From: Deltaproteobacteria bacterium
GTDB lineage: Bacteria > Myxococcota > Myxococcia > Myxococcales > SZAS-1
Assembly (NCBI GenBank): GCA_018266075.1
Contig: JAFEBB010000067.1
Coordinates: 1-40,124 of the forward strand
Length of the DNA: 40,124 bases
Direction of reading: 5' to 3'
Each line of letters starts with the position of its first letter. Positions within the stretch are counted from its first letter, which is position 1. Made by a program: the position numbers and the translations under genes. Shown here piece by piece: positions 1 through 40,124 of the stretch. Under the pieces are notes generated by a model. It did no database searches. It was not told where the DNA came from and was given only the letters and a program-made list of their open reading frames with translations.

Positions 1-187
1 GGGGATAGGACGGACAAGTGCCTTTCGGACGTCCGAGAAGGTTGATCATGTTGAATCCCGCCTTCGGCGCCCTGCCTTTCTCTACCGCTCGACGGTAGGG
101 TGGCGAGAGATCGAGAGCCGGGCTTCTAGACGGACCTCGCGATGCTTCGTGGTCGTGCGCTGGTGTCCGCGCGACGGAGGTGACCCG

Positions 188-955
188 GTGGGCGACCGAT
201 CAACCTACGCCCAAGTGCTCCACGACGGCTTCGAGAAGCACGTCCTGCCCATGCTCGCGCCCCTCGGCTTCGAGCGTGCGGAGCTCGCTCCTGATGCGCG
301 CGCGGTCGGCTGGACCGTGCGCATCGCGCGCTGCAGCCTCCCCTCAGGTCAGCGCGTCGAGCTCGAGCTCAGCAAGCCACCGGGCTCGCCGGACCTGCGT
401 CTCATCGTCAACGGCGGGGGCGTAGAGCTGAAGTCGTCGCAGGCCGACCCCGCTGTGCCGCGCGCGCTGAGCCTGGCCTCGGCGCTGAACCAGTTCCGCG
501 GCCTGGGCGAGAGCCGCGAGGGCGAGCAGCACCTGTCCTCACGCATGGACACCGTCCTGCGCTTCCTCGCTGCGGAGCTCGCCAACACCGCCGATCAGCT
601 CGCGGCGATCGCGCCGGAGCTCGGCCCGCGCATTGCCGAGGCTCGACAGACGAAGGCCTGGCGCGAAGCACCCGCCGTGGCGCGGGAGCTCTGGGCGAAG
701 CGGGCGATGCGCTCCGAGGTCGAGGACCGGCCGGTTTCCGGGAAGCTCGTGTACGTCGGTGCGAGCGTTGCCATCGTCGAAGCGGAGGGAGTTCGGCATA
801 CGTTTCGCTTCGACACCTCGCGCGTCGATCGCTCGGCGTCCGTGACGCTCGCAGACTGGTTCACCACGCCGGCGAAGACCCAGCAGCCGATGCGTTTGAC
901 GATTGGAGCGCTCTCACTGCGCTTCGACCAGCGCGGGAACCTCGTCGAGGGATGA
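188..955 (+). CDS. Conserved hypothetical protein (255 aa)
   Basis: I do not recognise the family. The GTG at 188 is preferred because a GGAGG box at 176-180 lies seven bases before it; an in-frame GTG at 149 has no such box. The product is soluble-looking, with no signal peptide or membrane segment. Residues 1-35 (YAQVLHDGFEKHVLPMLAP and following) resemble the opening of small cytosolic proteins in which a helix precedes 'LGFER', followed by a beta-rich stretch (to about 85), a long helical middle (105-180) and a C-terminal beta-rich portion. G+C-rich third positions match the core genome. It converges on the sigma-54 activator gene with about 260 bases between them. Function unknown. Confidence 0.7.
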   Translation: MGDRSTYAQVLHDGFEKHVLPMLAPLGFERAELAPDARAVGWTVRIARCSLPSGQRVELELSKPPGSPDLRLIVNGGGVELKSSQADPAVPRALSLASALNQFRGLGESREGEQHLSSRMDTVLRFLAAELANTADQLAAIAPELGPRIAEARQTKAWREAPAVARELWAKRAMRSEVEDRPVSGKLVYVGASVAIVEAEGVRHTFRFDTSRVDRSASVTLADWFTTPAKTQQPMRLTIGALSLRFDQRGNLVEG

Positions 956-1214
956 TGGCCTGCTCAGCTGGGACGCTTCGGCCGCGTCGGCATGGCCACG
1001 GCCTGCCGCGCGCGCGGTCGCGGCCGGAGCAATCCATCGTCGCGCTCGAGGTGCTCTGCGCCCGGTGAGAGGTACGACGCCGAACGGCTCGTGCGCGAGG
1101 CCCGCGTGCTCGCTCGCGCGATACGTTCCGAATGACATGACAAGGGGCACCTGCCGCGCTGAAAGAGGCGGCTCTTCACGTCGCCAGTCCAGCCGGAACC
1201 TGGCCGCTCAGCGC

Positions 1215-2603
1215 TCAGTCCTCACCGTCACCGTCCATCTTGTCTTGGAAGTACTTCTGCACCGTGCCCTTGCTGATCTCCAGCTCGTCGATGGCAAGGA
1301 CCTGCTTGCCTCCATTGCGCGCGATCGACTTCTTCACGGCCTCCGCCTTGATCTCGAACATCTTCTTCCCGGGCAGGTAGATGTAGTTGGGATCGTCGGC
1401 GGCGATGGTGGGCTTGGCGGGCTTGGACTCGGTGCCGAGCTCCAGCACCTCGGGCTCCACCACCTGGACCTCCGGGTGGAGCACCAGGGTGCGCTGGACC
1501 AGGTTGCGAATGCCTCGGATGTTGTGCGGATGGGGCAGACCCTTGATCACCGCCAGCGCGTGCTTGCTCCACTTCACGCCGCGCCCGTCGTCGTACTTGC
1601 GAGAGAAGTGCTCGACCAGCGCGGGGATGTCGTCCAGGCGCTCGGCCAGCGGCGGGAGGCGGATGGTGACCACGTCGAGGCGGCCAAGGAGGTCGTGGCG
1701 GAACTGGCCCTGCCGCACCCGATCGCCGAGGTGCTGGTGCGAGGCGGCGATCACCCGGACGTCCACCTCGATGTCCTTGTGGCCTCCGACCCGGCAGAAC
1801 TTGCCCGTCTCCAGCACCCTCAGGAGCTCGCTCTGCGCCCGCGGACCGAGCTCGGCGACCTCGTCGAGGAACAGGGTGGAGCCGTCGGCGATGTCGAAGA
1901 TGCCCTCCTGTTCCCGGTCGGCGCCCGTGAACGCCCCCTTCACGTGGCCGAAGAGCGCGCTCCGCACCAGCTCGCCCTCGTAGTCGGAGCAGTTCACGCT
2001 CTTCATCTCCCGCTTGTTGCGCGGGGAGAGCGCGTGGATCGCCTTCGCCACCAGCTCCTTGCCGGCGCCGCTCTCGCCGTGGAGGATCACCGTGGCGTCG
2101 CGAGGGCCCACGCGCTCGATGAGCTTCTCCACGCCCTTGATGGCCTGGGACTCGCCGATGAGGCCGTGGAACCCTTTGCGCGCCTCGTCGGCGCTGGGCA
2201 CGAGCTCCATCCAGACTTCGATGTTGCCGATGCGGTAGCCGCGCCCGGGGAGCCAGCCGTCGACGCCGCGGGCGAGCTGGCCGGTGTCGATGCCGAAGGC
2301 GTCGAGCTCCCAGACGCCGTTGGTGGAGACGTCCTCGAAGCACCAGCGGCCGTTGCGGAGGAAGAGCCGAAGGTGGATGCGGGAGACGCCGCCCACCTGC
2401 GGCACCCGGATGGTCGCGGCGCCCCAGCCGATGGTGGCCTCGTCGCCGGTGAGCTCGTAGTACCAGACGTTCTTGTGGACGAAGCGCAGCCGATAGCGCA
2501 TCGGCTGGGCGCGCTCGCGCGGGATGACGTTGGTGCGGGGCAGGTTGCCGACCAGAGGCGGGAGCTCGGGCGGCTGGTTGGGACCTTGCGACTTGCGGGA
2601 CAT
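1215..2603 (-). CDS. Sigma-54-dependent activator with N-terminal FHA domain
   Basis: This 462-residue protein is a bacterial enhancer-binding protein that would remodel RNA polymerase-sigma54 by ATP hydrolysis. Residues about 50-115 form an FHA phosphothreonine-binding domain (IGWG, then SRIHLRLFL and a STNGVW turn). The AAA+ domain follows: Walker A GESGAGKE at 176-183, the sigma-54 contact loop GAFTGA at 223-228, Walker B TLFLDE at 243-248 and the conserved RLPPLAERLDDIPAL stretch at about 315-329. The last 40 residues (SKGTVQKYFQDK) are a short helix-turn-helix-like tail rather than a clear Fis-type domain. FHA in place of a receiver domain implies control by Ser/Thr kinases, which is typical of Myxococcota. 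The sensor-II region reads HNIRGIRN instead of the usual GNVRELRN. The gene stands alone; a GAGG box precedes the ATG. Confidence 0.95.
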   Translation of the reverse strand: MSRKSQGPNQPPELPPLVGNLPRTNVIPRERAQPMRYRLRFVHKNVWYYELTGDEATIGWGAATIRVPQVGGVSRIHLRLFLRNGRWCFEDVSTNGVWELDAFGIDTGQLARGVDGWLPGRGYRIGNIEVWMELVPSADEARKGFHGLIGESQAIKGVEKLIERVGPRDATVILHGESGAGKELVAKAIHALSPRNKREMKSVNCSDYEGELVRSALFGHVKGAFTGADREQEGIFDIADGSTLFLDEVAELGPRAQSELLRVLETGKFCRVGGHKDIEVDVRVIAASHQHLGDRVRQGQFRHDLLGRLDVVTIRLPPLAERLDDIPALVEHFSRKYDDGRGVKWSKHALAVIKGLPHPHNIRGIRNLVQRTLVLHPEVQVVEPEVLELGTESKPAKPTIAADDPNYIYLPGKKMFEIKAEAVKKSIARNGGKQVLAIDELEISKGTVQKYFQDKMDGDGED

Positions 2604-3103
2604 GGCGACCTCGGGGTTTGGGGTTTGGCCCGGGAGATCGCGGATGATGGGCGCCCCCCGGAGCCCGGTTCACAGAGAGTACGAGCGGTTCGTGGGTCAC
2701 GGATTAGAATTGATGGGGCAGGTGGACCCAGAGAATCCCTGGTCGCGGATTTCCTGCGGTACCAACAAGAACCATGGCGGTGGACACAGGTGCAGCACCC
2801 GTCACCTGGGGTGAAGGCGCGGGTCCAGCTAGCGGCTAGAGCAGAATGGGAGGTTCCACACGAATCCATCGGTGTCAGGGCTGCCAACTATCCTCCGTCC
2901 ACAACGCTCGATTGCGCGGACCCACGTGAGGACCAAATGCAGAACGGAGAGCGCGAGTCGGAGTTCCGACCGCAGCTTGCTCAGGTGGTAGAGGCGCAAT
3001 CTGATCCAATCCGTCTGAACCGCTAGCGGGGATGCAGAGAGGATTCACTGCGCAAGATCAAGCGCAGGCTGATAGCGGTACATGGACGAACTCCGGAGGG
3101 CGC
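2604..3103. other. 500-base intergenic region before the defence island
   Basis: It lies between the divergent sigma-54 activator and AbiTii genes. I see no convincing ORF, tRNA, direct repeat or insertion-sequence end. Base composition shifts from GC-rich on the left to more mixed from about 2700 onward, so the left edge of the acquired island probably lies here. It must contain both promoters, but I could not pick out a clear -35/-10 pair. Confidence 0.5.
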
Positions 3104-4168
3104 ATGCGCGAGGCAAAAGAGGCACGACGCGAGGTGATCCTGTCGATCGTCACGGAGCTCGTCGACGCTCTCGAAACGGCGAACCTTCCAATCGAGAAGT
3201 CGCTTATGAAGGCGATGCGACTTGCCCGAGTGATGCGTGACCCCGACGCACAGACCTGGATTCAGCACGAGATTCAGGGATATCCAAAGCAGGACAAGCT
3301 GATGTCTCAGAAGCTTGGTAATTGCGCCAAGTACGCGCTGCGCTTCTATGCAAACGGTGAACTCGATCCAGCGAGCCTTCCCCAAATTGAGGCTGATGTT
3401 CACGCCACCAAAGTCGTAATGGAAAAGATCCAGGTGCCTGCGCCGCGTGAGAGCGTCGCAAACTTTCTTGAGTCTCGAGCCACAAACGACGTGATCGACC
3501 ATGCGATGACTGCATTGACTAATGCGCGTACGGCTCACACCAATGCTGTTCACCGTTTCCACCGACTGGTCGGATCACTGCATCAGTGGGCGAGCGACGT
3601 CCTGATTTCATTGGAATTTGATGGCGTGACAGAGACAATGTTTGAGGAGTCGCGCCGCCAAGTCGAAGAATTCGTGCGCATCGCTTGCCCAAAGGCGGCT
3701 CATCAGTTGGTAGCTGCAGAGGAGCGGCTCGCGAACGGGGACCCCGAGTCGCTCTCAGCTGCGCTCACTTCATGCAGACGATTGTTCATGAGCGTGGCCG
3801 ATGCTGTGTTTCCGGCTACCGACCAACCCTACGTTGATGGGTCCGGAAAGAAGCGGAAGGTCGATGAGGGATCGTACAAGAATCGGCTGCTTGCATTCTT
3901 CGAGGGCGCGACGAAGAGTGACTCAACTAAAGCAATGTTGAGCGCTCAGCTCGAACAAACTGCTGCACGAGTCGATGCGGCCTATGACCTGTCCTGTAAG
4001 GGCGTTCACGCGGACGTCGACTCCTCAGAGGCGCGGCTTGCCATGATGGAGACGTACTTGCTGATAGCCGAAGTCGCTCGGCTCGCGCGGCAACAAGGCG
4101 CTCTCGCGAACCGTAGCGACGTCGGTCCCACGAATCCCTCTGGCCCCTCGTCGAAGCCCGCCGCATAG
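3104..4168 (+). CDS. AbiTii-domain protein, putative abortive-infection factor
   Basis: The ATG at 3104 is chosen because GGAGGG at 3095-3100 sits just before it; the product is 354 residues. Residues about 30-61 match the AbiTii family of predicted abortive-infection proteins: SLMKAMRLARVMRDPDAQTW then a HEIQGYP turn. The middle is helical. The C-terminal third has a KGVHADV motif at 299-305 followed by a helix (SEARLAMMETYLLIAEVARL), which I recall as common in these proteins; its R/K...H layout resembles a HEPN-like fold. No signal peptide or membrane segment is seen. The AbiTii name comes from comparative genomics; the activity is unknown. The gene is AT-richer than its surroundings (31 G/C in the 60 bases 3301-3360) and converges on the REase-like/RusA-like pair, which suggests a horizontally acquired defence island. 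Confidence 0.75.
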   Translation: MREAKEARREVILSIVTELVDALETANLPIEKSLMKAMRLARVMRDPDAQTWIQHEIQGYPKQDKLMSQKLGNCAKYALRFYANGELDPASLPQIEADVHATKVVMEKIQVPAPRESVANFLESRATNDVIDHAMTALTNARTAHTNAVHRFHRLVGSLHQWASDVLISLEFDGVTETMFEESRRQVEEFVRIACPKAAHQLVAAEERLANGDPESLSAALTSCRRLFMSVADAVFPATDQPYVDGSGKKRKVDEGSYKNRLLAFFEGATKSDSTKAMLSAQLEQTAARVDAAYDLSCKGVHADVDSSEARLAMMETYLLIAEVARLARQQGALANRSDVGPTNPSGPSSKPAA

Positions 4169-4293
4169 AGAATCGCGTATAGATCGGCCTAGAGGCGCCA
4201 ACACCAGGAATAGGGCAGAGCTCGCCGCGCAAGTTTCGGCGCCCTCTTTCGAGAATCCTGCCGGGCCAAGCTGCAGACAACCCAAAGGAGCAT

Positions 4294-5541
4294 CTAGTTA
4301 TTGATAATTAGCTTGAGAGGCCGCGTTGAGGTGGGGAGAGCCGCGATTTGACCAGCGGTGTCCAAGCGCCTCGCGCTAGCCTCCTCAGCTTCTTTGACTA
4401 GGAATCCGTTCGCATCTGCGGTCGCATCAAGCTGAAATTGCCGTGTGTAGTCAACGCCATCTGCGCGGATGCGAATGCGCACTCGCAACACCTGGCTCGG
4501 TAGTCTCCAGTCTGGATGTTGGAACTCGGGGTACGCGTAGCTGTTCGGCGTAAATCCCCAAGCGCCGCTTCCTTCAATTCTTATGGCTATTGCGAGAGTC
4601 TGAGCCTCTCGCCTTGCAAAGTCTTGAATTTCCCCCTGCGGGACTAGTGAGGGGTTGAGTAAAAGTACAAGTTTGCCGTCGCCCCCAAGAAAAGGTGAAG
4701 TTGGCTCAGGTGCCGAGGACCATCGTCCAGACATCTCTCGACCCTCAAAAAGAGTCCTGTCCTTGTCATCGAAAAATGAAACCAGTGCTCTCACTCTGGC
4801 GACGTAAGGGCCGTTGTTTAAGACAACGATGTGGGCAATTTGCATCTTTCCATCTGGGCTGCCAGCAGTATTTCCGGGTTCAAGTTCAATGGGTGTCCAA
4901 AGGGCCCGAGCCTGGCGCTGTTCGTTTCCCGGCGTTGACGTGTCTCGAACCAACATTTCGCCGATAGAGAGCGGATCGACGGGGAACTGAACCTTCTCGC
5001 TTCCCTGTGGCGCTAAGCCGTGTGTGGCCCTGTTTCTTTCTCCTGAGAGAATTCGAAGAGTCTCTTCCTCTTGTGGTGTCACCAAGCCTTTCGCGGCGAG
5101 TGCCTGAATGCTCGCGCCGAGACCTAGTTTTGGGAGGCTCGTTCTGTCGGTGTAGGCCAAAGCGAACCGCGCTGCTGCTTCTAGGGCTGACGCCGCTACC
5201 TGTACGAAAGCCCAATATGGCTCCCGGATGCGGTTCGCTTCCTCGAGTAGAGCCAGGATCCGTTCTCGGGAGAGAACCTCTAGATCCTCAGTTCCGGCGT
5301 CGTTGGTGACGACGATTGAGAATCGCCATCCTCTTCGGGCCGCAATTTCCGCGAGTCGCTTCAGAGGAGTCGCATCGCGGGCAGTTGCCGACCGAATAGC
5401 GATCAAGACTGTTTCTGTGCCTCTCCGAGCGATCAGGTCCGCCCGCAAGCCATCATCAAGGTCGGCGTCGCGCTCTATAGAGTAGCCTTCTTTCTCGTAT
5501 TTAGTTGCAAGCTCGGCCAATCGCCCCTGTTCACTCTTCAC
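4294..5541 (-). CDS. Fusion of degenerate REase-like domain, HEPN-like domain and beta-rich C-terminus
   Basis: 415 residues starting at a GTG that overlaps the stop of the RusA-like gene (GTGA); GGAGG precedes it at suitable spacing. Residues 1-100 look like an AHJR-type restriction-endonuclease-like fold: helix LAELATKYEKEGYSIERD, acidic GLRADLIARR (D35), then VLIAIRSA. The usual E-x-K of the PD-(D/E)xK site falls on A48-I49-R50, so nuclease activity is probably lost or altered. Residues about 100-180 are helical and end in GERNRATHGL, an R169-x4-H174 motif like that of HEPN ribonucleases. Residues about 190-415 are beta-rich (Ig-like by eye) and not recognised. I infer a sensor/effector pairing, possibly RNase-type toxicity. 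The A/T-rich composition matches its two island neighbours. Confidence 0.7.
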   Translation of the reverse strand: MKSEQGRLAELATKYEKEGYSIERDADLDDGLRADLIARRGTETVLIAIRSATARDATPLKRLAEIAARRGWRFSIVVTNDAGTEDLEVLSRERILALLEEANRIREPYWAFVQVAASALEAAARFALAYTDRTSLPKLGLGASIQALAAKGLVTPQEEETLRILSGERNRATHGLAPQGSEKVQFPVDPLSIGEMLVRDTSTPGNEQRQARALWTPIELEPGNTAGSPDGKMQIAHIVVLNNGPYVARVRALVSFFDDKDRTLFEGREMSGRWSSAPEPTSPFLGGDGKLVLLLNPSLVPQGEIQDFARREAQTLAIAIRIEGSGAWGFTPNSYAYPEFQHPDWRLPSQVLRVRIRIRADGVDYTRQFQLDATADANGFLVKEAEEASARRLDTAGQIAALPTSTRPLKLIINN

Positions 5542-6218
5542 GGGAGGACCTCCGGACTAAACTCTGAAGTCACAAAGATGTATACGAATTCAGCCGGACC
5601 ATCGCCAGAGAGCGCCATGTCCAGGGCGTCTGCAAGACGCTCAGTGGCTCGTTCGATCCTGGCAATATCGTTCTTTTTCCATTCAATGCGGCGCAGGTGG
5701 ATGTCCTTTACTTGGTTGTCATTGAACAGGACCTTTCGACTGTCACAAAGAGCGTCGAGAATGGGCTTGGCGATGTTGTCGAGGTCGCCATCCGTGTCAC
5801 CCCAATCCTCGCAAAGATGAACAATTCGAATCGATAGATCCACAAATTGAATGGATTCCGTTTCCGAATCTATGTCTCGCTTTGCAGCCTCGATGACCTG
5901 CTTCTTCCAGGCGTCGCGACCTCTTGGGGCCGCCTGGAGGGACCGGGGAGTTCCCACCACTATTATCTCTCTAGTCTCAGGTGGGGGCGAGGATGGAGCC
6001 CGAACGACTGACGGGGTGGGTGGTACGGCTGGGGATGGTTCTCCCTGTGTCTTGGCTAGAGCGATCGGTGATGGGTGAGGTTCCGCAGCTACGGAGGAAG
6101 GCGCGGAAGCCGACTTGGGCTCAGTAGGGCTTGGGTTCTGGGCCGATCCGACGATGCCCGAAAAAGTGCCGGCTGCGATTTCGATGACGCGCATCAAGAA
6201 AGCCCAGACACGTGTCAC
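5538..6218 (-). CDS. RusA-family Holliday-junction-resolvase-like protein with N-terminal extension
   Basis: The GTG at 6218 is preferred over the TTG at 6230 because GGGAG lies five bases before it, giving 226 residues. The C-terminal half (about 85-205) is RusA-like: the opening GTPRSLQAAPRGRDAWKKQV is typical of the fold, and the catalytic cluster is present as D145-L-D147-N with K151, plus D167 in LFNDNQVKDIHLRR. RusA enzymes are dimeric, metal-dependent nucleases cleaving four-way DNA junctions. The first 25 residues are hydrophobic with a few charges (possible membrane or amphipathic anchor), followed by a Pro/Ser/Ala-rich linker to about residue 80, both unusual for RusA. The four-base overlap with the next gene implies coupled translation. 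RusA is usually phage-borne, but no other phage gene is seen here. Confidence 0.75.
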   Translation of the reverse strand: MTRVWAFLMRVIEIAAGTFSGIVGSAQNPSPTEPKSASAPSSVAAEPHPSPIALAKTQGEPSPAVPPTPSVVRAPSSPPPETREIIVVGTPRSLQAAPRGRDAWKKQVIEAAKRDIDSETESIQFVDLSIRIVHLCEDWGDTDGDLDNIAKPILDALCDSRKVLFNDNQVKDIHLRRIEWKKNDIARIERATERLADALDMALSGDGPAEFVYIFVTSEFSPEVLP

Positions 6219-6405
6219 GACGGCTCCCAACGAGAATCGCAGACGCAGCTGTTCCCGAACCGAGAACTGCTGCCAAATGACTGTAGCTTACTCGGCGTTG
6301 GCGGGTTCATGCGGTAGAAGCTCGTCCACGACGTGACCTTGGCCACGAACGGGTGGAACGCCCCCGCGCCCGCTACCGCGCGCACGATCGTGCGATGCTT
6401 CCCGA

Positions 6406-7818
6406 ATGCGCACACGACTCGCGATCGGGCTCGGACTGGCGATGTTGTTCGGCTGCGGTTCGAATTCCGCATCGACCTCCGCGTCGTCGACATCTTCGGG
6501 CTCCGGAACGAGCTCCCTCGGCGCAAGCGGCGCCTCGACCGGAACCACCGGGACGCACGGCAGCTCGACCTCCACCTCCGGCACGTCGTCGACATCTTCG
6601 GGCTCCGGAACGGGCTCCATCGGCGCGAGCAGCTCCTCCACCGGGACCACCGGGACGCACGGCAGCTCGACCTCCACCTCCGGCACGTCGTCGACCACTT
6701 CGGGCTCGACGTCTTCGGGAACGTCCTCGTCGACGTCGGGCACTTCATCGACCTCGGGCACCAGCGGCAGCAACCTCTGGGTGACCGGCTACTACGTCGG
6801 CTGGGAAGCGCAGACCTACCCGGTGAACGTGGTCGACTTCGCGGCGATGAGCCACGTGGTGATCGGCCCGGTCATCCCGCAGGCCGACGGCTCGCTCGAC
6901 ACCACCTTCAGCATCGACGCCACCAGCGGTCCGCAGTGGGCCAGCTCCGCCAGCACCGCGGCCCACGCCGCCGGCGACCACGTGCTGCTCTGGGTGGGCG
7001 GCGCCGATTCGGCGTCGGGCTTCGAAGGCGCCACCTCGAGCGCCAACCTGAGCGCCTTCGTGAACGCGCTGCTCGCGGCGATGCAGACCACCGGCGCCGA
7101 GGGCGTGGACCTCGACTGGGAGCCCATCCCGACCAGCGACGAGGCGTCGTTCCTCGCGTTGCTGCAAGCCCTCCGCGCCGCCGCGCCCAACGCGATCCTC
7201 ACCATGCCGGTGGGCGCGCTGAACATGAACATCGACACGGTCGACGGCTTCTACGTGAGCGCGTCGGGCATCGTCGATCAGATGAACATCATGAGCTACG
7301 GCGTGGCCGGCGCGTGGTCGGGCTGGGAGAGCTGGCACTCCTCGCCGCTCTCCGGCGAGTCGCCGAGCACCCCGGTCAGCATCGACACCTCGGTGACCGC
7401 GTACGAGAACGCCGGCGTGCCCGCGTCCAAGCTCGGCATCGGCGTCGGGTTCTACGGGCTCTGCTACACGCCGCCGGTCACCGGTCCCAAGCAGGCGCTG
7501 AACGGCTCGAGCATCCCCGCGTCGGACGGCACCATGAGCTACACGAACATTATGGAGAGCTACTACGACGCCTCGGCTGCCCAGTGGGATGACGTGGCGC
7601 AGGTTCCGTACTTGAGCTTCGCGTCGGCCACCGGCCCGGCGGGGTGCTCGTACATCTCCTACGACGACGCGCAATCGATCGCCGCCAAGGCGAGCTACGT
7701 GAAGTCATCGGGGCTCGGCGGGGTCATCGTCTGGGAGATCGCCGAGGGCTACTTGCCCAACGCCGCGTCAGGGGGCCGCGACCCGCTGATGGAGGCGATG
7801 CGCACCGGCTTCCGTTGA
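6406..7818 (+). CDS. Stalked lipoprotein with GH18 (chitinase-like) catalytic domain
   Basis: 470 residues. MRTRLAIGLGLAMLFGCG is a lipoprotein signal with the lipid-anchored Cys at about 17. Residues about 20-122 are a Ser/Thr/Gly linker containing two copies of a 34-residue unit. The remainder is a glycoside hydrolase family 18 barrel: WVTGYYVGW strand, GVDLDWEP with D235, D237 and catalytic E239, the MNIMSYG strand and a final GLGGVIVWEIAEGY strand. GH18 enzymes cleave chitin or peptidoglycan-like GlcNAc polymers by substrate-assisted catalysis; the second-shell DxDxE residues are intact, so activity is plausible. The enzyme would sit on the outer surface of the cell. No clear ribosome-binding site precedes the ATG. 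The gene's 3' end is duplicated downstream several times. Confidence 0.88.
   Translation: MRTRLAIGLGLAMLFGCGSNSASTSASSTSSGSGTSSLGASGASTGTTGTHGSSTSTSGTSSTSSGSGTGSIGASSSSTGTTGTHGSSTSTSGTSSTTSGSTSSGTSSSTSGTSSTSGTSGSNLWVTGYYVGWEAQTYPVNVVDFAAMSHVVIGPVIPQADGSLDTTFSIDATSGPQWASSASTAAHAAGDHVLLWVGGADSASGFEGATSSANLSAFVNALLAAMQTTGAEGVDLDWEPIPTSDEASFLALLQALRAAAPNAILTMPVGALNMNIDTVDGFYVSASGIVDQMNIMSYGVAGAWSGWESWHSSPLSGESPSTPVSIDTSVTAYENAGVPASKLGIGVGFYGLCYTPPVTGPKQALNGSSIPASDGTMSYTNIMESYYDASAAQWDDVAQVPYLSFASATGPAGCSYISYDDAQSIAAKASYVKSSGLGGVIVWEIAEGYLPNAASGGRDPLMEAMRTGFR
6482..6685 (+). repeat. Two tandem 102-bp units in the GH18 linker
   Basis: The sequence beginning CGTCGTCGACATCTTCGGGC at 6482 recurs at 6584 and begins a third time at 6686, giving two 102-bp (34-codon) units in frame. 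They encode the GTTGTHGSSTSTSGTS portion of the stalk. Such in-frame repeats let the linker change length by slippage or recombination. Confidence 0.85.
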
Positions 7819-7857
7819 GGGCGCGTCGGCACGATCAGCCGCTCGGCAGGCTGCACA

Positions 7858-8064
7858 CTAGAGATAGGCCGCCTGGCCGGTCGCTTCGTCGACGTGTACG
7901 ACCATCGGTCCATCGAGGATGTGGCCCTGTTTATCTCTTCGCTCGAACACAACAGCCCAATAACCGGGCCTTCGACGGGCGCCAAGCATCCTAAGCGGCC
8001 AGCTCGGGTCTGCATCTTTGGCCACGAATCGCTCGGCGATTTCACACGCCTCGCTTTCGGTCAT
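7858..8064 (-). CDS. Small conserved hypothetical protein (68 aa), possibly immunity-like
   Basis: The ATG at 8064 is chosen because GGAGG followed by four bases lies just before it. The product is MTESEACEIAERFVAK... followed by GYWAVVFERRDKQGHILDGPMVVHVDEATGQAAYL (split here only for description). The pattern of an N-terminal helix, a WxVxF strand, then DGPxxVxVDxxTG resembles small single-domain proteins such as Imm35/YrhB-type immunity or PepSY-like modules; I cannot assign one. It lies on the opposite strand between the complete GH18 gene and its truncated copy. Confidence 0.6.
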   Translation of the reverse strand: MTESEACEIAERFVAKDADPSWPLRMLGARRRPGYWAVVFERRDKQGHILDGPMVVHVDEATGQAAYL

Positions 8065-8120
8065 CGGTCCTCCGCCGGTCGCGCGCACGCTTCGAGGATA
8101 GTCGACGTCTGCCAGCTGCG

Positions 8121-8417
8121 TCGGACGGCACCATGAGCTACACGAACATCATGGAGAGCTACTACGACGCCTCGGCTGCCCAGTGGGATGACGTCGCGCA
8201 GGTTCCGTACTTGAGCTTCGCGTCGGCCACCGGCCCGGCCGGCTGCTCGTACATCTCCTACGACGACGAGCAATCGATCGCCGCCAAGGCGACCTACGTG
8301 AAGTCATCGGGGCTCGGCGGCGTCATCGTCTGGGAGATCGCCGAGGGCTACTTGCCCAACGCTGCCTCAGGGGCTCGTGACCCGCTGATGGAGGCGATGC
8401 GCACCAACTTCCGGTGA
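8121..8417 (+). pseudogene. Truncated copy of the GH18 gene 3' end
   Basis: About 297 bases nearly identical to 7522-7818, encoding only the last ~95 residues of the GH18 domain (from SDGTMSYTNIMESYYD to MRTNFR). The catalytic DxDxE part and the signal are missing, so this cannot be an active enzyme. An in-frame ATG at 8133 exists only because it is an internal Met of the parent. Differences such as DDEQ for DDAQ and TNFR for TGFR are a handful, so the duplication is recent or is homogenised by gene conversion. Confidence 0.88.
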
Positions 8418-8483
8418 GGACACGATGTCGACGACGGGGCCGAAGTAGGTGGTTTGCCAATCGGGACTGGAGACCTGCCGCAG

Positions 8484-8942
8484 ATGGACGTCAACGGGTC
8501 GCCGCCCTCGTGGTTCTGGTCGACGCTTGAGTCGGCCCGCCCCAGCCTGCGGCGCTTGGCACGAGTCCTCGAGAATCTCTCAAAGGGCCAGCTCATCGAG
8601 TTCGGGCGCGTCTTCCGAGACGCAGCCGAGGCAATCGTTCCTTACTGGGAAGGGCCTCTCGTCGATGGCATCCAGTTCTCGGAGGACGACACCGAGGATC
8701 TTTGCCACTGGATCGTGGGGCAGGGCCTCGAGACGTGGCAGAGGGCAATCTCGGAACGAGATCTGCAGTTCCTCGCGCGCGAGGCCTGGCAATCGCGCCG
8801 AACGAGTACGGGGCGCTCGACGGGTTGGGATGACGACCTCGACCCGGACAGTTTCCTTGGGAGTCGCTCGATCTTGGGAATGGCCAGCGCCGTATTCGAG
8901 GCAAGATTTGGCGAGTCGCTCTTCGATGCACTCGGGGATTGA
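8484..8942 (+). CDS. DUF4240-like protein
   Basis: 152 residues from the ATG at 8484; a TTG at 8454 would add ten residues but has a poorly spaced box, so the start is uncertain. The layout is that of DUF4240: an opening SWFWSTLESARP helix, a segment KGQLIEFGRVFRDAAEAIVPYW, then a DDTEDLCHWIVGQGLETWQRAI helix carrying the WLIxxG-like motif, and a disordered acidic tail. The family is a small cytosolic one of unknown function, often found near SMI1/KNR4-type immunity genes. It starts about 65 bases after the truncated GH18 copy. Confidence 0.6.
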   Translation: MDVNGSPPSWFWSTLESARPSLRRLARVLENLSKGQLIEFGRVFRDAAEAIVPYWEGPLVDGIQFSEDDTEDLCHWIVGQGLETWQRAISERDLQFLAREAWQSRRTSTGRSTGWDDDLDPDSFLGSRSILGMASAVFEARFGESLFDALGD

Positions 8943-8998
8943 TTGAGTCCTGGTTGTCGCCGCGAGCCTCGCGGCGCTGGCCACTGCGCCGAACCATC

Positions 8999-9898
8999 TC
9001 AGTCCTTGTTCGCTCGATACGCCTGCCACTGCTCCCAGGCGAGCTCCGGATCGAGGTCCGCGTAGCCGCGGGCTCTCTCCATCTCCTGTGCGTCGCGGGG
9101 TTTCATGGCAATGCAAGGGGACTTGTCGCGGAGCTTCTCGAGCTCCTCGCGCGTGAGCGGTCTTCCGTTCTTGGTCTCAACCGCACCCAGCGTTGCAGCA
9201 AGGCTGGGCACGAACACCATGGCGAGCTCGCTGACCTTGCGTGAGGTCCCGCCCGGTTTCCCGAGGCGCCAGACACCGTACGGGTTGAGGCAGATGGAGC
9301 TCGGCGGGTAACCCACGTCGGGCCAGCGCTCGACGACTCGGCGTGGACTGTGTGCATCCGGAGAGAAGGTCTGGCCCGAGAGCAGCAGCGGATCTTCGGC
9401 GAGCTGGTAGACGTTCAGCGTGGTCAGCAACTCCTGCATCTCCGGCGCATCGCCGTGAACGTCCACGCGCGAGTCCGGAAGCGAGAAGGCATGCATGCCG
9501 CACGACTGGACGCTCTCGTGGTCTCCAAGCATCACCACCACCGCGCGATGCCATGAATTTGGGTTGGCCGAGCCCAGCAGCTCGAGCCAGCGGTCGCGCT
9601 CCCAACCGAGCTTCGATTGCTCGACTCGCACGGCCAGCCCGCCGGGAAGCTTCTCGACGAGCGCGAGTGCGTCTTTGCGGCCGGAGGCCAGATCGAAGGG
9701 GCAATAGAGCACCAGGGCGCCCGCCGCTCCGTCGATGGCGACCATTCCCTTCTTGTCGACCGTGCCAAACCCGAAGGCGGCCGCGAAGGACCCATCTCGA
9801 GGGTTTTCAATCCACTCGTTGGGAACGGGCACGTGCTTGGGCTGCTTGGTGCACGGCACGAACAATCGAACGCGTTCGATGGGCTCTTTCTTGGTCAT
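8999..9898 (-). CDS. Conserved hypothetical protein (299 aa)
   Basis: I do not recognise the family. No signal or membrane segment is apparent. The N-terminal half alternates strands and helices (VRLFVPCTK, GALVLYCPFDL, GGLAVRVEQSK, WHRAVVVMLGDH), as in an alpha/beta domain. The middle includes YPPSSICLNPYGVWRLGKPG. The C-terminus has TREELEKLRDKSPCIAMKPR and ends in a helix with YADLDPELAWEQWQAYRANK. Composition is close to the surrounding genome. It stands convergent to the DUF4240-like gene and divergent from the small Cys-rich protein at 9970, with 71 bases between the starts. Confidence 0.65.
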   Translation of the reverse strand: MTKKEPIERVRLFVPCTKQPKHVPVPNEWIENPRDGSFAAAFGFGTVDKKGMVAIDGAAGALVLYCPFDLASGRKDALALVEKLPGGLAVRVEQSKLGWERDRWLELLGSANPNSWHRAVVVMLGDHESVQSCGMHAFSLPDSRVDVHGDAPEMQELLTTLNVYQLAEDPLLLSGQTFSPDAHSPRRVVERWPDVGYPPSSICLNPYGVWRLGKPGGTSRKVSELAMVFVPSLAATLGAVETKNGRPLTREELEKLRDKSPCIAMKPRDAQEMERARGYADLDPELAWEQWQAYRANKD

Positions 9899-9969
9899 TG
9901 CGACACTCGTTTACCGAATAATTGGAACGACGCGTTGCACCCAAGCCGCTTGAACCCATTCGCTCTAGC

Positions 9970-10203
9970 ATGTCAAAGCCTCTGGTCTACCGCCTTGCGC
10001 CACTGATCCTGCTGGGGCTCTGCCACTGCGGATCTTCGATCCACCTCTGCAAGTCGGACCTTCCCGATGGCGGCTGCATCGCGCGGGTCGTGTGTCCCGA
10101 CCAGTCCTGCAAGGCCTTGGAACAGGAATTGGCCGACGACGAGCCCGGAAGACCGAACCCCGCCGCGGTGCAGTGCGTCCACACTGGCGGCGGTTGCGAG
10201 TAG
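9970..10203 (+). CDS. Small Cys-rich exported protein, copy 1
   Basis: 77 residues from the ATG at 9970. MSKPLVYRLAPLILLGLCHC is a short signal sequence ending in two Cys; the lipobox is non-canonical (LGLC or LCHC), so lipidation is uncertain. The mature part is only about 57 residues with six more Cys (HLCKSDLP, GGCIARVVCPDQSCKA, AVQCVHTGGGCE), suggesting a disulphide-stabilised periplasmic or outer-surface domain. A second copy lies at 13448-13702. No family recognised. Confidence 0.65.
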   Translation: MSKPLVYRLAPLILLGLCHCGSSIHLCKSDLPDGGCIARVVCPDQSCKALEQELADDEPGRPNPAAVQCVHTGGGCE

Positions 10204-10223
10204 CGACATGGACGCCGACGCGG

Positions 10224-10297
10224 CGGGCGCGACCCGCTGATGGAGGCGATGCGGACCAACTTCCGTTGACGCCGCATCGGCTCGATCAGCCGCACGA
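10224..10297 (+). pseudogene. GH18 3'-end fragment with downstream flank
   Basis: This stretch matches 7771-7848: GACCCGCTGATGGAGGCGAT, the terminal TTCCGTTGA, and then about 25 bases of the parent's downstream flank (CGATCAGCCGC). Only the last ~14 codons of the GH18 gene are retained. It lies between the Cys-rich protein and the desaturase, on the same strand as the parent. Confidence 0.8.
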
Positions 10298-10418
10298 CCG
10301 CCTCGCGTCGAGGCCCGTGACTGGGGCGTGACCGCGATCGCGTAGTGTGATGCCTTGCCGTCGTCTGGCCCGCTCTGAGCATTGCGATCGGGAAACTCCG
10401 TTCGCGTTGGAGCCTGTG

Positions 10419-11198
10419 ATGTGGGCCATCCTGAGCCTCTTGGTTTTGCACTGGTCGGTGTCGATCTTCGGGCAGTCGTTCTTCCACCACCGCTACGGTG
10501 CGCACCGGATGTTCCAGATGAGCCCGTTCTGGGAGCGGTTCTTCTACGTCTTCACCTTCATCGCCCAGGCGCCGAGCTTCCTGGTGCCGCGCGCGTACGC
10601 GATCTTGCACCGGCAGCACCACGCGTTCTCCGACACCGAGAAGGATCCGCACTCGCCGCTGTTCTGGCCGAACGCGGGCGTGATGATGCTGCAGACCAAG
10701 CACCGCTACGACGCTTACGCGTACAAGCGTGAAGAGCCCGAGGCCCGCTTCGACGGCGGAGTCCCCGAATGGCTGTTCCTCGACAAGCTCTCGCAGCACT
10801 GGGGCACGCGGGTCTTCCTGGGCGGCCTCTTCGTGCTCTTCTACTTGCGCTTCGCGCCAACGCTCTGGTGGTTCCTGCTGCTGCCGATTCACTGGCTGCT
10901 CGGACCGATCCACGGCGCCATTGTGAACTGGTGCGGCCACAAGTACGGCTACGTCAACTACGACAACGGCGACCACTCGAAGAACACGTTGATCTTTGAC
11001 TTCGTCACCTTTGGCGAGCTCTTCCAGAACAACCACCACAAGTTCGGGATGAGCCCCAACTTCGGCGTGCGCTGGTTCGAGCTCGACCCGTGCTATCAGG
11101 TGATGAAGTTGCTCAACCTCGTGGGCATCATCGACATGTCTGGCGCGCAGGTGCCGCGATATCCGCTGGCCCAGGTGGCGCCAGCGACGCCCAAGTAG
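10419..11198 (+). CDS. Membrane fatty-acid (acyl-CoA/acyl-lipid) desaturase
   Basis: 259 residues from the ATG at 10419, chosen because GGAG lies six bases before it; an upstream ATG at 10347 would give an implausible basic leader. Histidine boxes coordinate a di-iron centre: HHRYGAHR at 23-30, HRQHH at 64-68 and NNHH at 204-207. Hydrophobic spans at about 1-20, 38-58 and 130-170 fit the four-helix membrane topology of the desaturase family. It would insert a cis double bond into acyl chains, probably adjusting membrane fluidity; the position of the bond cannot be read from the sequence. The usual C-terminal box of delta-9 enzymes (HNxHH) appears as FQNNHHKF. The gene is monocistronic. Confidence 0.88.
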   Translation: MWAILSLLVLHWSVSIFGQSFFHHRYGAHRMFQMSPFWERFFYVFTFIAQAPSFLVPRAYAILHRQHHAFSDTEKDPHSPLFWPNAGVMMLQTKHRYDAYAYKREEPEARFDGGVPEWLFLDKLSQHWGTRVFLGGLFVLFYLRFAPTLWWFLLLPIHWLLGPIHGAIVNWCGHKYGYVNYDNGDHSKNTLIFDFVTFGELFQNNHHKFGMSPNFGVRWFELDPCYQVMKLLNLVGIIDMSGAQVPRYPLAQVAPATPK

Positions 11199-11295
11199 AA
11201 ATCCCGGGTCGCCGACGTCGCCACCTTGCCCCTACCCCCTGCGCGGCACGGTCGAGACGGTATGCGCGGCGCGTGACAACCCGAATCCGCCCTCT

Positions 11296-11369
11296 CGACG
11301 AGCAATCGATCGCCGCCAAGGCGAGCGACGTGAAGCCATCGGGGCTCGGCGGCGTCATCGTCTGGGAGG
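11296..11369 (+). pseudogene. Internal fragment of the GH18 gene 3' region
   Basis: About 74 bases matching 7667-7740 and 8267-8340: CGACGAGCAATCGATCGCCG through GGCGTCATCGTCTGGGAG. It carries the copy-2-type GACGAGCAATC, so it is closer to the truncated copy at 8121 than to the intact gene. It has lost both flanks and starts and ends abruptly in unrelated sequence, on the same strand as the parent. Confidence 0.82.
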
Positions 11370-11458
11370 AGCCGGCGCCGTGCCCGGCGGTGGCGGTTGT
11401 CTGAACGGCCTCATCCCGCCGCCGGCTCCGAGGAGCACGGCATCGTACTTCCCGAGGG

Positions 11459-12505
11459 TCAGGTCCCCGCGTCGGTGGCGAAGTCGCCGGTGGAAGGCCC
11501 CGAGGCGAAGTCCGTCATCGACGAGGTGCCCGGTCCCTGGAAGCGGCGGAGGATCATGTTCCCGCTCGACGGCGCGCAGGTGAAGTTGGCCAGGACCGGG
11601 TAGCCGCTGGTGTCGAGCCCCAGGTTGGTCGGCGTGCAGCTGACCTCCATGGTGAAGACCGAACCGCTGTTGTCGACGCCGAGGACCTCGATGTCGGCAT
11701 TGCCCGTCGAGCTTCCGCTGAAGCCGGCGGTGAGCGTGAAGTAGATGGTGCCGCCGGTCAGGTTGGGCACCACGTTGTTGCTCAGGGTGCCGCTCGAATC
11801 ACCGGTGAAGGCCACCTGGGCGTTCGACCCGGAGATCGAGAGCCCGTTGGGGAACGACGGGCCGCCGCCGGGCATCTGGGTGATGGTGCCCACGTCGAAC
11901 GAGGCCAGGAACGAGACGTTCTCCGCCACCACGCCGTCGAAGGCATGCGTGTAGGGCGTGCCGTTCACGGTCGTCAGGTTGGAGTTGATGTTGAAGGAGC
12001 CCGAGACGAACGTGCCGTGCGTGGGGCAACCCGCAGCCGGGCAGCTCGAGCCGGAGGAGCCGCTGGAGCCGGAGCTGCTGCCGCTCGACGTCGTGCCGGT
12101 CGAGCCGCTGCTGCTCGAGGTGCCGGTCGAGCCGCTGCTGCTCGAGGTGCCGGTCGAGCTGCTGCTGCTCGACGACGCGCTGCTGCTGCTCGACGAGCCG
12201 CTGCTGCTCGACGACGAAGTGCTGCTGCTCGACGACGAGCCGCTCTCGCTCTGGCAGACATTGTCGACGCAGGTCTGGGAGGCGGTGCACTGGCCGCAGT
12301 TCACGCTTCGGCCGCTGCCGCAGTTGTCGAAGCCGGTGAACACATCGCAGTTCTTGGCGAGCCTGGCGCAGTAGGCCTGATCGGTTTCCTTCTCGCAGCC
12401 ACCGGTCGAGCCGCCGCCGGTGCTGCCGCTGTTGCCGCTGCTGCTGCTGCTGCTCCCACACGCGGCCAAGGCCAGAAGGCCGACCGCCATGAACCGCATC
12501 AACAT
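11459..12505 (-). CDS. Lipoprotein with EGF-like Cys motif and Ser-rich stalk
   Basis: 348 residues from the ATG at 12505 (another in-frame ATG lies at 12499). MLMRFMAVGLLALAACGSS is a lipoprotein signal with lipobox LAAC. Residues about 35-85 hold eight Cys (GGCEKETDQAYCARLAKNCD, NCGQCTASQTCVDNVC), a pattern common in myxobacterial surface lipoproteins. A Ser/Gly stalk of roughly 80 residues follows, then a beta-rich C-terminal domain (about 165-348; GTFVSGSFNINSN, GTIYFTLTAGFSG) that I cannot name. It would stand off the outer membrane. Surface adhesion or binding is a guess. It is divergent from the lipoprotein gene at 12738. Confidence 0.75.
   Translation of the reverse strand: MLMRFMAVGLLALAACGSSSSSSGNSGSTGGGSTGGCEKETDQAYCARLAKNCDVFTGFDNCGSGRSVNCGQCTASQTCVDNVCQSESGSSSSSSTSSSSSSGSSSSSSASSSSSSSTGTSSSSGSTGTSSSSGSTGTTSSGSSSGSSGSSGSSCPAAGCPTHGTFVSGSFNINSNLTTVNGTPYTHAFDGVVAENVSFLASFDVGTITQMPGGGPSFPNGLSISGSNAQVAFTGDSSGTLSNNVVPNLTGGTIYFTLTAGFSGSSTGNADIEVLGVDNSGSVFTMEVSCTPTNLGLDTSGYPVLANFTCAPSSGNMILRRFQGPGTSSMTDFASGPSTGDFATDAGT
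12096..12160 (-). repeat. 27-nt minisatellite encoding the serine stalk
   Basis: Units of 27 bases beginning CCGGTCGAGC start at 12096, 12123 and 12150, the third degenerate. On the minus strand they encode the nine-residue repeat STGTSSSSG. Flanking sequence continues as poly-Ser codons. In-frame slippage here would change stalk length. Confidence 0.75.
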
Positions 12506-12621
12506 GCTCGCCCCGTTGTGTGGAGCGCCCAAGCTACGCTGTTTCCGGCGTCACGTCGCGCCCGAGATTCCCTCGACCCCACCGGCGGGCTGCCTCGAGT
12601 CATCGGGACGCGTCCCGAGAG

Positions 12622-12662
12622 GATGGAGGCGATGCGCACCAACTTCCGTTGACGGGGCGTCG
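12622..12662 (+). pseudogene. Terminal fragment of the GH18 gene
   Basis: About 40 bases, GATGGAGGCGATGCGCACCA then ACTTCCGTTGA and a short flank, equal to the last codons of the GH18 gene (EAMRTNFR, stop). It is the shortest of the four fragments and sits between the divergent lipoprotein genes at 12505 and 12738. Confidence 0.75.
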
Positions 12663-12737
12663 GGAGAAGGCGTCGGGGGATGGGTCCCATTGAAGCTTTT
12701 CTTGCTCCTGCGCTACTCAGCCTCGAAGGAGCTGCGC

Positions 12738-13418
12738 GTGCCCAATCAAGAACGAGCTCATCCCTCCGTGTTTATTCGGCTTCAGCTCGCCGCGATGGCG
12801 CTCGTGTTCACGGCCTGCGCCGGATCCGGCGGCTCGTCGAGCGCGACGGCCAGCACCGGCACGAGCGCCTCGAGCACCTCCGGCACGACGGGTTCTACCG
12901 GCACGGGCACGAGCGGCTCGAGCAGCGGCACCGGCACGAGCGGGTCAGCGACCTCGGGTGCGCCTTTCGCCAGCATCACTCCCGAGGTCATTCCGCAGGC
13001 GTCGGTGTTCGGCTTCGCCATCGGCAATCCGCCCCGGATTGGGATGATTGCCTTTCCTTCTTCCGCGACGTGCGCGGACGCGGCTGCCGCGACCGACGGA
13101 CCGTTCCTCGACATCGAGGTGGACAACGAGACCAGCCCGGGGACTTACGCCGTGGGTGAGAACGGGATGGGAGACGTCCATGCCGCGAACCTGCCCTCTG
13201 CGGATGGGCCGTACTCGTTGATGGGCGGACCAGGGACCATCACCTTGACTCAAATGGGCCCGAACGAAGTCGCGGGCTCCTTCGATGTGCAGATGACCGC
13301 GGTCTACTTCGTTGTCTGCGATGGCGGCTGCGGCATCGACACCGGCTACGATGTCTTCGTGGACGCGGGGCGCCTCTCGGGTTCGTTCGACCTCCCCGTG
13401 TGCGCAACCGCGTTGTGA
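12738..13418 (+). CDS. Stalked lipoprotein of unknown function
   Basis: 226 residues from the GTG at 12738, with GAAGGAG ending six bases before it. The signal VFIRLQLAAMALVFTACAG carries a lipobox (FTAC). Residues about 30-75 are a Ser/Thr/Gly stalk of the same style as the GH18 lipoprotein. The C-terminal ~150 residues are beta-rich (PEVIPQASVFGFAIGNPPRI, GTYAVGENGMGDVHAANL, GTITLTQMGPNEVAGSFDVQ), with Cys pairs near the end (VVCDGGCG) suggesting disulphides. This is a compact surface domain that I do not recognise. It is followed 30 bases later by the second Cys-rich protein. Confidence 0.75.
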   Translation: MPNQERAHPSVFIRLQLAAMALVFTACAGSGGSSSATASTGTSASSTSGTTGSTGTGTSGSSSGTGTSGSATSGAPFASITPEVIPQASVFGFAIGNPPRIGMIAFPSSATCADAAAATDGPFLDIEVDNETSPGTYAVGENGMGDVHAANLPSADGPYSLMGGPGTITLTQMGPNEVAGSFDVQMTAVYFVVCDGGCGIDTGYDVFVDAGRLSGSFDLPVCATAL

Positions 13419-13447
13419 GGACGAGCCGGGACCGGAGGGCTGCTCGA

Positions 13448-13702
13448 GTGCGCTGGCCTCTGTTCCAACGCGGAGCGCACCTCGCCCGCCGCCTCGCGCC
13501 GCTGATCTTGCTGGGGCTCTGCCACTGCGGAGCTTCGATCCACCTCTGCAAGTCAGCACTTCCCGATGGCGGGTGCGTCGCTCGGGTCACCTGTCCCGAC
13601 CAGTCGTGCAAGGCCTCCGAACAAGAGCTCGCCGACGACGAGCCCGGAAGACCGAACCCCGCTGCGGTGCAGTGCGTACACACAAGCGGCGGCTGCCTGT
13701 AG
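13448..13702 (+). CDS. Small Cys-rich exported protein, copy 2
   Basis: 84 residues from the GTG at 13448, with GGAGG at 13434-13438. From RLAPLILLGLCHCG onward it aligns end to end with the protein at 9970: all eight Cys are conserved, as is the ADDEPGRPNPAAVQCVHT stretch. The two genes match over about 210 bases (9990-10203 and 13489-13702) at very high identity by eye; the N-terminal leader differs. A recent duplication across 3.5 kb is implied. Confidence 0.65.
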   Translation: MRWPLFQRGAHLARRLAPLILLGLCHCGASIHLCKSALPDGGCVARVTCPDQSCKASEQELADDEPGRPNPAAVQCVHTSGGCL

Positions 13703-13751
13703 CGAAAGAGGGTCTTCGACTCGTGGCTCGCGGCTTGGGGCGAATCGCGGG

Positions 13752-14213
13752 TCAGTGCCGAGCGCGAATCTCGGCCCAGCGCTTGCGCGTTTGCTCGAGC
13801 AAAGCCGCAGCCGCCGCCTCTTCGTCGGGCGCGTGCTCGATCAGAGAGCACGCCGATGCATCGTTCCCGGAAGCGAAGCCCTTCCAGGTGAGCAGGTCGC
13901 CGGCCCGAAAGGGCACCATGACCCGGTGACCGACGATGAAGTTGGCGTCGTTGGGCTTGATGACCGAATCCGTCACGAACTGCTCGGGAACGCTGCGCTG
14001 GGCGATGAGGTCGTAGGTCACCATATCGCCCGCCTTCATGTCGTTCCCGGCGACGAGCACGCTCACCAGGTTCCAACCGGCCCGCGCCTCACGCGCTGCA
14101 TGCTCCGCGTAGAACCAGCCACCGATCCCAGCAAGCACGCTGCCCGCCACGAGGCCGGCAATCAGGCCTGCGGCGAATCCGACGCCCCAACTCTGTTGAT
14201 TCAAGTTTCCCAA
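13752..14213 (-). CDS. SAF-domain protein related to CpaB/RcpC pilus-assembly factors
   Basis: 153 residues. One membrane helix lies at about 10-35 (GVGFAAGLIAGLVAGSVLAG). It is followed by a SAF domain at about 48-112: VLVAGNDMKAGDMVTYDLIA, then RSVPEQFVTDSVI and FIVGHRVMVPFRAGDLLTW. In CpaB/RcpC this domain is periplasmic and serves Flp/Tad pilus assembly. Here it is short, with no second SAF or RcpC domain and no Tad genes nearby, so the partner is unknown. The small ORF at 14201-14377 overlaps its start by 13 bases. Confidence 0.75.
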   Translation of the reverse strand: MGNLNQQSWGVGFAAGLIAGLVAGSVLAGIGGWFYAEHAAREARAGWNLVSVLVAGNDMKAGDMVTYDLIAQRSVPEQFVTDSVIKPNDANFIVGHRVMVPFRAGDLLTWKGFASGNDASACSLIEHAPDEEAAAAALLEQTRKRWAEIRARH

Positions 14214-14377
14214 TCGGCCTGTCCTTTGATCCGCTGGTTCGGGTGAAACTCATAGCGCAGCGACAGCCGTGTCAGCCATTTCGCGGAACTCAAGATCGAG
14301 AGCAGCGCCACGAGGCGGATTCCGCCCGATCGCGCAAACACCTCAGCGACCAGCCGAGCCAGCGCCCGATGAGCCAC
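14201..14377 (-). CDS. Possible small membrane-associated protein (58 aa)
   Basis: A GTG at 14377, preceded by GAGGG, opens a 58-codon frame ending within the start of the SAF gene. The product is basic with a hydrophobic core (GGIRLVALLSILSSAKWLTRL) and a polar tail. The overlap with the next gene is compatible with coupled translation. The evidence is only the box, the overlap and the hydrophobic pattern; it may be spurious. Confidence 0.35.
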   Translation of the reverse strand: MAHRALARLVAEVFARSGGIRLVALLSILSSAKWLTRLSLRYEFHPNQRIKGQADWET

Positions 14378-14558
14378 GCTTCTAGCCCTCAAAAGCCCAT
14401 CTATTCCTCTTCTGGCTCGTGACGCCCTGCGCCGTCGATCCCGAATTCGGTGCGAAGTCCCATTCGCAGTGCACACCCTTGGATATGTTGAACAAATTGG
14501 AGACGTCCGGTTGCCTGCGAAGGAGGCGTAGCACGTAGCGCCCACTGGCCCGACTCCC

Positions 14559-14564
14559 TATAAT
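14559..14564 (+). promoter_or_regulatory. Candidate -10 element for pckG
   Basis: A perfect TATAAT at 14559-14564 stands in a GC-rich stretch about 100 bases before the pckG start. The hexamer 17 bases upstream is poor as a -35 (TAGCGC), so this is only a candidate. Confidence 0.35.
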
Positions 14565-14660
14565 CCGCGCCCTCCGAACGACATCAGGCCGGCAGCCGAG
14601 CTCGCGGCGCCGGACCCTCTTGGACCTCATACTTGCCCGAGCACAAAGGACCCAATTCCC

Positions 14661-16484
14661 ATGCGCGCGATGCAGAGCCCCGCCGCCGGCGTGCCCACCA
14701 CGAACCAGGCCCTCCTCAAGTGGGTCGAGGACAGCGCCAAGCTGACCAAGCCCGACCAGATCGTCTGGTGCGACGGCAGCGAGGACGAGAAGCGCCGCCT
14801 CACCGAGCAGGCCGTCTCGCAGAACATCCTCAAGCCGCTCAACCAGAAGAAGTGGCCGGGCTGCTACATCCACCGCTCCAACCCCAACGACGTGGCGCGC
14901 GTGGAGCAGCTCACCTTCATCTGCACCAAGACCAAGGAAGAGGCCGGCCCCACCAACAACTGGATGGATCCGCAGGAGGCCTACAAGAAGCTGGGCGGGC
15001 TCTTCGACGGCAGCATGAAGGGCCGCACCATGTACGTGGTGCCGTACATCATGGGCCCGGCCGGCAGTAAGCACAGCAAGGTCGGCATCGAGCTCACCGA
15101 CAGCATCTACGTGGTGCTCAACATGCGCATCATGACGCGCATGGGGCGCATCGCCCTGGAGCAGCTCGGCGACGGCAACGACTTCAACCGCGGCCTGCAC
15201 TGCACCCTCGACATCAACCCCGACCGCCGCTTCATCTGCCACTTCCCCGAGGACAACACCATCTGGAGCGTGGGCTCGGGCTACGGCGGCAACGTGCTGC
15301 TGGGCAAGAAGTGCCTGGCCCTCCGCATCGGCAGCTACCTCGGCAAGACCGAGGGCTGGATGGCCGAGCACATGCTCATCCTCGGCGTGGAGAGCCCCGA
15401 GGGCCAGACCAGCTACGTGGCCGCGGCGTTCCCGTCGGCGTGCGGCAAGACCAACTTCGCGATGATGATCCCGCCCAAGCGCTTCAACGGCTGGCGGATC
15501 TGGACCGTGGGCGACGACATCGCCTGGATGCGCCCCGGCCCCGACGGCCGCCTCTGGGCCATCAACCCCGAGTCGGGCTACTTCGGCGTCGTTCCCGGCA
15601 CGAACTATAAATCCAACCCGAACGCGATGGAGTCGATCAGCCGGGACACCATCTTCACCAACGTGGCCGAGACGAAGGACGGCGACATCTGGTGGGAGGG
15701 CAAGGACGGCGAGCCGCCCGACGAGCTCATCGACTGGAAGGGCAACCCCTGGAAGAAGGGCTCCACGGAGAAGGCCGCGCACCCGAACTCGCGCTTCACC
15801 GCGCCGGCCACCAACAACCCCGCGCTCTCGCCCTTCGCGAACAACCCGGACGGTGTGCCCATCAGCGCCATCATCTTCGGCGGCCGCCGCAGCACCACCG
15901 CCCCGCTGGTGCTCCAGAGCTTCCACTGGGCGCACGGCGTGTTCCTCGGCGCCACGCTCGGCAGTGAGACCACGGCCGCGGCCGTGGGCCAGGTGGGCAT
16001 CGTCCGCCGCGACCCGATGGCCATGCTGCCCTTCTGCGGCTACGACATGGGCAGCTACTTCCGGCACTGGCTGCGCATGCAGGTGAAGCTCGCCAACCCG
16101 CCCAAGATCTTCCAGGTGAACTGGTTCCGGAAGGACGAGAACGGCAAGTTCCTCTGGCCGGGCTACGGCGAGAACATGCGCGTGCTCAAGTGGGTCATCG
16201 ACCGCGCGCACGGCCGCGTGGGCGGCAACGAGACGCTGGTGGGCTGGGTGCCCAAGGCCGGCGACCTGGATCTCTCGGGCCTCGACGTCCCGACGGAGAA
16301 CGTCGACAAGGCCACCGACATCAACCTGCACGAGTGGCTGAGCGAGCTGGAGAGCCAGAAGGAGTGGTTCGACAAGCTGGGCCCGACGGTGCCCAAGACG
16401 CTCCTGCTCCAGCGCGACATGCTCATCGAGCGCATCAAGAACAACCTGCCCCAGACCGACGGGCACCAGGGCACCAAGCACTAG
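14661..16484 (+). CDS. pckG: Phosphoenolpyruvate carboxykinase, GTP-dependent
   Basis: 607 residues, the normal length. The enzyme converts oxaloacetate plus GTP to phosphoenolpyruvate, GDP and CO2, the committed step of gluconeogenesis, in the cytosol. The GTP-type signature FPSACGKTN at 257-265 contains the kinase-1a P-loop and the reactive Cys. Further GTP-type landmarks are RSNPNDVARVE near the N-terminus, the metal-site region WTVGDDIAWM and the nucleotide-binding GVFLGATLGSETTAAA. AAGGA precedes the ATG. The gene is monocistronic, with a TATAAT upstream and a hairpin terminator downstream. Codon use is strongly GC-biased, as expected for a highly expressed core gene. Confidence 0.98.
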   Translation: MRAMQSPAAGVPTTNQALLKWVEDSAKLTKPDQIVWCDGSEDEKRRLTEQAVSQNILKPLNQKKWPGCYIHRSNPNDVARVEQLTFICTKTKEEAGPTNNWMDPQEAYKKLGGLFDGSMKGRTMYVVPYIMGPAGSKHSKVGIELTDSIYVVLNMRIMTRMGRIALEQLGDGNDFNRGLHCTLDINPDRRFICHFPEDNTIWSVGSGYGGNVLLGKKCLALRIGSYLGKTEGWMAEHMLILGVESPEGQTSYVAAAFPSACGKTNFAMMIPPKRFNGWRIWTVGDDIAWMRPGPDGRLWAINPESGYFGVVPGTNYKSNPNAMESISRDTIFTNVAETKDGDIWWEGKDGEPPDELIDWKGNPWKKGSTEKAAHPNSRFTAPATNNPALSPFANNPDGVPISAIIFGGRRSTTAPLVLQSFHWAHGVFLGATLGSETTAAAVGQVGIVRRDPMAMLPFCGYDMGSYFRHWLRMQVKLANPPKIFQVNWFRKDENGKFLWPGYGENMRVLKWVIDRAHGRVGGNETLVGWVPKAGDLDLSGLDVPTENVDKATDINLHEWLSELESQKEWFDKLGPTVPKTLLLQRDMLIERIKNNLPQTDGHQGTKH

Positions 16485-16503
16485 CACGTGCCGTGAAGTG
16501 CCG

Positions 16504-16542
16504 ACGGCCCCTTGCGCGCGAGCGCTCGGGGCCGTTCTCATT
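16504..16542 (+). terminator. Hairpin terminator after pckG
   Basis: ACGGCCCC at 16504-16511 pairs with GGGGCCGT at 16528-16535 across a 16-base loop, followed by TCTCATT. The stem is eight perfect pairs; the T tract is weak. It lies 20 bases after the pckG stop. Confidence 0.65.
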
Positions 16543-16547
16543 GCGGG

Positions 16548-17301
16548 GTGCCCCACGTCGTCATCCCGCGCGGCGAAGGAAACCCCGTCGACCTGCCGGC
16601 GATCTGCCTGGTCACCGGCGCCACCGAAAACGTGCGCTGGGTGCCGCGAACGCTGCGCTACTCGAGCCCCTGGTGGTTCGTGGTGCTCCTCACGGTGTGC
16701 CTCTCGCCGGGCTTCTTGATCCGCCATTCCCGGCGTGCTCGTGCTGCGCACGCTGCTCGGACACCGCATCGACGTCGAGCTCCCGCTGACCGACGAAGGC
16801 GAACGCATCGCCGCTCGCGGCGAGCTCACCCGCCTTCTCTGCTTCGGCGCGGTGATGCTGAGCGCAATCGCACTGCCCGTCTCGATTCTCTGGGATGCCC
16901 ACGGCGACAAAAGTCTCGCGCCGATCGTCGTTGCATTGGTGAGCCTCGGCCTGTCCCTGGTCGCAACGTCGATCCAGTCGCTCAGCAGCGGAGAAAAGCG
17001 CGTTGGCGTGCGCGCCATGGACAAGGTCCAGGTCACGCTCTCCGTGCCGAGCGACGCAGCCGCCACGGCCTTCCAGGAGCGACTCCACGGCTGGAAGCCC
17101 GAGCTCGAGGCGGCCTGGAGCACCCGTCGTGCCCCCGAGCCCCGCGACTGCCCCAATCATCCCGGCACGCTCGCCGGATGGATCTGCGGCCGCTGCGGCA
17201 GCTTCGCCTGCGACGCGTGTCTCGAGCGAATTCGCCCGGACGCCATGCCGCTCTGCCGAAGCTGTCTTGCCCGGCGGCCGGCCGGCGTTGCGTCACGGTA
17301 G
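16548..17301 (+). pseudogene. Frameshifted membrane/zinc-finger protein, copy 1
   Basis: From the GTG at 16548 the frame encodes VPHVVIPRGEGNPVDLPAIC and then YSSPWWFVVLLTVCLSPGFL, as in the downstream paralogue. At about 16719-16721 the frame is lost; the homologous sequence resumes in another frame (AIPGVLVLRTLLGHRIDVEL) and runs to the stop at 17301, ending in the Cys-rich CPNHPGTLAGWICGRCGSF region. Alignment with copy 2 is explained by a two-base loss or one-base gain. The rest of the sequence is well preserved, so the lesion is recent, a sequencing error, or a programmed shift (no slippery sequence is seen). Confidence 0.75.
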
Positions 17302-17323
17302 GCAGCAACGCTTTGATGATCGC

Positions 17324-18064
17324 GTGCCCCACGTCGTCATCCCCCGCGGCGAAGGAAACTCCGTCGACCTGCCGGCGATCTGCCTGGTCACCGGCGCGAC
17401 GGAGAACGTGCGCTGGGTGCCGCGAGCGTTGCGCCACTCGAGCCCGTGGTGGTTTCTCGCGCTCGCGGTGACCTGCATCAATCCCGGATTGATGCTCCTC
17501 GCCCTGCCGGCCATGCTCGCCATCCGCGTGCTCACCGGAAAGCGCATGGAGGTCGAGCTCCCGCTGACCGACGAGGGCGAACGACTGTCCGCGCGCGGCG
17601 AGCTCATCCGCAACTTTGCCTTCGGCGCGGTCATGGCGACCGTGATCACCCTGCCGTTCGTGATCGTCTGGGCCGTCAACAACGACAAGGGGCGCCTGCC
17701 GATCAACGCGAGCCTGCTCGCCTTCGGCGCGTCCATCGTGGCGGCGATGGTGCAGTCGGCCACTTCGGGCCGCCAGCGCATCTGGGTGCGCAGCATCAAC
17801 AAAGCGGGCGCCGACGTGGCCATCCCCAGCTCCGAGGCGGCGGGCATGTTCTACAAGCGCCTCCACGGCTGGACACCCGAGCTCGACGCGCCCTGGAGCA
17901 CCCGCCGCACGGACGAGCTCCGCGATTGCCCCTCGCACGCCGGAGTGCCTGCACGCTGGGTCTGCGGCCGCTGCGGCCGCTTCGCCTGCAACTCGTGCAT
18001 GGAGCGCGTGCGGCCGGATTCGATGCTGATCTGCCGCTCATGCCTGGCGCGGCGCACCGGCTGA
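17324..18064 (+). CDS. Membrane protein with C-terminal zinc-finger-like domain, copy 2
   Basis: 246 residues from the GTG at 17324, the position equivalent to copy 1. An N-terminal cytosolic segment (PRGEGNSVDLPAICLVTGAT) precedes hydrophobic spans at about 43-70, 100-125 and 130-150. A basic segment follows, and the last ~45 residues hold C...H...C-x2-C...C-x2-C...C-x2-C (CPSHAGVPARWVCGRCGRFA, then CNSCMERVRP and CRSC), a zinc-binding layout resembling a B-box or zinc ribbon. Such fusions recur in myxobacteria; function is unknown. The end is 17 bases before the CorA gene, so they may be cotranscribed. Copies 1 and 2 form a tandem duplication with a 776-base offset. Confidence 0.75.
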   Translation: MPHVVIPRGEGNSVDLPAICLVTGATENVRWVPRALRHSSPWWFLALAVTCINPGLMLLALPAMLAIRVLTGKRMEVELPLTDEGERLSARGELIRNFAFGAVMATVITLPFVIVWAVNNDKGRLPINASLLAFGASIVAAMVQSATSGRQRIWVRSINKAGADVAIPSSEAAGMFYKRLHGWTPELDAPWSTRRTDELRDCPSHAGVPARWVCGRCGRFACNSCMERVRPDSMLICRSCLARRTG

Positions 18065-18081
18065 TCTGGCAAGCTCCGCCC

Positions 18082-19086
18082 ATGGCCGCGAGCAAGCTCC
18101 GCGTGATCGCGTACGGACCGGACCAGCTCGTCGAGCGCGAGGGCGCCGACCTGCCTGCGCTGGGTGAGCTTCCCGATCTGCCCGTGCTCTGGATCGACGT
18201 GGACGGCACCAGCGACGGCACCGCGGTCCGCCAGCTCGCCGAGCGCTTCAGGCTGCACCCGCTGGTCGTGGACGACATCCTCGCGGAGCACGAGCGCGCG
18301 AAGGTCGACTCGTACGAGACCTACGACTTCGTGGTCATCCGCATGCTCGACGTGACACCCGAGCTGCGCACCGAGCAGCTCTCACTCGTCCTGGGCAAGA
18401 AGCTGGTGCTCACGTTCCAGGGCGAAGAGGGCGGCGATCCGTTCGATCCGGTGCGCGATCGCATCCGCAAGGCGCACGGCCCGCTGCGCGGTGCGGGTCC
18501 GGACCTGCTCACCCACGCGCTGCTGGATTCGGTCGTCGACACGTACTTCCCGGTGCTCGAGCGCTACGGCGAGAAGCTCGAGGATCTCGAAGCGGCGATC
18601 GTCGAGCGACCCACGAACGCGGTGCTCGCGCAGGTGCACAAGGTGAAGCGCGAGCTGTTGCGTGTGCGGCGCGCGGTGTGGCCGCTGCGCGAGGCGCTCT
18701 CCACGCTCGGCCGCGCGGAGACGCCGTTCGTGAAGCCTGAGACGCGCGTCTACCTGCGCGATCTGCACGACCAGACCGTGCAGGTGATGGACCTCATCGA
18801 GACCTATCGCGATCTCGGGAGCGGGCTCACCGACCTCTACCTGTCGAGCGTGAGCAACCGGCTGAACGAGATCATGAAGGTGCTCACCATCATCTCCACC
18901 ATCTTCATTCCGCTCTCGTTCATCGCCGGCGTGTACGGCATGAACTTCGACCGCGCCCAGCCCATGAACATGCCCGAGCTGGGCTGGCGCTACGGCTACT
19001 TCGCGTGCCTGGCGCTCATGGCCTTCATGGCGCTGGGGATGGTCGCGTTCTTCTGGCGCAAGGGTTGGCTGCAGCCCAAGCGCTGA
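18082..19086 (+). CDS. corA: CorA-family Mg2+/divalent-metal transporter
   Basis: 334 residues from the ATG at 18082. CorA is a homopentameric inner-membrane channel importing Mg2+ (also Co2+ or Ni2+). The large N-terminal cytosolic funnel (to about 270) includes FRLHPLVVDDILAEHERAKV and the long stalk helix. The two C-terminal membrane helices carry the selectivity motif GMN at 286-288 (GVYGMNF), followed by YGYFACLALMAFMALGMVAF and the basic tail. The length is typical. The gene follows the zinc-finger membrane protein by 17 bases and ends at a hairpin repeat shared with the convergent PhnD-like gene. Confidence 0.93.
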   Translation: MAASKLRVIAYGPDQLVEREGADLPALGELPDLPVLWIDVDGTSDGTAVRQLAERFRLHPLVVDDILAEHERAKVDSYETYDFVVIRMLDVTPELRTEQLSLVLGKKLVLTFQGEEGGDPFDPVRDRIRKAHGPLRGAGPDLLTHALLDSVVDTYFPVLERYGEKLEDLEAAIVERPTNAVLAQVHKVKRELLRVRRAVWPLREALSTLGRAETPFVKPETRVYLRDLHDQTVQVMDLIETYRDLGSGLTDLYLSSVSNRLNEIMKVLTIISTIFIPLSFIAGVYGMNFDRAQPMNMPELGWRYGYFACLALMAFMALGMVAFFWRKGWLQPKR

Positions 19087-19108
19087 AGCTGAACGGATCC
19101 AATCCGCT

Positions 19109-19135
19109 CCCTTCCCCGCGTGAGACGGGGAAGGG
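19109..19135. repeat. Palindromic intergenic hairpin (REP-like)
   Basis: CCCTTCCCCG at 19109-19118 pairs perfectly with CGGGGAAGGG at 19126-19135 over a seven-base loop, followed by TTGGGGATGGGG. Palindromes of this CCCTTCCCC-type form are widespread dispersed repeats in GC-rich bacteria. Lying between convergent genes, it could also serve as a bidirectional terminator, although it lacks a T tract. Confidence 0.75.
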
Positions 19136-19176
19136 TTGGGGATGGGGCGTCGCGAACATCCGCAGATGGGACTTCG

Positions 19177-20094
19177 TCACTGCGCGCTGGCGTGGAACGT
19201 ATCCAGCGCGGCCTTCACCGGATCCAGATCCGCCTCGGCCACCGGCGCGATGCCCTCGGCCTCGAATGCGGCCTTGAGCTTCGCCTTGCCGGCGTCGTTG
19301 CCCGCGAGCGCGTTGGCGCCGTTGGAGAGCTTGCTGGTGACGTCGGCGTCGAGGCCGTCGCGCACCGCGAGGATGTCGTTCGGGATGTTCGCCGTGGCGG
19401 CCACCAGCTGCAGCTTGGCGGCGTCGGCGCCGAGCGCCTCGTCGCAGCCGTTGGCGTGCGTGGCCGGCTGGGCAGCGGGATCGTCGCTGAAGGTCGCGCC
19501 CACGTCGGCCTCGCCCGAGGCCACGGCCTTGCACACCGCCGCGTGGCTGCCCTTGAAGTCCTGCGACTTGAACAGGCCCGCGGGATCCACCTTCTGCTGC
19601 AGCAGCATGGCCTTGGGGAAGATGTAGCCGGTGGCGCTCGAGGGATCGACCCACGCCGCCTTGAGCTCCTTGGCCTTCTTGAGATCGTCGAGGTTCTTCA
19701 CCGGGCTGCCGGCCTTGGTGAAGATCACCGCGCGGTAGGTGGACTGGCCGTTGCGCACGGTGCGGCCCAGCGCGGACAGCTTGCCCTGGCTCTCGGCGCG
19801 CACGTACGCGAGCGGCGACATCAGCGCCACGTCGACCTGGCCCTTGGCGACGGCGGTCGCGAGGCTGTCGTAGTCGGGGAAGAGCGCGGGACGCGTGGCG
19901 TGCCCGGTGGCCTCGCCCACCCAGCCGGCAAGCGCGGCGGCCTGGGCGTTCGGATCCGACGCGGCCGACGTCAGGCCCACGGTGAGCGTGCCCGCAGGCG
20001 CCGGCGACAGATCCGGCATCCCCGTTCCGGCCGGCTTGGCGGTGGTGCAGCCCACCAGCGTGACAGCGACGACGACCTTGCCCAACGCGCGCAT
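19177..20094 (-). CDS. PhnD-like phosphate/phosphonate-type substrate-binding lipoprotein
   Basis: 305 residues. MRALGKVVVAVTLVGCTT is a lipoprotein signal (lipobox LVGC, Cys 16). The mature part is a periplasmic-binding-protein type II fold of the PhnD family: TLTVGLTSAASDPNAQAAAL, then FPDYDSLATAVAKGQVDVAL and MSPLAYVRA, RAVIFTKAGSPVKNLDDLKK, and GSHAAVCKAVASGEADVGAT. The family binds phosphite, phosphonate or other small ligands; the ligand cannot be fixed from sequence. No ABC permease or ATPase is nearby, so it may work with a distant transporter or as a sensor. The gene is monocistronic. Confidence 0.88.
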   Translation of the reverse strand: MRALGKVVVAVTLVGCTTAKPAGTGMPDLSPAPAGTLTVGLTSAASDPNAQAAALAGWVGEATGHATRPALFPDYDSLATAVAKGQVDVALMSPLAYVRAESQGKLSALGRTVRNGQSTYRAVIFTKAGSPVKNLDDLKKAKELKAAWVDPSSATGYIFPKAMLLQQKVDPAGLFKSQDFKGSHAAVCKAVASGEADVGATFSDDPAAQPATHANGCDEALGADAAKLQLVAATANIPNDILAVRDGLDADVTSKLSNGANALAGNDAGKAKLKAAFEAEGIAPVAEADLDPVKAALDTFHASAQ

Positions 20095-20398
20095 GCAGGA
20101 CCCCTTCGAAGCCGGCCGAGCCGGTGGTCCGCGTTATAGCGCGACTTGGCGAGGGGCTCACCGGGGAAGCGAGAGGGCCCTCGCCTGGGGTGCCGCACCG
20201 AGGAGCTGGAGAAACGGCGAGCGGTGGAGCGGTGGGCCACCGAGGACTCGGGTGGGTGATCGTGCGTGCGTCTGCTCGCCCGCGCGAACAGCGGCCGGGC
20301 GACCGCGGGAACGTTAAACCGGTTGCCGCTGTCGATCGTTGCAAGGTGGGAGCACGCCTTGCCTCGCACGCGCGCGCGCGGGGACAATCGGAGCGTCC
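20095..20398. other. 304-base divergent intergenic region
   Basis: It separates the starts of the PhnD-like lipoprotein and the large carboxypeptidase-regulatory-domain protein and must hold both promoters. I see no repeat, palindrome or recognisable operator; an AACGTTAAACCGG stretch around 20310-20322 is the only AT-richer patch. Confidence 0.45.
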
Positions 20399-23362
20399 GT
20401 GGAAACCCGACCACCCGCCTCTTCCTCGCGGCGCCGCTGGCCGTACCTCGCCGCGGCGGGCGCGCTCCTGGCCAGCGGCCTGCTCGTCGTCGCGCTGCAC
20501 AGCCCCACGCCCGACGAGCCCGAGTCCCCGGACGCGCCGCACACGCCCGCCGCGCATGGGCCCCCGCACGTCGATCGCGACGTCGAGCCCGAGGCCGCGC
20601 CGGAGGACGTGGACGCGGGACCGCTCGCCTTCGCGGTGAAGGTGCTCTTCGAGGGCAAGCCGGTGCAGAACGCGCGGGTGCGCCTGATTCCGGTCGACGC
20701 CGCGCACGGCGCGCTGGCTCCGAACTGTGCCTGCGCGCCCGAGCAGCCCGACGGCGGCGACCTCGACGACGGCGAGCCGGCCGATCCCTCCGATGCACTG
20801 GACGCGCTCGACTCGAGCTGCGCGCTCTGTGAGCCGTCCATCGACGCGCTCTTCGAGCTGGCGCAGCGCGGGGTGGGCTTCCTCCCCGAGTCCGAGACCA
20901 CCACCGGCCCCGACGGCATCGCCCGCTTCACCACCCTGGCCGCGGAGCCGGCGATCTGGGTGGAGGCCAGCGGCTTCCGGCCCGCGTCGATCCTGCCGCA
21001 GTCGAACGACCCGGACGATCCCGACGAGGTGGCGCTCACCCGCGACGGCAACACCAAGGTCTCCGTGCACGACGAAGAAGGCCGGCCCGTGGACGCCGCC
21101 GAGCTGGCCATCTTCAGCGAGTCGCCGTTCTCGCCCCTCACCCGCGTGCTCCACGGCGCGAGCCAGACCCTCCGCAGCCTCCCCGACCAGGTGGACCTGA
21201 CCGTCGTCGCGCGCGCGCCCGGCTTCCTGCCCGCGCAGGTGAACATCCGCGACGCCGAGGAAGACATCGACGTCGAGCTGGAGAAGCCCCGCCACGTGCG
21301 CGGGCGCGTGCTCCACAACGACGCGCCCGTGGTCGGCGCCGACGTCACCCTCTCCGGCGGTGCCGGAGACGTCACCTTGCACGCGCTGAGCACCCCCGAC
21401 GGCCACTTCAGCTTCGACGGCGTGCCCTCGGGCTCCTTCGAGCTCCGCGGCGAGAAGGGCACCCTCCGCGGCAGCCAGGACATCGAGGTCGGCGAGGACG
21501 AGCAGGAGATCGCCCTGCTCCTCACCGACACCGCCAAGGTCGAGGGCACCGTCACCGACGCCGCCACCGGCGAGCCCCTGGTCGACGCGGAGATCGAGCT
21601 CGTCGGCGAGGAGGAGGGCTTCGCCAGCGCGGAGACCGACGAGACCGGGCACTTCACGCTCGACGCCGCTCCCGGCCAGTACCAGCTCCGCGCGACCCAC
21701 GAAGAGCACCTCTCGGTGGAGCGCCCGCTCTCGCTCGCCGAGGGCCAGACCGTGCACCTGGACCTGACGCTCTCCAGCGGCGGGCACGTCGACGGCGAGG
21801 TGGTGGACGGGCGAGGCGAGGCCGTGGCCGACGCGCGGGTGATCCTCGAGGTGGCCGACAACCGCGAGCTGGGCGACTCACGCCGCGTGGCCAACACGGA
21901 TCCCCAGGGGAAGTTCCAGCTCAAGGGCCTGCACGACGGCGCGCACGTGGTGACCGTGGAGGCCGAGGGCCACCCGGCGCTGGTGCAGCCGCTGGAGCTG
22001 CCCTCGGGCGCGCTGCGACTGCAGCTCAGCGACGGCGCGTCCATCGACGGCACCGTGCTCGGCCCCGAGGGCCCGGTCTCGGGCGCGCAGGTGGAGATCG
22101 CCGCGGACCGCCGCTCGGGCGGCGTGAACAGCGCCGAGACCGACGCCCAGGGTCACTTCCACGTCGCCGGGCTGTCGGCCGGCAAGGCGACGCTGGTCGC
22201 GGTGGCCACCGGCCTCGCCGCGAGCGAGCCCGCCGCGCTGGAGATGCACGAGGGCGAGGTCGCGCGCGTGGAGCTGCACCTCGCCAGCGGCCTGGAGATC
22301 CACGGGCGCGTCGAGGACGACACCGGCAAGCCCGTCGCCGAGGCGATCGTCGAAGGCTACTCCGAGGGCGGAGGCCAGGGCCGCGCCAACCTGCCCGGCC
22401 GCAACAGCTCGGGCACCAGCGACGGCGAGGGCAACTTCGTCCTCTCCGGGCTGCACGCTGGCAACTACCGCGTCTTCGCGTACCACGAGGCCTTCGCCCA
22501 GGCGTCGCCGCAGCCCACCACCGCCGGCTCGCGCGGCGTGGTCATCCGCCTCCAGCGCAGCGGCAAGCTCACGGGCCGGGTGGTGACCCGCGGCGGCGCG
22601 GCCGTGCACCGCTTCAGCGTGGAGGGCGAGGAGTTCCGCAGCGCCGACGGGACCTTCACCGTGAAGGACGTCTCGCCGGAGGCCACGGAGATCTTCGTCG
22701 AGGGCAGCTTCCCCACGGTGCGCGTGCCGGTGACGCCGCGCCCAGGTGAGACGGTGGACCTCGGGGTCATCACCGTGGACGACGGCGAGCCGCTCAGCGG
22801 AACGGTGGTCAACGCCGACGGCCACCCGGTGCCGGGCGTGCAGGTCACGGAGATGCCGCCGGAGTACGGCACCGACGAGCCCCAGGGCGACGACACCGGC
22901 GGCGAGCTCGACCTCGACGGCCCGCGCACCGTCACCACCGACGCCGCCGGTCACTTCACCTTCGGCCACCTCCGCCACGGCAGCTACGTGGTGCAGGCCT
23001 CGAGCTCCGCGGGCAGCTCGAGCTCGGTGCGGGCCATGAGCGGTACGGCGGATCTGCAGCTGGTGCTCCAGTCCGGCGCGATGGTGCACGGAGAAGCCGC
23101 GCTTCCCGACGGCACGCCGCTCGCTGAGGGGATGGCGGTCTACGTGGCCGGGGCGATCACCGCGCAGGCGCGCGTTGCCGGCGGCGTGTTCGCCCTGCAG
23201 GGGCTGCCTGCGGGCAGGGCGCAGCTGCTGGTCACCGGCTTCGGTCCGGGCGGGCTGCGCGTCACCGGCGTGCAGGAGGTCACGCTCGCCGCGGGACAGC
23301 TCGCCGACGTGCGCGTGGTGGCCGGCCCGCCGAACCCGCTCACGAATCCGATTCCGGAGTAG
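20399..23362 (+). CDS. Large exported protein of repeated carboxypeptidase-regulatory-like domains
   Basis: 987 residues from the GTG at 20399, with GGAG five bases before it. A basic N-terminus and one membrane anchor at about 14-35 (WPYLAAAGALLASGLLVVAL) precede a Pro/Asp-rich linker. From about residue 75 onward come roughly ten beta-sandwich modules of 75-95 residues. Each carries a core such as 'GxVxDAxTGxPLxDAxIxL...TDExGHFxLxxxPGxYxLxAxxxx', the hallmark of carboxypeptidase-regulatory-like (transthyretin-like) folds. No peptidase domain is present. Such proteins are envelope scaffolds or binding surfaces in Myxococcota. High glycine, acidic and GC content matches the genome. It could be anchored in the inner membrane and extend through the periplasm; no outer-membrane signal is seen. 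Confidence 0.85.
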   Translation: METRPPASSSRRRWPYLAAAGALLASGLLVVALHSPTPDEPESPDAPHTPAAHGPPHVDRDVEPEAAPEDVDAGPLAFAVKVLFEGKPVQNARVRLIPVDAAHGALAPNCACAPEQPDGGDLDDGEPADPSDALDALDSSCALCEPSIDALFELAQRGVGFLPESETTTGPDGIARFTTLAAEPAIWVEASGFRPASILPQSNDPDDPDEVALTRDGNTKVSVHDEEGRPVDAAELAIFSESPFSPLTRVLHGASQTLRSLPDQVDLTVVARAPGFLPAQVNIRDAEEDIDVELEKPRHVRGRVLHNDAPVVGADVTLSGGAGDVTLHALSTPDGHFSFDGVPSGSFELRGEKGTLRGSQDIEVGEDEQEIALLLTDTAKVEGTVTDAATGEPLVDAEIELVGEEEGFASAETDETGHFTLDAAPGQYQLRATHEEHLSVERPLSLAEGQTVHLDLTLSSGGHVDGEVVDGRGEAVADARVILEVADNRELGDSRRVANTDPQGKFQLKGLHDGAHVVTVEAEGHPALVQPLELPSGALRLQLSDGASIDGTVLGPEGPVSGAQVEIAADRRSGGVNSAETDAQGHFHVAGLSAGKATLVAVATGLAASEPAALEMHEGEVARVELHLASGLEIHGRVEDDTGKPVAEAIVEGYSEGGGQGRANLPGRNSSGTSDGEGNFVLSGLHAGNYRVFAYHEAFAQASPQPTTAGSRGVVIRLQRSGKLTGRVVTRGGAAVHRFSVEGEEFRSADGTFTVKDVSPEATEIFVEGSFPTVRVPVTPRPGETVDLGVITVDDGEPLSGTVVNADGHPVPGVQVTEMPPEYGTDEPQGDDTGGELDLDGPRTVTTDAAGHFTFGHLRHGSYVVQASSSAGSSSSVRAMSGTADLQLVLQSGAMVHGEAALPDGTPLAEGMAVYVAGAITAQARVAGGVFALQGLPAGRAQLLVTGFGPGGLRVTGVQEVTLAAGQLADVRVVAGPPNPLTNPIPE

Positions 23363-23368
23363 CCACGC

Positions 23369-24328
23369 TCAGCCCAACCGATCGAGCGCCGCTTCCAGCC
23401 CCGCGTCGCTCGCTTCTCGCCACGCCTGCTGCAAGAGCACCCGTCCGAACCAGGCGGGCCGATGGATCGACGTCCGCGCGGGCACCTCGACGAGCGCCGG
23501 CAACGGCTCAGCGACCGGCTCCGTGACACCGCGCGCGTGCGCCAGGTTGATGAACGCCAGCGCGTAGAACGTCAGCACCACCACCCGACAGACTTGAAGT
23601 CGCGCTGCCTCGACGCCATCCGGTGCGTGCCCGAAGTAGTGCTGGTGCAGCTCCGCGCGTCGCTCCGGCGTGGGGAACGCGTAGACGCCGAGCTCTGCGA
23701 GGTCGAAGAACGGATCACCCGCGCACGCGAGCTCCCAGTCGACCAGCCAGAGCCGCTTGCCGTCGAAGAGGAAGTTGTTCGGGTTGAGGTCGTTGTGACA
23801 CGCGGCCCTCGACTGACGCTGGCGCAACACCTCGCCGAGCTCCGCCACGCGCGCGACGAGCGCGTTCGCGTACTCGGGCACCACGACGCGTGAGAGCGCG
23901 GGCGCCATCGCCGCCACGGCGCCGGGGATGGTCATGAAGTCGGGGAACAGCGGGCCTTCGTGCAGCGAACGCAGCAGCCGCGCCACGTGCTCCGCCGCTT
24001 GTCCCCCGCTGCCGATCCACTCGCCGAGCATCACGCCGGCGATGAACTCGGAGATGGTCACGCCCGTGTCGGCGTTGGCGTAGCGCAGGCGCGGGGCGAT
24101 CCCTCGCTCGGCGGCGAGGGTCATGCACGCGACCTGGCGTCGCGGGTCGTTCATGGGCAGTGGCCCCTGGATTCGCCGCAGCACGTGGTTCCGCCCGCCG
24201 ACGGCGATCTTGAGCACCGTGGCGCCGGAGAGCCCGCCCGCAAGCCGGTCGCAGCCCTCGATCCGCGCGTCGCCGAACGCCGCGCGCAGCGCCTCGGCGA
24301 TCACCGGCTCCTCGATGGGCGCGCTCAT
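23369..24328 (-). CDS. Aminoglycoside/choline-kinase-type phosphotransferase
   Basis: 319 residues from the ATG at 24328, which overlaps the TGA of the upstream gene (ATGA). The fold is kinase-like: GGLSGATVLKIAVGGRNHVL at the N-lobe (31-50), the catalytic loop CHNDLNPNNFL with D180 and N185, and the metal-binding VDWELA (D197). This layout is typical of APH-domain proteins such as choline/ethanolamine kinases; WELA and NDLxPNN favour a small-molecule alcohol or thiamine-like substrate over an aminoglycoside. The substrate is unknown. Translation is coupled to the 159-residue gene upstream. Confidence 0.85.
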   Translation of the reverse strand: MSAPIEEPVIAEALRAAFGDARIEGCDRLAGGLSGATVLKIAVGGRNHVLRRIQGPLPMNDPRRQVACMTLAAERGIAPRLRYANADTGVTISEFIAGVMLGEWIGSGGQAAEHVARLLRSLHEGPLFPDFMTIPGAVAAMAPALSRVVVPEYANALVARVAELGEVLRQRQSRAACHNDLNPNNFLFDGKRLWLVDWELACAGDPFFDLAELGVYAFPTPERRAELHQHYFGHAPDGVEAARLQVCRVVVLTFYALAFINLAHARGVTEPVAEPLPALVEVPARTSIHRPAWFGRVLLQQAWREASDAGLEAALDRLG

Positions 24329-24804
24329 GAGCCGAGCCGTGCGCTGAGCCGCTGCCACGCTGCCTGATCCTTTGGACGCTCCCAGTCCCAGCCGATGCGC
24401 GCCCAATCGGCGTCGTCGGGCGAAAGCTCGAGCGCATCCTTCACGAACGACGCGGTGGCCACGAAGAACTGCGAGCGGTACGGGAACAAGAAGCCGCCCT
24501 GCGCCTCACGGCAGGCGCGCGCGTCGTCGTAGCGGCTGAACCACGCGTTCAAGAAGCCGCCGGGTTCGCGCGGGTAGAGCCGCTCGGTGGAGTCCGTCAG
24601 CGCCCGCTTGAGCGAGGCCCACGAGTCGTGCCCCGCTTCGAGCGCGATGACGGTGAGCGCGTGCTTGAGCTGGATGCGCGAGGGCGCGAGCGAACGAAGC
24701 GCCTGAAAGCGCGCCACGGCGTCGGGATCACTGCGCCGCAGCGACTTGAGGAGGAGACGCGCGCGGATCTTCGCGTCGTCGAGGTTCTTCGGCTGCCGGA
24801 ACAT
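24325..24804 (-). CDS. Conserved hypothetical protein (159 aa)
   Basis: The N-terminal half contains FQALRSLAPSRIQLKHALTV followed by IALEAGHDSWASLKRAL, a helical motif (LKHALxVIAxExGxxSWxxLK) recurring in small cytosolic bacterial proteins, often as a leader to other domains. The C-terminal half is rich in aromatic and acidic residues (WFSRYDDARACREAQGGFLF, DALELSPDDADWARIGWDW). It overlaps the start of the phosphotransferase gene by four bases, so the two are probably coexpressed. Function unknown. Confidence 0.75.
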   Translation of the reverse strand: MFRQPKNLDDAKIRARLLLKSLRRSDPDAVARFQALRSLAPSRIQLKHALTVIALEAGHDSWASLKRALTDSTERLYPREPGGFLNAWFSRYDDARACREAQGGFLFPYRSQFFVATASFVKDALELSPDDADWARIGWDWERPKDQAAWQRLSARLGS

Positions 24805-24963
24805 GAGACTCCTTTGTGCGCCTACCGAAATCCCACTGACCGGTAGAACAAAGAAGCCGTCGGAATGTGATGCAGCCGAGGGTGAGATTCTCTTTCGTGG
24901 GCAGGCGCCCCTCGAGCACCTGCGAGATTGCTAACAAGCGCGGGCGTGGGCGTCAAACGCGCG

Positions 24964-25287
24964 TCACTTCATCGCGGGCAGCGACGGCCAGAAGCTCAGC
25001 GCCGCCACGAACGATCCAAAGAATGCGATGACGATGGTGACCAACGTCGCGATCATCCAGCGACGGCTCGCGATGACCGCGGCAGCGAACCAGGCCAGCG
25101 CGGAGCCAAGCGACCACATCCACAGCCACGTCCGAGAGAGCGCGAACTCGACCCAGTCCGGCGGGTACTCATGGAGCTGCTGGTGCATCGACGCGTAGCC
25201 GCGCATCGAGACGTTGAAGCCCATTTCGAGCAGAAGCAGCGCGGCTGTCCCGACGACGACGAGCTCGAGCTGAGGCGTGCGCCGCAT
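24964..25287 (-). CDS. Small integral membrane protein (107 aa)
   Basis: Three hydrophobic segments are visible: about 9-28 (LVVVGTAALLLLEMGFNV), 52-72 (WLWMWSLGSALAWFAAAV) and 77-98 (MIATLVTIVIAFFGSFVAAL), with a basic RR between the second and third. The family is not recognised. The gene lies 18 bases after the end of spmB on the same strand, so it may be the last gene of that unit. Confidence 0.7.
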   Translation of the reverse strand: MRRTPQLELVVVGTAALLLLEMGFNVSMRGYASMHQQLHEYPPDWVEFALSRTWLWMWSLGSALAWFAAAVIASRRWMIATLVTIVIAFFGSFVAALSFWPSLPAMK

Positions 25288-25305
25288 GCGCGAACGATAT
25301 CGCGG

Positions 25306-25854
25306 CTACCGGAAGAGCACCCAGCACACCGCGATGGACGCGATGAAGCCCACGACGTCCGCCATCAGCGCCGCGGGCAGCGCTTGCCGATAGCGCGTGA
25401 TGCCCACCGCGCCGCAGTACACCGCGAGCACGTAGAAGGTGGTCTCGGTCGAACCCGCCATCACCGATACGAGATGTCCCGCGTACGAGTCCGGCCCGTA
25501 CTTCGGATCCGCGAGCACGCCCGCGACCACGCCCTGCGCCGCGCTCCCCGAGAGCGGCCGGATGATGAGCATCGGCAGCGCGACCGCGGGCAAGCCGAGC
25601 TTCTCGGTGTACGGCCCCACGTGCGTCGCGAGCGCATCGAGCGCGCCCGAGCCGCGCAACGCGCCCACCGCGCCGAGGATCGCCACCAGGTACGGAATGA
25701 TCCGCACCGCGACCGTGAAGCCTTCCTTCGCGCCGTCGGTGAACGCCTCGTACACGCGCACCTTGCGCAGGATGCCGTACCAAGGAACGAAGACCACGAA
25801 GAGCGGCACCGCCCACGTCGCCGCGACCTCGAGTGCCTGGAGAACGCCTTTCAC
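25306..25854 (-). CDS. spmB: Spore maturation protein B homologue
   Basis: 182 residues from a GTG at 25854 that overlaps the spmA stop (GTGA). It is a polytopic membrane protein of the nucleoside-recognition (Gate) family: WAVPLFVVFVPWYGILRKVR, then AVRIIPYLVAILGAVGALR, IRPLSGSAAQGVVAGVLADP and VSVMAGSTETTFYVLAVYCG, the last two being strong SpmB markers. In Bacillus, SpmA/SpmB affect spore-core dehydration. The pair is also common in non-endospore-formers, where it is presumably a membrane transporter or channel of unknown substrate. A link to myxospores cannot be inferred. Confidence 0.9.
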   Translation of the reverse strand: MKGVLQALEVAATWAVPLFVVFVPWYGILRKVRVYEAFTDGAKEGFTVAVRIIPYLVAILGAVGALRGSGALDALATHVGPYTEKLGLPAVALPMLIIRPLSGSAAQGVVAGVLADPKYGPDSYAGHLVSVMAGSTETTFYVLAVYCGAVGITRYRQALPAALMADVVGFIASIAVCWVLFR

Positions 25855-26483
25855 TTGGCGGGCTCCGGCGTCTTGGGCTTGTCGGGCGCGGCGTCGTACT
25901 GGTTCTTGTAGCGCGGCAGCCGCGCCAGCAGCCGCGAGGTGATGATCGCCGCGAGGGTGGCGCAGCCGCTGGCCACCATCGCCGGGAAGAGGATGTCCGC
26001 GGGCGAGCTCGCGTGGTTCGCGGCGCGCAGGGCGATGACCGTCGCGGGCACAAGCGTGACGTTCGCGGTGTTGATGGCGATGAAGAGCGCTTGCGAATCC
26101 GACGCGATCCCCTGCTTGGGATTGAGCGTCTCGAGCTGCTCCATCGCCTTCAGCCCGAGCGGCGTGGCGGCGTTTCCGAGCCCGAGCATGTTCGCGGCGA
26201 TGTTCAGCGTCATCGCGGCGAGCGCAGGGTGGTCCGCGGGCAGCCCGGGGAAGATGAGCCGCATCACGGGGCTGATGAACTTGGCGATGGCGTCGACGGC
26301 GCCGGCCTTCTCCAGGATCTTCACCAGCCCCAGCCAGAGCGCGAGCACGCCCACCAGCCCGATGGCGACGGTCACCGCGTTGGCCACGCCGCCAAACAGG
26401 CCGTCGGTGAAGCCCTTCACGTTGCCGGTCCACGCGGCGAACGCCAGCGCGACCGTGAACAGAAGGGCGAAGATGGCGTTCAT
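25851..26483 (-). CDS. spmA: Spore maturation protein A homologue
   Basis: 210 residues with several membrane helices. Family landmarks are MNAIFALLFTVALAFAAWTG, a GLVGVLALWLGLVKILEKAG span, and MTLNIAANMLGLGNAATPLG followed by LKAMEQL and ALFIAINTANVTLVPATVIA, all typical of SpmA Gate-domain proteins. The C-terminal tail is cytosolic, polar and Pro/Lys-rich (DAAPDKPKTPEPAK). It is translationally coupled to spmB. Divergent from the transglutaminase lipoprotein with about 97 bases between the starts. Confidence 0.92.
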   Translation of the reverse strand: MNAIFALLFTVALAFAAWTGNVKGFTDGLFGGVANAVTVAIGLVGVLALWLGLVKILEKAGAVDAIAKFISPVMRLIFPGLPADHPALAAMTLNIAANMLGLGNAATPLGLKAMEQLETLNPKQGIASDSQALFIAINTANVTLVPATVIALRAANHASSPADILFPAMVASGCATLAAIITSRLLARLPRYKNQYDAAPDKPKTPEPAK

Positions 26484-26580
26484 GGCTGCGAGTGTAGAAG
26501 CGGGCGGGCGAGCGTCCAGAAAGCGGCCCGCCGGGCCTGGTCGCGATTAGAATCCCGGCCTCCTCTGTTCGAGCCTACGC

Positions 26581-28116
26581 ATGACTCTGCGAACCCTCCT
26601 GGCAGCCGCCCTCGCCTTCTCTTCGCTCGCCTGCACCAAGACCGCCGACACGGCGGCCACGAGCACCTCGTCGACGGCCGGCGTCGAACCCGGCCAGCCA
26701 CAAGCCGCCAGCCACCCTCAGGCCGCAGCCGAGCAGCCCGACGTGCTCACGCTCAAGCGGCCTGCCGGCGGCGAGTGGATGGGCCTGTACCTGCAGGGCA
26801 AGAAGGCCGGCTGGGCCTTCACCGACGTGAAGGGCGCCACCTTCGACGGCCAGCCCGCGGTCGAGGCCATCAGCGACGTGGCCCTCTCGGCGACCATCGG
26901 CGGCGCCAAGACCGAGCGCGAGATGCACGAGGAGCGCTACTACCAGCCGCGCAACGGCGGCCTGCTCATCGGCGTGCAGATCGACAAGACCGGCGACGGC
27001 GGTGAAGAGCACATCCACGGCGTCCGCAAGGGCAACCAGCTCGAGCTCACCATCACCCGCCCCGGCCGCGCCGCCGAGACGCGCACCATGCCCGCCTCGG
27101 CCGAGACCATCGAGCAGGCCGACGCGCCCCGCCTCGCCCTCGCCAAGCACATCAAGGTCGCGGGCAAGGCCTTCGACGAGGACGACCTCGTGGACAAGGG
27201 CATCTCCACCGAGGTCGGCACTCCCTCGACCGTCGTGAACGCGGGCGTGACCGTGAAGGTGCAGCGGACGATCACCATCGACGACAAGGACAAGCTCCCC
27301 ACCACCATCAGCTTCGACGACCAGGGCCGCACCGTGGACGCGCGCTTCGGCGAGCCGCCGGTGATGGTGGGCAAAGCCGAGCCCGAGGCCACCGCCAAGA
27401 AGCTCGAGGAGGTCGACCTCTTCGCGCTCACCCGGGTGGTGCTGGATCGCGCGCCGGAGCAGGCCGCGTTCGGCGACCATCCCACGCTGACCATGAAGGT
27501 GAAGGGTCTCCCGAAGGAGTTCCAGAAGGACGCCTCGCGCCAGAGCTACAAGGCCGCGCCCGACGGCGACACGCTCATCACCATCGCCGGCCACCCGCCC
27601 AAGGGCAACGTTTCACGCCCCGTGAAGTCGACGGCGGAGCTGAAGGAGTGGCTCGAGCCTACGCGGCAGGTGGAGTCGAACGACCCGTCGATCATGGCGG
27701 CGGCGAAGAGCGTGGCCGGCGGGGAGACCGACGCGTGGATTGCCTCGCAGAAGCTCTCGCACTGGGTGAACCAGGCTTTGACCAAGGCCTACGGCGCCTC
27801 CAGCGATCGCGCCAGTGACGTGCTCGCGCGCAAGACCGGCGACTGCACGGAGCACGCGCTCTTGTTCACCGCCATGGCGCGCTCGCTGGGCATCCCCGCG
27901 CGGCGCGTGGACGGCCTGGTCTACATGGGTGTCGACGGCCAGCCGCCCGCGCTCTACTGGCACGAGTGGGCGGAGGTCTGGGTGGGCGAGTGGATCGCGA
28001 TTGACCCGACGTTCGACGAGTCCATCGCGGACGCGACCCACCTGGCCCTCGGTGAAGAAGGCCGCGCCGACTCCGCGGCGCTCATTGGGCAGCTCGCGAT
28101 CACCGTGGCCAAGTAG
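26581..28116 (+). CDS. Transglutaminase-like (cysteine protease fold) lipoprotein
   Basis: 511 residues. MTLRTLLAAALAFSSLACTK is a lipoprotein signal (SLAC). A linker to about 55 precedes a beta-rich N-terminal domain (about 60-290). The transglutaminase-like domain occupies about 370-490 with the full catalytic triad: C422 in GDCTEHALLF, H461 in WHEWAEVWVG and D475 in IDPTFDE. Such domains in bacterial envelopes act as peptidases, amide-bond-forming or cyclising enzymes. Residues about 350-415 resemble the region preceding the catalytic Cys in other members. The gene is monocistronic. Substrate unknown. Confidence 0.88.
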   Translation: MTLRTLLAAALAFSSLACTKTADTAATSTSSTAGVEPGQPQAASHPQAAAEQPDVLTLKRPAGGEWMGLYLQGKKAGWAFTDVKGATFDGQPAVEAISDVALSATIGGAKTEREMHEERYYQPRNGGLLIGVQIDKTGDGGEEHIHGVRKGNQLELTITRPGRAAETRTMPASAETIEQADAPRLALAKHIKVAGKAFDEDDLVDKGISTEVGTPSTVVNAGVTVKVQRTITIDDKDKLPTTISFDDQGRTVDARFGEPPVMVGKAEPEATAKKLEEVDLFALTRVVLDRAPEQAAFGDHPTLTMKVKGLPKEFQKDASRQSYKAAPDGDTLITIAGHPPKGNVSRPVKSTAELKEWLEPTRQVESNDPSIMAAAKSVAGGETDAWIASQKLSHWVNQALTKAYGASSDRASDVLARKTGDCTEHALLFTAMARSLGIPARRVDGLVYMGVDGQPPALYWHEWAEVWVGEWIAIDPTFDESIADATHLALGEEGRADSAALIGQLAITVAK

Positions 28117-28119
28117 AGG

Positions 28120-28746
28120 CTAGACCACGGGCGGAGCGAGGATCCGCGGCTGCTCGATCGCGCCCACCTGCGAGGCGCGCCAGACAGCGGCCATGGCGTG
28201 CGTGCGAACCAGCAATGCCCAGAAGCCCGTGAACAGGATGCCCACGAAGCAGGCGATGATGCCGAACCCGGCGATGAGCTGGGCCACGAACGACACCGCG
28301 AACATCATCAGGACGTTCGAGGAGTTCTCTTTGATGAAGGCGAAGATCGCCTTGAACTCGAAGGCCGCCCCGAACTGACCGGTCGTGAAGTAGCGCATCA
28401 GCGCGACGGGCACCACGGTCGCGGCAATGGCCATGTACGCGAGCGGCCCGATCACCGGGATGATCATCAAGAGCATGGCCGGGATGAGCATCAGCCCCCA
28501 GCAGATGCCCACGCCGAGGACGCCCAGCCCTGCCGAGAGATCGGCGCCGAGGTCCAGCTCGGGGATGAGCGCGTTCTCGTCTTGCACCAGCGTGAGGAAC
28601 AGCTTCTTCATGAACCCGAGGAGGAACAAGATCCCCGCAATCGGAATCAGGGTGAACACCCCGCCGAGGAGGACCTTCTTGAGCCAGTTCGGATCCTTCA
28701 TCGGATAGCCCAACGAACGCTCGAAGCTGATGCTCGGCACTGCCAT
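28120..28746 (-). CDS. DUF4013-family membrane protein
   Basis: 208 residues with an AGGAGG box before the ATG. The opening SLGYPMKDPNWLKKVLLGGV is the DUF4013 signature (a short amphipathic entry, then W-x-KK-hydrophobic). Membrane helices lie at about 24-45, 75-105, 108-122, 142-162 and 165-180. The family is widespread in bacteria and archaea, often with no assigned role. Ends three bases from the convergent transglutaminase gene. Confidence 0.85.
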   Translation of the reverse strand: MAVPSISFERSLGYPMKDPNWLKKVLLGGVFTLIPIAGILFLLGFMKKLFLTLVQDENALIPELDLGADLSAGLGVLGVGICWGLMLIPAMLLMIIPVIGPLAYMAIAATVVPVALMRYFTTGQFGAAFEFKAIFAFIKENSSNVLMMFAVSFVAQLIAGFGIIACFVGILFTGFWALLVRTHAMAAVWRASQVGAIEQPRILAPPVV

Positions 28747-28826
28747 GCATTCCTCCTGGGAGACGGCAGACCTTCACTTAGCACGACTGTCCCGCGGGAC
28801 GGATCGCGTGCACCCTCCGGGTGACG

Positions 28827-31800
28827 CTACGCCTGCGCCGGCGCCTTCCCACCCAGCCGCTGCTTGAGCCGCGCCAGCGCCGGCAAGAGCTCCCGCGCGC
28901 TCTGGCGGGCCTGCAGCTCCGCGCGTGAGAGCGCATCCACCGCCGAAGCGCCATCGCCCCGCTCCACCGCGGCCCGCGCCAGCGCGTACCGCACGTGCGC
29001 CTGCTTGGCGGGCTCGTTGCCGTCGGAATCGGCGATGCCCTGCAAGGCCTCGAGCGCCCCGTTCACCCCGCGCAGCGCTCGCGCCAGGAGCTCATAGAGC
29101 TCGCACAGGCCCTGCAGCCGCCGCGGCACCAGCTTGCGCGCCTCCGCCAGCGACGACTCCGCTTCGCGCGCGCGCTTCAACTCCAGATGTGCCAGGCCTT
29201 CGGCCAGCAGGGCCACGCCCCGCACCGTCGCCGGCACCTCCGGCTGATCGAGGATCTCCTGCGCGGCCTGCAGCGCCTCGTCGCTCCGGCCCGCGCCCAC
29301 CAGCGCCACCGCCCGCTGGGCGCCCGCGCGCACCGCGTGGGTGGGATCGCCGCCGACGGAGAACAGCCGCTGCGCCTCGCCCTGCTCCCGCGCCGCGCCG
29401 CGCAGGTGTCCACCCGCTTGAGCTGCCGCGCCGAGCGCCGCACGCGCCCGAGCCAGGAGCGTCGGAGAGCCCTGACGCTTCGCCGAGCGCAGCGCCTGCC
29501 GCGCGTAGCGCACGCTGCCGCGCACGTCGCCGGCGATGGCGTCGACCGTCGCGGCCATGCCGAAGAGCTCCGCCGAGAGCTCCGCGTCCTTGGCCCACAC
29601 CACGACATCCGCCGCTTCCGTCGCCGCAGCCTTGGCGCGCTCGAGATCGTCCTGAGCGAGCGCAGCCTGGGCCTGGGCACTCAGGGCCTCGGCCAGCGCG
29701 CGGGTGCGACCGACCTTTCGGGCCGCTTCGGCCGCGCGATCGGCGAGCGCGCGCACTTCCGCGTAGCGTCCCTGGCGAACCAGGGCCCGCGCCTGTCGCG
29801 CCAGCGCGTCGGCGAGCTCGGGCGCGCGGCTCTGCTCCGCCGCCTTGGCCGCCTTGCCGAAGAACTCCGCCGCTTCCGGGGCTGCGCCCGCCATCAACGC
29901 GTCCTCGCCCGCGCGCATGCAGGTGCGCAGGGCCTCGAACGCCGAGTCGCTCCGGGCGAAGTGGAAGGCGAAGAGCGCCGGCGCGCTCTCCGGCTCGCAC
30001 ATCTTCAGCCCGCGGCCGACCGCGCCGTGCAGCGCCAGCCGCCGCTGCGGATCGAGCATGGCGTAGATGGCCTCTTGCACCGCGCGCGAGCGGAAGCGCA
30101 GCTTGCCCAGCCGGCGCTCGAGCAGCTCGCTCTTCTCCACGTTGGCGATGGCGTCGCGAACGTTGGCGTGGCGATCGAACTCGCGCAGCGCCTCGTGCAG
30201 CACCTCCACGCCCGCGCGCGCGCCGCCGAAGACGGCCACCAGCTCGGCCATGGTCCGCGGGTCCTCGTCGAGCCCCAGGGTCCAGGCGCTGCGCAGGTCC
30301 GCGTCGTCGGCGACCTTGCCCTTGAGCTTGAGGAACCGCGCCGCCGCCTGCATCCGGAAGGGGTTGCCCTTGCCCACCGCGGCCGCGCGCGCGAGCTGCT
30401 CCGGCGTGAGCGTGGGCTCGAGCTGGGAGAGCAACGTGGCCGCGAGCGACAGGTCCAGATCGCCGAGGTGCAGCTTCTCCACGGGCAGCCCGGCGAACTC
30501 GGGCAGGTTGTCCTGCACGTGCGCGACCAACCAATAGATTGGCTTCTCGGCCAATTCCTTGGCCACGTTCTCCCAGACCGCGGCGCTGCTCGCGTCGGCG
30601 TAGTGGGCGTTGTCGATGCCCACCAGGAGGGGCGCGTCGCCGGCGCGGTGCGCGAGGATGCCACGGAGCAGCTCGGCCACGGCCTCGGGCGTCGCCGGGC
30701 CGCGCGCGCCGAGCAGCACGGCGGCGTAGGGCGCCACCGGCGAGAGCCGTCGATCGAGCCGGGAGACGGCGTCCGGGGCCTTGCCCGGATCGGTGTCCGA
30801 CGGCAGCCGCAGCAGCTGGCGCATCAAGCGTCCCGCGAGGGCCCAGGGCCGCTCGGAGTCCGCGTACGTGAGCCGCGCGGTCACCGCCGAGCCGCCCGCG
30901 CTCGACCAATCGGCCACGGCGGCGTCGAGGAGCACGCTCTTGCCCGTGCCGCCCGCGCCGGACAACCGAACCATCGCCGCGCCGCCCTGCCGCACGCGCT
31001 GTCCGCGCTCGTGGAGCAGGGCCAGCTCGTGCTCGCGGCCCAGCGGCCCGGCCAGGTTCACGGCCTCGCTGGTGCGCGGACGCGCGCGAAGGGGCTGGGT
31101 CTCCGGCGCGGCGAGCAGCAGTCCCGGCGCCGCGGGCGAGCCCTTCTCCTCCAGCACCACCTGCGGCAACGCCTCGATGCCGAAGCCCCAGAGCTGGGTG
31201 CGCGCAGACGGACCGACCACGGCGTCGCCCAGGCGCGCCAGCGGCAGCAGGCGACTGGCGACGTCGAAGGCCTCGCCGGCCACGGCCAGCTCCCGCTTCA
31301 ACCCGGAGCCCACCTCGCCCACGAAGACCGGACCGGACTCCAGCGCGCACGCCAGTCCCAGGCCCTTGAGCTCGATGGCGCACGCGGCGGCGCGCTCGGC
31401 GTCGGTGCGCGCGCCCGGTGAGGCGAAGCTGGCGTGGAGCCGGAAGCCGTCCAGCCCGACGTCGACCGGACCGACCCGACCGCCCGCTCGGCGAATGGCG
31501 ACCACCGCGTTGCGGAAGACCTCGCCGAACGCGCGGGCGTCGGCGTTGGCGCGGGCGCCGTCCCAGTCCGCGGCGCCCATGCGCGCGAGCACCACGGCCG
31601 CACGGCGGATCTCGGGCTGCAGCTCGCCGCGCTGGCCGTCGAGGTCCGGCGCGAGCGCCTCGGGCACCAGCGGCAAGAGGCGCTCCAGGGCGGCCTTGGG
31701 CGCAGCGGCGATCTGGGCCTCGAGCTTGCGCAGCGGGACCTTCTCGATGGCCGGCGCGTCGGCGAGCACGATGCCGCCCTGCGAGAGGCTGCCCTTGGTG

Positions 31801-32390
31801 GCGCCGGGGACGCGGCTGAACGTGGCCTCGTCGGCGACGGCGTGGCCCCAGGGCGCACCTGCGGCGCCCTCGAGCGCGCGCTTCACCACCGCGCCGCCGG
31901 GCACGCAGGCCACGCGATCGTGACCGACGCCCAGGTAGACCAGGCTGAACGGCCCGCTGGCGATGCCGATGCGCGCCTTCAACGGCCGGACGCCGGCGGC
32001 GGTCTGCACCGCGCCGTAGGCCTTCATGCCGTCGAGCATGGCGCAGGCGCACCAGGCGGCGCGGGCGGCGGCGGTGGGCCCTTCGAAGAACGCGGTCAGG
32101 CTCTCGCCGCCGAAGCGCAGCAGGTAGCCGTCGGCCGGAAAGAGCGCGCTCTCCAGCAGGCCGCCCAGGAGCGCGCTGGAGATGCGGGCCAGCTCCTCGG
32201 CGCCGGCGCGACCGCGCGTGCCCAGGCCCTCGGCGAGCGCGGACAGGCCGGAGAGCTCGAGCCGGAGCATGGCGCCGTCGCGGCGCTCGAGCGGCGGGAA
32301 CTCCCGCTCGGGCTGCTCCAGCACCGAGACGAGCGCGTGGAACGGCACGTAGCCGGCAAGGCGGGCGAGCAGCTCTCGGGGAGTGGCCAT
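28827..32390 (-). CDS. Giant signalling ATPase: degenerate cyclase domains, AAA/STAND-type ATPase, TPR repeats
   Basis: 1187 residues from the ATG at 32390. Residues about 40-200 are a class III nucleotide-cyclase-like domain, but both metal-binding Asp positions appear as Glu: E45 in LRLELSGLS and E96 in FGGESLTAFF; a second, more degenerate cyclase-like region spans about 262-398 (GPVFVGEVGSGLKRELAVAG). The AAA ATPase follows, with Walker A GAGGTGKS at 478-485 and a Walker-B-like PLLVGIDNAH. The C-terminal ~450 residues are helical repeats of TPR type (AEFFGKAAKAAEQSRAPELA, ALARQARALVRQGRYAEVRA and similar). This is the layout of large myxobacterial regulators that sense partners by TPR. 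Cyclase activity is doubtful because of the Asp changes. Confidence 0.85.
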   Translation of the reverse strand: MATPRELLARLAGYVPFHALVSVLEQPEREFPPLERRDGAMLRLELSGLSALAEGLGTRGRAGAEELARISSALLGGLLESALFPADGYLLRFGGESLTAFFEGPTAAARAAWCACAMLDGMKAYGAVQTAAGVRPLKARIGIASGPFSLVYLGVGHDRVACVPGGAVVKRALEGAAGAPWGHAVADEATFSRVPGATKGSLSQGGIVLADAPAIEKVPLRKLEAQIAAAPKAALERLLPLVPEALAPDLDGQRGELQPEIRRAAVVLARMGAADWDGARANADARAFGEVFRNAVVAIRRAGGRVGPVDVGLDGFRLHASFASPGARTDAERAAACAIELKGLGLACALESGPVFVGEVGSGLKRELAVAGEAFDVASRLLPLARLGDAVVGPSARTQLWGFGIEALPQVVLEEKGSPAAPGLLLAAPETQPLRARPRTSEAVNLAGPLGREHELALLHERGQRVRQGGAAMVRLSGAGGTGKSVLLDAAVADWSSAGGSAVTARLTYADSERPWALAGRLMRQLLRLPSDTDPGKAPDAVSRLDRRLSPVAPYAAVLLGARGPATPEAVAELLRGILAHRAGDAPLLVGIDNAHYADASSAAVWENVAKELAEKPIYWLVAHVQDNLPEFAGLPVEKLHLGDLDLSLAATLLSQLEPTLTPEQLARAAAVGKGNPFRMQAAARFLKLKGKVADDADLRSAWTLGLDEDPRTMAELVAVFGGARAGVEVLHEALREFDRHANVRDAIANVEKSELLERRLGKLRFRSRAVQEAIYAMLDPQRRLALHGAVGRGLKMCEPESAPALFAFHFARSDSAFEALRTCMRAGEDALMAGAAPEAAEFFGKAAKAAEQSRAPELADALARQARALVRQGRYAEVRALADRAAEAARKVGRTRALAEALSAQAQAALAQDDLERAKAAATEAADVVVWAKDAELSAELFGMAATVDAIAGDVRGSVRYARQALRSAKRQGSPTLLARARAALGAAAQAGGHLRGAAREQGEAQRLFSVGGDPTHAVRAGAQRAVALVGAGRSDEALQAAQEILDQPEVPATVRGVALLAEGLAHLELKRAREAESSLAEARKLVPRRLQGLCELYELLARALRGVNGALEALQGIADSDGNEPAKQAHVRYALARAAVERGDGASAVDALSRAELQARQSARELLPALARLKQRLGGKAPAQA

Positions 32391-32529
32391 TTCGCGGGGC
32401 ACAATACCCGCCCGCCGAGGGTACGACCAAGGGCCTGAAGGCCCGAACGTTGGGTCGGGGCGGAGGCCTGGGATGCCTGGGCGCCGGTGCAAGGCTTTCC
32501 CGGGTTGACTGGGGCGCCCACTTGCTTGG

Positions 32530-32672
32530 GGAACGGTGATCGTGACTGGTACTCGGTGAGCACGCGCGCGGTTCGCAATTTGGGATTTCGGCTGCCGGGA
32601 TGAGAGCGGTCGGGCAAAGTGGGCTGGACCGTGTGGGACCGCTCACGGTTCACCAGTCACGATCACTGTTCC
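32530..32672. repeat. Inverted-repeat element, copy A
   Basis: A 32-base arm at 32530-32561 (GGAACGGTGATCGTGACTGG...) pairs with 32641-32672 at 27 of 32 positions, with about 80 bases between. The right arm, extended to 32749, matches 38948-39052 in reverse orientation at high identity. With 32391-32793 otherwise ORF-free, this is an intergenic mobile-type or structural repeat just before the RlpA-like gene. Confidence 0.75.
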
Positions 32673-32793
32673 CGAAGCACCTGCATCTGATTTGTGGAAC
32701 CGGGGAAACCCGAGCACCCCGGGCCCGCCGGCGCCCCGACGGGCGACGGCCTGGGATGCAATCGATGGCCCACTCGCGCGTATCCTCGGGACC

Positions 32794-33189
32794 GTGCCGA
32801 CGCGCGTTTCACACCTGGTCTTCGCGGCTCTGCTTGTCGGAATGGCATCCGGCTGCGCGCATCGACCGGCGACCGCCGGCTACGCCGAAGAGGGCATCGC
32901 GGGCTACTACGGCAAGGACTTCGACGGCCGGCGCACGGCGAGCGGCGCCATCTTCCACGCCGAGGCCAAGACCTGCGCGCACCGCACGCTGCCCTTCGGC
33001 GCGATCGTCGAGGTCACCCGGCTGGACAACGGCCGCAGCGTGGTGGTCACCGTCACCGATCGCGGGCCCTTCGTCTCCGGGCGCATCATCGACCTCTCGC
33101 TCGGCGCCGCCCGGCAGATTGGCCTGGTGCAGGCGGGCCTGACGCGGGTGCGCATCGCCGTCTTGAGCGTCCCGCCGAGCAAGCGTTGA
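32794..33189 (+). CDS. rlpA: RlpA-like septal-ring lytic transglycosylase lipoprotein
   Basis: 131 residues from the GTG at 32794. PTRVSHLVFAALLVGMASGC is a lipoprotein signal with lipobox ASGC. The double-psi beta-barrel follows: GIAGYYGKDFDGRRTASGAI, then CAHRTLPFGAIVEVTRLDNG and VTVTDRGPFVSGRIIDLSLG, with the catalytic Asp in TDRGPF. RlpA binds denuded peptidoglycan and cleaves glycan strands at septa. Here the C-terminal SPOR domain is missing, so septal targeting must differ from the classical protein. It is followed 45 bases later by a PilZ gene. Confidence 0.88.
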   Translation: MPTRVSHLVFAALLVGMASGCAHRPATAGYAEEGIAGYYGKDFDGRRTASGAIFHAEAKTCAHRTLPFGAIVEVTRLDNGRSVVVTVTDRGPFVSGRIIDLSLGAARQIGLVQAGLTRVRIAVLSVPPSKR

Positions 33190-33233
33190 CCCGGGGTGGA
33201 GCGTTTGGTACCCCACGCCCCGGGGAAAAATCC

Positions 33234-33557
33234 GTGTCCGACCGCCGCTCCGAAGCGCGCCACAACGTGGTGATCACCATCGAGCTCGCCTTCGAGCGCG
33301 CGCACTCGCTGCACGCCTGCGAGAACCTGTCCGCCGGCGGCGCCTTCTTCCGCCACGCCATCCCCTATCGCGTGGGCACCAAGGTCGCGGTCACCTTTGG
33401 GCTGCCCGGCGAGCGCGAGCTCATCCGCTGCGACGGCGAGGTGGTCAACGTGCCGCGGCCGCAGGAGTACGGCATGGGCGTCCAGTTCCTGGGGCTGCCC
33501 GACGACGTCCGCGCGCGCATCGCCAGGTTCGCCGAGCAGGCTTCCCAACAGAGCTAG
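33234..33557 (+). CDS. PilZ-domain (c-di-GMP-binding) protein
   Basis: 107 residues from the GTG at 33234. The RRSEARHN opening supplies the RxxxR motif and ENLSAGG supplies the second c-di-GMP motif (D/N-x-S-x-x-G), followed by strands RVGTKVAVTFGLP, IRCDGEVVNVP and YGMGVQFLGLP typical of the single-domain PilZ paralogues of Myxococcus. Such short proteins bind c-di-GMP and act on a partner. Preceded by RlpA and followed by a lipoprotein gene; whether it is cotranscribed is not known. Confidence 0.9.
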   Translation: MSDRRSEARHNVVITIELAFERAHSLHACENLSAGGAFFRHAIPYRVGTKVAVTFGLPGERELIRCDGEVVNVPRPQEYGMGVQFLGLPDDVRARIARFAEQASQQS

Positions 33558-33644
33558 CAGGCTCCAGCGAGCGGGCGGATGCCGTTTCGCCCGGGCGGCG
33601 GGGCATTTAGTATCCAGGCGCGCGTTCTGACGCGGAGAGCCTCC

Positions 33645-34079
33645 ATGAGAATCGTCGCTGTCGGCTTGCTCGCCTTCGCCCTCCTGGGCTGCCCGAGCCA
33701 CGAGCACAACGGCGCCTTCATGCACCAGATCGACGTGGACTCCACCTCGGTGAAGGCGCCCAAGCAGGACCGCTGCGAGGCGTACAAGTCGGCGGCCACC
33801 ACCTACTCGCAGTGCCAGCAGTTCAAGAGCGACGCGGTGACCTACCTGCGCAAGCTCAGCCCCAACGACTCGGTCTGCCTGGAGGAGGGCTTCGGCGAGG
33901 AGCCCGGCCCGACCTGCAAGGCCCGCGGGACCATCGTCGACGCCGATGAGCACGGGATGCTCATCCGCGTGAACGATCCGATGCTGCAGTCGAAGTGGAA
34001 GGACTACCAGGACAAGCGCGTGTACTTCGAGAACGGCGCGCTCATCGATCTCTACCTCCGCGAGCGGGGCTACGAGTGA
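33645..34079 (+). CDS. Small lipoprotein of unknown function (144 aa)
   Basis: The ATG at 33645 is preceded by GGAGAG. MRIVAVGLLAFALLGCPS is a lipoprotein signal (LLGC). The mature domain has four Cys (RCEAYKSAATTYSQCQQFKS, VCLEEGF, TCKARGT) and ends in a beta-rich segment (HGMLIRVNDPMLQSKWKDYQ, then RVYFENGALIDLYLRERGYE). I do not recognise the family. Its stop overlaps the start of the EcsC gene (GTGA), so translation is probably coupled. Confidence 0.75.
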   Translation: MRIVAVGLLAFALLGCPSHEHNGAFMHQIDVDSTSVKAPKQDRCEAYKSAATTYSQCQQFKSDAVTYLRKLSPNDSVCLEEGFGEEPGPTCKARGTIVDADEHGMLIRVNDPMLQSKWKDYQDKRVYFENGALIDLYLRERGYE

Positions 34080-34618
34080 AGATACCCGGGCGCAACGAGC
34101 TCGCGAACCTCGCCAACCAGCGCATGGACGCGCTGGTGCTGGGCGAGATCGGCCGGGCGCGCCTGCGCATCCACGCGCTGGAGCGGCGCTACCCGTCGGC
34201 GCAGCAGCGCGAGCTCGCCGAGCACCTGGTGGAGGCCAAGAAGCGCATGGGCTCCACCAGCGGCGCCATCTCCGGGCTCTTCGGGCTCGCGGCGATCCCG
34301 GCGGACCTGGTGCTGGTGACCTACTTTCAATCCGTGCTGCTGGTGGAGATCGGCACGCTCTACAAGGTGAACTTGAAGACCGAGCACGCCCGCAATGAGA
34401 TGCTGGACCTGCTCGGCTACGCGAACGGCGTGGGCCCCATCGTCCGCGCGGGGCCGAAGCTGCTCGGGCGCATGGCGCTCACGCTCTTCCAGCGCGGCGG
34501 CCTGCCCACGGTCGGGCGCGCGTTCCCCGTCATCGCCGCGCCGGTGACCGCCTACCTCAACGCCAAGGCCATCGAGCGCGTGGGCGAAGAGGCCAAGCGC
34601 TTCTACGCCCATCGCTGA
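34076..34618 (+). CDS. EcsC-family protein
   Basis: 180 residues from the GTG at 34076, overlapping the lipoprotein stop. Landmarks of the EcsC family are GAISGLFGLAAIPADLVLVT then YFQSVLLVEIGTLYKVNL, MLDLLGYANGVGPIVRAGPK and the closing PVIAAPVTAYLNAKAIERVG. In Bacillus EcsC accompanies the EcsAB ABC transporter and is linked to secretion and competence. Here it is coupled to a lipoprotein. Topology is amphipathic or peripheral with one or two hydrophobic stretches. Confidence 0.85.
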   Translation: MKIPGRNELANLANQRMDALVLGEIGRARLRIHALERRYPSAQQRELAEHLVEAKKRMGSTSGAISGLFGLAAIPADLVLVTYFQSVLLVEIGTLYKVNLKTEHARNEMLDLLGYANGVGPIVRAGPKLLGRMALTLFQRGGLPTVGRAFPVIAAPVTAYLNAKAIERVGEEAKRFYAHR

Positions 34619-34624
34619 CGCCCG

Positions 34625-35125
34625 TCAGACTCCGCCGTCGGCCAGGCACACCGGGTCCGTGGTCTCGTTCGGGCAGGTGGTGGCGGAGATCTGCTTGTTC
34701 ACCGCTGGCAGCCCGCGCAGGAAGCTCACGATGTTGCCGAGCTCCGGGTCCTGCATGCTGCCGAAGAGCGGCATCACGCAGAGCGTCTGGCACCGCTTGT
34801 TCACGCCGCCGGTGATGGCCCGGCGGATCTCGGCGTCGGTCCAGTTGCCCAGGCCGGTGTCCGGGTCGGGCGTGAGGTTGGCGGGAAAGCCGGAGACGCC
34901 GGCCTCGGTGACGCCCGCGGGGTTCCCGCTGAAGTCGGCGGTGTGGCAGTTCGCGCAGCCGTGGGCCTGAACCGCCGCCGCGCCCGCGTCGGTGACGGAG
35001 AGCGGCGGGCCGGCGTCGCCCGGGCCACCATCGGTGCCGCCGCCGTCGGTGGCGTCGCTGGACCCGCTGCAGCCAGCGAGGAGCGCGGCGAGTGCGGCAG
35101 GGACGATGAGGGCTCGAACGTTCAT
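34625..35125 (-). CDS. Lipoprotein c-type cytochrome
   Basis: 166 residues from the ATG at 35125 (MNVRALIVPAALAALLAGCS; lipobox LAGC19). A Gly/Asp linker precedes a mono-haem domain: CANCH at 57-61 binds haem c covalently, and MPLFG in the region RCQTLCVMPLFGSMQDPELG supplies a probable distal Met. The remaining TSS-like cysteines (TTCPNETTDPVC) may form a disulphide. It would be an outer- or inner-membrane-anchored electron carrier of the periplasm. An upstream ATG at 35158 would put a charged leader before the signal. Confidence 0.88.
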   Translation of the reverse strand: MNVRALIVPAALAALLAGCSGSSDATDGGGTDGGPGDAGPPLSVTDAGAAAVQAHGCANCHTADFSGNPAGVTEAGVSGFPANLTPDPDTGLGNWTDAEIRRAITGGVNKRCQTLCVMPLFGSMQDPELGNIVSFLRGLPAVNKQISATTCPNETTDPVCLADGGV

Positions 35126-35246
35126 GGCGAGGTGGCGCCGGGGGTTGGCGGCGGACACCTTTTGATTCCAAGTGCCCGGCTGAGGTCACGCACCTTTTGG
35201 GAAACACCGCATCGCTCGGTTGGCGCGGCCGTGCGAGCATGCGCGC

Positions 35247-35993
35247 ATGCAAGACGTCTACGCCTTCGACGTGGGCGACTTCGGCAAGCTCGGGCTGCTG
35301 CGCCACCTGCTGGCCGGCCCGCGCGCGCCGCGCCTGGGCGTGCTCTGGTACGCCACCGCGCTGCCCTCAGCGGCCCAGGACGGAAAGCACATCGACTACC
35401 TGGAGCTGCCGCGCGCCGAGGCCGCCCGCTTCCGCGACTGCGATCCAGCGCTCTACGACCGCTTTCGCGCCGCGCTCCGACGCCCGCGCGCGGTGCGCTC
35501 CATGGCGGCGCTCGAGCGACTCCGCGTCTGGCCGACGGACACGCGCTTTCACCGCGTGGCCACGCCCAGCGGCGACGCGCGCACACCCTGGTTCCAAGCG
35601 GCCCAGGGCGCGCTCGCGGACTGCGGCGCCATCTTCTGCGACCCGGACAACGGCGTGGCCAACCCCGACTCCGAGAACGAGCGCCGCTGCTCGGCCAAGC
35701 ACGCGCTGCTGCATGAGCTCTCAGCGCTCGCAGACGCAGGCCACGGGCTGGTCGTCTACCACCACCTCACCCGCGAGAAGGGCGGGCATGCGGCTCAGAT
35801 CGGCCGATGGATGGCGGTCCTGAAGCGTCGCACGGGCGCGCGAAACGTGGCCGCGCTGCGCTTCTGTCGAGGCACGAGCCGCGCCTTCTTCGTCCTCGAC
35901 GGCCCGCGCGCACCGAATCTGGTGAATCGCCTTGGCGCGCTGCAGGGCTCACCGTGGATTGAGCGCGAGCACGCCGAGCTCTTCCTCAGTTGA
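35247..35993 (+). CDS. Conserved DPDNG-family protein of unknown function
   Basis: 248 residues from the ATG at 35247. The family pattern, recalled from many genomes, is an opening YxxDVGDFGKLGLLRHL, then LGVLWY, DGKHIDYLELP, CDPALYDRFR, and the core IFCDPDNGVANPD, followed by SALADAGHGLVVYHHL and a late ARAFFVLDGPRAPNL-type strand (here TSRAFFVLDG). The Asp-rich core suggests a nuclease- or transferase-like fold, but no activity is known. It is convergent with the Lon-N protein, overlapping its end by eight bases. Confidence 0.75.
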   Translation: MQDVYAFDVGDFGKLGLLRHLLAGPRAPRLGVLWYATALPSAAQDGKHIDYLELPRAEAARFRDCDPALYDRFRAALRRPRAVRSMAALERLRVWPTDTRFHRVATPSGDARTPWFQAAQGALADCGAIFCDPDNGVANPDSENERRCSAKHALLHELSALADAGHGLVVYHHLTREKGGHAAQIGRWMAVLKRRTGARNVAALRFCRGTSRAFFVLDGPRAPNLVNRLGALQGSPWIEREHAELFLS

Positions 35994-36651
35994 GGACGCC
36001 GCCGTCCTCGGGCTCGGGGCGGGCCTTGAGCAGCGCGTCGCCGACAACGTCGAGCGCGAGCTGCAGCCGCTTCCCAATGGCCAGCTCCTCCAGCACCTTC
36101 TGCCGCAGCGACGCCTCACTGCAGAGCGCCGCCGTGCACACGTCGGCCAGGTCGCCCGGGTCCTTGAGCGCCCCACCCGCGCGGGCCAGCTCCTGCGACG
36201 CCTCGCCAGGCACCGCCGCGCAGAGCGAGAGCAGCGCGTGCCGCAGGGTCTCCGAGAGCCGCGCGTCCGCCGGCGCCTCCTCCTGCGGCAAGCGCGCGCG
36301 CACCACGCGATACGGCTCCTCGGGGGGCAGCTCCTCCACGATCTCCGCGCGCCCCACGCCCACCAGCTGGATGTTGAAGCGGCCGTCGGGGAGCTTCTCT
36401 TCCTGGGCGATGCGCCCCACCCCGCAGATGCGCCGCACCCGCGGACGCCCGTGGTAGTCCTGCTCCCAGCCTGGCTCGAGCATGCTCATGGCCAGCATGC
36501 GGTCGCCCGCGAGCGCGTCGGCCACCATCTTGCGGTAGCGCGGCTCGAAGATGTGCAGGGGCAGCACCGCGCCCGGCAGCAGCACCGCCGTGGGCAGCGG
36601 GAAGATCTTCAGCCGATCGAGCGACCGGGCGAGCGCCTCGCGCGAGAACAT
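35986..36651 (-). CDS. Lon N-terminal substrate-binding-domain protein
   Basis: 221 residues. The stand-alone N-terminal domain of the Lon family (PUA-like barrel plus helical bundle): LKIFPLPTAVLLPGAVLPLH then IFEPRYRKMVADAL, VRRICGVGRIAQEEKLPDGR and FNIQLVGVGRAEIVEELPP. No AAA or protease domain is present. Such proteins may bind unfolded or damaged substrates; a role is not established. The C-terminal region is helical. Confidence 0.9.
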   Translation of the reverse strand: MFSREALARSLDRLKIFPLPTAVLLPGAVLPLHIFEPRYRKMVADALAGDRMLAMSMLEPGWEQDYHGRPRVRRICGVGRIAQEEKLPDGRFNIQLVGVGRAEIVEELPPEEPYRVVRARLPQEEAPADARLSETLRHALLSLCAAVPGEASQELARAGGALKDPGDLADVCTAALCSEASLRQKVLEELAIGKRLQLALDVVGDALLKARPEPEDGGVLN

Positions 36652-36741
36652 CCTCTTCGTTGTAGCCCGCGCGGCCCCGAAAAGCGACGCGCCCCGGCCC
36701 CCTCGCGGGAACCAGGGCGTGTGTGCTGCGCTGCTTCGAAG

Positions 36742-37341
36742 TTACTTCGCGGGAGCCGCCGGAGCGCCAGGCGTGGCCGCAGAGGCGGTCTTGTCGCCGC
36801 CACCGCCGCCGCCGGTGAGGGTGGCGAAGTTCAGGTTGAAGTAGCCGGCCTGGTTGGCCGAGTACATCACGCGCTTGATGATGGAGAACTCCACTTCCTT
36901 GTCGGCCTGGATGTTCACCTCACCCTTGAAGCCGCCCTCCTTGTCGCCCTCGTGGAGGACGTCGAGGCGCTTCTTCTCGTCGCGGAGCTTCTCCTCGAGC
37001 GCGGGGATGTTCCAGTACTCGTCCTTGCCGAGGTCGGCCACCTGGGCGACGGTCTCGCCCTGCACCAGGATGGCGGTCTTCGACACCTGGACCACCGGCT
37101 TCATCTCGATGGGGTCGCCGTTGTTCGCAGTGGGGAGCTGGATGTCCTTGGTCATGAAGAGCACCTCGCCCGTCGCCGAGAAGTTGGCGATGAGGAAGAG
37201 CACGATGATCACGAACATGTCGACCAGCGGGGTGATGAGCAGGTCGGCGAAGACGCCCTTCTTGCCGTGGGCGCCCTTGCCGAAGATCTTGCTCTTCATG
37301 AGCCGCGGGCCAAACCGCTTGCCAGGGACGACGATGGGCAT
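36742..37341 (-). CDS. TolR/ExbD-type stator protein 2
   Basis: 199 residues from the ATG at 37341 with AAGGA before it. One membrane helix at about 34-55 (LLITPLVDMFVIIVLFLIAN) contains the proton-relay Asp D41. A long periplasmic domain follows, and the C-terminus is Gly- then Ala/Pro-rich. Such proteins form the proton-driven stator with a TolQ/ExbB/MotA channel, transmitting energy across the envelope. The length and the extended loop (EEKLRDEKKRLDVLHEGDKE) are unusual for ExbD. Confidence 0.88.
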   Translation of the reverse strand: MPIVVPGKRFGPRLMKSKIFGKGAHGKKGVFADLLITPLVDMFVIIVLFLIANFSATGEVLFMTKDIQLPTANNGDPIEMKPVVQVSKTAILVQGETVAQVADLGKDEYWNIPALEEKLRDEKKRLDVLHEGDKEGGFKGEVNIQADKEVEFSIIKRVMYSANQAGYFNLNFATLTGGGGGGDKTASAATPGAPAAPAK

Positions 37342-37352
37342 GACTGGTTCCT

Positions 37353-37820
37353 TTAGCCGACCGCGCTGACGCTCACCGCGTCGAGCTTGTTGCCCACGCA
37401 CTCATCGATCACCTTCACGAGGTCGATGTACTTCACCTTGTCCTCGCTCTGGACGGTGATCTGGTGCTGGTCGGGGTAGTTGGTGTGAAGGGCCTTGAGC
37501 TTGTCGTCCAGGGTCTTCACGTCGTAGCCGCCGTTCGCCTTGGGGATGTCGGCGTACACCGCGTTCTGCGCGTTGATGGTGTAGCCGCGCTCGCTCACGA
37601 CGAGCGTCAGGTTGAGCGCCTTGTCATCCGGGGGCGTGTCCTGACTGGGCCCGCCCGCCTGGCTCACCTGGAGCCGCGAGATCTGGGTCCAGACCGCGGT
37701 CATGATGAGGAAGCTGATGGTCACCGCCATCAGGTCGATGAAGGGCACGAGGTTGATCGCCGTGTCCAACGGCTTCTTCTTGCCCTTGCCACCTGTACCG
37801 AGATCCATGCCGCCGGCCAT
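37353..37820 (-). CDS. TolR/ExbD-type stator protein 1
   Basis: 155 residues; the ATG at 37820 has a strong AAGGAGGT box. The single membrane helix (about 22-45, NLVPFIDLMAVTISFLIMTA) carries the conserved Asp D29. The periplasmic part has LVVSERGYTINAQNAVYADI and KVKYIDLVKVIDECVGNK, matching the ExbD core. It is 11 bases from the second ExbD gene, so the two are probably cotranscribed. Confidence 0.9.
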   Translation of the reverse strand: MAGGMDLGTGGKGKKKPLDTAINLVPFIDLMAVTISFLIMTAVWTQISRLQVSQAGGPSQDTPPDDKALNLTLVVSERGYTINAQNAVYADIPKANGGYDVKTLDDKLKALHTNYPDQHQITVQSEDKVKYIDLVKVIDECVGNKLDAVSVSAVG

Positions 37821-37906
37821 GGCAGCACCTCCTTCCACATCACGCCGCTTTTACTTCCGCGGCTGGAGCCATCAGCTTACGCCAACGGCCCCTGGGTTCA
37901 GAGACT

Positions 37907-37931
37907 GGGCGGGCCCAAAAAGTTCCCGCCC
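37907..37931 (-). terminator. Hairpin between TolQ-type and ExbD-type genes
   Basis: GGGCGGG at 37907-37913 pairs with CCCGCCC at 37925-37931 over an 11-base A-rich loop. It sits in the 132-base gap of the operon and could attenuate transcription or stabilise the messenger; no T tract follows. Confidence 0.4.
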
Positions 37932-37952
37932 CCGAGAACGCTGCGACGCTTC

Positions 37953-38693
37953 TTACTCGTCGCCGCCGTCGGTCGGCATGTTCGCCGGCATCTTGAACTT
38001 GTCGCGGTTGGCGATGATGAGGTTCAGCACGCCCACCGAGGCCTCGTTGATGTCGTCGACCATGTGCTGGGTGCGGCCCATGAGGATCGAGAAGGCAATG
38101 AGCGACGGGATCGCGGTGAGGAGGCCGAACGCGGTGCAGTTCATGGCTTCCGAGATACCGTTCGACAGAATGGTCGCCTTGTCGGCCGGGTTCACGTGGG
38201 CCACGGCCTCGAAGCACTGGATGAGGCCGTTCACGGTGCCGAGGAGGCCGCAGAGCATGGCCGCGTTGCCCACCATGGCGAGGTAGCCGGTGCGGCGCTC
38301 GAGCTTGGGGTTCTCGCGGAGGGTGGCCTCGTCCATGGCGGCCTGGACCTCAGCCTCGCCCTTGGGGACGTTCATCAGGCCGGCCTTCACCACGCTGGTG
38401 AGCGGCGTGACCTTCTGGCCCGCGGTGTAGCTGATGGCCTTCTCCAGGTCGCCCGCGTAGATGTGCTTCTTCAGGCCACGCATGAAGGCGTCCTTGTTGA
38501 TGGAGGCCTTGCTGAAGAGCGTGTACGAGCGGTCGATCACGATCGCCAGGAAGAAGATGGCGCAGACGGTGATCGGGTACATACCCACGCCGCCGTCATT
38601 GAACCGCTTGGCGATGGTGCCAATCACGCCCGTCTCGGAGGGCGCGTCCGCCGCCTGCGTCAGCACGAAATTCGCCAGCTCATGGATCAGCAT
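37953..38693 (-). CDS. MotA/TolQ/ExbB-family proton channel
   Basis: 246 residues with membrane helices at about 35-55 (GMYPITVCAIFFLAIVIDRS), 135-165 (GYLAMVGNAAMLCGLLGTVN) and 175-205 (GISEAMNCTAFGLLTAIPSL). The loop and the GLLGTVNGLIQCFEAV and EAMNCTAFGLLTAIP segments are the core of the TolQ/ExbB channel, which with TolR/ExbD conducts protons to drive work in the envelope. One channel gene plus two TolR-type genes matches the gene content of the AglRQS gliding motor of Myxococcus, but the sequence alone cannot separate this from Tol-Pal or TonB systems. Confidence 0.92.
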   Translation of the reverse strand: MLIHELANFVLTQAADAPSETGVIGTIAKRFNDGGVGMYPITVCAIFFLAIVIDRSYTLFSKASINKDAFMRGLKKHIYAGDLEKAISYTAGQKVTPLTSVVKAGLMNVPKGEAEVQAAMDEATLRENPKLERRTGYLAMVGNAAMLCGLLGTVNGLIQCFEAVAHVNPADKATILSNGISEAMNCTAFGLLTAIPSLIAFSILMGRTQHMVDDINEASVGVLNLIIANRDKFKMPANMPTDGGDE

Positions 38694-39212
38694 CGTTCTG
38701 TCCTCCGGTCCTCCGGTAGCGTTCGGCTGCCGGGTCCGCGCCGGTGAGCGCGGAAGGTATTAAAAGTCCTGTTTCAATCCAGTCGTGACCGGGCTTGCTT
38801 CACCCGGGTGTCTGCAAAACGGGCGGCGACTGTAGTGGGCCCATGCGACGGGTGTCAAGCCACGCCCCGATTAAGATCAGGATCAGCAACCGAGGGTCGA
38901 CACCAGCTTGGGGCAAGAGGTTCCAGCTGTCGAGAGGGTCCCTGGGGCCGCCGCCCGGGGCGTCGGCGGGCCCGGGGCGCTCGGGTTTCCCTACTTGCCT
39001 CGGCAGATGCAGGTGCTTCGGGAACGGTGATCGTGACTGGTGAACCGTGAGCCGCTCACCGAGCACCCATCACGTTCACGGTTTCCGAGGCACCTGAGCG
39101 CCCGAGCGCCCCAGGGGAACCTGCAGGAGCCCGCCGTAAAATTGCTGGTTTGCTCAACGCGATGCTAGCGTCGCGGACTTCGGGGGATTTTTCGCCGCCG
39201 GAGGACCACGGC
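38694..39212. promoter_or_regulatory. 519-base divergent intergenic region
   Basis: It separates the TolQ-type start (38693) from the GspE-N gene (39213). An AT-rich patch (TATTAAAAGTCC) at about 38758-38769 is a plausible promoter for the TolQ operon; no -35 is clear. The right part holds the inverted-repeat element (copy B). No ORF is convincing. Confidence 0.45.
38948..39086. repeat. Inverted-repeat element, copy B
   Basis: Arm 39021-39052 (GGAACGGTGATCGTGACTGG...) is imperfectly inverted at 39054-39086, forming a near-continuous cruciform. The arm and its left flank 38948-39020 match 32641-32749 in reverse orientation; the arm itself differs at one of 32 positions. Confidence 0.75.
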
Positions 39213-40067
39213 ATGGCACGCAAGCGTCTCGGCGAGCTGCTCCTGGAGCAAGGCGCGATCACCGCGGAGCAGCTCCAGGCAGGGCTCGGCCTCCAACGAC
39301 AGAGCGGCAACCGGCTCGGCGCTGCCCTCGTCGCCCTCGGCGTCCTCACCGAGGAGCGGCTGGTGGGCGCCCTCGCCGTGGCCCTCTCCCTCGAGACCGT
39401 GAACCTCGACAAGCTCGAGGTGGAGTGGAGCGCCCTCCACGCCCTGCGCGACCGCTTCTGCGACGCCAACGACCTCTTCCCCGTCTCCATCGAGGCCAAG
39501 CCCACCGGTCGCAAGGTGCTCACCGTGGCCATGGCCGATCCGCTGAACCTCGCCGCCGTCGAGGAGATCGAGTTCACCACCGGCTTCAAGGTCCAGCCCA
39601 AGCTGGCCACGCTCTCCCAGGTGCGGAACGCGATCCGCCGGCACTACTTGAAGCTGCCGCCCGAGGAGAAGAAGCCCGCGCCCATCCCGCCGCCCATGCC
39701 AGAGGCCACTGCACCGCCGCGGCCGGTGTCGGAAGAGGTGGTGCTCACCGACGCCGTCATCGAAGAGGTCGCGCCCACCAAGCCGGTGCCGCCGCCGCAG
39801 CGGCAGATCAGCGGCCGAACGGACCTCGCCGAGCTCATCCGCAAGCGCGAAGAGGCCGTGAAGAAGCGCGCGCGGCCCTCGAGCGGGGGCGGGCCACGCA
39901 CCGCGCTCGAGTCCGACCTCGAGTACCTGGTGGGCGAGCCCATGTACGGCCCCGACGCCTACGAGCAGATCGATCGCCTGGAGCGCAAGCTCTGGGCGCT
40001 GATGCGCATCATGGCCAAGAAGGGGCTGCTCACCCGCGAAGAGTTCCTCGCGGAGTTCGAGGACTAG
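39213..40067 (+). CDS. GspE N-terminal-domain protein
   Basis: 284 residues from the ATG at 39213, with GGAGG at 39200-39204. Residues 1-150 match the GspE/PilB N-terminal domain: KRLGELLLEQGAITAEQLQA, then GLGLQRQSGNRLGAALVALG and VLTVAMADPLNLAAVEEIEF with TGFKVQP. A Pro-rich linker (about 155-210) and a helical, charged C-terminus follow (LIRKREEAVKKR, YEQIDRLERKLWALMRIMAK). There is no ATPase domain. Stand-alone GspE-N proteins are abundant in Myxococcota and may regulate secretion or c-di-GMP signalling. Function is unknown here. Confidence 0.9.
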   Translation: MARKRLGELLLEQGAITAEQLQAGLGLQRQSGNRLGAALVALGVLTEERLVGALAVALSLETVNLDKLEVEWSALHALRDRFCDANDLFPVSIEAKPTGRKVLTVAMADPLNLAAVEEIEFTTGFKVQPKLATLSQVRNAIRRHYLKLPPEEKKPAPIPPPMPEATAPPRPVSEEVVLTDAVIEEVAPTKPVPPPQRQISGRTDLAELIRKREEAVKKRARPSSGGGPRTALESDLEYLVGEPMYGPDAYEQIDRLERKLWALMRIMAKKGLLTREEFLAEFED

Positions 40068-40124
40068 CGCCAATGCCGATCAGTTAAGGCGGCTGGGCAA
40101 TCTGGTGCAGATGGATCATCGTGC

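Follow-up and report, generated by a model that had tools for sequence, protein, structure and literature searches.

The 3′ end of an intact GH18 (chitinase-like) lipoprotein gene is followed, in the 40,124-nt stretch of DNA analysed here (the window), by four partial copies of itself, all lying on the strand of the gene and separated by other genes. The reading that we favour, with moderate confidence, is that these copies are remnants of repeated local same-strand duplications of the GH18 3′ end that were subsequently shortened by deletion, with at least one of them (copy B) probably having belonged to a gene that went on working for much of the time since it split from the present one and another (copy C) possibly having accompanied the duplication of a second gene, lip78. 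The series is real, local, and unusual in number, yet known processes, namely repeated local duplication and deletion, suffice to account for it.

Four partial copies of the GH18 3′ end at one locus

The product of the source gene consists of a lipoprotein signal followed by a Ser/Thr/Gly-rich linker and a GH18 domain (Pfam PF00704, E = 2.5e-44), and self-comparison showed a 102-nt internal tandem repeat in the linker region (6482–6685). Beside the gene, the block at 3032–6230 has a lower GC content (about 0.56) and contains AbiTii, AHJR-nuclease, and RusA-like matches; it is possibly a defence-type island.

Self-comparison of the window revealed four partial copies of the GH18 3′ end downstream of the gene, designated B to E, all on the + strand and all derived from a single 334-nt block, 7519–7852, designated copy A (Table 1). 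The BLAST E-values of the copies in this comparison ranged from 1e-109 (B) to about 1e-9 (E), far below chance; the probability that all four would lie on the gene's own strand is 0.06. A preliminary description of this DNA had reported four + strand fragments of the GH18 3′ end, and its coordinates proved right within a few bases.

Table 1. Positions in the window of the GH18 gene, the copies of its tail, and the neighbouring genes
Feature	Position	Strand	Details
Intact GH18 (chitinase-like) lipoprotein gene	6406–7818	+	470 aa; source of the fragments = copy A, 7519–7852
Small gene between A and B	7858–8064	−	68 aa; no Pfam match
Copy B	8118–8424	+	94.5% to 7519–7825 over 307 nt; indels 0
Accessory gene between B and C	8454–8942	+	Marginal DUF4240 match; homologues in 0/59 relatives
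Accessory gene between B and C	8999–9898	−	Marginal DUF4261 match; homologues in 3/59 relatives
lip78, small lipoprotein-like gene, first copy	9970–10203	+	78 codons with stop
Copy C	10222–10303	+	84% to 7771–7852 over 82 nt
Fatty acid desaturase between C and D	10347–11198	+	Widespread in the order
Copy D	11296–11368	+	95% to 7665–7737 over 73 nt; 96% to B
Ser-rich lipoprotein gene between D and E	11459–12532	−	357 aa; no Pfam match; GC3 0.94
Copy E	12622–12663 (with probable upstream block, 12573–12663)	+	42 nt, 90% to C
Lipoprotein-like gene after E	12738–13418	+	
lip78, second copy	13489–13705	+	88% to 9990–10206; 5′ end replaced

The four copies differ in content. Copy B comprises the final 300 nt of GH18 with the stop codon, plus about 7 nt, and contains a 94-aa open frame from 8133 in which the signal peptide and the catalytic part are missing. 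Copy C contains the last 48 nt of GH18 and 34 nt of the 3′ flank of the gene. Copy D is an internal piece without the GH18 3′ end; within its 73 nt, it has two non-synonymous changes of its own (Y to D and S to P). The 42 nt of copy E consist of the last 28 nt before the stop codon, the stop codon itself, and 11 nt of 3′ flank. Of nine tests for extension past the fragment ends, the only notable one concerned the region upstream within E: a candidate second block at 12573–12612 is collinear with 7679–7717 (shuffle p = 0.004 as the best of the nine tests, about 0.04 when corrected). Copy E was thus probably longer and has lost an internal segment between 7717 and 7790. All four copies have lost their coding capacity, the first 1.1 kb being absent from each, and D and E are truncated on both sides or internally deleted; the private changes in D and the probable internal deletion in E are signs of decay. 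Directly after copy E, at 12666–12684, lies a dispersed sequence, GAAGGNGTCGGGGGATGGG, that was found at nine places in the genome versus none for a reversed control and is probably an intergenic REP-like repeat.

A whole-genome DNA search with 7519–7860 returned five places, copies A to E, and no others; the five share a strand and span no more than 5.2 kb. The preliminary description had named sharing with unrelated loci as the finding that would turn the fragments into a dispersed repeat; they occurred at this locus only. Since tail copies are absent from the rest of the 7.84-Mb draft genome, the series is not a dispersed repeat, and a MITE reading is disfavoured as well. As a within-genome control, sixty 20-kb stretches from 40 contigs (a 1.2-Mb sample) were examined, and no comparable repeat cluster was present in them. 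They held scattered repeat pairs, several of which resemble intergenic dispersed sequences or repeats internal to genes. Elsewhere in the window, we observed an apparently intergenic inverted repeat pair of 105–111 nt with 86% identity (32641–32751 and 38946–39052) and a tandem duplication of about 740 nt with 72% identity and a spacing of 776–778 nt (16548–18061), upstream of and extending into a CorA-like gene.

Divergence of the copies and duplication of lip78

Over 300 nt, 15 substitutions and no indel separate copies A and B. Ten of these differences lie in the third codon position (p = 0.0085), 10 are synonymous and five non-synonymous, and seven are G↔C changes. If B had evolved free of selection since its split from A, five or fewer non-synonymous differences among the 15 would have a probability of about 0.02, and such a history is disfavoured. 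This coding-like pattern suggests that, during much of the period since the split, B still formed the end of a functional gene, either at this locus or in a donor, and probably lost the first 1.1 kb of that gene only later.

A second gene at the locus, lip78, is also duplicated. A whole-genome search found the lip78 repeat at two places only; its second copy retains an open frame from an upstream GTG, and the pair shows 15 synonymous and 12 non-synonymous differences. The lip78 repeat ends at 10206 and copy C starts 16 nt further on, at 10222, a junction suggesting that C arose as part of a larger segmental duplication. The synonymous divergence of the lip78 pair (15 of about 52 sites) resembles that of the A/C flank (8/34), and both exceed the synonymous divergence of A and B (10/69 sites), although the numbers of sites in all these comparisons are small and any gene conversion between A and B would make the dating less certain. 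As judged from this one junction and these small numbers, a single older duplication that spanned the GH18 tail, lip78, and everything between them could have yielded both pairs. It would require the first copy of the intervening genes to have been replaced later, and what speaks against it is that first copies of the desaturase and lipoprotein genes must then have vanished without a trace.

In the favoured reading, several local same-strand duplications would have taken in the GH18 3′ end, the one that gave rise to B and the older one that may have given rise to C among them, and deletion would later have cut the copies down to remnants that now lie between other genes, several of which are accessory. 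Microhomology-mediated or unequal recombination would be the cause of the duplications. The word GCGTCGG, found at both block ends, was not counted as microhomology, because it is common in the GC-rich window (25 occurrences on the + strand). The copies presumably have no present function.

We infer the order of events, because the closest GH18 homologues are only about 50% identical at best. They belong to other Myxococcota, in which most GH18 homologues were found, and the 59 relatives searched all come from outside the family and genus of the source genome. No close relative showing an intermediate was found among the genomes searched, the 17 relative stretches examined around GH18 contained no similar set of tail fragments, and the relatives shared no conserved GH18 neighbourhood. 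Searches of viral contigs gave no match, and those of phages and plasmids gave only matches below 60% identity.

Alternative origins of the tail series

The alternative that survives best, although we consider it unlikely, is recurrent recombination at the GH18 tail, of the homology-facilitated or insertion-duplication type. Incoming DNA with a related tail and a downstream gene would have been integrated by one homologous crossover, with one extra tail left behind per event. Consistent with this, every fragment is tail-derived, and B, C, and E each lie directly upstream of a + strand gene. At one codon, moreover, B, C, and E share AAC, in contrast to GGC in A, which means that none of the three descends from A as it is today. 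The genes that separate the copies include accessory ones. Genes of defence type (AbiTii and AHJR nuclease) lie upstream of GH18, and the site may therefore tend to acquire genes. Conversely, copy D is internal and lacks the 3′ end, and the desaturase that follows C is widespread in the order and not of a mobile type; in the relatives, its best homologues lie elsewhere than beside GH18. No integrase, transposase, or recombinase was found among the subset of ORFs scanned between the copies. Promoter and terminator scans gave background levels.

We give somewhat less credence to the idea that the GH18 tail has served repeatedly as a landing site, where each gain of a downstream accessory block by recombination in the last 300 nt of the gene left a tail copy, so that B to E would form a layered record of separate gains at this spot. 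In that case, the tails of genes could offer a chronological log of insertions at integrase-free hot spots.

The preliminary description had interpreted the fragments as the decay of ancestral tandem copies. The common strand, the varied ends and divergence of the fragments, and the coding-like divergence of B support decay of duplicated copies, as do the same-strand tandem GH18 pairs of four relatives from other families of the order (in L040 at 8001 and 9545; in G054, G050, and G042 2–3 kb apart), which indicate that tandem duplication of GH18 does occur in the group. The strict form of this reading, in which four full-length tandem GH18 genes decayed, is improbable. Full copies that decayed evenly should leave remnants from every part of the gene, but what survives is confined to the last 334 of 1447 nt, that is, the last 300 nt of the gene and 34 nt of flank; if full-length copies survived uniformly along their length, the probability that C, D, and E all lie inside the block of B is about 0.005 (about 1/200). 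Between the fragments, sensitive searches at the DNA and protein level detected no remnant of the first 1.1 kb of GH18 and returned only low-complexity Ser/Thr/Gly matches, so the supposed full-length copies would have left only tails, with unrelated, intact-looking genes between them. Because all copies are tail-derived at this p value, partial duplications containing the tail fit better than the decay of four genes. Partial duplications that include the 3′ end, or recombination at this end, would be needed for at least some of the copies.

It is very unlikely that strain variants of one tail were joined into one metagenomic contig during assembly. The genome is a draft of 166 contigs with 96.6% completeness and is possibly metagenomic, but the four copies differ in their ends and divergence, each lies in a distinct, unique context with intact-looking genes, and D and E have each decayed in ways of their own.

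A defined mobile or repeated element with the GH18 tail as its repeat (an integron cassette, a MITE-like or att-site element, or a retroelement) is the least probable origin: the GH18 3′ end is present in B, C, and E, and all three are truncated on the 5′ side, but D lacks that end, a common end is absent, the rest of the genome contains no copies, the Rfam search gave no match, neither a recombinase nor a reverse transcriptase turned up in the scanned ORFs, and there were no adenine-only differences of the diversity-generating (DGR) type. The differences between copies lie mainly in third positions and are mainly G↔C changes, and the Pfam-scanned ORFs included no reverse transcriptase; the DGR candidate was rejected. 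The retroelement candidate was likewise rejected and the integron candidate disfavoured, as what was scanned contained no supporting gene or pattern. For an integron cassette array in particular, there was no integrase among the scanned ORFs of the window, although one may sit outside it.

Comparison with known systems

In the favoured reading, the process is ordinary and the series of debris that it left is unusually well preserved, providing a clear example of local duplications being whittled down. It also gives reason for caution, since a short piece of a gene's tail in the vicinity of that gene is not necessarily a regulatory or mobile element.

Polymorphic toxin loci contain orphan toxin tails with immunity genes. 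The GH18 locus is similar in that the 3′ ends of one gene are repeated with small accessory genes between them; it differs in that the repeated part is the end of the GH18 domain and not a variable toxin tip, and the small genes are only putatively of immunity type: for the one between A and B, a possible resemblance to immunity-type proteins drew no match from the models. Homology-facilitated illegitimate recombination, or insertion-duplication, would deposit part of the anchor gene a second time, next to imported DNA. The likeness to our locus lies in such partial anchor copies, and the difference is that no imported block with a defined edge can be demonstrated here. The term is used in PMC6382021.

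Bacterial genes can be duplicated in tandem via short homology or unequal recombination, as in the example that we take from PMC11111574. That process likewise yields local same-strand copies and would make the starting material for a series like this one, whereas the copies described here are non-contiguous, mostly lack the 5′ part, and include no intact duplicate. Prokaryotic pseudogenes include remnants of duplicated or failed transferred genes, according to a survey (PMC522871). In comparison with the remnants described there, those of GH18 are similarly truncated and decaying while an intact copy stays in the genome, but they form a set of four same-strand copies of one tail within 5 kb, with intact genes interleaved.

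Follow-up and report, generated by a model that had tools for sequence, protein, structure and literature searches.

Dispersed heptamer-array palindromes in a myxobacterial genome as probable gene-less relatives of elements encoding an IVP/S23 protein

MITEs are short, dispersed elements that carry no gene and have inverted ends, and these ends are common to an autonomous element encoding a transposase. REPIN/RAYT systems, the closest described concept to the repeats reported here, consist of intergenic hairpins arranged as head-to-head doublets, with singlets occurring as well, and their copies bracket one candidate partner gene (available part of PMC3116915). The Coxiella IVS has terminal inverted repeats that form a stem and GACAGAT heptamers beside an S23p ORF; an older proposal cited in the same source holds that the IVS ORF served mobility (excerpts of PMC4990558). 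Dispersed heptamers have been described in Xanthomonas (GGGAATC, with 70–75 inverted pairs) and Nostoc [GGGGA(C/T)T; PMC4692102], and also in Beggiatoaceae (PMC4679880, in part). The available text of PMC4692102 considers G-quadruplexes and reports that the heptamers were, in general, not associated with mobile elements; none of the terms "intervening," "helix bundle," or "S23" appears in it.

The window, the whole stretch of 40,124 nucleotides analyzed here (contig JAFEBB010000067.1 of a myxobacterial genome assembly), contains two members of a family that shares with REPINs intergenic inverted hairpin doublets as well as singlets (27 of its 51 elements are head to head, 21 single-armed and 3 direct) and the bracketing of one gene. 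Two features set it apart from them: a PF05635 four-helix bundle takes the place of the tyrosine transposase as partner, and its unit is a heptamer array whereas the REPIN unit is a single palindrome (PMC3116915, as far as available). MITE-like, it is dispersed and gene-less with inverted ends. Neither a transposase nor a target duplication of constant length was found, the related insertions of IVP units having 3–5 bp or none; its ends are common with an IVP-gene element that encodes no known transposase. An IVS of the 23S rRNA type is excised by RNase III. The protein family, the terminal inverted repeats and the heptamers beside the ORF are held in common with the Coxiella IVS, but the IVS lies in 23S rRNA and the units described here, including both window copies, are dispersed between protein genes (excerpts of PMC4990558); with the heptamers of Xanthomonas and Nostoc the family has dispersed intergenic arrays in common (PMC4692102, in part).

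The first-pass annotation had noticed a segment of ~105 bases recurring in inverted orientation, with paired arms in each copy. The recurrence is real, as two inverted pairs (I1 and I2) are the longest inverted repeats of the window and, apart from a local partner arm (I3), the others are at most 37 nt. The paired arms were likewise found in both copies (32463–32563 with 32639–32751, and 38946–39054 with 39052–39124); the size of the unit has to be revised, the true extents being wider, as follows.

32641–32689 with 39004–39052: inverted pair I1, 49 nt, 98% complementary
32703–32745 with 38949–38991: inverted pair I2, continuing I1, 43 nt, 88% complementary
32463–32751, minus strand: element 1, a head-to-head pair of arms with a spacer of ~79 nt
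32639–32751, minus strand: strong arm of element 1, 120.5 bits, running from the heptamer-array end at 32639 to the GGCC-hairpin end at 32751
32463–32563, plus strand: partner arm of element 1, 49.3 bits
32523–32561 with 32641–32679: local arm pairing at copy 1, 85%, 79-nt spacer
28827–32402 (minus) and 32842–33189 (plus): genes on either side of the divergent gap that holds element 1
38946–39124, plus strand: element 2, a head-to-head pair of arms without spacer, RNA fold z −7.4
38946–39054, plus strand: strong arm of element 2, 112.2 bits, with terminal hairpin
39052–39124, minus strand: partner arm of element 2, 35.9 bits
38946–39054 with 39052–39124: arm pairing at copy 2
37953–38693 (minus) and 39213–40067 (plus): genes on either side of the divergent gap that holds element 2

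The sequence CCAGTCACGATCAC occurs three times exactly in the window and nine times when up to three mismatches are allowed, a number reached by none of 100 shuffles. Genes near the two elements encode AAA_16, DPBB (RlpA-like), MotA/TolQ/ExbB and MshEN proteins, and an Rfam search of the window gave no match. The window also contains long direct repeats at 7519–8417 and 9990–13705 (300 nt, 95%; 217 nt, 88%), perhaps tandem paralogues.

The genome of origin belongs to the Myxococcales, and MAGs of this order supply the nearest named relatives of one protein encoded in the window. Throughout this genome (7.84 Mb, 166 contigs), blastn with element 1 as query returned 57 matches and a covariance model built from 19 arms returned 82 at E ≤ 1. 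Applied to the retrieved stretches of this genome together with the window, the model gave 81 arms at E ≤ 0.01 in 51 clusters; the weakest few arms score 19–32 bits, and the family has about 51 members. A core 22-mer, with up to three mismatches, occurs 51 times in the genome against none for the reversed control, and one match, on contig C16, lies outside the listed elements. The exact core pattern had no match in the other genome contigs searched. Neither blastn in 39 relatives of the same order nor the covariance model in 116 other genomes of the order produced a convincing copy, the weak matches (in 5 of the 39 by blastn; five singletons among the 116, E 6e-4 to 6e-3) being read as chance, and 80 named loci gave no match below E 0.068. 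On this sequence comparison, the family looks lineage-specific.

In the best copies, the outer part of the arm contains a small covarying GC hairpin; the inner part of each arm is an array whose repeats are ~7 nt long. Self-matching over the inner 36 nt reaches 0.551 (55%) at an offset of 7 and 50% at 14, against 0.30 after shuffling; the inner arm is thus an array of degenerate heptamers that reads approximately CGGTGAT-CGGTGTG-CGGTGAT-CGG. At the start of the best arms stands the hairpin GCCGtCGCCC-GGGCGcCGGC, in which 98.8% of cells pair and five cells have changed on both sides, compared with 0.9 expected from shuffling. Because two arms stand head to head, a single strand folds back on itself as a long hairpin; the reported RNA fold z values are −7.4, −7.4 and −17, and each of the window elements accounts for one of the −7.4 values. 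Most single arms stop abruptly at the array end, as judged by eye. Covariation from arm to arm shows best over the 8 innermost nt (0.88 vs. 0.817, p 0.0003), is weaker as far as 33 nt and is gone at 40; in the outer parts, likeness within elements is not above that between elements and is, if anything, lower. Selection on one RNA strand was considered and found unsupported, since arms differ from each other by GU and by AC mismatches equally often (64 vs. 67).

Genes were called with a simple codon-model caller, by which 86% of the retrieved DNA is coding, and all 51 elements lie in intergenic gaps when overlaps of up to 70 nt with called gene ends are disregarded. Their gaps are tandem in 27 cases, divergent in 18 and convergent in 6, a split that is as predicted by gap lengths (12,032 tandem, 6,622 divergent and 2,273 convergent bases in element-free gaps). 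Of the 27 elements in tandem gaps, 25 are closer to the stop codon of the gene upstream (median 11 nt) than to the next start (median 107 nt). Inspection of the flanking genes by eye showed a wide range of ordinary types, housekeeping genes among them, and no transposase was recognized beside any of the 51 elements.

These counts bear on the remaining suggestions of the first-pass annotation, for which confinement of the copies to the two window sites would have spoken against a mobile element. The 57 blastn and 82 model matches in the same genome supply the copy number that had been called for and show that the family is not so confined, and the proposal of a MITE or structured palindrome holds in kind, as the repeats form a dispersed, intergenic, hairpin-forming family. 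The envelope-related neighbors (RlpA-like and MshEN) are not meaningful, many housekeeping types, as judged by eye, adjoining the 51 elements. An inversion switch between the two window copies, flipping the intervening block, was likewise considered and has no supporting sign: the 6 kb between them consists of ordinary genes, and element pairs less than 10 kb apart are no more than moderately over-represented in the genome as a whole (9 observed, 3.2 expected; 11 of 2,000 simulations gave as many). The "envelope" neighbors look incidental, as does the inverted spacing of 6.3 kb.

The same genome has two 23S_rRNA_IVP (PF05635) genes, on contigs C41 and C35. On C41, a gene of 120 amino acids is bracketed by arms of the window family, two on each side and inverted, with flanking arms of 88 and 87 nt; this copy has the PF05635 gene between inverted ~7-nt arrays, and the window copies are gene-less. 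Its protein matches PF05635 at 88.5 bits (cut-off 33.8) and also TIGR02436, the nearest solved chain being 2gsc (XCC0516, E 1.5e-4). Of the two ends of the C41 unit, one matches 32 and the other 24 further loci of the genome, every match falling inside an element; neither the body of the gene nor any of four control stretches has a match. The C35 gene is bracketed by inverted arrays of a different heptamer, GTTCCTG, which is itself dispersed in the genome (137 matches vs. 1 for a reversed-pattern control), as palindromes: 5 of 21 inspected loci carry at least three units on each strand. The C35 protein weakly matches the DGR accessory protein Avd (25.9 bits, below the cut-off of 80). The IVP family is not known to have catalytic activity.

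PF05635 is present in 33 of 145 genomes of the order. Among 31 IVP loci (29 from relatives, two from the genome of origin), 23 with full 400-nt flanks were scored and eight with cut or short flanks were dropped. An inverted-flank score of at least 19 was reached by 12 of the 23, against 2 of 1,497 random intervals and none of 71 small genes of the genome of origin, leaving 11 below threshold; a period-6/7 array score of at least 21 was reached by 14 of the 23, against 8 of 1,497 and 0 of 71. Of 30 PIN control loci, 5 outside the length window were dropped; 1 of the remaining 25 passes the inverted score and none the array score. A third IVP-flanking array family, in genome G035, is also dispersed (149 vs. 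3 for the control). By tblastn, IVP was found in 39 plasmid records, mostly of cyanobacteria, 14 of which were examined. Since the period-6/7 score alone is unspecific on cyanobacterial plasmids (47 of 1,112 control intervals reach 21), this analysis rests on the inverted score, which 9 of the 14 loci pass against 0 of 1,112 control intervals; the other five score 12–15, some with visible array-like flanks.

Comparison of these plasmids with relatives having empty sites showed precise insertion of a unit that comprises an array, the IVP gene and an inverted array.

L294: 503-bp insertion, empty in L362 and L363, 3-bp repeat ATG
L364: 413-bp insertion on the same backbone but at a different gap, empty in L294, 5-bp repeat TTCTA
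L287: ~518-bp insertion, empty in three relatives, 10–11 bp replaced
L285: 494-bp insertion, empty in L365, 13 bp replaced

Target-site repeats are inconsistent across these sites (3 bp, 5 bp, or 10–13 bp replaced), and a further comparison, for L286, is not clean, as the relative has 273 other bases at the site. In the Nostoc N6 plasmid pNPM1 (L398), a gene-less unit of 182 bp at 982–1163, with inverted arrays of the same heptamer, interrupts an IVP gene; this gene is that of L364, being identical at 192 of 193 bases before the break and at 195 of 200 after it, and the insertion is recent. Because the IVP gene is broken by an array pair, gene-less array pairs insert as units. Relatives of the 182-bp unit occur at 98 places in 43 plasmid records. 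Mobility is demonstrated for relatives of this kind, and we infer it for the window family.

We regard it as likely that the window repeats are non-autonomous REPIN/MITE-like elements, gene-less relatives of an IVP-encoding mobile element. The mobile unit would consist of a heptamer array, the gene for the IVP/S23 four-helix bundle and an inverted heptamer array, the C41 copy having the arms of the window family. In the likely mechanism, the IVP protein would recognize either the array or the hairpin, in the form of RNA or of single-stranded DNA, and act in trans with host enzymes, by which full and gene-less units would be copied into intergenic sites; the IVP protein is thereby a candidate mobilizer. 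Points against this reading are the 11 of 23 order loci and 5 of 14 plasmid loci below the inverted-score threshold, the inconsistent target-site repeats, the lack of a known catalytic activity in the IVP family, the equal counts of GU and AC mismatches, and outer arm parts that resemble each other no more within elements than between them. It appears very unlikely that the repeats are a REP/REPIN family mobilized by a RAYT, a Y1 tyrosine transposase whose gene lies elsewhere in the genome: the doublet architecture and intergenic location do resemble those of REPINs and the genome has two Y1_Tnp genes, but neither of these genes has an arm nearby at a score above chance (best 5.5 bits, E 0.83), the RAYT-like one has a different inverted repeat of its own (37 nt, 97%), and the family arms bracket the IVP gene instead, so a Y1 transposase was rejected as partner.

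That the repeats are an ordinary MITE of a DDE transposon, with the IVP gene captured by chance between two copies, would agree with the inverted ends, the high copy number and the absence of a gene, but is most improbable, given that no transposase was recognized by eye beside the elements, that target-site duplications at the empty IVP sites are inconsistent and that many genomes show the array–IVP–array pattern, with arrays that differ. We also consider it unlikely that they are immobile cis elements under selection (terminators, stabilizers of mRNA ends or protein-binding palindromes). The strong RNA folds and the position of tandem-gap elements next to the upstream stop codon speak for such a function; that position, however, would also result from insertion that spares promoters, the gap types match the length-weighted background, no class of neighboring gene is conserved by eye, and convincing copies are absent from the 39 relatives searched by blastn and the 116 searched with the model. 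The genome does contain what looks like a classical REP/RAYT pair on contig C10 (L032, 1391–1939), a RAYT-like Y1 gene within its own 37-nt inverted repeat, 97% complementary.

More tentatively, the preferred reading, that of gene-less relatives of an IVP-encoding element, might extend to a widespread class of transposase-less elements whose sole gene is IVP/S23 (kin of DGR Avd), whose ends are inverted heptamer arrays and which spawns gene-less palindromes, these being many of the heptamer families of myxobacteria, cyanobacteria and perhaps xanthomonads. If so, the role of the orphan S23/IVP protein and the dispersed heptamer repeats of bacteria would have a common origin, and mobility would be possible without a known transposase. 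No paper linking IVP genes with dispersed heptamer palindromes was found, which is weak evidence for novelty because preprints and most subscription journals were outside the search. In genome G025, oppositely oriented pairs of PF05635 matches a few hundred bases apart occur four times, L272 being one such locus, and on the cyanobacterial plasmids L286, L291 and L295, IVP genes lie inside CRISPR operons (cas6-IVP-cas4 twice and cas10-IVP-cmr3).
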